From Macrocystis pyrifera (taxonomy: Eukaryota; Sar; Phaeophyceae; Laminariales; Laminariaceae), in assembly GCA_031763025.1 (NCBI GenBank), contig JASSKH010000016.1, positions 5,938,054 to 6,002,053 on the forward strand: 64,000 bases of DNA, given 5' to 3'. This document shows, one piece after another, positions 1-64,000 of this stretch. The notes under the pieces were generated by a model. The model saw nothing but the letters and a program-made list of their open reading frames with translations, ran no database searches and had not been told where the DNA came from. A program made the position numbers and the translations under genes. The first letter of the stretch is position 1. Each line of letters starts with the position of its first letter.

Positions 1-384
1 CGACGGACCCCGATATTCCCTCAGGAGAAGATCGTGGAGATCCATTCCGTCGCGTATATACGCCACCAGCGTGTCTCGAACCGGGTGCCCGTCGAGGATG
101 ATGTCGTGCCAGAAGCCTACGTGCCGGAGCACGAACCCCGGCACAAAGTGGTTCCCGTCCCCCCCCGCATTCCATATCGGAGCGTCCCACGGCATACGCC
201 GTAGGCGACCATGCAAGGGGTCACGAATGACGTCCGCCACGGACGGCCACACTCCCGAGGCGGGCAGGGCCCCCGTGCGCGCCCACTCGCACTCGTCGGT
301 ATCCAAGGGGGGCGTGGGGAGGAGGACGGACCGCACATGTTCGTGGCGTCGATCGAGGCGACGGAGCCATCCGTCGGCGACCAC
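1..384 (-). mobile_element. DIRS-like retroelement fragment, upstream of the reverse transcriptase region (fossil, partial)
   Basis: One minus-strand frame is open across this stretch and runs off the left window edge. It reads like folded protein, with segments such as WPSVADVIRDPLHGRL, DAPIWNAGGDGNHFVPGF and LRHVGFWHDIILDGHP followed by RDTLVAYIRDGMDLHDLL. From memory this resembles the conserved block just ahead of the reverse transcriptase in algal tyrosine-recombinase retroelements; no search was run. The RT core would lie beyond the window. It is treated as a broken element fragment. An alternative is a host protein exon. Confidence 0.4.
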
Positions 385-420
385 CTACAGCGCGCCGTGG
401 GGGAAAGGAGGTGAGGATAC

Positions 421-868
421 TGTTGTAACATCGCGTCGTACGTTAATTCGTATATAGTTTGGGATCAATGAGGCCTCCTGCTGCGACCAGCCGGAGACTC
501 TCACCCAGGGTTACTACTCCCGCGTTGGTTGTCTGGCAATCAACGCGGCACCTCGTCGCAGAGAGTAGGTACCCCGGTAAAAGAAACACTAACAAAACTG
601 ATGTCGTTGTCGACGGTACACCTCGCTACCAACGATGGGCGGGCGGGATGGTCTGTTTTTTCCTAGCCCCTTTCTACTTTGTCGTGCTGTTGTAGAGCTG
701 CGATATCGCTCACGGAGTGATACTCAATCACTGTCTCCCCATACAACAAGGAGGCTTTCCCGAAAAGGGATCCACCCTGCTGGCGTCCCCTCTTTTCTGG
801 TCCAGATTACTGTTGTAACATCGCGTGGTACGTTAATTCGTATATAGTTTGGGATCAATGAGGCCTCT
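421..868 (+). mobile_element. Small element with LTR-like terminal direct repeats (TRIM-like, fossil)
   Basis: A block of about 57 bp beginning TGTTGTAACATCGCGT occurs at 421-477 and again at 811-867, 390 bp apart, with one clear substitution. Both copies begin with TG, as LTRs do, and both are followed by CTGCTGCG-like sequence. The interior just left of the second copy (653-810) recurs at 19138-19296. This suits a miniature LTR element or the end of a larger one. It carries no gene. Neither target duplication nor LTR 3' end could be fixed. Confidence 0.4.
653..810 (+). repeat. Dispersed repeat, copy 1 (partner at 19138-19296)
   Basis: About 158 bp running from CTGTTTTTTCCTAGCC to GGTCCAGATTAC is almost identical to 19138-19296. 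Here the copy stops exactly where the TGTTGTAAC direct repeat begins. At 19296 the same end is followed by unrelated sequence. It is probably the internal 3' end of a terminal-repeat element. Confidence 0.75.
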
Positions 869-2789
869 CTCTGCTGCGGCATGAGATCACACCCATACTT
901 GTTGACCCTTCTTTTATCTCAATGTCGTCGCTCTTTTGATGCGTATCCTTTTTGCGGGTGCCTTCTATTCCTTATTGTCCCCAAACTTGTAGCCTAGTTG
1001 ATTAGGGGTTCTGCTACCGTTGTTGTTGTCCCGTGGGAACGTCGTGTACGATTTTCCAGACCCCTCTGACGGTGATACGCGCTGAGGTATGCGATCGCGA
1101 TGTGATGCACCCGGAACGCGTTTACCTGGTTGTCGGCCCGCAGTGTTGTAGCGTGTCTCCGTGCGGTTCTTCCGGAACTAACATACGCTTATGTCGTGCT
1201 TGAGGGGCGATAAAGGCGGAGCGTTTATGTAGGTGGTCTCCCACACTATATTTTCTCAGATACCGCAGCCCGCCCCCCACCGTAGTTACCATACGCTTTC
1301 GTCTAACGAAGCACGCATAACGTCTGCCACAGTCGGCATGTTTTCTACGTTTCGCTTGGTCCCCGCCCCCTCATCCCATTTGTTCCTCGACTTTCAGATT
1401 TGGGGAAAATGGGAAGGAGAAACCTACTTCTCGGTGCCTCCGTGATAGGGTCATGAGCCATACGCTGGCAGATCCCACCACGCTTGATACGGCACGATGT
1501 ACAATTATGTTTGTTATAGCAAGCAATTACAGGCACCTGAGATACGGTGCACCACTCACTACCGTGGGTTGCGATGTACTTGAAGCTAACGTAGGTTCGA
1601 TGCGACTGTGACCAGACGCATCCGCCGAGAGACATGGCGGACGTAAGGGCAATCAATTGCAACGACACTTCGGATTGACGGTCTATGAATATCAGTAGTA
1701 TGATATATATATACATATATTTATATTCCGTACAGTTTCTACCACGCGGGTACAGACGTGAAACGGTTGTCGATTATATGTGATATAGACTTGATCGGTA
1801 AAAATAAGTGTCACGGATGCAAAATATACTGGTTCGTGCGCTCGCTGTTTTTCTGTGCGTGTGTCAACGTGTTCGCGTATGCGCTCGAGGACTCGCATGC
1901 ATACGACATGTACTTCTTATTTTATATTGTTTTGCCACTATATACCGGTATGTATATTCTAACACTGTGTACATGAAAGTGAGATTACGCCGCGACTCGT
2001 CATATTAGTCGCCAGGTGCGTGGCCCGTGCACGTTCCCCCCTTGTATTAACGCTAGCACCTTACGCTCTCGCTGTTCCCGTTACAGTTCCACATCGCTGC
2101 TTATCGTGTCGCGAAAGCTGGCGCACTCCTGGCGTCGATTCGCCTGTGCTGTCGCGTACAGGTCGCTATGCATAGCCCAGCCTTCTGTTATTCCTGTGTT
2201 ACCGTTCGTCAAGTGTTGCATCCCCGTCCCTATTTCTAGCAGCCGGCGACGGCGGCCCTATCGATCATGGTACGCCCCGCTTACATGTACGTGTCGTGCG
2301 ATTGAGAGTCAGCCGTCGCGCTACTCCCCTTACTCTATGTGTGACCGTCCCCCGGTGTCGTCGCACTCTATCCTCTCGTGCGTTGACAAGTCACCGTCCC
2401 TTAGTATTACCGTCGCCACCGCTCTCGTGGCTATTCCGGCCACAAACACGCCCCGCTGTCCTCGCTCTCCTGAACCGCCATACGATACACGAATCCCCCG
2501 TCGTTTTTAGGCAAGCATGGTTTCATCGATGGTACCGTCCTTATTGTTCCTCGCGGTTCTCGCGCTTTCTTAGCAAAAAAAACTCCGGTCCAACGGCGCC
2601 CACGGCCGCTGAATGTTTGACCCCGCGTCCGGGTACGTACACCTTGAATAGGCTAAAACCCGTTTTTTTTTTTTTTTTACTCAGAGAGTATACTCCACTA
2701 CGAAATGGTGGTTCGCGTCAGCACGGTTTCGTTCGTCGATGCCTCGCGCGTAGTTGTCCACCGGGGTTGAACCGTGAGACCGCAGTGTA
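869..2789. other. No recognisable gene
   Basis: Mixed-composition sequence with short overlapping reading frames on both strands. The longest (2016-2510 plus strand, rich in Ser, Arg and Pro) has no motif I recognise and looks fortuitous. An 18-base T tract lies near 2662-2679. A TACCGGTA palindrome is at 1943-1950. I see no tRNA, promoter or repeat family here. Confidence 0.5.
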
Positions 2790-5310
2790 CGTAATAACCT
2801 TGCATGGTTGCAAGACAAACCCTGCTCGCTCGTGGTGGCCGTAATGTAACCCTGTGCTCGAACGCGTCGGGGATTCAGCCCTATTTCCGTGATCGGGGTT
2901 GTAACCTAGGGCTGACCGAGTATGTGAGTTGCGGTGGGCTGCCGTCGTACCGATAGCAGCTCGGAGGTGTAACCCTACGTGCTCGCTCGTGCGCGTTGGA
3001 GATTGACCCCAGCGTGCTTACTGGGGCCGCATGGCCAGAACCGCCCGCAGGAGTAAGCACCTCAAGCTGCGACGGTGCCTACTCCCGAATGTCTACTAGT
3101 CGCGGTCCGGGGATTCACCCGGTGTATTCGACCCCGTTCGGACGCGTTCTACGTTAGAAGTGAAACATTTCCGCTAAAAAAAAATTCTGCTTGACGGGGG
3201 TTCCTTAGCCCAGAATCGTCGGAATGCCAATCTTGTTTCGAAATTGACGTTTTAATATACTTGGGCCACGGGAGTATTCATCGAGATTCAACGTGATTTT
3301 TTTTTTTTTTTTTTTTTTTCAGTTTTAGGGTAGGGCATGGAGCTCCTTAAGTGAGGAGCTCCAGAAAATAGGGTTAACCTCGATCGTACAACACTTTTTT
3401 TTTTTTTTTTTGTCGGGGATTAAACCCTGTTTGCTTGTTGTGGCCGTAGAGCCAACTGGTCGTCGCTCGTTTGTCCATTCTCATTATCGTATCTCTCATT
3501 ATCGAATCGGCCGGAGTAAGTACCTCAACGTGCCACGGTGCCTACTCCCTAAGGTTTACTAGTTGCGGTCCGGGGATTCGACTCGTTGTATTCGACCGCG
3601 TTCGTCCGGGATTAAATCCTGTTTGCTTGCTGTGGCCGTAGTGTCCGTCGTTAGTTTGTCCCTTCTCACTATCGCACCTCTCGTTATCGAATCGGCAGGA
3701 GCAAACACCTCAGCGTGCCACGGCGCCTACTCCCTAATGTCTACTTGTTGCGGTCCGGGGATTCAACCCGTCGTATTCGACCGCGTTCGTCGAGGATTAA
3801 ACCCTGTTTGCTTGCTGTGGCCGTAGTGCCAACCAGCCGTCGCTCGTTTGCCCATTGTCATTATCGTATCTCTCGTTATGGAATCGGCAGGGGTAAGCAC
3901 CTCAACGTGCCACGGCGCCTACTCCCTAATGTCTACTACGGTAGACGCGGTCCGGGAATTCAACCAGTTGCCTTCGACCGCGTTCGTCCGGGATTAAATC
4001 CTGTTTGCTTGCTGTGGCCGTAGTGCCAACCAGCCGTCGCTCGTTTATCCCTGCTCGCTATCGCATCTCTCGCTATAGAGTCGGCAAGAGTAAGCACCTC
4101 AGCGTGCCACGGCGCCTACTCCCTAATGTCTACTACGGTAGTCGCGGTCCGGGGATTCAACTCGTCGTATTCGACCGTGTTCGTCGGGGATTAAACCCTG
4201 TTTGCTTGCTGTGGCCGTAGTGCCAACCAGTCGTCACTCGTTTGTCCCTACTCGCTATCGCATCTCTCGCTGTCGAGTCGGCAAGAGTAAGCACCTCAGC
4301 GTGCCACGGCGCCTACTCCCTAATGTCTACTACGGTAGTCGCGGTCCGGGGATTCAACTCGTCGTATTCGACCGTGTTCGTCGGGGATTAAACCCTGTTT
4401 GCTTGCTGTGGCCGTAGTGCCAACCAGTCGTCACTCGTTTGTCCCTACTCGCTATCGCATCTCTCGCTGTCGAGTCGGCAAGAGTAAGCACCTCAGCGTG
4501 CCACGGCGCCTACTCCCTAATGTCTACCAGGGTACTACGGTAGACGCGGTCTGGGGATTCAACTCGTCGTATTCGACCGTGTTCGTCGGGGATTAAACCC
4601 TGTTTGCTTGCAGCGGCCGTAGTGCCAACCAGCCGTCGCTCGTTTGTCCCTTCTCACTATCGCATCTCTCGTTATCGAATTGGCAGGGGTAAGACCTCAA
4701 CGTGCCACGGCGCCTACTCCCTAATGTCTAATAGTCGCGGTCCGGGGATTCGTTGTATTCGACCGCGTTCGTCGGGGATTAAACCCTGTTTGCTTGTTGT
4801 GGACGTAGAGCCAACCAGCCGTCACTCGTTTGTCCTTGCTCGCTATCGCATCTCTCGCTGTCGAATCGGCAGGAGTAAGCACCTCAGCGTGCCACGATGC
4901 CTACTCCCTAATGTTTACTACGGTAGTCGCGGTCCGGGGATTCAACTCGTCGTATTCGACCGTGTTCGTCGGGGATTAAACCCTGTTTGCTTGCTGTGGC
5001 CGTAGTGCCAACCAGCCGTCGCTTGTTTTCCCTTGTCACTATCGCATCGCTCGCTATCGAATTGGCAGGGGTAAGCACCTCAACGTGCCACGGTGCCTAC
5101 TCCCTAATGTCTACTACGGTAGTCGCGGTCCGGGGATTCAACCCGTCGAATTCGACCGCGGGGGGTCCAACCCGTTGCACTACACCGTGTTCGTCGGGGA
5201 TTACACCCTGCTTTCTTGCTGTGGCCGTACTGCCGAGCAACCGTCGCTTGTCTTCCCCTTCGGGGGTGTAACCCTGCGGGCGCGGTCAGGCCTTGACGCC
5301 CAGCCTCCGT
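2790..5310 (+). repeat. Satellite, ~197-bp monomer, about 10-12 copies
   Basis: The phrase GGTCCGGGGATTC and close variants recur near 3107, 3566, 3757, 3948, 4145, 4342, 4548, 4737, 4932 and 5128. Spacing is 189-206 bp, twice exactly 197. Each monomer also carries AAACCCTGTTTGCTTG, GTGGCCGTAGTGCCAACC, TAAGCACCTCA and CTACTCCCTAATGTCTAC. Copies near 4.0-4.6 kb are almost identical and the edges are degenerate, as unequal exchange predicts. Reading frames across it are repeat translations and not genes. Confidence 0.92.
3150..3420. repeat. Spacer inside the satellite: two poly-T tracts around a hairpin
   Basis: Monomers at 3107 and 3566 are separated by about double spacing. The intervening block has T runs near 3298-3319 and 3394-3410. 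Between them, at about 3339-3362, is an inverted repeat with arms GGAGCTCCT and AGGAGCTCC around TAAGTG. It may be an inserted small element or a diverged monomer. Confidence 0.5.
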
Positions 5311-5670
5311 TGTAGAATTAATCGGTGTGTAACCCTTGGGCCGTCATATATATGCGTCGAGGCTGGGACCTTAGATATACTTGCTGTGGGTCTGTCATTA
5401 GTCGTGATGTATATACTGCCGAGTGCCTGACATACCGTCACTAGTGGGCGCTGGCCACAAACTTCTTAGCAGAGAACCTTTGCGCAGGGGTGCTGCTGTA
5501 CTGCAACGTTTGTACCCTCCGAACGAAGTACAAGAGGGCCGAATTCGGTACACAGCGTTCACGAACGTTCCGGGCATGCATTTTGATGTGGACGCTGAAC
5601 ACTCGCGAGGGATAGCCTTTACGCCGTCGTATTGGGTAAATGCATTGAAGCTACGCCAGCTGTGACTTTA
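5311..5670. other. No recognised gene; short open frame
   Basis: The sequence after the satellite holds an 80-codon plus frame at 5423-5665 (with SREPLRRGAAVLQRLYPP) that I do not recognise. Nothing else is supported. Confidence 0.4.
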
Positions 5671-6078
5671 ACCGATTGAATGGTTCACACTCAACTTCGC
5701 CCGCTGCGTGGTTTCGGGCGCGCTTATTCGTTAAAATTTCATCGAACGATAGTACCCGCTCGCGCATACCTGGTGAGAAATAATCGAGTGTGGCCCGCAG
5801 TACTGAGGAGTGTTTCGGATACGTTTTCATGTTGAGCAGCCCGTTCTTCTTTTACTACCAGGTATGTACTCTACGCCCCGGCGAAACGAAGGTACGTGCA
5901 GCCCTATTTGTACGCTGTCGTGGCGATTCTGTGGTCGCTGCCAAGTGTAACATCGTTACACGTGCGTTCGCTGTGCGTGCGACCAATTTGTTACAGGCCC
6001 GCCGGCGGTGAGTTTGGCCGATTGAATGGTTGACACTCGATTTTCGCCCCTGCATGGTACGTTGGGCGCGTTTATGTC
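5671..6078 (+). repeat. Pair of ~65-bp direct repeats, 342 bp apart
   Basis: The block around GATTGAATGGTTCACACTC at about 5675-5735 recurs in diverged form at about 6017-6078, both followed by GGGCGCG. The space between carries a TACCAGGTA palindrome at 5856. This is a partial tandem duplication or the ends of a short element; coding is not supported. Confidence 0.5.
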
Positions 6079-6376
6079 CCCATATACAGCCGTGATATTC
6101 AGCACTTCCGAAAGGGCAGTCGACGATAGAGGTGTGACGGTTTATGACAACGTTGTCGTTGTTGTTGTTCTCACATGAACTAATGTCCAAGGTCTTCAAT
6201 CCGTGGTCACAAGACAGGCTCCAACTCTGGAGCCGAAAATATAACCGCAGGAAATAAATATATAAAGTGAACTGGTACCAGGTATAAAGCATTTACAGTA
6301 ATCGTGACACGACCAGTCAACCTCACGCCATATATCCCTGACTACCGCCGTACCTTTCCTCTAACCATCTGTGAAC

Positions 6377-6664
6377 GTGTTACCTGCTACGCTATAGGGG
6401 TAAAAGACCGATCGATTACCCAGCCCAAGGTAACCCTTACAACACTCCCCCACCCTCTGAACGGCGGGGTCCTTGGGACGTCACGGCCGTACGTTGGCTT
6501 ACCCGATTCGTTTCAATACCTGGGGAACGAGGGAAATGTGCTGAAAGTGAGATTCAAATCCGTGTCCTGTCGACGACGACACATGTGAAGGTGTTACCTG
6601 TTTAGCTTTAGGGGTAAAAGATCGATCAGGTAACCAGCCCAAGGTACCACTTATAACGCATCAC
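6377..6664 (-). mobile_element. Two tandem copies of an LTR-end repeat (fossil)
   Basis: The stretches at 6377-6447 and 6591-6664 share GTGTTACCTG, AGGGGTAAAAGA, GATCGAT, CCAGCCCAAGG and TTACAACA or its variant. The first copy also continues rightward through CCCTCTGAACGGCG, the reverse complement of a block at about 54868-54882. At 54.88 kb a purine tract runs straight into TGTTATAAGG, which is how a 3' LTR normally begins. These are therefore read as minus-strand LTR starts of the same family. They are broken remnants without coding sequence. Confidence 0.5.
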
Positions 6665-7334
6665 TTTGACTTTCCAACTCTGTAGACCAGCCGTGGCTTC
6701 CCTTTCACGCAGGGTTCCTCATTCCCACTGCTCGTCGATTCTCAACGAATTTGCAAACTCGAGCTCTTGCGCTTTTCGCGATGACCAAGGTGCCTAAAGG
6801 GATATTGACCCCGACCTCACACGAGTGTTCTTCTGTTGACAGCAGTTTTCTAGGGTCAACAGCTTAACCCGGAGGGACCGTATACGAAGACGTGCAATGA
6901 GAGCAAAACGAGGTACATCAAACCAAATCAAGTCAAGTAAGCTAAATAAATAAATAAACGAGAAAATGATAAATAAAGAAGCATTTCCACGGGCCCGCGT
7001 GATTGGGGGTGATAAAATGTGGTGCCTGAGTCACAGTGCAAGGGGTCGTACAATACGGCCGCTGGGCGCTCACGTTGCTCGTACTGCTGTATGCAGGCGA
7101 TTGATACACTAATCGAGATAATTGTTTTGGTCGCTTTCTCTGGTGTCTCCTGATCTCCAGCGCGTACCTAGTGCGAAAGGGCGACCCCGGGTGGTAAAGG
7201 CCTCGTGGGGGGGGTGGGGGTGCTGTCCGCTCCTATTGACATCTGAGTGTGCGTATTATGTGGCTGCCCGCTGTCATATTATAGAAGAAGAGTGCACCGG
7301 GCATACCTGTACCTATATATGATACCAGGTATAT
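6665..7334. other. No recognisable gene
   Basis: Includes an AAATAAATAAATAAAC run near 6944-6962 and a TACCAGGTA palindrome at 7323-7331. No coding or RNA feature is supported. Confidence 0.5.
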
Positions 7335-7745
7335 ACTTGGCACTCGGTCCGCATGCCCCCGGCGCCTTCCTGGAGGCCGAATACATATTAATTTTCGGCT
7401 GTGCGACTACGGCTGAAGTCCATCCACGATTCAATTGCGCTGTGATTCGCGGTATTATACTCGTGCATGTGTAACTACCGTAGTATCCACAGTACGTATG
7501 ATATACCAGGTAAACAGTTGTTCGTACATAGATATACTCGTACTCGTACCACTTGGCACTGGTCCGCATGCCCCCCGCGCCTTCCTGCAGATCGAATACA
7601 TATTAATTTCGGCTGTGCGTCTATGGCCGAAGTCCATCCACGATTCAATTGCGTTGTGATTCGTGGTATTATACTCGTGCATGTGTAACTATCGTAGTAT
7701 CCACAGTACGTATGATATACCAGGTAAACAGTTGTTCGTACACAC
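7335..7745 (+). repeat. Tandem duplication of a ~215-bp unit
   Basis: The unit CTTGGCACT...GTCCGCATGCCCCC...CCATCCACGATTCAATTGCG...TACCAGGTAAACAGTTGTTCG occurs twice (about 7335-7530 and 7553-7745) with scattered substitutions. Both copies end with a TACCAGGTA palindrome (7504, 7718). Open frames on both strands arise because the sequence is repeated. Confidence 0.85.
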
Positions 7746-7959
7746 ATAAACTCGTACTACCAGGGCATTTCTCGGGACTCATTTTCGATTCCCAGGCCAA
7801 ATCCCATGGGAATCAGATACTCCAGGCTTTCACGGCAGTATTGGTATGGGCGTTGAGTCTGGCCACAGCGGGGACTCCCCCAGGAAGGTTCGACAACAAC
7901 TACGGGATTCGACTGGATGGGTGGTATACGACCTACAGCAGTAGCCACGACTAGATTTG

Positions 7960-8360
7960 AGGGGATTGTCAGTGCGGGCTCCGGCCACCGCGGTACTCCC
8001 CGGGATGGGTTGAACTCGGAACCCGACACATGTACGTGCATACCCTGTCAAAGTGCTGTCATCGGCGGGTCGGGTTGAATTCGTAGCATGTGCGAACTTT
8101 ATTAACGGGATTTGGCGTATCCTGGATTTGCGGGACGTGTCTGAGCGGGCACGGGATATGTGAATTTTCACGGGACTCGTGTGTGCGGGAACGGGATTCG
8201 TCATAGAATGCGTTGGGGCGGGAACGGAATATAATAATTTTCGCGGGGCTCGTTTGTGCGAGGTGCGGGGACGAGATTTCACATGTGTCACTGGGCCACG
8301 GGGAAATCCCGAATCCCGCCCAAAACCGCCGGATAACTCCCGCTGGAAAACCCATCACCT
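7960..8360. repeat. Degenerate short repeats rich in CGGGA
   Basis: CGGGAT, GCGGGCACGGGAT, TTTTCACGGGACTCGTGTGTGCGGGAACGG-type phrases recur at about 50-bp spacing between 8120 and 8290, and their complement (CCCGAATCCCGCC) follows near 8310. This is an old minisatellite with no conserved reading frame. Confidence 0.5.
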
Positions 8361-8562
8361 CTGATGCGTAATAGCAACCGATACCACGCGCCTCGTATCA
8401 TACCTCATGAAAGTGATGTACGTACGAACAGGTTCCGTATACGTACATACCATGCTTGGTTGGAGCGGACCTGTTCGTTCTGAAAGAAAAGTACATGCTC
8501 GAAAATAGATAAGACATACCAGTATACCTATTAATAGTATATATTCGATGTTATCCGAGCTT

Positions 8563-9398
8563 TGTTGTGTATCCTTCGAATTGTCATGTTATTATTATTC
8601 TCTGCGACGTCGGGGGGGGAATCCACTGGCGTGATACGAGAGCCGCGACACCGGCCGCTGACTCTCGTTGCCTATCGTACTGCCAGTACCCGGGAGTTCC
8701 CCCCCCCCAGCCGACTGGCCGGGGCTCTAACAAACGCAGTCTCGGACGACCGAGACCCCCAATGGTAGTAAACCATTGACATACCCCACTCTCCTAGTGA
8801 GAGCCCCGAATCGCAACCAGTTAATCGCAAACAATAATAAAAGTATAATACGGTGTGGCCAGCACCATGTGGCCGCTCCGTTCCACCTACCTTCGAAAGA
8901 AGAAAGGGGCGGGTGGGCGGGAGAAACCACAACAGTAGGCCTAGCCTCTAGGCCTATCAATCGGCAGCGAGCAGTGCCGTGCTCTACTCGTGCACCTATC
9001 ACGAGAAGCTAGGAGGGGGCACGGGGCGAGTATGGTTGTTCTTCTGTTCTCTCTGCCTCTGAACAAATTAAGCCATTTAGTTTCCGTCGGTAGAGCCCAT
9101 GACTATAAATAATGAATTCCGTCGGTTGTGAACAAAACATGCATCTCACGTGAACTTAGAGATACTACGCTTTGTTGTGTATCCTTCGAATTGTCATGTT
9201 ATTATTATTCTCTGCGACGTCGGGGGGGGAATCCACTGGCGTGATACGAGAGCCGCGACACCGGCCGCTGACTCTCGTTGCCTATCGTACTGCCAATACC
9301 CGGGAGTTCCCCCCCCCCAGCCGACTGGCCGGGGCTCTAACAAACGCAGTCTCGGACGACCGAGACCCCCAATGGTAGTAAACCATTGACATACCCCA
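8563..9398 (+). mobile_element. TRIM-like element with 226-bp terminal direct repeats
   Basis: 8563-8788 and 9173-9398 are nearly identical 226-bp direct repeats that begin TGTTGTGTATCC and end CATACCCCA, the TG...CA form of LTRs. The interior (8789-9172) has no gene. Total length is about 836 bp, typical of miniature LTR retrotransposons, which depend on proteins from other elements. The near identity of the ends suggests recent origin. No convincing 5-bp target duplication is visible. The right part of the interior recurs at 17595-17846. Confidence 0.7.
8921..9172 (+). repeat. Dispersed repeat, copy 1 (partner at 17595-17846)
   Basis: A 252-bp block from GAGAAACCACAACAGTAGGC to GATACTACGCTT matches 17595-17846 with very few differences. 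It ends exactly at the start of the right 226-bp terminal repeat. The partner copy ends at the same base but is followed by different sequence. Confidence 0.85.
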
Positions 9399-9639
9399 AT
9401 ATCGAGGTCGCGTCGATACTACGGTGTTAAGCCCCCAAACAGTGCCCTGGCCTGGATGCCTCTGCCTATCTTCCCGTCTCTGCTAGTTTACGAGTACACA
9501 ATACCCGCGTCCTCTGGGTTATTGCGAATGTACGTGTAGGAAACTTTGAAGCTTCCCTCTACCTTCTCTCAGATCGCCCTCTACGGCACTTCTTCCTGGC
9601 CATCAGCGTATTGGTTGCGCAATACCCAATGAGTGGAGG

Positions 9640-10606
9640 CCGACTTCGCTGGCACCGTCTCCTGCTTCCGCTACCACTTCGCGAAGTGCCCCGAGGGCCT
9701 GCGTGTACCTCCCAACTTTAACCTCCTTACCGTACCGATACGACGACAGGGGGGCGCTTTTTCTGGCAGCGTCGGATATTCCGACAACAACTCCACCATG
9801 AGAGCGACGGCACCGCCGCCTGCTCCTACCCCGGAACGCGCCCCGAAGGCGTCGTCGCGTGTGCGCACGATACCCGACCTTTGCTGAGCCTGGACCCTTA
9901 ATGGCCCCGAAACAGGACCCTGATGCTGGTGGCCTGATGCCACTGCAACGAGGTCAACCGCCGCTCCCCCGTGAGTAACGCTACGTCACCCCTCGTCAAG
10001 CAATGCACGGGGTGTACAACTCCGGACAAATAAGCGAATATTTCGTCAGACTTCGCCATGAAAAATAAATAAATAAATAGCCCAATGCCAACGACAGCCA
10101 AAGAACTCGATCACCCGGGCCCCACGACACGGACCGGCCCTGTCCTCCCAACAACGTGTCCCACGAAATAGGGCGACGGATTCTTTGCATGAGGGACCGG
10201 CGGCAATGTGCGACCGTGCTCCCCTTTGCAATGCACGTTTAGCAAGCGGCGACGACATGGGAAACTCCACTTGTAAGTTTACTCGGTGGAACACGGCTGA
10301 TAGTTTACTGGCAACAGTACCGGCTTGGTTGCCCTCCAACGCACACCATGCTACGAACTTAAGCAACGCCTGAATCTTATCCGTAGTGAAGGCTGGCGTG
10401 TCGAAATACGCAGCCACCTCTATTAACCCCCGAAAAAAAAATAAACCATTCGAGACCGAAACCTGACGTGTAAGCTCGGTGAGATGACGGCGCAACCGAC
10501 TGGCGGACGAGCTGGCTACCAGCGCTACTGAGCATAGCGCGACACCCGCTCGCCCCAAGACCTGGGCTCCCAGCGGACGCCGACCCCGGACATACAAGCT
10601 GTGCAA
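9640..10606 (-). mobile_element. Tyrosine recombinase block of the DIRS-like fossil
   Basis: The N-terminal part reads like a SAM-like core-binding domain (IQALLKFVAWCALEGNQ then GTVASKLSAVFHR). The catalytic side shows KSDEIFAYLSGVVHPVHCL followed by TRGDVALL, a pattern I associate with algal DIRS-type recombinases. These enzymes join circular element DNA to the target. The C-terminal catalytic part is poorly preserved and the copy is broken. Confidence 0.55.
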
Positions 10607-10659
10607 CTCGCGTTCCTGTTTCCATGCGCCCTACGATCGGCCTCGTCCCCACTGAGGGG

Positions 10660-12493
10660 CGAGGCCCGTCCCCCTACTCGTCAGCCTTGGCAGCCGCCGA
10701 CCGAGTGAAGCGCCCCCCACTCGACGCCCCGCTGCCGCTGCCACTGCCGCGGCTGCTGCTCCCGTTAATTGCACCGCCACCCCCAGCCCCCGCCTGCCCT
10801 TGCCCTTGGCCCTCTTGGCCAGGGTTCCCCGGATACAGCGCCGCTGGCTGCGACGCCGCTATCGGCCGACCCTCCCCCGCCGGTAGCCGTCTTGCGAGTG
10901 GGACCGACGTGGGAGAACACACAGGTGTCCCTGAAGCGGCACCTGCCGGTCTTCCCCCCGTTGCCGGCATTTACCACCCCCGGCCCCAGCCGCCGGGATG
11001 GAGAAAGGCGAGGTTGCTGGACTTCGGCGTTGACAAGGTCGCCGAGGGCGACGCAGCCGGAAAGGCGGGGCCAGTGCGGCCCCGGAATGGCTGGAAAGGG
11101 ACTCCGCCGGCGGGGGGTAGGGCCAAGCGTGGCCGCAGAAGTCGGGGACACCGCGCAGGTCGAGCGTGAAGGTCGACAGGTCTTTGGTGACCAGAGCCGC
11201 CAGCCTGGCCTAGTTTGCCGGGCGATCGGCGACCGCAGAGTGCTCCATAACGTGGTCGTTGATGATCGTGTCCCCCGCGCTGAAGGCTCGTCCGAGCGCC
11301 TCCAAGCGAGCGCGCGTCACATTGAGATCCGCGCCATTTTGTGGGAGCCCGCGGGACGCGATCGTAACGATCGCGTACCCCAAAATGCTCAGGTGTCGTG
11401 CCAGTGGACGGTTGATGCCTGCCCCCCGCGCGGTGTGAAGGCCAGAAAGTCTAGGTCGTCCAACGCTCCAGCGTGCCATGGACACCGGCCGAAATGTTGA
11501 CCGTGGCTCCCACGTACCCCTGCACGGTCGCCCTCTGCATTGACGCCAGGCGGCCACCGCAGATAATCTGCCATAGCCGAGTCGTGGGGCTGGCCCACGA
11601 TGCCTTTGCGCGGGTGGTCATAATCTGGTTGAGTTGTCGGCCCAAGGCGTAAGCGGGTTGCTGGCGCTGCCGTCCCCGTAAAACGTCCGTGCCGACCTCA
11701 AGCCCACCCGGCCCGTCGCGGGCCGCGTGGCCGAGTGCACTCGATGGCGCGCTGTTGGCTCCTGCCCCGCCCGGGACGTAGCCGAGCCGGCGGCGTGCCC
11801 GCCCGCCTTTCCGGAGAAGGCGACGGCACCACCGGCGCCGCCCACATAGCCCCCGTAGCCGAGCCCCCCTCGACCCACTGCGAGCCCGCCCGCCTGGCCG
11901 AGTTGGGCGCGGGCGGTTTCGGCACCGGCCAAAGCGCCACCGTAGCCGACTTCTTCCGCTGGGCCCACGGTGGCCCCGGTACCGCCCCAAAAACACTACC
12001 GTAGCCCGCTCTCCCGGGACCACGGCGAGTGGACCTGCCTGTCCGAGAGGGGTGCCGCCCGGAGTACCGCCGTGGCAGAACGCCCGCCTCGGACCTACGG
12101 CGAGCCTGCCCTGCTCGGGGTTGGGGAGCCCACGCAGACCCGCGCGGGCGCTCGTGGCCCCATCGACGGGTTGGCCAGCGATGTTGGGAGTCGGCGGGAG
12201 GATCCCAGCGACGGGGTTCCCGAATGGCTGTCCGGCCGGCGATCCGAGCAGGGCGGTGCTGGGGGAGTGGTCCAGCAGGTAGGCCCCGGCAGCGGAGCTG
12301 CCGGGATGCGTTCCAAACCTGCTGGCGCCGCCCCCCCCCCGAGGGCGGGACGGCGGGAGGCTTCGATAATGTCGTTCATCGATCTCTGGAGCGCCGCCTG
12401 GAGCTAGGAGACTTCGTTCGCCATCCTCTGCTTGAAGGTTGCAAAGTCGGCCAGCGACGCGAAAGCCTCCTCGTCGCCGTCGCTACCCGTCAT
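10660..12493 (-). mobile_element. Gag-like block of the DIRS-like fossil
   Basis: The minus strand starts with MTGSDGDEEAFASLADF, a plausible N terminus followed by a helical stretch, and continues as a long GC-rich Ala/Gly/Pro/Arg-rich region. Near 10915-10960 the peptide CRFRDTCVFSH shows C-x5-C-x3-H spacing, as in CCCH zinc fingers of nucleic-acid-binding proteins. The tail is Gly/Gln/Ser rich (GQEGQGQGQAGAGGGGA). In this family such proteins are thought to bind element RNA. The region is broken. Confidence 0.5.
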
Positions 12494-12689
12494 TGTCCCA
12501 ATTCCCCTCTCCGCCGTCGTTCTCTCCCGGGCCTCTGCGAAATTTGGACTCGGCGAGACAGCGCGGACGCGTAACAGAACACAGTGACGGCAACAGCGGA
12601 CGACGCGGACGCGGAAGAGAACACAACGACGGCGACAACGGACGCGATGACACGACGCGGAAGCGGAACGGGGCGGCGCGACGGCAACG

Positions 12690-13180
12690 ATATTAGATAG
12701 AGGCGACGGTGAGCACTATCCATGCACCGGCCTTGACAAGGGTGGGGCTTGGTTGTCCCCGTGCTGGTGTGCGCCGGCGCACCATTAATACGCGCCGGCA
12801 TTGTTTATAGCCGCGGTTGTTAACATGCACCGACATCTTCCTATCAACAGCATCCGCTATCTGGTGCTCTATCCATGCACCGGCCTGGACAAGGGTGGGG
12901 CTTGGTGGTCCCCGTGCTGGTGTGCGCCGGCACACCATTAGTACGCGCCGGCGTTGTTTATAGCCGCGGTTGTTGACATGTACCGACATCTTCCTATCAA
13001 CAGCATCCGCTACCTGGTGCTCTATCCATGCACCGGCCTGGACAAGGGTGGGGCTTTGTTGTCCCCGTGCTGGTGTGCGCCGGCACACCATTAGTACGCG
13101 CCGGCGTTGTTTATAGCCGCGGTTGTTGACATGCACCGGCATCTTCCTATCAACAGCATCCGCTATCTGGTGCTCCGCAC
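12690..13180 (+). repeat. Tandem repeat, ~152-bp unit, three copies
   Basis: CTATCCATGCACCGGCC recurs at about 12717, 12869 and 13022 (152-153 bp spacing). Each copy also has GACAAGGGTGGGGCTT, TGGTGTGCGCCGGC, GTTGTTTATAGCCGCGG and ATCTTCCTATCAACAGC. The three copies are nearly identical. The 167-codon minus frame across them is a repeat translation. Confidence 0.95.
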
Positions 13181-13319
13181 CGCGTATCTCGTGCACCGGC
13201 CGAGAGCTTTCCTTGGGGTGACACGCGCCTGTGTCTTTGGTACGAAGGTATCGCTAGGGGGACGGGGGGGTGACGCATGCGCCAGCATGCATTCCGGTCA
13301 ATCTCGACTGTAAGCCAGT

Positions 13320-16300
13320 GCGCCGGTCACGAGACGTAGACCGGCGCAAACTCCGCCACTATCGACCGCCATAAAGTGCACCGGCACGGCATCGTTGTTG
13401 TGCGTCGCGACGCGTATGTTAAGTATCGTTAGTGAGGGGCAGGGTCAAGGGTCGACGCATCGGCGTAAGCCCCAAGCCGTGCACCGGCACATAGTCCCTC
13501 ACCATCGACCGCCTTCTAGTGCGCCGGCACAGAGGTGTTGTTACATACATCGTTCGTTGTGTACCGCGACGTCTAAGATGTGTATCGTTAGTGAGGGACG
13601 GGCCAAGGGCCGACGTGTTGGCGCCGGCCACGAGGACTGTGCCGGCACATAGCCCCTCCCCATCGATCGCCTTACAGTGCTCCGGCACGGCGTCGTAGGA
13701 ACACACAGCAGTAAATGTGTCTCCCAACGTGTATGATATGTATCGTTAATGAGAGACGGACCGCAGGCCGACGCGTTGGCGCCGGCCACGAGACTTGCAC
13801 CGGCAGATCTTCCCTCACCATCGACCGCCTTTTAGTGCACCGGCACGGCGTTGTTGGGGCGTACAGCAGTTAATTCTGTCTCACGACGTGTATGATATAT
13901 ATCACTATATATTTATCGCGACGTGTGTGATAAGTATCGTTGGTGAGGGGCAGGGCCAAGGGTCGACGCATCGGCGCCGGCCCCAAGCCGTGCACCGGCA
14001 CAGAGTCCCTCACCATCGACCGCCTTCTAGTGCGCCGGCACAGCGGTGTTGTCACATACGTCGTTCGTTCTGGGCCGCGACGTTTATTATATGTATCGTT
14101 AGTGAGGGGCGGGCCAAGGGCCAACGCGTTGGCGCCGGCCACGAGGCCTGCGCTGGCATATAGTCCCTCACCATTGAGCGCCTTTTAGTGCACCGGCACA
14201 GCGTTGTTGGTACGTACATCAGTACATTGTGTCTTACGACGCGTATGATATGCATCGTCAGTGAGGGGCAGGGCCAAGGGTCGTCGCATCGGCGCCGGCC
14301 CCAAGCCGTGCACCGGCACATAGTCCCTCACCGTCGACCGCTTTCTAGTGCGCCGGCACAGCGGTATTGTTACCTACATCGTTCATGGTGTACCGCGACG
14401 TGTATTGTATGTATCGTTAGTGAGGGACGGGCCAAGGGCCGACGCGTTGGCCCGGCCACGAGGCCTGCGCCGGCACATAGTCCCTCACCATCGACCGCCT
14501 TATCGTGCACCGGCACGGCGTCGTTGAAACTCACGGCAGTACATTGTGTCTCTCGTTAGTGAGGGGAGGGCCAAGCGTCGACGCATCGGCGCCGGCCCCA
14601 AGCCATGCACCGGCACATACAGTAGTAACTCACCATCGAACGCCTTCTAGTGCGCCGGCACAGCGGTCTTCTCGTTCGTTGTGTATCGTTAGTGAGGGAC
14701 GGGCCAAGGGCCGACGCGTGGCGCCGGCCACGAGGCCTGCGCCGGCACATAGTCCCTCACCATCGGCCGCCTTTGAGTGCAGCGGCACAGCGTCGTTGGA
14801 ACATCAGGAGTACATTGTGTCTCGCAACTCGCAACGTGTATTATATGTATTGTTAGTGAGATACGGGCCACAGGCCGACGCGTTGGCGCCGGCCCCGAGA
14901 CCTGCACCGGCATATCTTCTCTCACCATCGACCGCGTTTTAGTGCACCGGCACAGCGTTGTTGGTACGTACAGCAGTACATTGTGTCTCACGACGTGAAT
15001 GATATATATCGCTATACTCGACGCGACGCGTATGAGAATAATCGCTATTGAGGGGCAAGGCCATGGGTCGACGCGTCGGCGCCGGCCCCGTGCCGTGTAT
15101 CGGCACGTAGTCCCTCATCATCGACCGCCTTTTAGTGCGCCGGCACAGCGGTGTTGTTACATACATCGTTCGTTGTGTACCGCTACCTTCATTATATGTG
15201 TCGCTAGTGAGGAAAAGCCAAGGGCCGACGCGATGGCACCGGCCATAAGGCCTGCGCCGGCACATAGTCCCTCAGCATCGACCGACTTCTAGTGCATCGG
15301 CACGGCGTCGTTGGAATATACAGCAATACATTGTGTCTCGCAACGTGTATGATATGTATCGTTAATGAGGGACGGGCCACAGGCCGACGCGTTGGTGCCG
15401 GCCACGAGACCTGCACCGGCATATATTCCCTCACTATCGAGCGCCTTTTAGTGCACCGGCACAGCGTTGTTGGTACGTACAGCAGTACATTGTGTCTCAC
15501 GACGTGTATGATATATGTCGCTACAGTCGTCGCGACGCGTAGCACAAGTATCGTTAGTGAGGGGCAGGACCGAGGGTCGACGCATCGGCGCCGGCCCCCA
15601 AGCGTACACCGGCACATACAGTAGTCCTTCACCATCGACCGCCTTCTAGTGCGCCGGCACAGCGGTGTTGTTACATACATCGTTCGTTATGTACCGCGAC
15701 GTATATTATATGTATCGTTCGTCAGGGACGGGCCAACGGCCGACGCGTTGGCGCTGGCCACGAGGCCTACGCCGGCAACATCCTCGCCATCGACCGCCTT
15801 TTAGTGCTCCGGCACAGCGTCATAGGAACATACAGCAATACATTGTGTCCCGCAACGTGTACGGTATGTATCGTTAGTAAGAGGCGGGCCACAGGCCGAC
15901 GCGTTGGCGCCGGCCACGAGACCTGCACCGGCATATCTTCCCTCACCATCGACAGCCATTTTAGTGCACCGGCACAGCGTTGTTGGGGCGTACAGCAGTA
16001 CATTGTGTCTCACGACGTGTATGACATAGATCGCCACCAGGTATATATTTATCGCGACGCGTATGATAGGTATCGTTAGTGAGGGGCAGGGCCGAGGGTC
16101 GACGCATCGGCGCCGGCCCCGAGCCGTGCACCGGCACATAGTCCCTGACCGTCGACCGCCTTCTAGTGCGCCAGCACAGCGGTGGTTTACATACATCGTT
16201 CGTTGTGTACCGCGACGTTTATTATATGTATCGTTAGTGAGGGACGGACCTAGGGCCGACGCGTTGGCGCCGGTCGCGAGGCCTGCACCGGCATGTCGTC

Positions 16301-16745
16301 CTTCACCATCGACCGCCTTTTTGTGCACGGGCACAGCGTCGTAGGAACATACAGCAATGCATTGTGTCTCGCAACGGGTATGATAGGATCGTTAGTGAGG
16401 GACGGGCCGCAGGTCGACGCGTGAGCGCCGGCCACGAGACCTGCACCGGCATATAGTCCCTCACCATCGACCGCCTTTTAGTGCACCCGCCCAGCGGTGT
16501 TGGTACGTAAAGTCGTGCATTGTGCCTCACGACGTGTATGATATCGCTATTCATAGTGAGGGACGGGCCGAGGGCCGACGCATTGGCACGCGACCTGCAC
16601 CGGCCCAAAGTCCCTCACCATCGACAGCCTTTAAGCGCACCGGCACAGTATTGTTGGTACATACAGCAGTACGTTGTGTCCCGCGACGTGTACGTATGAT
16701 CTGTATCGTTAGTGACGGACAAGGCCAAGGGCCGACGGCACTGGC
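13320..16745 (+). repeat. Satellite of ~155-200-bp monomers with A-B'-B higher-order structure
   Basis: About 21 monomers share GTGCRCCGGCACAGCG, ATCGTTAGTGAGGGRC, GGGCCAAGGGYCGACGC and CCTCACCATCGACCGCC. Three variants are distinguishable after the GCACCGGC box: A (GTGTTGTTACATACATCG), B' (GTCGTWGGAACATACAGC) and B (GTTGTTGGTACGTACAGC). From 14650 onward the order A, B', B repeats three times with a period near 510 bp. Shorter A-B pairs occur near 14.0-14.6 kb. Homogenised higher-order units of this type form by unequal exchange. Confidence 0.9.
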
Positions 16746-16759
16746 AAAGTAGCGTCGTT

Positions 16760-17594
16760 CATACATATCAGCGAAATAACAACGTCAGCTGTGAGATCGA
16801 GGATACCCGGTATACGTCAAGTATATGTCGGTACGTGCGAGTATGTATCCCCATTCCTGGGTGCGGCATGTCTGCGAGGAGAAAAAGAAACCTGGTACGT
16901 GCTCGTACAGCACAGTGCTCGTACAGCACATATGCGTTCCGTTCAGGTGCCATCAGTATTCCCTATTAAAGCCAAATACTCTGTGTGCGGGTAGCTATCT
17001 CCATTCTGGGCATGGATATATCATGATATCAGGTACATACTTTGTGCTCTTTGCCCCGTTGCAGCAGTGGTGCGTCTCGATCGAATGTCCCTACTGATGT
17101 ACGAGTCCTGTCTACGCTGTTGCGAATATCATCAGTTGTTCCCTCCTGCGAACGGCCGATTCGCGAATTCGCGGATTTAGGAAGGACACCCAAAGTTTAT
17201 ACGAGTGTCTGCCCGTATTACCCTTCATGCGTGTGCAAGCAACTCTTACCCAACCAAGACACACCGGAGCGAACCGGCCAAGAAAACAGAAACCTCGTGG
17301 GAAAAATCATGGCTGGCGGCCCCAAGCGATCGAGGTAACGCATCAGGTACGCTCGTGAGTCATTGTGCATCAGAGTAGACAGCCCCACGCCTAATTAATT
17401 ATTGCGCTCGAGTTCAAGGTCTAAATAAGAGCCCCGAACATTCCCGGACCCTCGCTTCTTTCGCACGCCTCTCGCACACGTACCGGGAAAGCGTGCGTCG
17501 CCCCTGCTCATCCTCTTCCCTTTCCATGATGCTGCAGCTCGCCAACCGCCGCTGCTGCTGCTGCCTGTTGCTGACGTGAAGAGGAACCGCAACA
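16760..17594. other. No recognised gene; possible first exon near 17309
   Basis: Low-complexity sequence rich in GTACGT-like words. At about 17309-17335 an ATG opens a nine-codon frame reading MAGGPKRSR, followed by GTAACG that could act as a splice donor. Nothing downstream confirms it. CTGCTG repeats lie near 17550-17570. Confidence 0.25.
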
Positions 17595-17846
17595 GAGAAA
17601 CCACAACAGTAGGCCTAGCCTCTAGGCCTATCAATCGGCAGCGAGCAGTGCCGTGCTCTACTCGTGCACCTATCACGAGAAGCTAGGAGGGGGCACGGGG
17701 CGAGTATGGTTGTTCTTCTGTTCTCTCTGCCTCTGAACAAATTAAGCCATTTAGTTTCCGTCGGTAGAGCCCATGACTATAAATAATGATTTCCGTCGGT
17801 TGTGAACAAAACATGCATCTCACGTGAACTTAGAGATACCACGCTT
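17595..17846 (+). repeat. Dispersed repeat, copy 2 of the 8921-9172 block
   Basis: Nearly identical to 8921-9172, including GGCCTAGCCTCTAGGCC, an inverted repeat, and GACTATAAATAATGA. It is not flanked by the 226-bp terminal repeat found in the first locus, so it belongs to another member or a truncated copy. Confidence 0.85.
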
Positions 17847-18847
17847 TCGTCTGGCTCGTACGCGTCGATATGCGTACCTGGTACGTATACTCATAATAAA
17901 AACGTTCCTGCACACGATTGACGGCGGCGCGTTTCACTTCAAACTGCGGTCTGGTCAAGAACCCCGAAATAGACCACGAACATACGTATGTCATGCATGC
18001 GATGGACAAGGAAGCGGTGTAGGTAAACGAAAGCGGGCATTTGATGAACTGCTGTATCACCGAACAAACGACCCATGAACCATTCGGTACGTGTGGGGAT
18101 AATAATAACCCACTCCTTGAATTCTGCAGCTTCAGATTTGGTCTCCCTCGTAGAAAGAGTTAATTATATATCGGGCATGAGGCCAAACAAAATCCCTGAG
18201 TACGCGCGAATGAAGTATCATTCTCAGCTTGCAAAGATGAGTTTCGACGAAACACTGGATCTCACAGCTGTCCCAATGACCAATATAGTATATATCGAGG
18301 GCACACCACGTATATACCGGTACATAAAGGCGAAGTCAGCGTACGTATGGACCAGATGCCTACTCGTACATGGTACACAGCAATAGTGGTGGTACGAGTT
18401 GCAACAAAACAAAATCAAACAAGCAAACAAAAAACAAAAAAAAAGAGACGAGGGGATCACGTCAAACCTATTCAAATGTATAGAGTACACTTGGAAGAGG
18501 AGAAATACATGATAAATAAAGAGCCGATGCTCGACGCGGATTCTCCCAAAGCAAGAGGATTTTTATACCCGGCGCGCGTGTGTGGGTGTGCTTGCGTGCT
18601 TGTGTTGCCCGGTTCGTGTGAGGCGTGCACTGGGGTTCTTCATACGTCTTCTCGTGTCGTACCGTACCCACTCACTTATCATGAGAAAAACCAAACGGTC
18701 GGTTGGACGTGATATCTTACGCGAAAGATTTGCAGCCGCTCGCCCTCTCGAAGAAACCAGAACGTGGGAACTTATTACGTACTCGTACAACAGCAGTAAA
18801 CAACCTTTCCGTTCGTACAGCAGTAGAGGGATTTATCATCGCAGTAA
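17847..18847. other. No recognised gene
   Basis: Contains a TACCTGGTA palindrome (17875), a plus frame at 18075-18386 with AKMSFDETLDLTAVPM, which reads protein-like but which I cannot assign, and an A-rich run near 18420-18450. No function is claimed. Confidence 0.35.
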
Positions 18848-19507
18848 AACCTCGTTCGTGGTTACACTACACGCTCAGAAGCCACCAAACTAATATCGAC
18901 TCCACCGGGGTCTCGCGAGGCGCTGAGTTCTACGTGGTCTCAGTTCGCTCCGACGTCCGACGCCGGCGCCCGGCTCCTTCTGGCGCGGGCCGATGCTCTT
19001 GTCGTACTCCACAGTCAGCATTACATGGGACAGGTCCGGATTTCAGGTCCTCCTTTCTTTGCATTTCAGCCAGTTCCGCACCCGGCGAAAAGGGAGCGGG
19101 ACGGCCGCCGCAGCGATCGCTGCATTCGTCATAAGCTCTGTTTTTTTCCTAGCCTCTTTCTACTTTGTCGTGCTGTTGTAGAGCTGCGATATCGCTCACG
19201 GAGTGATACTCAATCACTGTCTCCCCATACACCAAGGAGGCTTTCCCGAAAAGGGATCCACCCTGCTGGCGTCCCCTCTTTTCTGGTCCAGATTACCCAG
19301 ATATGTACGGAGTATCACATGGTGCAAAGGGAGACCGCGCGGAACGTGCGTGCATCCTTAATGGAAGTAATCGGATCAACGAGGGGCAGAATTATGCCCC
19401 CCTGGTACGGAGTAAGTGAATATTTACCAGCATGCGTCGTATACGGAATGCTGTATCGCACCCGAAGCAGCCCCGCGAAAACACGCGCGACACCATTGGT
19501 GAGGTAA
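18848..19507 (+). other. Unassigned open frame of about 219 codons, probably element-derived
   Basis: A single plus-strand frame stays open from 18848 to 19507. Its first third reads protein-like (TPPGSREALSSTWSQFAP, ARLLLARADALVVLHSQHY, MGQVRISGPPFFAFQPVP) and then becomes Arg-rich across the dispersed repeat shared with 653-810. There is no ATG at its 5' end. I do not recognise a domain. The shared repeat suggests it is the end of an element's coding region. Confidence 0.3.
19138..19296 (+). repeat. Dispersed repeat, copy 2 of the 653-810 block
   Basis: Matches 653-810 from CTGTTTTTTTCCTAGCC to GGTCCAGATTAC with few changes. The copy at 653 runs straight into a TGTTGTAAC direct repeat and this one does not. 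Confidence 0.75.
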
Positions 19508-19509
19508 TC

Positions 19510-20030
19510 GATGCAACGAGCGGCCGAATTCTGCTTCCCTTGGTACAAAGTACGTAAACCTTTGTAAGCAAGCGTCGAAGCGCAGCTGTGTATCCAGGTG
19601 GGTCGTCGAGAAAACATGACGATTGCACAGACACCGGCAACGCAACTCCGTGCGTATCTACATGGATGTTAATACAGTAACAGAAAGTGTGGATAAAGAG
19701 TTGCGTTGGTGTCTGAGTACAGTGGAACAAATAAACCAAAATAAATTAATAAACAAAATACATATATAAACCATATACATAAACCCCAACCCGTGGCGTT
19801 GGAGTATCGAGAGCGAACATGAGACCCCAAAGGTGCACCTTCACACGTGAGCGTGAATATATTCATACTAGCATAAGTCAAGGGACCCCCCCCCCCCCCC
19901 CCCCCCCGCCATCCAACGGAGTGTCTATAGCCAAAATAACGGTCGCCGCTTCCTAGCGTACGAGCGCCGCCCACAATCGCCCAACCCCCACCCCCCCGCC
20001 ACACTTTTCTGCGGCGCACGCGGTGTAGGG
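19510..20030. other. No gene; poly-C tract
   Basis: AT-rich interval with a tract of about 20 C near 19887-19907 and a second C-rich run near 19985-19997. The minus frames here are not convincing. Confidence 0.5.
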
Positions 20031-20039
20031 CCTCGCCGT

Positions 20040-20960
20040 GGGCTACTCTACGTGAAAGGCGACCATTCTATGGCCGCTGTTAGCACCCATATTAATACGG
20101 GCAGGCGGATCCCCGATGTCCCCCGCGCCTGCAACGGGAGCAACAGATGAATGCGCAGACCCGGTGGTCGTGGTTGGGGTTCCTTCCGGCAGCGGTACAC
20201 TTGTCGCACGTAGGACCGCCCTTAACCTGTTGGAAATGTTACTGCTCCTCCTGCATGACGGAGTTGAACCTTGCGATGGCCGACAGAGCACGGTTCGACG
20301 GAGGTGGGAGCGGGGCACTGCCTCGGCCGCCGCTGCCCGCACCCTGCCTGCCCTTGCCCTTCTTGCTCCTCGCGTTCCCCCCCCCTTGCAGATGGAAGAG
20401 GAAGCACCACCGACTGCGCGGCTGCCGCACCCCCGCGCCCCACCCCTGCCGCTAGCGGAGTGAAACCGGCCGGCGGTGCCCGCTGTGCAGAATAACCCGC
20501 GAGCGTCGAATAGCCGTGGAGGGCAGAAGCGCCGTACGCCCCCCGCCCCCGGCTGGCGCCTGTAGGAGGCGCCTTCCCAGCCGTAGACCCGACGCCCAGC
20601 GCCTTCTGGATGGCGCGCCCGTCCTTCAAGTCCTGGTCGATCTGGGCCCTGGCAAGGCCGCGCGAGTTGGGGAGCTTATCCGTGAACACGCCTAAAGTCA
20701 CGGCGGGACACTTAAAACGCCGTAGCACAAACTCCCCCCGGGTGAGCGTCCGCTCCACAATCGCCCGTTCGGAGTTCAGGCCCATGTCCTGGGCAAGAGC
20801 GGCTGCCGCGCTCAAGGTGCGTGCGAAATCGTACCAGTTGTAGCTCCTCGCCGAGTTCCTCCAGGTTCGGGTCATCTCCACGAAAAGCTGCTGGAATTGC
20901 AGCCGACGCAACGATCGTGGGAGCGAGGTAACGCAACGGTCGGGGTCATGGGGAGGTGGG
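20040..20960 (-). mobile_element. Gag-like C-terminal block with a CCHC zinc knuckle (fossil)
   Basis: The minus strand reads a helical segment (QQLFVEMTRTWRNSARSYNW; ALAQDMGLNSERAIVERTLT), then a Gly/Pro-rich linker. Near 20105-20150 is CSRCRRGGHRGSAC, an exact C-x2-C-x4-H-x4-C zinc knuckle. A second cysteine pair (CDKC) lies just upstream. Such knuckles bind RNA in retroelement gag proteins. The block is broken. Confidence 0.55.
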
Positions 20961-21059
20961 AGGGAAAGGTAAGCCAAGACCGCGATCAAAGCTGGGCCAT
21001 ATGCCACCAGCACACCACCGGAGCATGACACACGCGGCTCAGACACAAAGTAAGGGGGT

Positions 21060-24000
21060 ATTCCGAAGTGTCCACCTATGTACGAGGACCGCCAGGGAGC
21101 ATACGGCAGTATCGAGCGGGAGGGAGGGGGCACCACAGTGCCAGACCCCGGAGGACCATACCCTCCCTTACCTGTCAAAACGAGAGAATACCCCAGTAAG
21201 AGCATACAGCAGTATCAAGCGGGCAGGAGGGGGCACAACAGTACCAGACCCCGTAAGACCATACACTCCACTCCACCATCCAGACGCGAAGTAAGTCGTA
21301 TCAAGAGGGAGGGAAGGGGCACCACAGTACCAGACCCCGTAGGACCATACCCTCCACTCCACCGCCTAGCGAGAGAATGCTGCCGTGTCGAGAGAATACA
21401 GCAGTATCGAGAGAAAGTGAGGGGGCACAACAGTACCAGACCCCTTAGCACCATCCCCTCTACTCCCCCGTGAAGAGAGAGAATACAGCAGTATCAAGTC
21501 GGAGTGAGGGGGCACAACAGTACCGGACCCCGTAGGATCATACCCTCCACTCCACCGTCAGAACGAGAAAAATCAGCAGTATCGAGGGGGAGAGAGGGGG
21601 CACAACAGTACCTGACCCCGTAGGATCACACCTCCACTCCCTCGTCCGAACGAGATACGTACAGCAGTATCGATAGGGAGTGAGGGGGCACAACAGTACC
21701 AGACCCCGTAGGACCATACCCACTACTCCCCCCCGTCAAAGAGAGAATACAGCAGTCTCCAAAGGGAGTGAGGGGGCACAACAGTATCAGACCCCTTAGA
21801 ACCATCCCCTCTACTCCCCCGTGAAGAGAGAGAATACAGCAGTATCGAGGGGGAGAGAGGGGGCACAACAGTACCAGACCCCGTAGGATCACACCCTCCA
21901 CTCCATCGTCCGAATGAGATACTTACAGCAGTATCGATAGGGAGTGAGGGGGCACAACAGTACCTGACCCCGTAGGACCATACCTCCTACTCCCCCCCGT
22001 CAAAGAGAGAATACAGCAGTATCGAGAGGGAGTGAGGGGGCACAACAGCACCAGATCCCGTAGGACCATACCCTCTACTCCCTCGTGAAAGGAGAGAATA
22101 CAGCAGTATCGAGGGGGAGTGAGGAGGCACAACAGTACCAGACTCCGCAGGACCATACCCTCTACTCCCCCGTGAAGAGAGAGAATACAGCAGTATCAAG
22201 TGGGAGTGAGGGGGCACAACGGTACCTGACCCCGTGGGATCACACCCTCCACTCCAACGTCATAACGCGATAATACAGCAGTATCGAGAGGGAGTGAGGG
22301 GACACAGCAGTACCAGACCCCGCAGGGCCATACCATCTACTCCCCCGTGAAAAAACAGAATACAGCAGTATCAAGTGGGAGTGAGGGGGCACAACAGTAC
22401 CAGACCCCGCAGGGCCATACCATCTATTCCCCCGTGCAAATAGAGAATACAGCAGTATCAAGTGGGAGTGAGAGGGCACAACAGTACCAGACCCCGTAGG
22501 ACCATACCATCTATTCCCTCGTGAAAAGAGAGAATACAGCAGTATCGAGAGGGAGTGAGGGGGCACAACAGTACCAGACCCCGTAGGACCATACCCTCTA
22601 CTCCCCCGTATAAAGAGAGAATACGGCAGTATCAAGTGAGAGTGAGGGGGCACAACAGTACCATACCTTCCACTCCGCCGCCATAACGAGAAAAATACAT
22701 CAGTATCGAGGGGGAGAGAGGGGGCACAACAGTACCCGACCCCGTAGGACCACACCCTCCACTCCATCGTCTGAACGAGATAATACAGCAGTATCGAGAG
22801 TGAGTGAGGGGGCACAACAGTACCAGACCCCGTAGGACCATACCCACTACTCCCCCCCGTCAAAGAGAGAATACAGCAGTCTCCAAAGGGAGTGAGGGGG
22901 CACAACAGTATCAGACCCCTTAGAACCATCCCCTCTACTCCCCCGTGAAGAGAGAGAATACAGCAGTATCGAGGGGGAGAGAGGGGGCACAACAGTACCA
23001 GACCCCGTAGGATCACACCCTCCACTCCATCGTCCGAATGAGATACTTACAGCAGTATCGATAGGGAGTGAGGGGGCACAACAGTACCTGACCCCGTAGG
23101 ACCATACCTCCTACTCCCCCCCGTCAAAGAGAGAATACAGCAGTATCGAGAGGGAGTGAGGGGGCACAACAGCACCAGATCCCGTAGGACCATACCCTCT
23201 ACTCCCTCGTGAAAGGAGAGAATACAGCAGTATCGAGGGGGAGTGAGGAGGCACAACAGTACCAGACCCCGCAGGACCATACCCTCTACTCCCCCGTGAA
23301 GAGAGAGAATACAGCAGTATCAAGTGGGAGTGAGGGGGCACAACGGTACCTGACCCCGTGGGATCACACCCTCCACTCCAACGTCATAACGCGATAATAC
23401 AGCAGTATCGAGAGGGAGTGAGGGGACACAGCAGTACCAGACCCCGCAGGGCCATACCATCTACTCCCCCGTGAAAAAACAGAATACAGCAGTATCAAGT
23501 GGGAGTGAGGGGGCACAACAGTACCAGACCCCGCAGGGCCATACCATCTATTCCCCCGTGCAAATAGAGAATACAGCAGTATCAAGTGGGAGTGAGAGGG
23601 CACAACAGTACCAGACCCCGTAGGACCATACCATCTATTCCCTCGTGAAAAGAGAGAATACAGCAGTATCGAGAGGGAGTGAGGGGGCACAACAGTACCA
23701 GACCCCGTAGGACCATACCCTCTACTCCCCCGTATAAAGAGAGAATACGGCAGTATCAAGTGAGAGTGAGGGGGCACAACAGTACCATACCTTCCACTCC
23801 GCCGCCATAACGAGAAAAATACATCAGTATCGAGGGGGAGAGAGGGGGCACAACAGTACCCGACCCCGTAGGACCACACCCTCCACTCCATCGTCTGAAC
23901 GAGATAATACAGCAGTATCGAGAGTGAGTGAGGGGGCACAACAGTACCAGACCCCGTAGGACCATACCCACTACTCCCCCCCGTCAAAGAGAGAATACAG

Positions 24001-26870
24001 CAGTCTCCAAAGGGAGTGAGGGGGCACAACAGTATCAGACCCCTTAGAACCATCCCCTCTACTCCCCCGTGAAGAGAGAGAATACAGCAGTATCGAGGGG
24101 GAGAGAGGGGGCACAACAGTACCAGACCCCGTAGGATCACACCCTCCACTCCATCGTCCGAATGAGATACTTACAGCAGTATCGATAGGGAGTGAGGGGG
24201 CACAACAGTACCTGACCCCGTAGGACCATACCTCCTACTCCCCCCCGTCAAAGAGAGAATACAGCAGTATCGAGAGGGAGTGAGGGGGCACAACAGCACC
24301 AGATCCCGTAGGACCATACCCTCTACTCCCTCGTGAAAGGAGAGAATACAGCAGTATCGAGGGGGAGTGAGGAGGCACAACAGTACCAGACCCCGCAGGA
24401 CCATACCCTCTACTCCCCCGTGAAGAGAGAGAATACAGCAGTATCAAGTGGGAGTGAGGGGGCACAACGGTACCTGACCCCGTGGGATCACACCCTCCAC
24501 TCCAACGTCATAACGCGATAATACAGCAGTATCGAGAGGGAGTGAGGAGACACAGCAGTACCAGACCCCGCAGGGCCATACCATCTACTCCCCCGTGAAA
24601 AAACAGAATACAGCAGTATCAAGTGGGAGTGAGGGGGCACAACAGTACCAGACCCCGCAGGGCCATACCATCTATTCCCCCGTGCAAATAGAGAATACAG
24701 CAGTATCAAGTGGGAGTGAGAGGGCACAACAGTACCAGACCCCGTAGGACCATACCATCTATTCCCTCGTGAAAAGAGAGAATACAGCAGTATCGAGAGG
24801 GAGTGAGGGGGCACAACAGTACCAGACCCCGTAGGACCATACCCTCTACTCCCCCGTATAAAGAGAGAATACGGCAGTATCAAGTGAGAGTGAGGGGGCA
24901 CAACAGTACCATACCTTCCACTCCGCCGCCATAACGAGAAAAATACATCAGTATCGAGGGGGAGAGAGGGGGCACAACAGTACCCGACCCCGTAGGACCA
25001 CACCCTCCACTCCATCGTCTGAACGAGATAATACAGCAGTATCGAGAGTGAGTGAGGGGGCACAACAGTACCAGACCCCGTAGGACCATACCCTCTACTC
25101 CCCCCGTCAAAGAGAGAATACAGCAGTATCAAGTGGGAGTGGTATCACACCCTTCACTCCACCGTCATAACGAGAAAATACACCAGTATCGAGGGGGAGA
25201 GAGGGGGCACAACAGTACCAGACCCCGTAGGACCATACCCTCTACTCCCTCGTGAAAAGAGAGAATGCAACAGTATCGAGAGGGAGTGAGGGGGCACAAC
25301 AGTACCAGACCCCGTAGGACCACACCCTCTACTCTCCCGTCAAAAGGAGAATACAGCAGTATCGAGAGGGAGTGAGGGGGCACAACAGTACCAGATCCCT
25401 TAGGACCATACCCTCTACTCCCCCGTGAAGAGAGAGAATATAGCAGTATCAAGTCGGAGTGAGGGGGCACAACAGTACCAGACCCCGTAGGGTCATACCT
25501 TCCACTCCACCGTCAGAACGAGAAAATACGAGAAAATACTGCAGTATCGAGGGGGAGTGAGGGGGCACAACAGTACCTGACCCCGTAGGATCACACCCTC
25601 CACTCCCTCGTCCGAACGAGATACTACAGCAGTATCGACAGGCACAACAGTACCAGACCCCGTAGGACCATACCCTCTACCCCCCTCCGTCAAAGAGAGA
25701 ATTCAGCAGTATCGACAGGGAGTGAAGGGGGCACAACAGCACCAGATGCCGCAGGACCATACCCTCTACTCCCTCGTGCAAGGAGAGAATACAGCAGTAT
25801 CGAGAGAGAGTGAGGGGGCACAACGGTACCAGACCCCGTAGGGCCATACCCTCTACTCCACGTGAAAAGAGAGAACACCGCTGTATCAAGTGGGAGGGAA
25901 GAGGCACAACGGTACCTGATCCCGTGGGATCACACCCTCCGCTCCAACGTCATAACGAGAGAATACAGCAGTATCGAGAGGGAGTGAGGGGGCACAACAG
26001 TACCAGACCCCGTAGGGCCATACTATCTACTCCCCCGTCAAAATAGAGAATACAGCAGTATCAAGTGGGAGTGAGGGGGCACAACAGTACCAGACCCCGT
26101 AGGACCATACCATCTACTACCTCGCGAAAAGAGAGAATACAGCAGTATCGAGAGGGAGCGAGGAGGCACAACCGAACCAGACCCCGTCGGACCACCGTCA
26201 TAATGAGAAAATACACCAGTATCGAGGGGGAGAGAGGGGGCACAACAGTACCTGACCCCGTAGGACCACACCCTCCACTCCATTGTCTGAACGAGATAAT
26301 ACGGCAGTGGATACGGCAGTAGGACCATACCATCTACTACCTCGCGAAAAGAGAGAATACAGCAGTGTCGAGAGGGAGTGAGGAGGCACAACCGAACCAG
26401 ACCCCGTAGGACCACCGTCATAATGAGAAAATACACCAGTATCGAGGGGGGGGGAGAGAGAGAGGGGGCATAACAGTACCTGACCCCGTAGGACCACACC
26501 CTCCACTCCATGATCTGAACGAGATAATACAGCAGTGGATACGGCAGTAGGGAGTGAGGGGGCACAACAGTACCAGACCCCGTAGGACCATACCCTCTAT
26601 CCCCCGTGAAAAGAGAGAGAATACAGCGGTATCGCGGGGGAGAGAGTGGGCACAACAGTACCAGACCCCGTAGGACCATACCATCTACTCCCTCGTGAAA
26701 CGAGAGAATACAGCAGTATCGAGAGAGAGTGAGGGGGCACAACAGTACCAGGCCCCGTAGGACCATACCCTGGGGAGAGAGGGGCCCAACAGCATCTGAC
26801 CCAGCAGGGGCACACCCCCCCCCCTGCAACGTCTGAACGAGAGAATACAGCAGCATACACCATCTCGGGT
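21060..26870 (+). repeat. Minisatellite, ~86-bp monomer, about 67 copies
   Basis: Each monomer has GAGAGAATACAGCAGTATC, GAGTGAGGGGGCACAACAG and TACCAGACCCCGTAGGACCA followed by CTCTACTCC. Spacing is 74-91 bp. The monomer contains the ten-mer TACAGCAGTA, also common elsewhere in the window. Long minus frames across it (up to 261 codons, with YGPTGSGTVVPPHSLSILL) are repeat translations. Confidence 0.97.
21690..25080 (+). repeat. 1,124-bp higher-order unit of 13 monomers, three copies
   Basis: Corresponding landmarks recur at exact 1,124-bp steps, for example ACCATACCCACTACTCC at 21713, 22837 and 23961, and ACGTCATAACGCGATAATAC at 22257, 23381 and 24505. Thirteen monomers fit one step. The three copies are almost identical, with one visible change near 24546. 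That implies very recent amplification, or assembly collapse and expansion. Confidence 0.95.
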
Positions 26871-26897
26871 AACTTGAGTACCCTCCGCATACGCGCG

Positions 26898-27833
26898 TCA
26901 ATTGGCAAGGAGTGAGAGGGCATAGCGGGATCGTAGCCCAATACGCTCTACCCCCCATAAGCTTCGATACCAATTTGCCTTTGTCGCCCTGCACCTGTTT
27001 ATTGATGTTGATCTACGGCCAGCGGGGACAGCGGCGCCAGACCAACCCAACCTCGTATACGCAAGAAAGCGGCAACACACTCGTACCTCCGGGGGGTGCG
27101 TGGATGTCGTGAGGCCAATCAGCTCCTGGTCGTCTTTGCTCCTTGGCTCCACCGGATTAACCTGCGGGGCCCCACTCGGACCAGCTCCTCCCGTACCAGA
27201 CGAGCTTGCTCCAGCCGAGGCACCCCCAGCGTTCGCCCCACCGGCGATTTCGACCGCCTCGAACGGGGGGGCCGAACGTTCCATCCTCCCCGCAGCCTCC
27301 GCTCCGACTCCCGGCTGAAGGGCTGCACCTTCCTCGTCTGCTCCGTTGAGCAGAACACAGTGCTCCAACTCCAGGAGGATACCCGAGGACCGGAGCAGGT
27401 CGACGACGTGTCCCACCAGTAGCCTGGTGGCTTCCGCCTCACGGTACGCACGTGAGGCTCCGGCCCGAGCGGAGGTGGCCAACTTTTCCACGGCCTCCAG
27501 TACTTGGGGCCATGTGTCAGAGCCCGGGCGGGGGGGTACCTTGGAGACCAACCCGCCGAGCGCGCACGCAACCTCGTGCCGCGAACCCGCCGCACAGCTG
27601 CTGCCCGTACCCAGGAAGACACGGGTGAGGTCCAGTACCGCGCCGGCTCCCAACGCACCTTGCTTGAAGCAGGGCAGCTGCTCAAGCGGCGTGGACGAAT
27701 TCACCCAGGTCGCCGACGCCCTGTTTGGGTTAGGGCGTGGCTGCTCCACGGGCAGAACCGGGACTGAGGCTGACGTGGTAACCGCCGCCGCGGCTGCCGA
27801 GAGGGTCGGTGTCGAGCGCGTGGTTCGCGGCAT
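26898..27833 (-). mobile_element. Gag-like N-terminal block (fossil)
   Basis: Begins MPRTTRSTPTLSAAAAAVTT, a basic Ala/Thr-rich leader, then a helical core (LPCFKQGALGAGAVLDLTRV; TWPQVLEAVEKLATSARAG) and a Gly/Ala/Ser-rich linker ending near THPPEVR. Leader, helical core and Gly-rich linker suit a gag-like structural protein. No enzyme motif is present. The final part of the frame, after about 27103, loses protein character. Confidence 0.45.
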
Positions 27834-28002
27834 CTTCCAATACTCTCAAGACTTTCGCGACCGATTCGTAAAGCTTACGAGGTTTCGGGAGCGAAAGGAA
27901 GAAGTGACCTCGCTTCGATACAAATTCCGAGACAATTCGATATAATCAGTGGTTCCATTATTTGTGCCAAATGTGAGTCCATGGATTGGATCTCCATTTT
28001 AC

Positions 28003-28126
28003 CACACGTATCCTGCAATGCAATGTCCCGCCATATCTCCGTACCAAACCCAGATCTCCGTACCAAACCTCTGAATAATTATTACTGCTGTCACAAGGAG
28101 AGTGATGTCATGAGTACATCTTTCAC
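28003..28126 (-). repeat. 3' LTR-like end of the copia element
   Basis: About 97% identical to 35646-35769. It is short for a copia LTR (about 112-124 bp). The preceding minus-strand sequence is purine rich, as expected of a priming tract for second-strand synthesis. Confidence 0.8.
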
Positions 28127-29083
28127 TGCCCCTGCTCGTGCCATCACTTTCCGCAATCATCTCCATGCAATAACAGGAAAAAGCCCATAATATATCCTCC
28201 GTACTATACTCCACATAAAATCATGCCTTCTCAAAACTATAATCAACAGGCAAGACACACCACAAAGTACAATAGTCCGTAGACTAGATTGTTGTAAACT
28301 CACAAACTATCAGCTAGTCTCCCGATCACTTTTTAATACGATTTCAAACTTCTCAACACAACCTGTCTCCATCATATCGGTCATCCTCAAATCACAAACA
28401 ACTCAATTCGAATTCAATATAATGTCGCCAAATAACGGGTGATCAATCCATCATCGTTTCCATCAGTCTCAATTTCAAACACAGATCGTTCAATCGTCAA
28501 ACACACCCGCAAAGTAACGCCAAGTTATCACACAGAGAAGTGTCCTGTCCAACACTCCCCTATATGTCTTTCCTTCTTTATGCTCTCTTAATTCCTCCCC
28601 ATAAAATCACTATCGAGCACATACTACTGCAGTGTCCTCGACACAAGTGTTCCGCCTCACGAATCCAAGTCAAATACCAAACATACAATTCCTCCCCATA
28701 AAATCCTCTACTACCGCTGTTGAGTTCTCCACACTACTAAATACCTTTCGCACCAACTTCAAATATCAAATGCTACAGCCGTTTGTATTATCCTGGCGTC
28801 CCAAGTCAACACAAAAAATCCTCCTCAAGAATATCATCACATAAAAATAGAACACAAGAAATCCCCAAGACTCTGAAAACCAAACACATTAGATACCGTG
28901 GCACATGCCGCACTAGCAATAATCAAATCATCACACAATTAAGTCGGAATCCAAAACGATATGGCACTACTTGCAATTAGATACCACAGTCTCAAGACCC
29001 TTTATGATCCAAAATATCACCACGAAAACACGTTCAATCACTCTTCAACACATACAGTCTAAATCAAAACACCACATAAAACA
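28127..29083. other. Non-coding 3' region of the copia element
   Basis: AT-rich sequence between the RNase H end and the 3' LTR, rich in CACAA, TCAAA and CATAAAATC words. No reading frame of note on either strand. Confidence 0.6.
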
Positions 29084-30520
29084 CTATCCCTCACTCCAAA
29101 TATTCATGACAATGCCCCTGTGGAATTCAAACGCCTCCCTGGTTAGTGCCTTTGTGAGAAAATCGGCATGCTGATACGCCGACGGCACATGAATCACCTT
29201 GATCTCGTCCCTCTCCATCAACTCCCTAATAAAGTGGTGGCGCACATCAATATGCTTCGAGTTCGAGTTGGTGAAAGGGTCGCTAGCAAGAGAAATAGTC
29301 CCCTCATTATCCTCAAAAACCGGAATTAACGGCATGCCAGCATCCGGCAGAAAGAAACGCCAAACCTCCCTGAGGAACAACGCTTCCTTCACTACATCGG
29401 CCAACGCGACATATTCTGCCTCTATGGTTGAGGTCGTCACACACTTTCGAGTCCTAGACAACCAAGCAAGAGGTCCACCGCAACACATCACAACACCTCC
29501 GCTCACACTGCGGCGATCCGCGGCCTTACTCGCATAGTCAGCATCCGCAAACGACTGCATACTCAACCCCATTGCACTCCCCTTCTCAAACGAAATCCCC
29601 AACGAACTCGTTCTCCTCACATATCCCAAAACATCTCGCGCTGCTTCCCAATGCCTAAGCTTCGGGTGGGCACAGTACCTCGCTATCGCACGCACTGCAT
29701 TTGCTATGTCTGGCCTCGTCATCGTCGCTAGCCACATCAGCGATCCAATCAGTTCACGAAAAGGCTCACACACATCCTCCTCATCAACATCAAACTCTCC
29801 AAGTCTCAGTCCAACTCCAATACCAAGCGGCACACTCTTTCCCCACTCAATATTATACTCCTCCGCTAGCTCCAACGCGTAGCTCTCCTGGGAAATAGTC
29901 AAACGTCCGGACTCCCAATCTCTCTCATAAAAACAACCCGAATACCACCTGAGCGGGCCCAAGTCGTTAACAAGCACCATCTCCCCCAGATCCCTGCAAA
30001 ACTGTTCATATCTCTCCTTCTTACCGACAGAAAAGACGTCGTCTACGTGCACTACCAATGTCAGAACGACAATACCATCCACAATCAGTCTAATAACACA
30101 AGCATCAGCCAAACACTGCTCACATCCTAAAAGTAACAAACACCTCTTCAGGTGCGCATGCCACTACCTAGAAGCTTGCTTCAAGCCGTAAAGACTCTTA
30201 GCCAGCTTCACTACCAAGCCAGACATCATACTACATCCCTTCGGCAGTCGCATGTAAACAACAATCCCGGCTTCCAACCTTGAGTTCACAAAAGCTTGCT
30301 CCATGTCCAAATGTTATATATCAAGTTCCTGCTCGCAAGCGAAAGCGGCCAACAAACGCACACACGACACCGCAACAGTGGGAGCGAAAACCTCTCCAAA
30401 GTCTATATACTGCGTCTGCTGATCCCCCCTAGCTACCAACCTTGCCTTGACTTTCGTCGGCCAACCGTATTGATCACGCTTCCAGTCATACACCCACTGA
30501 GCATCTATCCATTTCTCGAT
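29084..30520 (-). mobile_element. Copia reverse transcriptase and RNase H region (fossil)
   Basis: Clear Ty1/copia signatures: HVDDVFSVG for the YVDD-type active site, LIGSLMWLATMTRPDIANAV, SFADADYASKAADRRSVSG, STIEAEYVALADVVKEALFL, VFEDNEGTISLA and KHIDVRHHFIRE. The RNase H domain follows the RT as usual. The 5' part of the RT (29.9-30.5 kb) is less well preserved. Confidence 0.92.
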
Positions 30521-30534
30521 TAATTGCTAGTTGG

Positions 30535-31758
30535 CTACGGTAAAGGTCCCGGCGCTAAGCAGTCCGTGAAACTCAATGCACATGGCGTCCTCGAAGAGGT
30601 GCCGATACTGGTAGCGCGGGGAGGTCGCCTCGGCGAAGGTCTTCGGCACTCATAGGTCGCTGCCGTGGCACAGCACAGTTCCGGACGGTCGTGAGGGGGG
30701 CGCTGCTCCATGATGGCGATTTCGATGTCCTCCCGACGCGCAAAGTGAGTCACAAGGGCGACCGGTACGCTCCCCCCCTGCTGCTCCCCCTGACCCGGCA
30801 TCCCTCCTCCGGGCTCCGCGTGAAGCGTGTTGACCAGGTCCTGCGTGGCAAGAGCCGACAGCAGAACATCCCTTCCCGAGAGGGACAGAAGACCGTGGTT
30901 GTGGCGGGTGACATCACCGCCTCCTCGCGTCCCCCCTGATCTGGTACGTCTGGCGATGCGGACGTCGGCCATACCTCCCGTGCGATCCGGCCGAAGTTCG
31001 GTGATCGCCCTACGGGAAAGAGGCGGCATCGCCGACGCAGGACGCGATAGCGGTGTTTCCTCCGGTGGCGGCCCACCCGCAGACGGCCCGGCGGCCCCAG
31101 GCAACGGCGCGAGCGGTTGCGGAGGCGCGGGCGACGGCGATGTGAGCAGCGGCGTCGCAAGCGGCAGCCCCGTCCCAGACAACCGAGACTGTGGGGACGA
31201 GAGAAGCGGCGGCGTTGCAGGGGTAGATGTCGGCTGTGGGGGCGGGAGAAGCGGCGAAGGCGCAGGGGTAGATGGCGTAGATGATGGCGGCAGGGGCTGC
31301 TGCGTGGCGGGAATCCGAACTCCTCCCCCCTTCCCGGCTGACGCGGCAGGCCCAGAAAACCAAAAAGGGTGGCGGCGCGCCCGTGGCCGGGCCCGAGGCT
31401 GAACAGTCGGCGGCGGCGGCGGCGGCGGCGGGGCAGTGGCCAGCGGCGTTGGCGGCGAAGCGGCAGACCTGGAAATCCACACGATGTCCCTGGTGTGGCA
31501 CACCTGGCCGGTGGAAGCCTTGAGCACCCGCACCGTGGAACGGCCGTGTTCGTAGCCGTGGCCGAGGAAGTAGCACGTGGCGGACTGGTCGTCCAACTTG
31601 GTCTTTCGCATAACGCGCATCATCCCCGGCTGGAAAAACGGCAGGACGATGGCGTCGGGCTTCATGCCCGTGAAGGCCTCGTACGGGGAGATGTTGCCGG
31701 GGTTGGCCTTGGCGCTGCAGCGGTTGAGGCACCCCGCGATGTACCGCACCGACTCCAT
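30535..31758 (-). mobile_element. Copia integrase C-terminal region and linker (fossil)
   Basis: Starts with YIAGCLNRCSAKANPGNISP and YEAFTGMKPDAIVLPFFQPG, the conserved PYE..TG..P block after the copia integrase core, then GHGYEHGRSTVRVL and HTRDIVW. A long Pro/Ser/Thr-rich low-complexity linker leads to the reverse transcriptase. Confidence 0.85.
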
Positions 31759-31780
31759 CTACAAGCCGTCCCCGCGAGGG

Positions 31781-33696
31781 TCAAGACCAGGGATAACGGA
31801 AAAATCGGGGATGCCGAGCTATTCCGCCGCGCTGCGACGGCACACGGTACCCCCCTTCATCAAGCGCCAGATAGCGCTCTCGACGGGCGCGTTCTGCTGC
31901 GGCGTGTCGGGGGTGGTGAACTCGAGGCGAATGCCAGCGTCGGCGCAGAAGGCACGAAACTCCGCGTTGGTCCACTCGGTGCCCATGTCGACGCGAAAGC
32001 ACTCGATGTTGGCACGGCGGTACTTGGAGAGGTCGGTGATGGCCACCTTCACTCCAGCAAGGGCATCGGACTTGCTCCGAAGCCCGTAGACCAGGACGAA
32101 CCGCGAATAGCTGTCCAAGACCACCAGCAAGTACATGCTGCCACCGATGGACGCGGTGACCTTGCCGCAGAGGTCCAGGTGGAACGTGACCCCCGGCTCT
32201 CGCGCCCTTCCACCAGTCCGCGGTACACCAGCCTTTCGCCCCTTGATCATCACGCACGACTCGCACGTCTCCAGTGTGCCGGTGAGCTGGTGCCCCTGTT
32301 GCTTAGCGGTTTCTCTCAGCAAAAAATCGCATAAGTGGCCGGTGCAGCGGTGGTAAAAGTTGATGTCAAACGTTTTGGTCGGGGAACAAGCCATAAAGGG
32401 GTGATTCTTGGGTGCAATCGCCGCAAGCGCACCACACAAAACACCACACAAAACAGCACCGCCTTCCACACTGAAAAGGTCATTGTCAAATGCTTGCACC
32501 AAAAACGCAGCCTCCACATCGGAAATAAAAGAGGGGCCTACAGCACGGAGATCCTTTCCGTGAGTACCGTCCATCTCTGAGTCGTTCATAAGCACGGCCA
32601 CCACATTTAACACCAACTCCAATCCGTCAAGGGTCCGGGGGGCCTGGAAAATCAAACCTGAAGGCGAAGTCACGACGCCTGAATCGGCGGGCGGGAAGCT
32701 ACCAGTCGAAGGTACCACGCCTGCAAGGGCGGACGGAAAGCAACCCTCGGACGCCCCGCAAAACGGTTCATCGGGAGGGGTAGACCATGGCACTACATCG
32801 TCGTCATCGATGGGCGGGAAACACATGTCGCCAGGTACTACACCAGCGTGGCCAGCGGTGGAAAGAGAACTCTCAAGATCAAACGAATCAGGGGGGAAAT
32901 CTGACCCAGGGAGAAGTCCTACAAAAGCCGGCAAAGCAGTCTTAATCCCACACACACTCACACGCGTCGCAAACAAAGATGACCCAGATTGGCTGCGAGG
33001 GAAGGTCAAACCAAGGGGGGGCAGGTGCACACCTTTCACATCAATCGTAATAGGCATGTGCGCGGAGAGTTCATGGAGCGAAAGAAGGTTAAAATTCAAT
33101 CCCTCAACCGCTGACACGTTCGGCAAAAGCACTCTAACATCTTCTCGTACACCGGCAGCATTCCATTGATGAAAGTCAAAAATCAAACTTCCACGCGCGG
33201 CAGCACGAAGCATTTGGCCACTACCAACCTGTACATATCTCTGATTAATAGGAATGTCGTTGCTGCGGAGAGTGTCAAACATATGCGCGTCACCATTGAT
33301 GTAGGTACCACTATCACCGGAATCCGTAAGCACCTCCTCGCTACCATGCGGCTGGCATAAGCCCAAGTTGTTGGCCTGTGCCAAAAACGCATTCCCGACT
33401 TCGTCATTTTCTACGTCACTCTCATTCCCGTCATTCAAACCATTATCAACACCAGGCACACCGAACTCGCCTACTGGCACAAAGTGCATGACGAGGGCGT
33501 GCAGTCCAGACGGCGCGGGATCCGATCCAGGAGAAGAGTAAGCAGCAGAAGGGGGCGCGGGGCTGCCGGTGTAGTGGACCATTTCCTGCTGGTGGGGCTG
33601 TTGGGGCTGATGTTGAAGCTGGGGCGGGGGCAGCTGCTGCTGCTGTTGCTGCTGCGTTCCGACGACGGCGGTGGCAATATTTCCATTGCTCACCAT
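31781..33696 (-). mobile_element. Copia protease and integrase core region (fossil)
   Basis: An Asp protease-like motif (VLTDSGDSGTYINGD) is followed by a gag-pre-integrase domain with zinc-binding His/Cys (FYHRCTGH and CESCVM). The integrase catalytic core follows: FHLDLCGK, FRVDMGTEW and PQQNAPVESAI supply the D, D and E positions. The protease cuts the polyprotein and the integrase inserts cDNA. The order identifies Ty1/copia as opposed to Ty3. Confidence 0.9.
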
Positions 33697-33888
33697 GGCT
33701 GGATCGGGGGTGTAGGGCCCTGCGCCTCCGTGTTACCCCAGGACCCGCCGGTGCCGCCGTACTCGTACTGATGCTGCTGATAGTAGGTGTTTCTGTACTC
33801 GTCGTACAGGAGCGGGGGGGAAATTTCTTGCGCGATGTATGCGCGGGCGTTCTGCGTGCGTGGCTGGTTTTGACTAGGGTTGTGACCA

Positions 33889-35420
33889 TCATAAGCCGAC
33901 CACCTCCCCCCAGTCCCGCCGGGCGCCCATCTTCCCCCGCCCCCGTCTCCACGGTTTCCGCGAAACGCACACCCACCGGGGCCTCCACGGCCACCGGGAC
34001 CACCCACGGCCGCCGCCGTGACCTGAATGGCCACGACCGCGACCCTGCTGGGGTGCATGCGCGTAGCTCCAAGCAGCTGCTCCTCCAGCGTTTGACGGTC
34101 GCTGTGCTCCGAGCGACAGGCCGACGTCGAACCTAAGGTTGTGCTGACGTTGTCGGTAGGCCTCGTGGTGCTGGCGCTCAAACTCGCTGTTGTCCCACTC
34201 TCGCTGGCGCTGCTGCTCGTTGCACTCGCTGTGGTTGCAATGTCCGTGTTGACGACACCATTTGCCTCCTCCACCAATATCCGCGGGATGGCGCTGCCGC
34301 GATCTCGATCCTCCGCCGCCCCTGGCACCGTGCCCTCGCCCAGGTCCGGCAGCCATGAATGCCACGCCCCCGTACTCGATCTCCTTCTCCCTTCTCTTCA
34401 TCTCCCGGCGGTCGTGAGCGGACTGCACCACCTCGCGCATTTGTGCAAGCGATAAAGAAGGAGTGGCAAGCAACATGCTGGTCTCAACCTCATAGGGAGA
34501 GGAGAGACCAGCAGCAATATGATGATTAGCTTCAACATCGTCCAGGGGGGTCTCGTACGATTCAAGGTTTGTCCGTATTACAGACGCCCTTGCCAGGTAA
34601 TCTCTGGACATTTCTCCCTCTGCCTGCTTTACGTTGCTCCACTCTCTACGGAGTGTTGTTTTTTCCAACCCTGCACGCGTCTCGTAGTACTTCCTAAAAC
34701 AAGCCCACCCTTCCTGAGGGCTGCCAGCAGACAAAATCATCCTCATTATAGGGACGTACATCATTTTCTGGATAAGCATGCCCCACAGTTCATATGACTT
34801 TCTCACAACCTCCTCCGAATGTTCGGCTACCAATGCAGCCCTGTCAGCATGTGCAAGGCCAACCTTCACTGCTTTTTCCTACTCCAACACAGACAAAGTC
34901 CCGTTTTGGCCACACACAGCAATCATCATGCTAGAAAACCCCTGTACCCTAGTCTGCTCGTCATCCCCTGCCCCTATTTTACCGTCCCATGGCTTCATGG
35001 AATCATATGCTAACGTGCCTGCGTTAGCCCCGAGCGTCATTGTTCGGGCCAGCTGGTGTGCCAGATCTCGTCTACCGGATGTCAGCCGCGGTTCATTTCG
35101 TGCATGTGCTGCCGATGACTCTGCTCGCGTGTCCGCCCCGTGTGGTAAGCCCGGCGCAGGAATGTCGGACCGCGCTGACGCGGCGCCTCCTGCTGCTCTT
35201 GTTCTTATTTTTGCTCTTGTTCTTTTTGTTGCTGTACATTGAGAAGCTCCGCCTCCGCTGCTTTTCTGGCGTGGTGCGCCTCCCTGATCTTCTGCTGGGC
35301 CGAAGAGGGAATGTCGTCCCATCCCTCATATTCGGCGGAGATGTCGAATGTCGAAGACATGTATGTATCCTGCCAACCACAGGCTGTAGTTTCTCACAGC
35401 ACTCACCCACGATCACGAGA
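33889..35420 (-). mobile_element. Copia gag region (fossil)
   Basis: The minus strand reads helical, charged protein: an N-terminal Lys/Gln-rich part, then MKPWDGKIGAGDDEQTRVQG, then EGWACFRKYYETRAGLEK and ATPSLSLAQMREVVQSAHDR. It ends with a Gly/Arg-rich tail and a Cys/His cluster (KWCRQHGHCNHSEC). These match the capsid and nucleic-acid-binding parts of Ty1/copia gag. It is broken. Confidence 0.8.
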
Positions 35421-35645
35421 CATTAGTGTAATAGGTAAATCATGAATGGTGCGGTCAGCCCAGTTGACGGGGCTCTCGGAATAAAGGTAGGCGGCCAAGA
35501 CCGGCCGGTTCGTTCATGTATATTATAGTGCACCTTGAAGGGAAGATCAAGAGCAAGATGGAGTGGGCACGGCGCGTGCCCACCCCAACACGAAAAGGGG
35601 CCCACTTAGGTCAGCCAGGGGTATACATAACTCAAAGCCAATTCC

Positions 35646-35769
35646 CACACATATCCTGCAATGCAATGTCCCGCCATATCTCCGTACCAAACCCAGATCT
35701 CCGTACCAAATCTCTGAATAATTATTACTGCTGTCACAAGGAGAATGATGTCATGAGCACATCTTTCAC
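35646..35769 (-). repeat. 5' LTR-like end of the copia element
   Basis: A 124-bp block shared with 28003-28126, containing two copies of CTCCGTACCAAA and ATAATTATTACTGCTGTCAC. On the minus strand it starts with TGAAAGATG just after the first base. Its 3' limit is uncertain because the match continues past the expected CA. Confidence 0.8.
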
Positions 35770-36060
35770 CAGGACTACAACAGCAGTATGAGTACTACAG
35801 TAATAATACTGGTACGTTATTTGTCCACACCTTGCTTTTCTGAACGTATATAATGATATACTGCTGCAATATAAGTTGTGTGTGTTTATTTTCCACTTCT
35901 GACTTTTTTTGTGCCAGTACATTCATCCACCTCGCTTTTCTGAACGTATAATATGATATACTGTAGTACATGTTACTTGTGTGTTTTAGCCCAAATTAAA
36001 GAGTTTGGGCGCGCTTGCGTGTGGCGTGCGTTCATACCTCAACATTTCACAGCTACTCCG
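35770..36060. repeat. AT-rich region with a short tandem duplication
   Basis: CTTTTCTGAACGTATA and ATGATATACTG occur twice (about 35834-35866 and 35935-35966), each followed by TTGTGTGTTT-like sequence. No gene. Confidence 0.5.
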
Positions 36061-36069
36061 AATACTTGG

Positions 36070-36860
36070 GAGTAAAGAAAAGTATGTTCGAGAAAATACT
36101 GCTATTACCGTAGGTACTTCTTAAACTCGCAGTATTTCGGGGTTTTGGTACTCGAGATACTGCGAGTACTCGCAGTATTTTGAGGTTCTGTAGATGCTAC
36201 CGGGTATACTTTCGGGCTCGCACTAATGCGGGGTTCGCTATACTGCTGCTGGCATGGATACCGCCTGTTTTGCTTCAAGTATCTTGGGGTTCTGCACCGC
36301 GGGTACTACAAGTATACCAGTACTAGTAGTCTAAATCTAGCAGTATTTCGTCCGTTGGTAGTGTTCGTACTGCTGCTTCTGCGAGACTCAGTACTCGCAG
36401 TAATTAAATACCCTCAATATGCCCAGTATACTTCGAGTATGAAGTATACTTCAACCGTCTGTGCACCGTGTCGACAAGGCTCAGGCCCAGCGTTCTCGGC
36501 ACAAAACACACCCAGATAGTCCCACACGAGTGGGAGTTGGGGCAAACTATTTTCGCTAGAGACAACTTGAGCACTTAAAGCAGTCTGGCAGTATTTCGAT
36601 ATATGCATGTACTGCGAATACTCTCAGTATCTCGAGGTTCTGTACTGCGCATATTGCCTTTACCCCAAGTATTTCGTGTTTCGATACTACTGCGGGTACA
36701 TACTTACCTGTATTGTCGGGGTTCGGTACTGCTCACACTCTCATTACTCTCAGTATTTGGGCCTTCTCAGTACTCGCAATAGTTTTTCCGCCAGTACTCC
36801 GATACTCTCAGTACTCGGACTACGATTTGTTCTCGAGCATTTACCTGTGAAGCCTTGATA
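36070..36860 (+). repeat. Degenerate repeats of an ACTCGCAGTATTTCGGGGTT motif
   Basis: Phrases such as CTCGCAGTATTTCGGGGTT, TACTCGCAGTATTTTGAGGT, CAAGTATCTTGGGGTTCTG and CTCAGTATCTCGAGGTTCTG recur every 40-80 bp. The same words appear at 44950-45340. This is an old interspersed or tandem repeat without coding potential. Confidence 0.5.
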
Positions 36861-37924
36861 TTACCCTGAGCACCAAGAAACATTTATTTTGGGGGCGGAA
36901 CATTGTAGTGCCAGTATGTATGTGCTGTACCTTACTTAGCCGGTCACAGAGTATTATGGCGCAACCTCGACCTCGCTCAACTTTTTTGTGCTTACGAATT
37001 AATCGCCGCGAGTCAGCTGGATCAATATATCTCCACTTACCGAACGTAGTGTTTTGGGGTTTTATTACGAGGTGTGGGGGGATCTATAGCCTCACTTCTT
37101 TTGTTTCGAATAGCCGCATCTTTGACCACCTTTTTCCTGGCCGGTTGGGATGAACTTTGTCATCACCCTCCGACCATGTTGTGGTCGGCATATACGACTA
37201 TTCCAGGGTGTGGGCTAATGCGATATGGGTAGAGTACTCATGGGCTATATATGTAGATAATAGTTTGTATAGTCTTGTAGCCTCACGAATACGAGAACAA
37301 CCCAAGTAATGGATTAACCCGGCGGATATTCCGTTAGTCGAGAGTAACGTTCTTTTAGGAATGTTCCCTAGGGCGGATAACCTGTTAGACGAGAGTAATG
37401 TTCCTTAACGCAGATAGGACTACGAAGTGAGAAGTTTTTATATTAGCAGAAGAACGATCGGTAGCCATAGGAAAGTTCTGTAGGTGTACATCAGACAAAA
37501 GCAATTTAGGAGAGCTTGTGGCGTGGGGTGGGACGAGTATATCTGGGCGTCGAGTCCCTCCCCCCTACCTCTCACTTCTGTACCAGAGCACCTCCTCAGC
37601 TCTCGCCATCAATAAGAATATCTAAATCAGAAGAAGCGCAGCACTGCTTTCCAGCTGCCAGAACCACCTGCGTCCCTTACCCTCCACCATACCCTCGGTC
37701 ACCGCTTCACAGATACCCTATTTATTACATATAATTGTAGTAATGATCCCACACTAATTCCGCGAACAGTATAATAAAGTCTGTCCTCAAAAATATGTTG
37801 TGTGTGTTCTTCACGTTAAAATGATGGATGGGTGCAGGTGCTACTTCTAAAAAAGTGTGCAGGGCTTCATACGAGTATTATTTCGCTCTTGCGCCACTTC
37901 CCTACTAAAACGGCACCTCCCGTA
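36861..37924. other. No gene; possible solo LTR near 37.2-37.8 kb
   Basis: A stretch with TATATATG near 37244, two GAGAGTAAYGTTCYTT repeats (37341 and 37393), and ATAATAAAGTCTGTCC near 37774 could be an LTR with a polyadenylation signal. Without a second copy this cannot be confirmed. Confidence 0.3.
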
Positions 37925-38745
37925 GTGGAACCTTGTATATATTATCCTTCTCCGGCTTCTCGGCCGCTGTGAACGAACCCTAAAAATCCGATTTTGTCTT
38001 GAACTTTGTCTGGGACTCCGGACGCCTTCGCTTCCCTGCCTTCGTGCTTGCTTTTTCGACCGCTTTCCTCGACGGTCGCGCGAGCCGGCCTCCGACGGGT
38101 GTTCTCCCGTGCGCATCTCGGAGTCTCGCGCCGCCGACGAGCGCGGCGACCCCGAACTCGAGGGATATTTGCTGCGGAGAGGAGACACGGGCGTTCCATT
38201 TTCTCTGTCCTGCCCTCCTCCTGGAAATTTGGTCTCTGTCCCTATTGAGCGTAGGGTCGGATCCCAGACACTTTCGCTTTCCTGGCTTCGTACTTTTTCG
38301 ATCGCTTACCTCGAGGGTCGCGCTCGCCGGGCTCCGTCGGGTGTTCTCGCGTGCGCGCATCTCGGAGTATAACGCCACCGTCGAGCACGGCGACCCCGAA
38401 CTCGAAGGATACTTGCTTTGGCGAGGAGACACGGAGGTTCTATTTTTCGCGGTCCTGGAGATTTGTTTCGCTGTTGTTGCTCCGTAAAGAGAGGCAGACT
38501 TGATCTTAGCTCTTTTCTCTCCGAGGTTCGATTCTCGGCCTGTTGATGCTACCGTTTTTTTCTCCCGACTCCCTTGATTGCGGGCCGCCGTCGGCCTGTT
38601 CGAGACCCCCTCGGTCTTGCTTACTCGGTGGCTGCCCTCCCTTACCCCTCTCTCTTCGCGAGTCGACTACACGCGCCTTCTCGGAGTATCGCGCCGTTCT
38701 TGGTACCAGAACGTTGGATATCTCGGTGATTTATTAATTAATTGT
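37925..38745 (+). repeat. SINE-like repeat S1, two tandem units with a tRNA-like T arm
   Basis: Two units (about 37990-38245 and 38250-38475) share TTTTTCGACCGCTT, CGGGTGTTCTC, GCATCTCGGAGT, GGCGACCCCGAACTCGA and GAGGAGACACGG. Near 38521-38545 is CCGAGGTTCGATTCTCGG, a perfect T-arm-like hairpin with a box-B core GGTTCGATTC. Reverse-complement copies lie at 48107-48345, 48585-48826 and 53565-53880. It is probably a composite tRNA-derived SINE. The reading frames are side effects. Confidence 0.6.
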
Positions 38746-39562
38746 TTTATAAATCTGCAATTCAACACCAACTCATACCTATGACCTTCAAAACCTTATC
38801 CCGACACCTATCACCCCACGAGAAGAATGTACTGGTTTATTTGTACGCAAACTACTGATACGACCACGCCTTGATAATCAACAAAGCACCACGAGTAATA
38901 ACATACATACCTGGTATAAGACATAAGAAACGTCTACGAGTACCCCATACGTGTGTCCTATTACTATGATGGCGCTGTACTGCTGTACCACTACGTACAA
39001 TGACCTGACATCATACATAACCCTTTTGCATATCCATCACGACATACCAGGTATTATTACGTAAACAACAATAACACGACCCTTGCCTCAGTAATAGCAC
39101 GAGAATTCAATATGAACATCCTTGTACATACTCATTTCGCTCAGGTGCCGAAAGCAAAATAGATACACACATATGTCTGAACCAAAATAATTTCTTGCTG
39201 AGAAATGTAAAAAAGCAGGTAAGCCTCTCTGAACTATGTAGTGTAACTTCTTGCTAAAAATTCTTCAAATAAGATCCCACCAGTATTATTACCTAACATA
39301 GATTCGGCATATCTTGACACATATACATACATACCTCGTATACACTACTATTTTCGAATCTACACAAAAAGCCATACCTGGTATAAAACAATATCTAGAC
39401 ATTAAAACAACTGTTTAGCAGAAGTAGCAAAAACAGCAGCAGCAAGAACAGCAAGCAGCAGCTCATCCCCAGAACAAATAATTCACATTTAGAACCATAC
39501 CACCCTAAAAAATCAATAACACTCAATCAATATAAATATTTGTGAAACGACAAGGTTTCAAC
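38746..39562. other. AT-rich intergenic region with three TACCWGGTA palindromes
   Basis: No gene. TACCWGGTA occurs at 38908, 39045 and 39375. A CAGCAGCAGC run lies near 39433-39465. This sequence flanks the left end of the truncated hAT-like element. Confidence 0.5.
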
Positions 39563-39988
39563 TAGAGCCTGGTATCACCTAAAAATCGGGGGGGTACATG
39601 ACATCTATATATACCCCCCTAAAAAACATGACTAAGTCATAAAAGTTGATATTTCTTAGTCATGTCCATATCACGGGCATTTTCTGATACATTGCTATGA
39701 TATTTGATATATGCAGGGTATATGATAATACCATGTCATCTATCGTGTGATATATCATATATATATTGTAATATCGTATATATAACGTTATACAAGGCTT
39801 TCCTTCGGAGTGGGTATTCCGTCGTTTCGTGTTCATATAACTGCAATTAATTGGCGACATAGCCCAAAGCCAACCAAAGTAAATGTATTTGTGTAAAAAA
39901 AACGGTGAAGGATGTAATGATAGCGTTTATTTATGAATGTAATGTGAAACGTAAGATCGGGTGACGCAAGAGTAAGAATGACATATGT

Positions 39989-40507
39989 CTAATAATAATA
40001 AGAATAACATATTTCATCAGTGTGGGGAGAGAGTGAGCAGTGCTTGGCATGTGGATGATATACAACATACATGCTGTTGTTTAAAAGAAGGTTTGGGACA
40101 GGAGAGAAAGCAGCAGTGCCGGCAACGACAACGGTTATGGAAATGTTGTATAGTTGCTGGGCGGCCGCGATTTCGATGTAGCCAGCATAGGAGTTTGGAT
40201 GAGACATGATATATACATGTAAATAGTCTTCCAGGATGCTGTAGTAACGAGGCGGGAGGCCCAGAATGTGGATCTGTTCGCTGTTGAACCCGTTGGATAT
40301 GTGTAGGAAGAAATAATCGTGATTCTGGGAAATGTGGGAAACAATTTGTTTCCTTTCGTTCGTCCTAGATGGCGACAATCTGCTTGGTGTACTGCTTCGG
40401 AATTCCGCGAAGCCCTGGAGCAGGCGAAATGGAAGGGAGTATTTTTGCGCTTGATGATGATGTCTCCGTCTTTGATGGTGGAGTCCGTCAGGCGGCAGTT
40501 GTAGCAC
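39989..40507 (-). CDS. OTU-like C-terminal block, OTU-unit copy 1
   Basis: The protein-like part reads ERKQIVSHISQNHDYFFLHI, RYYSILEDYLHVYIMSHP, NSYAGYIEIAAAQQLYNISI and YVVYHPHAKHC. The order (Y..Y....., GYIEI.A....Y.I.I.V, and a late His followed by a small residue) resembles the second half of OTU cysteine proteases, which remove ubiquitin. The catalytic Cys block (DGxCLF) is not visible. The assignment is therefore tentative. The last residues differ from copy 2 because of a one-base length difference near 40033. Confidence 0.35.
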   Translation of the reverse strand: MLQLPPDGLHHQRRRHHHQAQKYSLPFRLLQGFAEFRSSTPSRLSPSRTNERKQIVSHISQNHDYFFLHISNGFNSEQIHILGLPPRYYSILEDYLHVYIMSHPNSYAGYIEIAAAQQLYNISITVVVAGTAAFSPVPNLLLNNSMYVVYHPHAKHCSLSPHTDEICYSYYY

Positions 40508-40515
40508 TTGCCACG
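40421..40515 (-). CDS. Cysteine finger C-x2-C-x21-H-x2-C, OTU-unit copy 1
   Basis: The minus frame reads RGKCYNCRLTDSTIKDGD and then IIIKRKNTPFHFACS. Spacing C-x2-C-x21-H-x2-C is that of a LIM-type or short PARP-type zinc site. The I-K-D-G core matches the I-K-E-G of the 43.1-kb finger, so the protein probably has related fingers. It overlaps the beginning of the OTU-like frame. Whether an intron or frameshift joins them is not clear. Confidence 0.4.
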
Positions 40516-40597
40516 GACCTGGTCGAAGTAAACATATAGGGTGCGCGGGGCGGGAGTGGCGTGCAGGGAATGGCGGGGGAGGGGGAAAGGGGGGGGG

Positions 40598-40615
40598 GGG
40601 GGGGCAGTGTTCATT
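40598..40615 (+). repeat. Poly-G tract in OTU unit (partner near 50637-50657)
   Basis: A run of about 16-18 G follows GGGGGAGGGGGAAA in copy 1, and a longer run lies at the same place in copy 2. Length varies between the copies, as slippage predicts. Confidence 0.8.
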
Positions 40616-40986
40616 ATTTGTACTACTCTACAGCGGCACAACAGCAGCACGTAATCGCTTGCTATACGACGGCAGCAGCAGCAGCAGAAGCAGCAAGTAC
40701 GTAATTTCATTGACGATACAGAAATATGTAGACACACAAGTGTAGTACGGTAGTACACACACAAATCACGTCCAGCATGATGTACGGCAACAACGCAGCA
40801 GCACCACAAAAAAATCATTGACGACACAGAAATATGTACACACGCACAAGTTTAGGTGTAATAGACACACAAATCATGTCCAGCATGATGTACGGCAACA
40901 ACGCAGCAGCGCCACAAAACGACCAGGAAACACAATTATCCGAGTACATACAAACATTCAGTGAATATTGCGGCAGCACTAAAAGC

Positions 40987-41028
<42 letters not shown>

Positions 41029-41375
41029 GCAACGGATCGCCACAGCGTTGGCAGCAGCAGCATAGCAACGATATGAAAAGAAGGGAGAAAAAAAGTATGT
41101 ACCCCGAGGCCGTCCGAAAAGTATTTTTGGTACCTCACTATAGACCCACCTCCGCATGCTGTACGGCAACAACGCAGCAGCAGCATAGCAACAATACGAA
41201 ATACGAGAAAAAGTAGTATGTACGCAAAATGCAGGAGCAAAACGACCCAAATATTTTTTTTATGTATCAAAAAAACCATTTGGGTAGAAAAATGGCCAAT
41301 AAAAACAATAATCCGCGTTGGCAGCAGCAGCATAGCAACGATATGAAGATAAGGAAGAAAAAATGCATGTACCTG

Positions 41376-41673
41376 CTCAGGTCGTTACTCTACAGTCAGT
41401 GGTTCATCCGTTATCGTGGATATTGACTCTTGTACTAAAAGTGGCCGCAGATCTCCGTAGATCTGATGATAGTTGAGGCGGGGAATTACCAGCCTCCATC
41501 ACCAAGTAATTGCTGATGACTGTCATGTGAGATGACTTGCGTCATGCTTCATGATCACTTCTGCTCGGCTGACCGTGCCGAGCCTCACCTATACCTGGCG
41601 TGTCCTCCACGCTACACCTTACCGAAAGAGAAGCTTGCTGCAGACCCAGGTCGAACCTGAGATACACCCATCT
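41376..41673 (-). repeat. 309-bp element P, copy 1 (inside OTU unit)
   Basis: Reverse-complement copy of the elements at 45530 and 47728, slightly trimmed at both ends. It lies between the 5' exons and the OTU-like block, so it would be intronic. It is present at the same position in unit copy 2, so it inserted before the unit duplicated. Confidence 0.85.
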
Positions 41674-41899
41674 AGCATATGCCGCAATCGCAAAACCTAC
41701 GGAATTTCATTGACAATACCGAAATATGTACACACACAAGTGCAGCATGATGTACGGCAACAACGCAGCAGCACCACAGCAGCAGCATAGCAACGATATA
41801 TATGAAAATAACCAAGCCAAAAACGAGAAATTGCAGTACGTACGCAAAATGCAGGAGCAAAACGACAAAAAAAAAAAATCACGTATCAAAAGGAACCAT

Positions 41900-42211
41900 C
41901 TGTCAAGATCAATTTCGTGAGTTCGACTCTCACCGAGTGCATGCTCATAGGGACTTTTTCTTGCATAAAAAATTGATAAGCGGAAAGCGCGAAAGCGTGA
42001 GTTGGCTACATTCGATGAAAATCGACGAGCAGTGGGAATGCTGAACCCTATGCGCGATAAAAACTAAAGGCACGTACCGGGGGGGAGAAGGGACGACACC
42101 TGTGACCACGGCTTGTCCAGAAGATCGTCGAGGGTAAAAAACCTCCTACGAGTGGGCTGGAAAGTAAAAGTGATGATAAAAAAAAAAAAAAAAAAAACAA
42201 AACAAAACAAA
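41900..42211 (+). mobile_element. tRNA-derived SINE insertion with A-rich tail
   Basis: 312 bp present here and absent from the matching site in unit copy 2 (near 51943). It begins CTGTCAAGATCAATTTCGTG, holds a box-B-like AGTTCGACTCTCAC, and ends in about 18 A followed by CAAAACAAAACAAA. The tail and box B fit a 5'-truncated tRNA-derived SINE mobilised by a LINE. No clear target duplication is visible. A second copy of its 5' part starts at about 63962. Confidence 0.75.
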
Positions 42212-42295
42212 TTGAGTACAAAAACGACCAAGAAAGACAGTAATCCGAGTACATACGTACGAACATTCAGTGGATATTGCGACAGCATTAGCAGC

Positions 42296-42379
42296 AGCAG
42301 CAGCAGAAGCAGCCACAGCATTAGCAGCAGCAGAAGCTGCAACGAATCGCCGCAGCGTTGGCAGCAGCAGCAGCAGCGT

Positions 42380-42421
<42 letters not shown>
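42296..42421 (+). repeat. CAG repeat cluster in OTU unit
   Basis: Runs of CAG, including about 15 consecutive units near 42377-42420, lie in what would be an intron (CTG on the transcript). The equivalent in copy 2 (52024-52151) has a shorter pure run broken by AAAG. Another CAG run at 40988-41025 is also longer than its partner at 51047-51071. Confidence 0.85.
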
Positions 42422-42423
<2 letters not shown>

Positions 42424-42814
42424 CAAGGATATGAAAGTAAGGAAGGACAAAAGCATGTACCCTGGTATGCCACCATCGCAAAACCTACGGAATTGACGAT
42501 CCGAAAATATGTACGCTTCCAGCATGATGCACGCGGAACAACGCAGCAGCACTACATACAGCAGCAGCAATTGCACAGGAGCAGCAAGTGCACAGCACGG
42601 CAACAACGTATCAGCACTACAGCAGCAGCGAGTGCACAGGAGAAGCAGGTGCACAGCAGCAGCAGCACTCACGGCGTGGCGCTGACAGCAGCAGAAGCAG
42701 CAGCGGCAGCCGAAAACGAGCAAAAAATGAGTACGTGGGGTCACCAAAAAAACATGTACACACAGAAATCGTGTGCATGCACCGAAAATGCACCACAGTA
42801 GCAGCAGCACTCAC

Positions 42815-42900
42815 GTCGTTCGGTGCAGCGGTGACGGCGACAGCTGAATCCTCCGTTCCTTCGTTCACGTCCCGCAAACAGTTGTGCATGTGCGCGTTCG
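42815..42900 (-). CDS. Putative short internal exon, OTU-unit copy 1
   Basis: The minus strand reads HNCLRDVNEGTEDSAVAVTA then APND and stops at a consensus donor (GAC then GTGAGT). A plausible acceptor (CACACAG) lies near 42910. The acidic, non-repetitive composition contrasts with the CTG-rich sequence downstream, which would be intron. The same block is conserved in copy 2 near 52547-52632. Confidence 0.3.
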
Positions 42901-43019
42901 CGTGCACTGTGTGTAAGAGGAGCCGACGAAATAAATAAACGCTTCGACGTAGGATTGTATGCAAAAAGGCAATTGAAAACCCCCAAAAAACGCACTGGCA
43001 ACATACAGCATGCACAATA

Positions 43020-43400
43020 GACATAAGACACTCACCACTGTCAGCAGTCTCGAGGGAGTACGAGACAGTCCCTTCCTTGATCGGGCGAGCACAGAACTCG
43101 CAGTCGGATGCCCTGTCAGGATGATCCCGCCACCACGCACATGAGATCCTTGCTGGTGGCGAAGGCCACGTTTTGGCCACCAGGCGCGGAGTTCTTGACC
43201 AAGTAAGTGCTGGTCCGTGCTGGTCGCAAACAACAGCCGGCACCAGGTCGGTCTTTGTCGTTGCCGCTCTCTTGCCAGAGGGCGAGGACCACGCGCCTCT
43301 CGACGAGGGGGAGGTGTGCTTAGGGGGCGTGGAGAAGGGAGAGGCGGGGGTTGCAGCACCAGCAGGTTCGCCACCGACAGCAGCAGCTTGGCCGCCGACA
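43020..43400 (-). CDS. Putative 5' exon with a C-x2-C finger, OTU-unit copy 1
   Basis: One minus frame ends DCEFCARPIKEGTVSYSLET and runs into ADSG at a good splice donor (G then GTGAGT, intron starting at 43035). Upstream, another frame reads GGQAAAVGGEPAGAATPASP and then VPAVVCDQC, suggesting an earlier exon in that frame with a low-complexity, possibly nuclear, N terminus. The CxxC...IKEG pattern resembles a second finger near 40.5 kb. Exon limits are inferred and the function is unknown. Confidence 0.35.
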
Positions 43401-43970
43401 GCTGCACCTATCTATGCCGTTCGTCGAAGGCGAGACGCCTCTTTTTTTAGGCGCCGTGCGAAGAGCTATTGGTTGGCAGTTTGCGGAGGAAGAAAGAAGA
43501 AAAGGTTGTTTGGCTGTTTGGCGAAGAAGAAAGAAGAAAGGTTGTTTGGCTGTTCGGCTGTTTCAAAGAAGAAGGGCTGTTTGCGAAGAGCTGTCTATCA
43601 GTCGGTCTGTCTGCCAAGAGCTAGCAAGTGACAACGACCTCAAAAATCGTAATTATAGTTGTATTTATATCATGTACCTTGTATATTGTGCTATGCCACT
43701 TTGTATCTGCCCTATATATATTATCGTGATTTCGTGTGCTATTATCACCTATAATATCTGTACGTCACCGCCGTGTCACATCGGTACCTAAATCTTGCTC
43801 GTGGTTGGGGCCTGTGCCACACTGATAGATGGTAAGGCACTGGCTCGGTATTTGGTGATCTGTGCCGGCTACCAGGTACGTACTACAAAGCACACCAAAA
43901 GCATGAATGATGATACAGCAACCCTTTCTCCGCGAGGATATATTGCATGTAGATGTGTGGCGGCATTTAT

Positions 43971-45529
43971 TATCATGATTCAGTTGAACTCACAGCTGAC
44001 GTATTTCAAAATTTATAAAATCTGCACGTCATTCGTTTTCGCCGGAGGAATGGAACGGAGGTTGTTGGAGAGTATGAATTCGACCGAGTGTTGTGAGTTC
44101 GATAAGAAAAACCGACCAATCACATCGGAGAATACCATACAGGTGGCCGTACATGCCCAGACTGTCTGCTGCTGCTGCAAGGTCTGATCTCTGGAGGCAT
44201 TGAACTACAAGTACTCCTACCGCAGCAGCACAGTATTAATAGTAGTTAGTAGTAGTAGTCTGGTAGTTCAGAGAGGCATTCTACTTCCAATATGTACATA
44301 CAAAGGTTTGTTTTCGCCGGTCGAATTTGATTGAACGTTGTTGGAAAGTAGGACCTATAGTACACTGTAGTAGTATTAATTCGGCCGAGTGTTGTGAGTT
44401 CGATAAGAAAAACCGACCAATCGCATCGGACAGTCGGAGGATATCAAACGGGGTCGTACATGCTCGGACTGTCTACTGCTGCAAGGTCTAATCTCTCGAG
44501 GCGCATTGAGATACGAGTACTACAGCAGCAGCAGCAGTACGGTAGCTCAGGGGTGTTCTACTTGGAAGATGTACAAAGCTAAAATTAAATATCCATAACA
44601 AGCGCGCCCGATGAGCGTGTCTGACGTATCACGTAATCACGCCGCTTCCAAAGTTGAGTTTCAAGCACTCAATCGGTGGTACTCACAGCAGACGGTTTTC
44701 ACTTTGAAAAAATCATACCTGGTATATATCCAGCAGCCAGGTAGGTGTCCATTATTAGTAGTATATTAACATCTACTAAAGAAATTTAAGGTTCGAACTA
44801 CAGCAGCAGTCCCGTTTTAAGATACGGTCCTTCGTACCAGGTACCGGTATACTGTAAGATAAGATATTCGCCTTAACATTTTTTTGGTGAAAACACGTCA
44901 AGTTATTTCGGCGAGAGCACTACTGGAGGTAGTCGAGGGTTCGAGACTGCTTGCTTCCACTGCGAGTCTTCGCAGTATCTCGGGTTCTGTGGTGTTGTGG
45001 ATATTGTGCTGCGTGTGCTTCGGTATTTCCGACCTGAATAATTCGGGGTTCACACGGAGAATTCTGCCCATGTTAGCAGTGTACTTTGCGTTTGTCGGGT
45101 TGTTTGCGGTTGTCTGCATTGCCGATCGATATCAGGTACTAGGTACCTGGTATGTATCAGGTGTTTGATACTGCTCATACTCGCGGCATCTCGGAATATA
45201 TACTGCGATTATACTGCCTGTAGTCGTACGAAGTATCATGGAGTATTTCATACCAGTGTAGATAATGCGCTTATGTATGTATACTGGTTGGTACAAATAC
45301 ACGTGACGCGTCCTGTACTCGCGGTAATTTGGGCGGATACTGCAAGCTGACATGTTGTCTGCTGCTGCTGCTTCGGTAGTGCTGCTGCAGCAGCAGCAGC
45401 AGCATATATCTCTAGGATTGAAGAATCGGCACGGACACTGGTTGTTGTGCTGGATGTCGACGGGCAGAAAGAACTTGAAGAAAACAACAAGAAACACAAC
45501 AACAAACAGAACAGACCTACGTACGAACG
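43971..45529. repeat. Non-coding region with a ~274-bp tandem duplication
   Basis: Blocks at 44033-44307 and 44308-44580 share GTTTTCGCCGG, CGAGTGTTGTGAGTTCGATA, AGAAAAACCGACCAATC, GACTGTCT and CTGCAAGGTCT. Three TACCWGGTA palindromes follow (44716, 44835, 45144). From 44950 to 45340 the ACTCGCAGTATCTCGG-type words of 36-37 kb reappear. A CAGCAGCAG run lies near 45386. No gene is recognised. Confidence 0.6.
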
Positions 45530-45838
45530 TGTGAGATGGGTGTATCTCAGGTTCGACCTGGGTCTGCAGCAAGCTTCTCTTTCGGTAAGGTGTAGCGTGG
45601 AGGACACGCCAGGTATAGGTGAGGCTCGGCACGGTCAGCCGAGCAGAAGTGATCATGAAGCATGACGCAAGTCATCTCACATGACAGTCATCAGCAATTA
45701 CTTGGTGATGGAGGCTGGTAATTCCCCGCCTCAACTATCATCAGATCTACGGAGATCTGCGGCCACTTTTAGTACAAGAGTCAATATCCACGATAACGGA
45801 TGAACCACTGACTGTAGAGTAATGACCTGAGACTCACA
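45530..45838 (+). repeat. 309-bp element P, copy 2
   Basis: Begins TGTGAGATGGGTGTATCTCA and ends GACCTGAGACTCACA. The ends are imperfect inverted repeats (TGTGAG and CTCAGGT near both termini). It is almost identical to 47728-48036, and inverted relatives are at 41376 and 51425. It is probably a non-autonomous transposon. No protein and no convincing target duplication. Confidence 0.85.
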
Positions 45839-46129
45839 TCGCCCCCCAATGTTTGAACGCCTCTTACTGGAGAACCCAGCAAAGGTTTCGAACATTCTAG
45901 AAGGAACGGTTTCTAGGTTCTCTACTAGTCAGAAATTTGTACAATGAGTGGTAGTTGATGTATATGATTCAACTGGTTCATTTTCAAACCATGTCACTCC
46001 CAGCGTAGTGAAAACCACGGGCTTGTGTGACTATGATAAAAATTTACTACAGAATCAGTCATATACTAACGATGTATCAACTACCAGTGGCGGTGCGTAT
46101 ATTAAATTAATATGCGCATCCAGAACCTT
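45839..46129. other. No recognised gene
   Basis: Short AT-leaning interval between element P and the palindromic satellite. It contains an inverted repeat-like TTCTAGAAGGAACGGTTTCTAGG near 45890-45920. Nothing else is supported. Confidence 0.4.
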
Positions 46130-47005
46130 TTATAACAATGGTATACGGAACCATGTATACTATGGTGTACGGAACCATGTATACTTGCTATGGTATACGG
46201 AACCATGTATACTATGGTATACGGAACCATGTATACTTACTGTGGTATACGGAACCATGTATACTATGGTGTACGGAACCATGTATACTTACTATGGCAT
46301 ACGGAACCATGTATACTATGGTATACGGAACCATGTATACTTACTGTGGTATACGGAACCATGTATACTATGGTGTACGGAACCATGTATACTTACTATG
46401 GCATACGGAACCATGTATACTATGGTGTACGGAACCATGTATACTTACTGTGGTATACGGAACCATGTATACTATGGTGTACGGAACCATGTATACTTAC
46501 TATGGCATACGGAACCATGTATACTATGGTGTACGGAACCATGTATACTTAATGATGGTATACGAAACCATGTATACTATGGTGCACGGAACCATGTATA
46601 CTTAAGGATGGTATAAAAAACCATGTATACTATGGTGTACGGAACCATGTATACTTGAAATGGTATACGAAACCATTCATGATATGGTATACGAAACCAT
46701 TCATACCATGGTATACTTACCCATGTATATGTGTTATGGTATACGGAACCATTTGTACGTAGTGATGATATACGAACTCAATCATTCTATGGATGTATGT
46801 TATATGGTGTACGAAACCATGAAAACATAATGATGGTATATACGGAACCATCTATACAATGGTATACGAAACCATGTATCTGAACGATTGATGGTATACA
46901 AAACCATGGTATATTAATCTTGCATCACTAACAATGGTATACAAAACCATTCATACCTAACGATGGTATAGTGCCTTTTTAATGGTATACGAAACCATTC
47001 ATATC
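46130..47005 (+). repeat. Palindrome-rich satellite, ~25-bp unit
   Basis: ATGGTATACGGAACCATG and ATGGTGTACGGAACCATG followed by TATACT or TATACTTACT repeat about 18 times without gaps to about 46620, then decay to 47005 with unit spacing widening. ATGGT and ACCAT flank each core, so every unit can form a hairpin. A 51-53-bp dimer is visible. The 222-codon frame is a repeat translation. Confidence 0.95.
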
Positions 47006-47727
47006 GAACAATGATATGTGCCTTTGACGACATTCCAGCTTTTCTCGACGTTGCACAGTGTGTATATGGAACGATTGCTTGCAAGCTTTGGTACACACAA
47101 ACTGAAGAGAAATAAATGTGCTGAATGACAATTTTGTCAGAGGGCTTTGCATGCAGGGTGCGCAACAAACGATACGAACGTTTAGGTTGATCAACCAATT
47201 TTTTTAAACGATTAAAAAAAATAAACAATAAAATCTGCATGTCTTGACAACGGTGTGGTTGTGACAACAATGGTGCAGTATAACGGACTGCAGGTGCATG
47301 GTGAACGATACGACGACAACATGTCTCCTCAGTCAGACAAGGCATCATCGACTTTTTGGGCAAGTACATGTTTGCGATTCAGTGAAAACACTGGAATCGA
47401 CTTATATCGAGTTGATAGTACGAACTATCTATACAGTTGACGATCTGTACAAGAGACATTCTTGCAGTCATTGACGATTGACTGCAGACAGTGTACTCAT
47501 AAATATGTAGTAAAACAAGCGGGGACTCATAATGTGCCCGAGGATATATGACTTTGGATTGTGCAGGTCACGCGCACTGCTGCCTCTCCTCAGTCAATTC
47601 CAACGGAACGATTCCGACACTAGAGAATACATTCTCGATGTATCCAGGAATCTCTAGTGTCTCGCACAGAGAGACGGATGGAAAGCACACTGTGTCTCTT
47701 CCACCAAAAATGAAAGCAGGACGCCAA
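47006..47727. other. No recognised gene
   Basis: Contains degenerate GTATAC words near its start and a short plus frame near 47548-47793 that is not convincing. No RNA gene seen. Confidence 0.4.
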
Positions 47728-48036
47728 TGTGAGATGGGTGTATCTCAGGTTCGACCTGGGTCTGCAGCAAGCTTCTCTTTCGGTAAGGTGTAGCGTGGAG
47801 GACACGCCAGGTATAGGTGAGGCTCGGCACGGTCAGCCGAGCAGAAGTGATCATGAAGCATGACGCAAGTCATCTCACATGACAGTCATCAGCAATTACT
47901 TGGTGATGGAGGCTGGTAATTCCCCGCCTCAACTATCATCAGATCTACGGAGATCTGCGGCCACTTTTAGTACAAGAGTCAATATCCACGATAACGGATG
48001 AACCACTGACTGTAGAGTAATGACCTGAGACTCACA
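47728..48036 (+). repeat. 309-bp element P, copy 3
   Basis: Same length, ends and orientation as 45530-45838, with near-identical sequence. It lies 2.2 kb from that copy. Confidence 0.88.
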
Positions 48037-48106
48037 AACGACATAATTAATAATGTTCTGCGGGCAAAAGGGGATGTCTGAACTGCTCCACTGAATATAA
48101 TAAGAG

Positions 48107-48345
48107 CTACGCACCGAGTAAGCAAGACCGAGGGGGTCGAACTGGCCGACGGCGGCCCGCAAATCAAGGGAGTCGGGAGAAAAAAGCGGTAGCGTCAGCA
48201 GGCCGAGAATCGAACCTCGGAGAGAAAAGAGTTAAGATCAAGTCTGCCTCTCTTTACCTAGCAACAACAGCGAAACAAATCTCCAGGACCGCGAAAAATA
48301 GAACCTCCATGTCTCCTCGCCAAAGCAAGTATCCTTCGAGTTCGG
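48107..48345 (-). repeat. SINE-like repeat S1, reverse copy with T-arm hairpin
   Basis: Reverse complement of about 38400-38640, including GCCGAGAATCGAACCTCGG (T-arm hairpin) and GATCAAGTCTGCCTCTC. It is interrupted after GGGGCCGCCGTG by a GTGTGTGTG run, beyond which unrelated sequence follows until 48585. Confidence 0.65.
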
Positions 48346-48584
48346 GGCCGCCGTGTGTGTGTGTGTTCTTCACATTAAACCGTTCTTCTACTCGTCGACA
48401 TCCAGCAAGCCCAGTGTCCGTGCTGATTCTTCACCCTAGAAAGATACGAGCTCTGTGGTCACAGACTACGACACAGAGATAACACACCGTAATGCATTAA
48501 TAGCCTACGCAATACCATGCCTTCGCACTAGGTGCGGCCGACACAACATACATACATACGCCAGCAACCAAAATACACCATAAC

Positions 48585-48826
48585 GTGCTCGTCGGTGGCG
48601 TTATACTCCGAGATGCACGCACGGGAGAACACCCGACGGAGCCCGGCGAGCGCGACCCTCGAGGAAAGCGGTCGAAAAAGCACGTACGAAGCCAGGAAAG
48701 CGAAAGCGTCTGGGATCCGAGCCTAAGTTTAAGACGAAATCGGAAGCGAAGGCTTCGCGCAATAGGGAACCAAATTTCCAGGAGGGAAGAACAGAGAAAA
48801 TAGAACGTCCGTGTGTCCTCTCCATT
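48585..48826 (-). repeat. SINE-like repeat S1, reverse copy interrupted by hAT-like R2
   Basis: Reverse complement of the 38250-38400 unit (TACTCCGAGATG, GGAGAACACCCGACGGAGCC, GAGGAAAGCGGTCGAAAAAG). It ends at CTCTCCAT, where hAT-like R2 was inserted, and continues after R2 at 53443 with a second CTCTCCAT and TTCGAGTTCG. Confidence 0.7.
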
Positions 48827-50063
48827 AGAGCCTGGTATCAGTATAGGGCTACTCTATATATACCCCCTATACGATATGATATTTCCGTAGTAGTACTTAG
48901 TCATGTTTTTTTTCACAGGAACGTGCGATATATATCATATCGTATTACATCGCGATATATAGGGGCTTTCAGCACGATGTGACTAAAAGGTGATATGATA
49001 TTTGATATATATATGATATATACGTCCGCTATAAAGGGATATATCGGCCTATATAAGGTGATATAAGATGATATATCGGCCTACATGAGGTGAAATACGT
49101 GATGTAGCCATCCGATATGTGGCATAATATGACCACTTGCTGTCTTGACGATATATATCTTGCATCTTTCGGGCGTGCATTTCGGGCGGAATATATGTGC
49201 AGTATATACCTGGTACGAGTACGAAACGTGTGACGCATACACAATGGGACGTCCCAGGGGTCTGTGCCCGCTGCTGTCTTCTTGTCGTGCGGGTTTGATC
49301 CGCGATGAGCGAGTCGAACGCGCCATCGCCTGCGGCCACAAAAGCGAGCCACAGCTACTACAGCAGTCGCCTTCGACATCGTCAAGCGCCGCCACACATC
49401 TACATCCAATATACCCTCGCGGAGAAGGGGTTGCTGTATCATCATTCATGCATTTGGTGTGCCGGGTAGTACGTAGTGGGCACAGATCGCCAAGTACCGA
49501 GCCAGTGCTTTACCATCAGTATGGCACAGCCCCCAACCACGGTGACGTACCTACATATGTGATAATAATAGCACACGAAAGCACGATCGTTTATAGGGCA
49601 GATATGAAGTGAAGTATAACGATACACAAGGTACATGATATATATATACCTGGTATGATATTGCACAATATGTATGATATATCACACGATATATGACATG
49701 GTATCAGCATATATATACCCTTCATATATCAAATATCATAGCGATATATCGAAAAGTGCCCATGATATGGACATGACTAAGAAATATCAACTTTTATGGC
49801 TTAGTCGTGTTTTTTTGGGGGGGGTATATATAGATATCATACAAGGCTTTCCTTCGGAGTGGGTATTCCGTCGTTTCGTGTACATATAACTGCAATTAAT
49901 TGGCGACATAGCCCAAAGCCAACCAAACTAAATGTATTTGTGTAAGAAACGGTGAAGGATGTAATGATAGCGTTTATTTATGAATGTATTGTGAAACGTA
50001 AGATCGGGTGACGCAAGAGTAAGAATGACATTCGTCTAATAATAATAAGAATAACATATTTCA

Positions 50064-50555
50064 TCAGTGTGGGGAGAGAGTGGAGCAGTGCTTGGCATGT
50101 GGATGATATACAACATACAGGCTGTTGTTTAAAGGAAGGTTTGTGACAGGAGAGAAAGCAGCAGTGCCGGCAACGACAACGGTTATGGAAATGTTGTATA
50201 GTTGCTGGGCGGCCGCGATTTCGATGTAGCCAGCATAGGAGTTTGGATGAGACATGATATATACATGTAAATAGTCTTCCAGGATGCTGTAGTAACGAGG
50301 CGGGAGGCCCAGAATGTGGATCTGTTCGCTGTTGAACCCGTTGGATATGTGTAGGAAGAAATAATCGTGATTTTGGGAAATGTGGGAAACAATTTGTTTC
50401 CTTTCGTTCGTCCTAGATGGCGACAATCTGCTTGGTGTACTGCTTCGGAATTCCGCGAAGCCCTGGAGCAGGCGAAATGGAAGGGAGTCTTTTTGCGCTT
50501 GATGATGGTGTCTCCGTCTTTGATGGTGGAGTCCGTCAGGCGGCAGTTGTAGCAC
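50064..50555 (-). CDS. Finger plus OTU-like block, OTU-unit copy 2
   Basis: Same OTU-like reading as copy 1 (YAGYIEIAAAQQLYNISITV and YVVYHPHAKHCSTLSPH). Here the C terminus ends soon after HCSTL, which better matches the late HYxSL-like motif of OTU proteases and suggests this copy has the original end. The C-x2-C-x21-H-x2-C finger lies at about 50469-50560 in an overlapping frame. The catalytic Cys was not found. Confidence 0.35.
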   Translation of the reverse strand: MLQLPPDGLHHQRRRHHHQAQKDSLPFRLLQGFAEFRSSTPSRLSPSRTNERKQIVSHISQNHDYFFLHISNGFNSEQIHILGLPPRYYSILEDYLHVYIMSHPNSYAGYIEIAAAQQLYNISITVVVAGTAAFSPVTNLPLNNSLYVVYHPHAKHCSTLSPH

Positions 50556-51041
50556 TTGCCACGGACCTGGTCGAAGTAAACATATAGGGTGCGCGGGGCG
50601 GGAGTGGCGTGCAGGGAATGGCGGGGGAGGGGGAAGGGGGGGGGGGGGGGGGGGGGGCGGAGTTCATTATTTGTACTACTCTACAGCGGCACAACAGCAG
50701 CACGTAATCGCTTGCTATACGACGGCAGCAGCAGCAGCAGAAGCAGCAAGTACGTAATTTCATTGACGATACAGAAATATGTAGACACACAAGTGTAGTA
50801 CAGTAGTACACACACACAAATCACGTCCAGCATGATGTACGGCAACAACGCAGCAGCACCACAAAAAAATCATTGACGACACAGAAATATGTACACACGC
50901 ACAAGTTTAAGTGTAATAGACACACAAATCATGTCCAGCATGATGTACGGCAACAACGCAGCAGCGCCACAAAACGACCAGGAAACACAATTGTCCGAGT
51001 ACATACAAACATCCAGTGAATATTGCGGCAGCACTAAAAGC

Positions 51042-51077
<36 letters not shown>

Positions 51078-51424
51078 GCAACGGATCGCCACAGCGTTGG
51101 CAGCAGCAGCGTAGCAACGACATGAAAAGAAGGGAGAAAAAAAGTATGTACCCCGAGGCCGTCCGAAAAGTATTTTGGTACCTCACTATAGACCCACCTC
51201 CGCATGCTGTACGGCAACAACGCAGCAGCAGCATAGCAACAACACGAAATACGAGAAAAAGTAGTATGTACGCAAAATGCAGGAGCAAAACGACCAAAAT
51301 ATATATTTTTTGTATCAAAAAAACCATTTGGGTAGAAAAATGGCCAAAAAAAAACAATAATCCGCGTTGGCAGCAGCAGCTGAGCAACGATATGAAAATA
51401 AGGAAGAAAAAGAGTATGTACCTG

Positions 51425-51726
51425 CTCAGGTCGTTACTCTACAGTCAGTGGTTCATCCGTTATCGTGGATATTGACTCTTGTACTAAAAGTGGCCGCAGA
51501 TCTCCGTAGATCTGACGATAGTTGAGGCGGGGAATTACCAGCCTCCATCACCAAGTAATTGCTGATGACTGTCATGTGAGATGACTTGCGTCATGCTTCA
51601 TGATCACTTCTGCTCGGCTGACCGTGCCGAGCCTCACCTATACCTGGCGTGTCCTCCACGCTACACCTTACCGAAAGAGAAGCTTGCTGCAGACCCAGGT
51701 CGAACCTGAGATACACCCATCTCACA
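51425..51726 (-). repeat. 309-bp element P, copy 4 (inside OTU unit)
   Basis: Reverse-complement copy at the position equivalent to 41376-41673. It retains the CTCACA end that copy 1 has lost. Confidence 0.85.
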
Positions 51727-52121
51727 TATGCCGCAATCGCAAAACCTACGGAATTTCATTGACAATACCGAAATATGTACACACACAAGTGCAGCATGAT
51801 GTACGGCAACAACGCAGCAGCACCACAGCAGCAGCATAGCAACGATATATATGAAAATAACCAAGCCAAAAACGAGAAATTGCAGTACGTACGCAAAATG
51901 CAGGAGCAAAACGACAATTTTTTTTTTCACGTATCAAAAGGAACCATTTGAGTACAAAAACGACCAAGAAAGACAGTAATCCGAGTACATACGTACGAAC
52001 ATTCAGTGGATATTGCGGCAGCATTAGCAGCAGCAGCAGCAGAAGCAGTCACAGCATTAGCAGCAACAGAAGCTGCAACGAATCGCCGCAGCGTTGGCAG
52101 CAGCAGCAGCAGTGTTGGCAG

Positions 52122-52155
<34 letters not shown>

Positions 52156-52546
52156 CAACGATATGAAAGTAAGGAAGGAAAAAAGCATGTACCCTGGTAT
52201 GCCGCCATCGCAAAACCTACGGAATTGACGATCCGAAAATATGTACGCTTCCAGCATGATGCACGCGGAACAACGCAGCAGCACTACATACAGCAGCAGC
52301 AATTGCACAGGAGCAGCAAGTGCACAGCACGGCAACAACGCAGCAGCACTACAGCAGCAGCGAGTGCACAGGAGAAGCAGGTGCACAGCAGCAGCAGCAC
52401 TCACGGCGTGGCGCTGACAGCAGCAGCAGCAGCAGCGGCAGCCGAAAACGAGCAAAAAATGAGTACGTGGGGTCACCAAAAAAACATGTACACACAGAAA
52501 TCGTGTGCATGCACCGAAAATGCACCACAGTAGCAGCAGCACTCAC

Positions 52547-52632
52547 GTCGTTCGGTGCAGCGGTGACGGCGACAGCTGAATCCTCCGTTCCTTCGTTCAC
52601 GTCCCGCAAACAGTTGTGCATGTGCGCGTTCG
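52547..52632 (-). CDS. Putative short internal exon, OTU-unit copy 2
   Basis: Same NEGTEDSAVAVTAAPND reading and GTGAGT donor as copy 1. Conservation is expected from the recent duplication and is not independent evidence of coding. Confidence 0.3.
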
Positions 52633-52799
52633 CGTGCACTGTGTGTAAGAGGAGCCGACGAAATAAATAAACGCTTTGACGTAGGATTGTATGCAAAAAG
52701 GCAATTGAAAAACCCAAAAAAACGTACTGGCAACATACAGCATGCACAATAGACGTAAGACACTCACCACTGTCAGCAGTCTCGAGGGAGTACGAGACA

Positions 52800-53170
52800 G
52801 TCCCTTCCTTGATCGGGCGAGCACAGAACTCGCAGTCGGTTGCCCTGTCAGGATGATCCCGCCACCACGCACATGAGATCCTTGCTGGTGGCGAAGGCCA
52901 CGTTTTGGCCACCAGGCGCGGAGTTCTTGACCAAGTAAGTGCTGGTCCGTGCACTGGTCGCAAACAACAGCCGGCACCAGGTCGGTCTTTGTCGTTGCCG
53001 CTCTCTTGCCAGAGGGCGAGGACCACCACGCGCCTCTCGACGAGGGGGAGGTGAGCTTAGGGGGCGTGGAGAAGGGAGAGGCGGGGGTTGCAGCACCAGC
53101 AGGTTCGCCACCGACAGCAGCAGCTTGGCCGCCGACAGCTGCACCTATCTATGCCGTTCGTCGAAGGCGA
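52800..53170 (-). CDS. Putative 5' exon with a C-x2-C finger, OTU-unit copy 2
   Basis: Equivalent of 43020-43400. It reads VPAVVCDQCTDQ in one frame, and in the frame leading to the donor TDCEFCARPIKEGTVSYSL then ETADSG before GTGAGT. Small length differences from copy 1 near 52950 shift the relation between the two frames. Exon limits are inferred. Confidence 0.35.
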
Positions 53171-53442
53171 GACGCCTCTTTTTTTAGGCGCCGTGCGAAG
53201 AGCTGTCTCTTGGTTGGCAGTTTGCGGAGGAAGAAAGAAGAAAAGGTTGTTTGGCTGTTTGGCGAAGAAGAAAGAAGAAAGGTTGTTCGGCTGTTCGGCT
53301 GTTTCAAAGAAGAAGGGCTGTTCGCGAAGAGCTGTCTATCAGTCGGTCTGTCTGCCAAGAGCTAGCAAGTGACAACGACCTCAAAAATCGTAATTATAGT
53401 TGTATCTATACCCCCCCGATTTTTAGGTGATACCAGGCTCTA

Positions 53443-53564
53443 CTCTCCATATAATATTATTCTTCGAGTTCGTGGTCGAAAACGAGACTGTCAGTTTGAA
53501 CCACAAAATCGTTCAGATCCTGAGTACAAGGCTGCTGTTCACGCGTTCATCATGTGTGCCACCC
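53443..53564. repeat. Continuation of S1 after R2, and flank
   Basis: CTCTCCAT followed by ATAATATTATTCTTCGAGTTCG matches the S1 phrase AAGTATCCTTCGAGTTCGGGG, so R2 interrupted this copy. The remainder is unassigned. Confidence 0.5.
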
Positions 53565-53880
53565 TCGGACCTCTAAGAACAACAGGGAACCCAATTTCCA
53601 GGAGGGAACAAAGTAGAACGTCCGTCCGTGTCTCCTCTCCGCAGCAAATATCCCTCCAGCTCGGGGTCGCCGCGCTCGTCGGCGGCGCGAGACTCCGAGA
53701 CGCGCGCACGCGAGAACACCCGGCGGAGGCCGGTTCGCGCGACCGTCGAGGAAAGCGGTCGAAAAAGCAAGCACGAAGGCAGTTAAGCGAAGGCGTACAG
53801 AGTCAGACAAAGTTGAAGACAAAATCGGAATTTCAGGGTTCGCTCACAGCGGCCGAGAAGGCGGAGAAGGATAATATATA
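53565..53880 (-). repeat. SINE-like repeat S1, reverse copy
   Basis: Reverse complement of 37925-38240, running from GGAACCCAATTTCCAGGAGG to GGCCGAGAAGGCGGAGAAGG and ending in an AT-rich ATATATATTTATTATATAC tail. It lacks the T-arm hairpin segment. Confidence 0.75.
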
Positions 53881-54239
53881 TTTATTATATACATAAGAGA
53901 CAAACCATCGTGCCCCCCCCCGCAGGGGATCTGGCAGACACTTGAAAATAACGAACTGGAAAAAAAAAGGAAAAAAAAAGAAAAACACCACTACTAGTCG
54001 TCGTCAACAGAGTAAGACTAAGAACCAAGGGAAAATAACAGGCACACCAAAGCACAAAACGTCCTCCAGGTAGCGGCAGCAGTTTATGATACGAGTAGCA
54101 CAGCCAGGGTCTCCCTGCTGGTCCGCCTGATACCTTGCTACCCTGTCTGCCGCCTCCGTCCAGCGTTCGTCAACTATGCCCGGCCCCTCGGCGTCAGACA
54201 ATACGAAACAAGCAAAGCAGGCTCGTCATCCACCCACGC
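53881..54239. other. No gene assigned; short protein-like frame on minus strand
   Basis: Purine runs near 53958-53985. The minus frame at 54201 down to 54061 reads MSDAEGPGIVDERWTEAADR and VARYQADQQGDPGCATRII, which looks protein-like, but I cannot assign it. It may be part of the adjacent retroelement remnant. Confidence 0.3.
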
Positions 54240-54600
54240 CACACGACTCCTTCAATAAGGCTTATCAACCGGAGAAAGGAAGAGAAATAAATAATCTGGG
54301 AATCTTCTGTTTGACAATGTCACAGAACATTCTGTTATCGTTGGGAATCTTCTTTGTGACAACGTCCGGATAGACTACCTGCATACAGGTTGGTTTTGGT
54401 CGACGTCTGGGCTGATTTGTGTTCCTGGCGAGCCCACTATCGCTCACTCGAGTTCTCTACCTTTCCCTGTGAACGCACTTGAGGAGCATTAATTAATAAG
54501 AAGTTCGTGAACTACAAGCAGCGTGCTCTACCCAGCATCGACATCCCTGTGCCCCTTTCCAGCTTGTATCTCAGCACCCCTTCTTAGCATTTGGCGACGT
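54240..54600 (+). mobile_element. Possible LTR end with primer-binding-like site (fossil)
   Basis: A GGGAATCTTCT duplication (54298 and 54344) is followed, at the end of this stretch, by TTAGCATTTGGCGACGTCAG. TTTGGCGACG is close to the TTGGCG-type junction that follows the 5' LTR in many Ty3-like elements. No coding sequence is attached. Low confidence. Confidence 0.3.
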
Positions 54601-55215
54601 CAGCAGGACTGGTCACCGCTGAGCTAGACGCACCTGCTTCTCACAGGCTTCTTCTACCCTCCCCAGCTGTTACCCTGTGAGCATCATAAGAGGCGTTCTA
54701 TTTTTGAGTTCCGAGTCATTTTTCTTACAGAAACGCTTGCGCGTGCCTAAAAACTAAAAAAAATAGAACAGAAAAAAACATCTCCCTGGTTCCACAGGTA
54801 ATGAAACGAAGCAGGTAGGTCAGCGTACAGACGTATACGGTTCTGACGCCCGAAAGATTCCGCCGTTCAGAGGGGGGAGAGTGTTATAAGGATTACCCTT
54901 GGCTGGGTAATCGATCGATATTTTACCTCTATAGCTCAGTAGGTAACAAACACCATACCAGGTATCACATACCTCAATTGCCCCTATAGCCTTAATTGAC
55001 ATCTCGTCTTGATAACACCTGCGGGAAAATATCTCGCGAGAAAAATACCGCCAAGAAAAAATGAGGATCGTCCACATACATGTTACACCAACCAAGTTGA
55101 AGAGTGGGTGTGAAAAAGGTGCACGGTGTACGAAACATTGCAATGCATACCAATAGTGTGATAGAGTACCTTGGTTGTCAATTCAATGGACCAACCATCA
55201 GTAGGGGCCGTTAAA

Positions 55216-55340
55216 TATTATTGTTCCAGTCGGGTCGTACCCCGTTTACCATTTGATATCTGTAGATACGCAGGCTATTATTGTTCCAGTCGGGTCGTAC
55301 CCTGTTTACCATTTGATATCTGTTGACACGCAGGTTAGTA
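55216..55340 (+). repeat. Two copies of a ~59-bp repeat
   Basis: TATTATTGTTCCAGTCGGGT followed by CGTACCCYGTTTACCATTTG occurs twice. Shorter TATCTGTAGACACGCAG phrases continue to about 55395. Confidence 0.9.
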
Positions 55341-55395
55341 TATCTGTAGACACGCAGACTGGCATACCTGTAGAATCTGATATGCAGGTTAGTAG

Positions 55396-55565
55396 GTTGT
55401 ACTATTGAAGCTTAGAGTAACGCATGCACCCTTACGGGGTGTTGTACAATTGGAGTTGAGGGCAACGCATGCACCCTTACGGGGCGTTGTACTATTGAAG
55501 TTGAGGGCAACGCATGCACTTTTACGGGACGTTGCACTATTGAAGTGGGGGTGACGCATGCACCC
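55396..55565 (+). repeat. Four copies of a ~55-bp repeat
   Basis: GTTGTACTATTGAAG then GCAACGCATGCACCCTTACG repeats four times with small changes. In an LTR such repeats often act as enhancers; that role is not shown here. Confidence 0.9.
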
Positions 55566-55720
55566 TTGCTAGTAGAATATAGCCGGTTGAAGCCAGAGGA
55601 TTCTCCTGGCTTCAAAAAGCATGTGCTCCCCCCCCCCCCCTCTCTCCTCACTCTTCTCACTTGCCCCTTTTGAGCAAGCTTCGCACCAATAAAGGAAGAG
55701 AACTCCAATAAGAACTAGGT

Positions 55721-55985
55721 CTGAGTTTGACCAAGCACAGACACCTGTGTCACACTTCTTCTGTGGATCATCATCCCGTGGAACCCTTACTGCTCTCCCA
55801 CTACCACATCACAATAGTCATTGCCGGTAAAGAAATCCAAAAGCCCCCAGCAGCAAGGTACACGTTTTCTAGAGGTGAGAAGCTAGTGAGTTCTGACATC
55901 CTAAAACACTCTCATGACTAACAAAAATTTTACGCTATTTCCGCGCGAAGGTGATGCTGGAGTTTTTTCAAGGCTTATCACGGTA
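55721..55985. other. No recognised gene
   Basis: Unassigned sequence between the LTR-like region and the GC-rich minisatellite. Confidence 0.4.
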
Positions 55986-56315
55986 ATTTCGGCGGGACGG
56001 TGGTAACGGCGGGACGGGACGGTAAAACCGCCGTCAAAGTGGTCCCGCCGTCCCGTCCCGTCCAGTCCTGCCGACAAAAAATCCCTGACCGTCGTCACTT
56101 ACCGTCCCGTCCCGCCTATAAAATCTCTCCGGTTGGAAATTACCGTCCCGTCCCGCCGTGTGGCACCGAAAAATTACCGTCCCGTCCCGCCGTGGCACCG
56201 AAAAAATTACCGTCCCGTCCCGCCGTGACACCGACAAATTACCGTCCCGTCCCGCCGATAAAATCTCTCCCGTAGGAAATTATCGTTCCGTCCCATCGTG
56301 ACACCGCCTCCGGCG
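55986..56315 (+). repeat. CCGTCCCGTCCCGCCG minisatellite, array 1
   Basis: About eight copies of CCGTCCCGTCCCGCCG separated by A-rich or GGAAATTA-type spacers (unit about 30-45 bp). The first two copies (55992-56025) are in the opposite orientation (CGGCGGGACGG), so the array begins with an inverted repeat. It is the same family as 62690-63070. Confidence 0.92.
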
Positions 56316-56697
56316 GACATAACTTGCCTCCTTTCCCCTACAAGAAACATTCGTGGTCGTCTGTTCCCATCCATTTCCACCACGAATTACGAAATTGACC
56401 AAGAAATTTCGAGGTGTACCAAACTTCAGTAATTCCTACATAAATATATGTCATCATTAATTGTGCACAACTCCCATCTATAAATGAAATACGTATAGAA
56501 TATTAATAGTAGTAGTAGGCGTATTACCCAGCTTGCAAAATTGGGTATCAACTATTCAATTATTAACCAGTCGAACTCACAGATGATGACGTATTTTCCT
56601 CGTCTTCATCTTACAATGCGGCGCGCGACAGCGCAAAAGCCTCTTCATAGCGGCTCGGATACGAGGGTAGGGTGCCTTGCTTTGAGTTTCTCTGTTC

Positions 56698-56698
<1 letters not shown>
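56316..56698. other. No recognised gene
   Basis: AT-rich, with CAGTCGAACTCACAGATGAT near 56569 resembling the phrase at 43980. Nothing coding. Confidence 0.4.
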
Positions 56699-56744
<46 letters not shown>

Positions 56745-56815
56745 GTGTACGTGTATGTGTATGTGTATGTGTATGTGTGTATATGTGTATGTATATGTGT
56801 ATATATGTCTGTGTG
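56699..56815 (+). repeat. GTGTAT hexanucleotide microsatellite
   Basis: GTGTATGTGTATGTGTAT continues with few interruptions for about 115 bp, giving low-complexity frames on both strands. Confidence 0.97.
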
Positions 56816-57284
56816 TGATTCAACTTTTTTTTGGCCCACGTTTGACCACCGCGGTCAACGCAAACAGCACCAATTCCAGTCCCGGCGGGCTCTGTGCACG
56901 CACACACACAAACGAAACCTTCTCGTGCTGGTGCGGTGGTAAGTCGTTCACATTTGGTCGAGCTAGGTGCGGCAACGTGTGTAGGCACATTTTTGTGCTG
57001 GGCCATGTTGAAAAAACACAGAACCAACAACACCAATATTTTTTGCTGTTTGTGTTCTACCTAACGAAACCCAGCTCTACGAGTACTCGTAGGCAGACTG
57101 TGCCTGTCCACAGCAACGAGCGTTCGGGCCATGTCCCCGAGACATCCTGCAGGGGGTATTATCAGGCCCACCCTCCCACTGATGAGGGGACGGAGAGAAA
57201 CACGAGAGAAGATCTGCTGTAGTTGTTGTACAACAGTAGTATTAGTAGTGGTGGCGCTGGTAGAAGTTCTGTTGACACACATCA
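56816..57284. other. No recognised gene
   Basis: A plus frame continues through this stretch from the microsatellite (with VPVHSNERSGHVPETSC) but has no motif and no start of its own. It is left unassigned. Confidence 0.3.
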
Positions 57285-58150
57285 GGTTGTAGATTTTTCG
57301 TCTTCAAATTATGAGTTCGGAATCAGGAAACACATGAACGAAGGGTTCACACACAAGCCGAGGGTACTGCGACACTGACCCTGGCCTCGTGTGTCCTACT
57401 GCTACTACTGCTGCTGCTATTTTGCTGCTGGAGAAGCTCTGCTGTAGATGTCGCACATCAGTAGTATAGCAGTGGCACCTGTTACCTGCCACGAGAAGTT
57501 CTCTCTCTTGGACAGAGCATGTCGGGTGCGGATTTTCGTCTTCAAATTATTAGGCCGAATTTCGAGTTCCAAACCAACACAGGACAAAATCGAGTACGTG
57601 CACGAAGGGTTCAAGGGTTAGATTGACAAGCCGAGCGTACAGCGACGCTGACCCTGGCCTCGTGTGTCCTACTGCTACTGTTGCTGCTGCTTTGCTGCTG
57701 GAGAAACACTGCTGCTGTAGATGTCGTACACCAGCACAAGCAAGTAGCGGTGGCACCTGCTACCTGCTACGAGAAGTTCTCTCTCTTGGACAGAGCATGT
57801 CGGGTGCAGATTTTTCGTCTTCAAATTACTATGCCGAGTTTCGAGTTCAAAACCAACACCTGACAAAATCGAGTATGTGTACAAAGGGTTCACGGGTTAG
57901 ATTGACAAGCCGAGCGTACAGCGACGCTGACCCTGGCCTCGTGTGTCCTACTGCTACTGCTGCTGCTGTTTAGTTGCTGGAGAAACACTGCTGCTGTAGA
58001 TGTCGTACACCAGTACAAGCAAGTAGTGGTTGCACCCGCTACGAGAAAGCTCTTTCTGTTGGACAAAGCATTTCAGACGCAGATTTTTCGTCTTCAAATT
58101 ATGCCGAATTTCAACCAGAAAACACTGCTGTTGGAAAAAAGGAAAAAACA
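57285..58150 (+). repeat. Tandem repeat, ~275-bp unit with CTG runs, about 3.2 copies
   Basis: CTGACCCTGGCCTCGTGTGT recurs at about 57377, 57648 and 57926, and TCTTCAAATTAT at 57301, 57539, 57820 and 58091. Each unit has TACTGCTACTGCTGCTG, GAGAAGTTCTCTC, GGACAGAGCATGTCGGGTG and AAGCCGAGCGTACAGCGACG. A more diverged relative continues at 58380-58470. Confidence 0.93.
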
Positions 58151-58208
58151 TGTCAGGTGTGTGTGTTTGTTTGTCTTGTTCTTTCTACCCGTCGACATCC
58201 AGCACAAC

Positions 58209-58317
58209 TATTACGGGGATCCATAGTTAATAGGACCTATGGTATACATCAAAACCTATGTAATTACATATTTTTACTAACAATATTTTGTCCTATTTAC
58301 TATGGTCCCCCGTAATA
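58209..58317. mobile_element. 105-bp MITE with TA target duplication
   Basis: TA-TTACGGGGATCCATAGTTAA at the left and, inverted, TTACGGGGGACCATAGTAAA at the right form terminal inverted repeats of about 26 bp, flanked by TA on both sides. Relatives of the host repeat lacking the insert are at about 45434-45470 (reverse) and 48383-48420, where CATCCAGCA leads straight to GTGTCCGTGC. TA duplication suggests the Tc1/mariner group. It encodes nothing. Confidence 0.85.
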
Positions 58318-58829
58318 GTGTCCGTGCCGGTTCTTGAATCCCCGAGAGCCACGATGCGAATACAAGTTCTGTGGTCACAGCAGTGCATATTTTTCGTCTG
58401 CAAACTATTATGCCGGATTTCGAGGTGGAAACCAGGATACACACGCCAAAATCCAGTATGTGTTACAGGTGTGTGCGTACTGCTGCAACATGTGTTTTTC
58501 ATATTATATCAAGCAGGAGAGACCAAGAACATTTACGATATTGAGATTCACCAACGACGGCGTATAGATAGGTAGTAGGTAGTAGTAGGTATAATAGTAG
58601 ATGCTCGTTCGTGTTGGTTCAGCACAAAACAGAATAATCCGTATTCGCCCAGCAGGATGCATCGCAGATATGACTATACTGCAGGTATTACTGAGGTCGC
58701 GCCTCATTACCACCAACTACTAGTAATTTAATACGTGGTCAGCGGTATGAAATTGCTTTACTACTTTTTTTTAGCAGAAAAAGCTGTGCTGGTGGTGTTG
58801 ATCAGCAGCTGGTTGATGATTAGTTTGGG
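58318..58829. other. No recognised gene
   Basis: Holds a diverged relative of the 275-bp repeat (58380-58470) and TAGTAGGTAGTAGTAGG words near 58570. No coding signal. Confidence 0.4.
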
Positions 58830-59345
58830 TAAATGCGACACCGGTGTCGTAATTTCTTATTTGCGACACCGCGTCACGTTCGCGGCACATACCTCAGATT
58901 GGCTCTGCACAGCCAGGGATGTGTTGACATGGTGCAGGGCCATCATTGAAGCTATCGCATGGCCGAAACGGGCCAGGACTCGAGGAGACATCTTGCCTCT
59001 TGGTGCACCCGCAAAACGTTCAGATCGGTGTCGCAAATAAGCCTTATTTGCGACACCGCGACGGGGTTGCCGCACACGCTAAGGATCAGCGACGTACTAC
59101 CAGTAGAGTCTCAGTGTGGTGTAAAGCTACCGTTGAAGCTATCGTGAAGCCAAAACGGGCCAGTACTCGAGGAGATATAGGGTATCCTAGTACACCTAGG
59201 CTGATGTCGCAAACAAGCCTTATTTCGCGTGTATCCAGAACGAGCCCATTACAGTAGTAGCTACTGCTGTGCGTTGTATCCTGGTCATCCTGGTGCACTG
59301 TCAGAGTAGTCAGACTGGTGTCGTAAAGCCGCATTTGACGACATC
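58830..59345 (-). repeat. GTGTCGC palindrome array 1 (reverse orientation)
   Basis: Palindromes built on GTGTCGCAAATAAG and its complement lie at about 58838-58880, 59022-59055, 59206-59228 and, degenerate, 59316-59345, at 185-bp spacing. The linkers carry CATTGAAGCTATCG, CGGGCCAGGACTCGAGGAGA and GCACACGCTAAGGATC, the reverse complement of the linkers in array 2. Confidence 0.85.
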
Positions 59346-59479
59346 GCACGACGTGCGTCGCGCGCGCCCCGTTTAGAGCTCGGACTATACCACTGTACAG
59401 CATGTTTCCACGAGTACATCGATCGTTAGCCACGTCATCAGAGGTATGTACATTATTGTCTTTTTTCGCAATAATGCCG

Positions 59480-59830
59480 TGGCATGCCGTGGCACCATGG
59501 AACTCTCCACGGACCTCCACGGCATACCATGGGACCTTAACCCTAACCCTAACCCTCACCCTAACCCTAACCCTAACCCTAACCCTAACCCCTAACCCTA
59601 ACCTAGGTGCCGAGGACATTGGGGTACCGTTGGGGTTGCCATGACATTCCGTGGGGTTGCCATGGAGCGCCGTGGCGGTAGCTGCGGGGGTTGCCATGGT
59701 ACTACCCATGGCATGTCATGGCAACCCCCACGGCGTGCCATGGAATCTATTGCCACACCATGGTATGCCGTGGTGATGCCATGGTATGCCATGGGCGGTA
59801 CCATGGCAATGCCACGGCATGCCCACGACA
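59480..59830. repeat. CCATGG/CCGTGG palindrome-rich block
   Basis: GCCATGG, CCATGGCA, GCCGTGG and CCACGGC words recur every 10-20 bases on both sides of the telomere-like tract, with many short self-complementary segments such as GCCATGGTAC and CCATGGCATG. It resembles a simple palindromic satellite. Confidence 0.8.
59537..59604 (+). repeat. Internal telomeric tract (CCCTAA)n
   Basis: About eleven CCCTAA units with one CCCTCA and one extra C. This is the complement of TTAGGG, the telomere repeat of animals, fungi and several protists including many stramenopiles. Its position 4.4 kb from the window end, with unrelated sequence on both sides, makes it interstitial in this window. Confidence 0.95.
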
Positions 59831-61059
59831 AGGTCAAATAGTGTAGAACCCTGCGTCATCATGAATCAATGGATTTGAAATTAACTTGGTTATCTTACCG
59901 CGCCGTGATCTAATAAGTCGTAGGTACTATAATTGAGAGCGCTGGTATCGTTCAAAGCGCCAGGTGCTCTGTTTATGCGTCTATTAACATGGGCACAAAT
60001 GAAGGGCACAGAAGTTTGTGCATGCTGCGCTCTGTATATGGTTTTTGTACTTGTCTGTGGATGCTATCGAAATAGGTGGGTGTATGTCATCTACACCAGT
60101 ATCATAGTATCGCAGTAAAATCGGCGTTCGTTCCGTGCAACCATCATCACCCACCAATGCGGTTGTTTAATTGCCCTTCAACAGCCGTGTAAAAGCGCCT
60201 ATCCCTCAGGCGTTTACCAACGCCTATTGTTCTGCCGCACAGAACTGAACAAACTTTAGAAACGCTGTGCACAGTTTTTGTCGGATTAGTTAAGGTAACG
60301 AATACACCCCATAGATGCACAGAGGGCGGCCATACTGCAGCTTGCCTAGCTATGCGTCATGTTCGTTGTACGCGTTCGTTCCGACACATTATCCTACTTG
60401 TTGTTGCACTAACAGCAGTCCACAGTATCCGCACTGCTGTAGTATCGGCACATACTATTAATAATAGTCTAACTTAGGGCACATGCGTAGCACGTAGTTT
60501 GTAAACGGATTCCCGATGTGTATCTCTAACTAACGGTTGTGAAACGTACAGTAGAAACCCACAGCAGACTGCACGAGTTCAATGTAAGCGGCAGAGGGGT
60601 TAGCCGCCTTGTTTATGGTGCCGAAGAAATCGGTATGTGTAACGCGTGTAGGAGGTCGTGGAGTTCGTAGGGTGCTTGGAAGGTGTCCTTTGATGCCCTG
60701 CAGTGTTGTGTAGAGTTCCCACCGTGCTGTTGTATGCTGTACACACTGGTGCGCGGGTTGGAGGTTTTTCCACAAGTTCAGGCAGAATGTTTGCGGAGAG
60801 AAGCCCAACCATTATACCTGGTAGAAGATTCACCAACATCCCGCAACAAGCAGATTGTGCGCACTGACCTGCCCCACTCAAATCATGCGTAGTCTCCTCG
60901 TCCAGCTACGCAGTCAATTCCCGATTATTTTGGATGCCCTGGTCGGCGAGGCAGTCTGATGGGTTATGTTTAGTTTTCGCACTCCTAGCCTATCGTGTTT
61001 GTGTGTTTACGACGTTGTATGTAGCAAGCAGCAACAGTAGTAGAAGAGCCACGTTGAAT
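59831..61059. other. No recognised gene
   Basis: Mixed sequence with a TACCTGGTA palindrome at 60815 and a few short frames (for example minus 60881-60600), none with recognisable motifs. No RNA gene seen. Confidence 0.4.
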
Positions 61060-61935
61060 ATTCTGACCGTGTACTAGGATAACCCATATCTCCTCGAGTA
61101 CTGGCCCGTTTTGGCTGCACGATAGCTTCAATGGTAGTCCTACACCGTGCAGAGACTCTAATGGTAGTGCGTTGCCGACCCGGAGCGTGTGCGGCAACTA
61201 CAGCGCGGCGTCGCAAATACGGTATTTGCGACACGCGTGTCGCAAATAAGGCTTATTTGCGACACCAGCCAGAAGATTCTGCCGGTTGTACCAGGATACC
61301 CCATATCTCCTCGAGTACTGGCCCGTTTTGGCTACACTATGGCTTCAATGGTAGCCTTACACCATGCTGAGACTCTACTGGTAGTGCTTTGCCGATCCGG
61401 AGCGTGCAGCAACCACGGCGCGGTGTTGCAAATACGGTATTTGCGACACGCGTGGCGCGAATAAGGCTTATTTTTAATTGCGACAGGAGCCAGAAGATTC
61501 TGCGGGATGTACCAAGATACCCCATATCTCCTCGAGTCCTGGCCCGTTTTGGCTACAGGATGGCTTCAATGGTAGCCCTACACCATGCTGAGACTCTACT
61601 CGTAGTGCTTTGCCGATCCGGAGCGTGTGCAGCAACCACGTCGCGGTGTCGCAAATACGGTATTTGCGACACGCGTGTCGCAAATAAGGCTTATTTGCGA
61701 CACCGATCTGAACGTTTTGCGGGTGCTCCAAGAGGCCAGATATCTCCTCGAGTCCTGGCCCGTTGCGGCCATGCGATAGCTTCAATCATGGCCCTGCACC
61801 ATGCCAACATATCTCTGGCGGTACGGAGCCGATTTGAGGTATGTGCCGCGAACGTGACGCGGTGTCGCAAATACGCCGCTTATTTGCGACACCGTGTCGC
61901 AAATAAGAAATTACGACACCGGTGTCGCAAATAGC
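61060..61935 (+). repeat. GTGTCGC palindrome array 2, ~218-bp unit, four copies
   Basis: Each unit has two adjacent palindromes, TCGCAAATAC/GTATTTGCGA and GTGTCGCAAATAAG/CTTATTTGCGACAC (centre one base), at about 61209, 61428, 61646 and 61861. Linkers share ATATCTCCTCGAGT, CTGGCCCGTTTTGGCT and CCTACACCATGCTGAGACTC. Orientation is opposite to array 1. Confidence 0.92.
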
Positions 61936-62689
61936 ATTACCATTAGTTTTTTTATGCCTTCAAATGAAGATAAGTACAAAAATATTACCATCTACGAAAA
62001 AGAATCTAAATTACTACCAAGTAAGAAATGTATGCTTGTTTTTTATTTTCATTTTTTTTAAAAGAATCTTCATACTTCATATTTCCACTCGCAACTGAAG
62101 GCAGAGTATCGTAATAATACAACACCTGCCACAGGCTCGCCACCACACACAAACAGCACAGAGGCCAGTCAACTCACGGTCACACCAGTACTGGTGTGGC
62201 CCAAAAGATGCCAGGAGACATATCATCAAGCGTGCGCTGTCAAGGATGCAGGGCCGAGTGTTACACATTAAAACCAAGTAGTTTGGTGTCAGTCAAAGCA
62301 TGTCAATGCAAAGTTGCTATCTGTCAAGGGGTGAAAGTGCTGTCTCCTAACATCTTTGGTGTGACCGGCACGGACTCGACCAGCAGCGGCACTAGAATCA
62401 CCACCGCCGCTGCCACCACCTCCACCTCCACAACCACCAGTAACACAGCGCAAGCACACCCATCAGAACAAGCACCATGAGCTGGCAACGCAACAACAGT
62501 GCTTGGGGCAGGGGTGGAAGAAATCAGAAGACGTCGCCCGTGTAGTGGCAGCACTTCTCGGACCTTGGGCTGCGCGGGTCGAGAAGAAAACGTCTGCGTC
62601 GGGACGACTCCCTTCGCGGAACCAGCAGTGTGCGGGAATTTTTTCACGTACAACCGCGCCGACCTTGCGGCGGGAAAGGAGAGAAATAT
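61936..62689. other. No assigned gene; short cysteine-containing frame
   Basis: The plus frame at 62196-62480 reads SVRCQGCRAECYTLKPSSL and VKACQCKVAICQG before a Thr/Ser-rich tail. The cysteines are suggestive, but there is no family match I can name and the tail is low complexity. Left unassigned. Confidence 0.25.
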
Positions 62690-63070
62690 ATTTACCGTCC
62701 CGCCCCGCCGAAGAAAAAGAAAATCACCGTCCCGTCCCGCCGTGGGAAAAATCTTAACCGTCCCGTCCCGCCGAGGAAAAACATATTTTCCGTCCCGTCC
62801 CGCCGAGGAAAAAAATATTTACCGTCCCGTCCCGCCGAGGAAAAAATATTTACCGTCCCGTCCCGCCGAGGGAGAAAATATTTACCGTCCCGTCCCGTCG
62901 TGAAAATCAGCCCCGTTGACTTTGACCGCCCCGTCCCGTCGAGAAATTTGGCACCCGCTGTCCCGTCCCGCCAATTTTTTATGTCCTTATTTTACCGTCC
63001 CGTCCCGTCCCGTTTTCATTTTTTTTTCCCGCCAAACGAGTAAAATCTGTTCCGTCCCGTCCTGCCACGA
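62690..63070 (+). repeat. CCGTCCCGTCCCGCCG minisatellite, array 2
   Basis: About ten copies of CCGTCCCGTCCCGCCG alternate with GAGGAAAAAATATTTA-type spacers (unit about 34-36 bp). The core is identical to array 1 at 56.0-56.3 kb but the spacers differ. Proline-rich frames (NRPVPPRK) are repeat translations. Confidence 0.95.
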
Positions 63071-63961
63071 TTCTCAGTCACTGTGAAAAGCCTTGAATTT
63101 TTTCTTGTATGTTTTACTCGTCACATCTAATAAACGTAGAAGATTGAACGGAGGAAATCTGGGGTTTGTGGAGACGTATTACTTGTTATTGTTTCTGGCC
63201 GACGTGTTGCAAACGTATCATTCCTGTTTTTTGTGCCGCTTTTCTAAGTCCGACCAATCCTTGAAGTTTCCACACCTCCCCGAGCGACCTTGTATTGAAT
63301 TGTAACACATAGAGAACAGCAGAGCAACGCTTGCCCAGCTCTACAATGCTGCAGGACATATGCGCCTAAAAAAATACCAGGTAATGGACAAATATTAAAC
63401 GAACCTCACAAAAGCCATCGCTTCGCGGCTGAGCAACGGCGCACATCGTAGCCGCGCGCTGCATTATTTGTGCTGCTGTCGTGCGTTGTCTTTGTTTTTT
63501 TATGGGATGCATCCTCATGGCCGCCGGGAAATCACGAATATTTTTCTCTTTCATGCGATCTGCCTTTCGGGGGCATGGGGACCGACCCCTGGGCCCAGAG
63601 GACGTTCGCATCTGACAAGTACTACAGCAGTAGTGTATAGGTAGAAACAATCGCACACATTACATGTTCCTCCGATCTATGACCGTTTCAGGTCATATCC
63701 CGGATCAAGACCATATCGGTCTTGCCGGTCTTGAACAGGAAACTTACCACAATATTCGACAGGCGTCTAACTTCTGGAATACGGAGCCGTTTTGGCTCCA
63801 CGATAGCTCTGCCATGGCAACTCTTCTATTAGTAGTTCATACCAACATACTCCGGTTGTGCCATTTTCCTTCCGCGATGTATTTGGCAAACGAGCGGCGG
63901 TGGTGTATCCAAGCGTTTGTATACCGGCGTCCCCGGTGGCTTGGCAGGTGGTCCGCGTGCC
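63071..63961. other. No recognised gene
   Basis: Contains a TACCAGGTA palindrome (63375), GTACTACAGCAGTAG near 63627, and, at 63785-63815, GAGCCGTTTTGGCTCCACGATAGCT, a distant relative of the array-2 linkers. No coding feature is supported. Confidence 0.4.
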
Positions 63962-64000
63962 TAGCAAGATCAATTTCGTGGATTCGGGACCGAGTGCATG
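63962..64000 (+). mobile_element. SINE 5' end, cut by window edge
   Basis: AGCAAGATCAATTTCGTG and GACCGAGTGCATG match the 5' part of the SINE inserted at 41900, with a changed box-B region. The rest lies beyond the window. Confidence 0.55.

Follow-up and report, generated by a model that had tools for sequence, protein, structure and literature searches.

The mobile unit common to two hAT-like carriers, R1 and R2, in a 64,000-nt stretch of Macrocystis pyrifera DNA (hereafter the window) is very probably a non-autonomous Helitron, i.e. a rolling-circle transposon, derived from an element that encodes Rep, PIF1 and OTU domains. A 10.9-kb Rep-PIF1-OTU element carries both unit ends, hence the unit is assigned to the non-autonomous Helitrons and not to a new class. 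The sequence-only reading of the window had found no obvious transposase and had suggested a possibly undescribed element type. The first statement holds for the unit itself, the coding capacity residing in a full-length element that shares both of its ends; the second is not supported, the unit being in all likelihood an internal-deletion derivative of this Helitron. An abundant giant-kelp unit is thus attributed to a known mechanism and linked to an enzyme-bearing element, and its exact ends are now usable for annotation.

Alignments of R1 and R2 confirmed that these two related hAT-like carriers contain one and the same unit, inserted at non-corresponding positions and in opposite orientations. 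All coordinates are summarized in Table 1. The exact 15-bp inverted ends of R2 and its exact 8-bp duplication, both previously claimed, were verified in the sequence. As a rule hAT TIRs start with YARNG, and R2 combines a short TIR of this type with the 8-bp duplication. The right TIR of R1 was not found, the best 15-mers from 43.6 kb on having 4 mismatches when R2's own end is set aside. The initial 34 bp of the two carriers are identical. Inverted matches link R1 39598-39778 to R2 49840-49654 and R1 43662-43964 to R2 49646-49388, so that the insertion point of either carrier is seen unoccupied in the other, as had been proposed. Moreover, the joined R2 flanks, read from the window sequence, match the empty R1 site gap-free. 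Unit limits deduced from this carrier comparison stood, with a shift of 1 bp to the positions given here. In the alignment, the two unit copies are 98.1% identical and the carrier arms about 88%. R1 and R2 probably represent separate insertions of the unit, each into an old, diverged member of a single family of hAT-like carriers.

Table 1. Positions of the unit, its carriers and associated features in the window
Feature	Position	Strand	Remarks
hAT-like carrier R1	39563..43964	.	left TIR at 39563; R2-alignable stretch stops at 43964
Unit in R1 (very probable non-autonomous Helitron)	39791..43665	-	3875 b, including the 312-bp insert
OTU relic in R1 unit	40023..40354	-	coordinates transferred via unit alignment
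312-bp insert in R1 unit	41901..42212	+	absent from R2 unit; A-rich run at end
R2 carrier target duplication, left copy	48818..48825	.	CTCTCCAT
hAT-like carrier R2	48826..53442	.	exact 15-bp TIR TAGAGCCTGGTATCA; unit 36 bp from right end
Target base A left of R2 unit	49839..49839	.	A^TATACC; right flank T at 53407
Unit in R2 (very probable non-autonomous Helitron)	49840..53406	-	3567 b; strand of the Helitron gene; left end TACAAGGCTTTCC at 49840, right end GTTGTATC at 53399-53406
OTU-like relic in R2 unit	50070..50402	-	C-terminal end of Helitron protein
Deletion scar in R2 unit	50404..50405	.	about 5.1 kb of full-length element absent here
Element of about 300 bp nested in R2 unit	51425..51727	-	R1 copy 41376-41673
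R2 carrier target duplication, right copy	53443..53450	.	CTCTCCAT

The R1 unit is longer than the R2 unit because of the insert that begins after about 41900. This insert is SINE-like, with a B-box-like GTTCGACTC recognized by eye, and several copies of it were detected within 200 kb around the window. The other nested element is also free-standing at 45530-45838 and 47728-48036.

A one-off local rearrangement, by template switching or gene conversion between neighbours, could in principle have given R1 and R2 their common unit without transposition: the copies are 10 kb apart, and the surrounding 200 kb that were retrieved in addition contain no unit copy. However, the exact left end of the unit occurs 1146 times genome-wide (537 Mb; 0 for the reversed control), and the flanks at the other loci examined are mostly unrelated. 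Such a rearrangement is refuted as a general explanation and, for the unit as a whole, we consider it extremely improbable, although local transfer of one of the two copies could have occurred. The unit is a dispersed mobile family of Macrocystis pyrifera. Its proposed mobility in its own right is supported by the genome-wide left ends and by the comparison of ends and flanks, and confinement of the copies to the two window loci, which would have contradicted it, was not observed.

In order to define the ends, 20 left and 20 right ends from other loci were compared with those of R1 and R2; copy interiors were read in the window, in the full-length element and in four further stretches. The ATACAA...TTGTAT ends first reported are true of the unit, but its constant part is TACAAGG...GTTGTATY. 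TACAA stands at the left tip and recurs, inverted, 2-3 bp inside the right tip, and among end repeats of at least 7 bp only ones involving carrier flanks were found. A genome search with the pattern ATACAA-10-TTGTAT was uninformative (38 matches per strand vs 31 for the control). On contigs C7 and C187, some right ends occur in pairs separated by about 18.85 kb; an LTR or direct-repeat reading of these pairs was rejected, as unit ends are not TG...CA.

The left flanking base is A in 20/22 copies and the right flanking base T in all 22. Comparison with empty sites showed that insertion takes place between the A and the T of A^TATA, without any other gain or loss of bases. For this, the joined flanks of four MITE-borne copies were aligned to empty MITEs. 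They were gap-free around the junction in 18/20 alignments for the C192 copy, 19/19 for the C190 copy and 19/20 for the C200 copy; the C203 copy was gap-free in 8/18 and shows 9-10 extra bases just past the junction. Since the right flank begins with TA in 21 of the 22 copies, the A^T insertion without target duplication expected of a Helitron is equally readable as a 2-bp TA duplication, and one copy with a non-A left flank (L032) fits the latter better. Units were found nested in MITEs, in hAT-like carriers and in head-to-tail arrays. Insertion orientation is not fixed but is mostly one way where the site permits reading: at one MITE spot, 7/20 left flanks lie in one orientation vs 1 reversed, the latter in the MITE loop (L043). 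As empty sites and junctions show, the unit enters TA-rich A^TATA sites between A and T, mostly in one orientation; such sites are available in AT-rich MITE loops, in hAT-like carriers and at the ends of units already present.

These target features also suit a non-autonomous, Tc1/mariner-like cut-and-paste element of the TIR type that duplicates TA at its target: besides the right-flank TA, TA is present at every left end if counted as target, targets are AT-rich, and the L043 insertion is reversed. Nevertheless, the inverted repeat consists of the offset TACAA only, insertions are biased in orientation, both at the MITE spot and in the arrays (119 head-to-tail junctions vs 0 of one tail-to-tail form tested), and the full-length element with these ends encodes Rep-PIF1-OTU, which contradicts this explanation. 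We therefore regard it as very unlikely.

The full-length element that carries the Helitron assignment runs along contig C200 in descending coordinates, 20358453 to 20347560 (L069 and adjacent L071), a span of 10,894 b. Its left end is TACAAGGCTTTCC and its right end AATTATAGTTGTATC followed by TATTTATG. A Pfam search of its 1439-aa frame detected the Helitron Rep domain (PF14214, E 7.8e-37), a PIF1 helicase in the same frame (PF05970, E 2.8e-57) and an OTU domain above the cut-off (PF02338, E 2.4e-6). HAH, YLYKY, GSGKT and DGACL motifs were recognized by eye. The Rep with HUH and two-tyrosine motifs that characterizes Helitrons is thus present in the full-length relative and not in the unit, and the fused PIF1-type helicase is likewise found in this frame. 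Homology with the unit extends to unit position 564/565, is interrupted by 5.1 kb without match and resumes at 566. Over 111 aa, the OTU relic of the R2 unit shares 90% identity with the 1439-aa frame, and the two have the same orientation with respect to the ends; the R1 version matches PF02338 at E 0.11, below the cut-off. Together, these observations indicate that the unit is derived from a 10.9-kb Rep-PIF1-OTU Helitron by deletion of about 5.1 kb of its coding sequence, both ends being retained. Because it has these ends, the unit is presumably mobilized in trans by Rep-helicase from full-length copies. The C200 element is the single full-length copy read in its entirety; another candidate, on C209, was deduced from distance alone, and the 1-kb stretch fetched there contained no end.

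Other analyses of coding and structural potential were less productive. A PARP-like zinc finger guessed from one frame received no support, the overlapping frame being the OTU relic. The predicted fold of a 198-aa R2 frame was uninformative (mean pLDDT 40.9), and a 263-aa R1 frame, probably non-coding, had no relatives in viral contigs. Rfam gave 15 matches up to E 2, none at gathering score; two fall within the CAG-rich region of the units. The 2.7-kb insert of L065 was considered as a possible enzyme block; its longest frame is 202 aa and, with TGTTCG...ACA ends and a GAGGT repeat seen by eye, it looks like a separate LTR-type insertion.

Precise head-to-tail unit junctions number 119, each forming an imperfect TTGTA-TY-TACAA palindrome, with spacings mostly of 2.5 to 4.3 kb. 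Such junctions, together with the 2-bp overlap at both unit junctions, might also be produced by a serine recombinase or an IS607-like enzyme, site-specific for a 2-bp TA core, through directional insertion and array accretion. Among elements sharing these ends, the only one read that bears genes is a Helitron, and recombinase-driven movement has, in our view, very little chance of being correct. Within the Helitron interpretation, the junctions bear on whether tandem arrays originate through read-through of a single template or when one copy inserts at the end of another. Members of the sampled arrays are of unequal length, and their sequences diverge by about 6-20%; in L066, the two units are 80-93% identical in the main aligned pieces. 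This divergence and the unequal spacings led us to reject recent duplication of one unit for the sampled arrays. As judged from few arrays, family members thus seem to insert at each other's ends, which favours copy-end insertion over read-through. A tentative extension, to which we would give slightly less than an even chance, is a self-targeting, array-building Helitron lineage with termini of its own (TACAAGG...GTTGTATY) and a narrowly defined target, A^TATA. Each insertion would re-create this target at the ends of the new copy, and various family members would thereby stack one-way into precise arrays.

Head-to-tail arrays are known for Helitrons. Like other non-autonomous Helitrons, the unit has its ends in common with a Rep-PIF1 element, contains no transposase that we could find, inserts at A^T without target duplication and forms such arrays. 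In contrast, on either strand its ends are TACAAGG and GTTGTATY and not the canonical TC and CTRR of Helitron1, it strongly prefers A^TATATA, and its sampled arrays consist of unequal members. Helitron2/Helentrons, as described in PMC5148889, resemble the kelp element in their non-canonical ends and in the OTU domain of the Rep-Hel protein, which is mentioned there for Helentrons. They differ in their TT or TTTT^T/C target, as compared with A^TATA in most kelp copies. They may also differ in the endonuclease domain, absent from the Pfam matches of the two L069 frames scanned, and in terminal structure. Helitron2 has asymmetric terminal inverted repeats and hairpins at both ends, and Helitron1 a short hairpin near its 3' end. 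In the kelp ends, only the 5-bp offset inverted repeat was seen and no hairpin was significant: the two strands gave z -0.70 and -0.97 at the left end and z 0.12 and 0.41 at the right end, the two 4-bp stems beside the TACAAGG end giving the z of -0.97 on the gene strand. Among brown algae, section 5 of the Ectocarpus account (PMC12477816) gives no Helitron end sequences; it reports 13 Helitron families, as well as giant DNA transposons whose nested insertions are fixed among copies.

The 3.6-kb unit, a non-autonomous Helitron derivative, lies in two related hAT-like carriers, R1 and R2. R1 starts at 39563 with the same first 34 bp as R2; its right end was looked for but not found. Inverted alignment of the carrier arms gave 162/181 and 227/259 matching positions (gaps excluded), while the two unit copies agreed at 98.1% of their aligned positions (3483 of 3549). 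Differences are thus fewer in the unit than in the arms (66/3549 versus 51/440, P = 5e-20, Fisher's exact test), indicating that the carrier split predates the unit copies. These alignments bear out the sequence-only reading that the unit occupies different points, in opposite orientations, in the two carriers. The R2 unit left end with its flank (TCATACAAGGCTTTC, 49837-49851) resembles the inverted carrier TIR (53428-53442) at 11 of 15 positions, probably by chance.

The genome searched comprised 537,376,219 bases in 223 contigs, the contig holding the window measuring 13,669,674 b. Searches with the left 362 bp and the right 256 bp of the unit each returned at least 1481 candidates; the 40 scored in each search were 98–100% and 97–100% identical respectively, and all 40 left-end matches started from query base 1 or 2. 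The exact left-end 24-mer occurred 1146 times genome-wide (550 and 596 by strand) and its reversed control 0 times. The unit is therefore mobile in its own right, as had been proposed. Some right ends are paired on the same strand about 18.85 kb apart (C7 and C187), and others about 19.7 kb apart (C149), perhaps reflecting a duplicated segment.

Flanks were examined for R1, R2 and the 20 best left and 20 best right ends after R2, a sample of the copies most similar to R2 rather than a random one. The constant part of the unit is TACAAGGCTTTCC ... AATTATAGTTGTATY, with Y being C in 16/22 and T in 6/22. The preceding base is A in 20/22 (the exceptions being G in L032 and C in L039, a tandem case), and the following base is T in 22/22, within TA in 21. 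Seven of 20 left flanks correspond to one spot of a palindromic MITE, GTAAAAATAGG[G/T]AAA^TATATAGG, in a single orientation (L041 only loosely), and all six right flanks matching the MITE share the common orientation. By rough flank comparison, L027 also lies in the MITE, oriented as the seven, and L043 in its loop in reverse orientation; L033 lies immediately beyond the edge of a complete MITE. The 71-base left flanks of the seven differ on average by 0.26, non-MITE sequence included, whereas the first 59 b of their units do not differ (0). The TA-rich MITE loop is thus a recurrent landing site, used with an orientation bias.

Four of the seven MITE insertions could be paired left to right, and their joined flanks were aligned to empty MITE copies in the fetched stretches. 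Junction-spanning alignments were gap-free within about 4 b in 18/20 (C192), 19/19 (C190), 19/20 (C200) and 8/18 (C203) cases, C203 having 9–10 extra bases slightly beyond. The R2 flanks (...GATATCA + TATACCCC...) differ from the empty R1 site GATGTCATGTACCCC by two substitutions, with no gap; R1 and C196:6915746 were unusable here because their TA-run length differs from that of the empty carrier. These gap-free alignments show that insertion places the element between A and T without adding any other bases, a reading identical in letters to a TA duplication.

The exact head-to-tail junction GTTGTATY-TACAAGGCTTTCC was found 119 times genome-wide (51 and 68 by strand; reversed control 0). The single tail-to-tail form searched genome-wide, AATTATAGTTGTATYTARATACAACTATAATT, a stricter pattern with more letters, gave 0. 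Among the first 100 of the 1146 left ends, neighbours less than 8 kb apart lay on the same strand in 12 of 13 pairs. The first 100 of the 119 junctions contained 20 pairs less than 20 kb apart: in 16 the junctions share a strand and are spaced by 2475 to 4323 b, in a further three they also share a strand, at 6914, 7079 and 12940 b, and in the last they lie on opposite strands, 13020 b apart. Four array stretches were fetched and analysed. In L066 there are two units, 3242 and 3672 b long, mutually 80–93% identical in the main aligned pieces, the second with one changed base in its left end; the units of L067 and L068 measure 4092 and 2475 b, and L065 holds one 7079-b unit containing a 2.7-kb insert. 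All are about 80–94% identical to the R2 unit in the main aligned pieces. Since they differ in length and sequence, the sampled arrays unite different family members, and they may have grown through insertion at unit ends.

Features of the window and of the full-length element (L numbers, stretches fetched from the assembly)
Feature	Position	Strand	Remarks
hAT-like carrier R2	48826-53442		exact 15-bp TIRs, exact 8-bp duplication CTCTCCAT
Palindromic MITE (TATTACGGGGGACCATAGTAAATAGGACC ... inverted)	58206-58318; L002, L005, L006, L013, L017, others		many empty copies
~300-bp element (TGTGAGATGGG...CTGAGACTCACA)	45530-45838, 47728-48036, 51425-51727 (-), 41376-41673 (-)
SINE-like repeat	41901-42212; L006, L007, L009, L010, L015		A-rich tail, B-box-like motif by eye
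Short tandem repeats, motif GGTATACGGAACCATGTATAC	46107-47002		decay rightward
Putative Copia-type polyprotein	29084-33732	(-)	long frames; integrase, RNase H-like stretches by eye
Repeated 1124-bp unit	22240-25144	(-)	268-aa frames
PF14214	residues 120-277 of 1439-aa frame		Pfam
PIF1 helicase	residues 765-971 of 1439-aa frame		Pfam
Pif1 2B domain	residues 1074-1115 of 1439-aa frame		Pfam
OTU	residues 1279-1406 of 1439-aa frame		Pfam

Among the other repeats, the four ~300-bp copies lie within about 10 kb, are 99–100% identical, two being nested in Helitron units, and have no counterpart in the 200 kb surrounding the window. Several SINE-like copies, 82–94% identical, occur in those 200 kb. 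By eye, two copies of the 1124-bp repeat, and a third that is incomplete, have 268-aa frames that look identical.

A (-) strand frame of the unit was interpreted as the terminal part of an OTU domain (R1 version: PF02338, E 0.11, below the Pfam cut-off). Of 74 candidates in a whole-genome search for PF14214 (Helitron_like_N), 63 were matches. Two of them (C200, C209) lie about 3.66 kb inside a head-to-tail junction, among the junctions listed, on the strand predicted by the OTU relic; C200 was the case read. Its left end is at position 248 of the L069 reverse complement, and it is 92–98% identical to unit positions 1-45 and 69-564/565, with a short inverted patch between. There follow 5.1 kb missing from the unit; homology resumes at unit position 566, with further, more divergent matches deeper in. 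After 10.9 kb the element ends in AATTATAGTTGTATC then TATTTATG, within another unit copy (about position 136). Its stop-free 1439-aa frame, mostly within the 5.1-kb block, shows HAH, YLYKY, GSGKT and DGACL motifs by eye, and the unit's OTU relic is 90% identical to residues 1303-1413. With both ends kept, 5.1 kb lost and an OTU relic retained, the unit derives from a Helitron by deletion. The Rep-helicase of the full-length element may move it in trans, and rolling-circle replication would take part. The single reversed MITE insertion, L043, leaves the odds of the Helitron reading unchanged, since that reading is founded on the full-length element.

Our literature search, which covered few subscription papers, found none on stramenopile OTU transposons or on kelp SINE or non-autonomous transposons. 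For Ectocarpus, 13 Helitron families have been counted, without terminal sequences in the section on them (PMC12477816). According to PMC5148889, canonical Helitrons have 5'-TC and CTRR-3' ends and a 3' hairpin and insert between A and T, whereas Helitron2 and Helentrons target T-rich sites and carry hairpins and asymmetric inverted repeats; Helentrons also have an endonuclease and often an OTU domain. By these descriptions, the kelp family, which has the Rep-PIF1 core, resembles canonical Helitrons in its A^T target and Helentrons in its OTU domain; no endonuclease was found in the frames scanned, and its termini, matching neither the canonical nor the Helitron2/Helentron set, set it apart.
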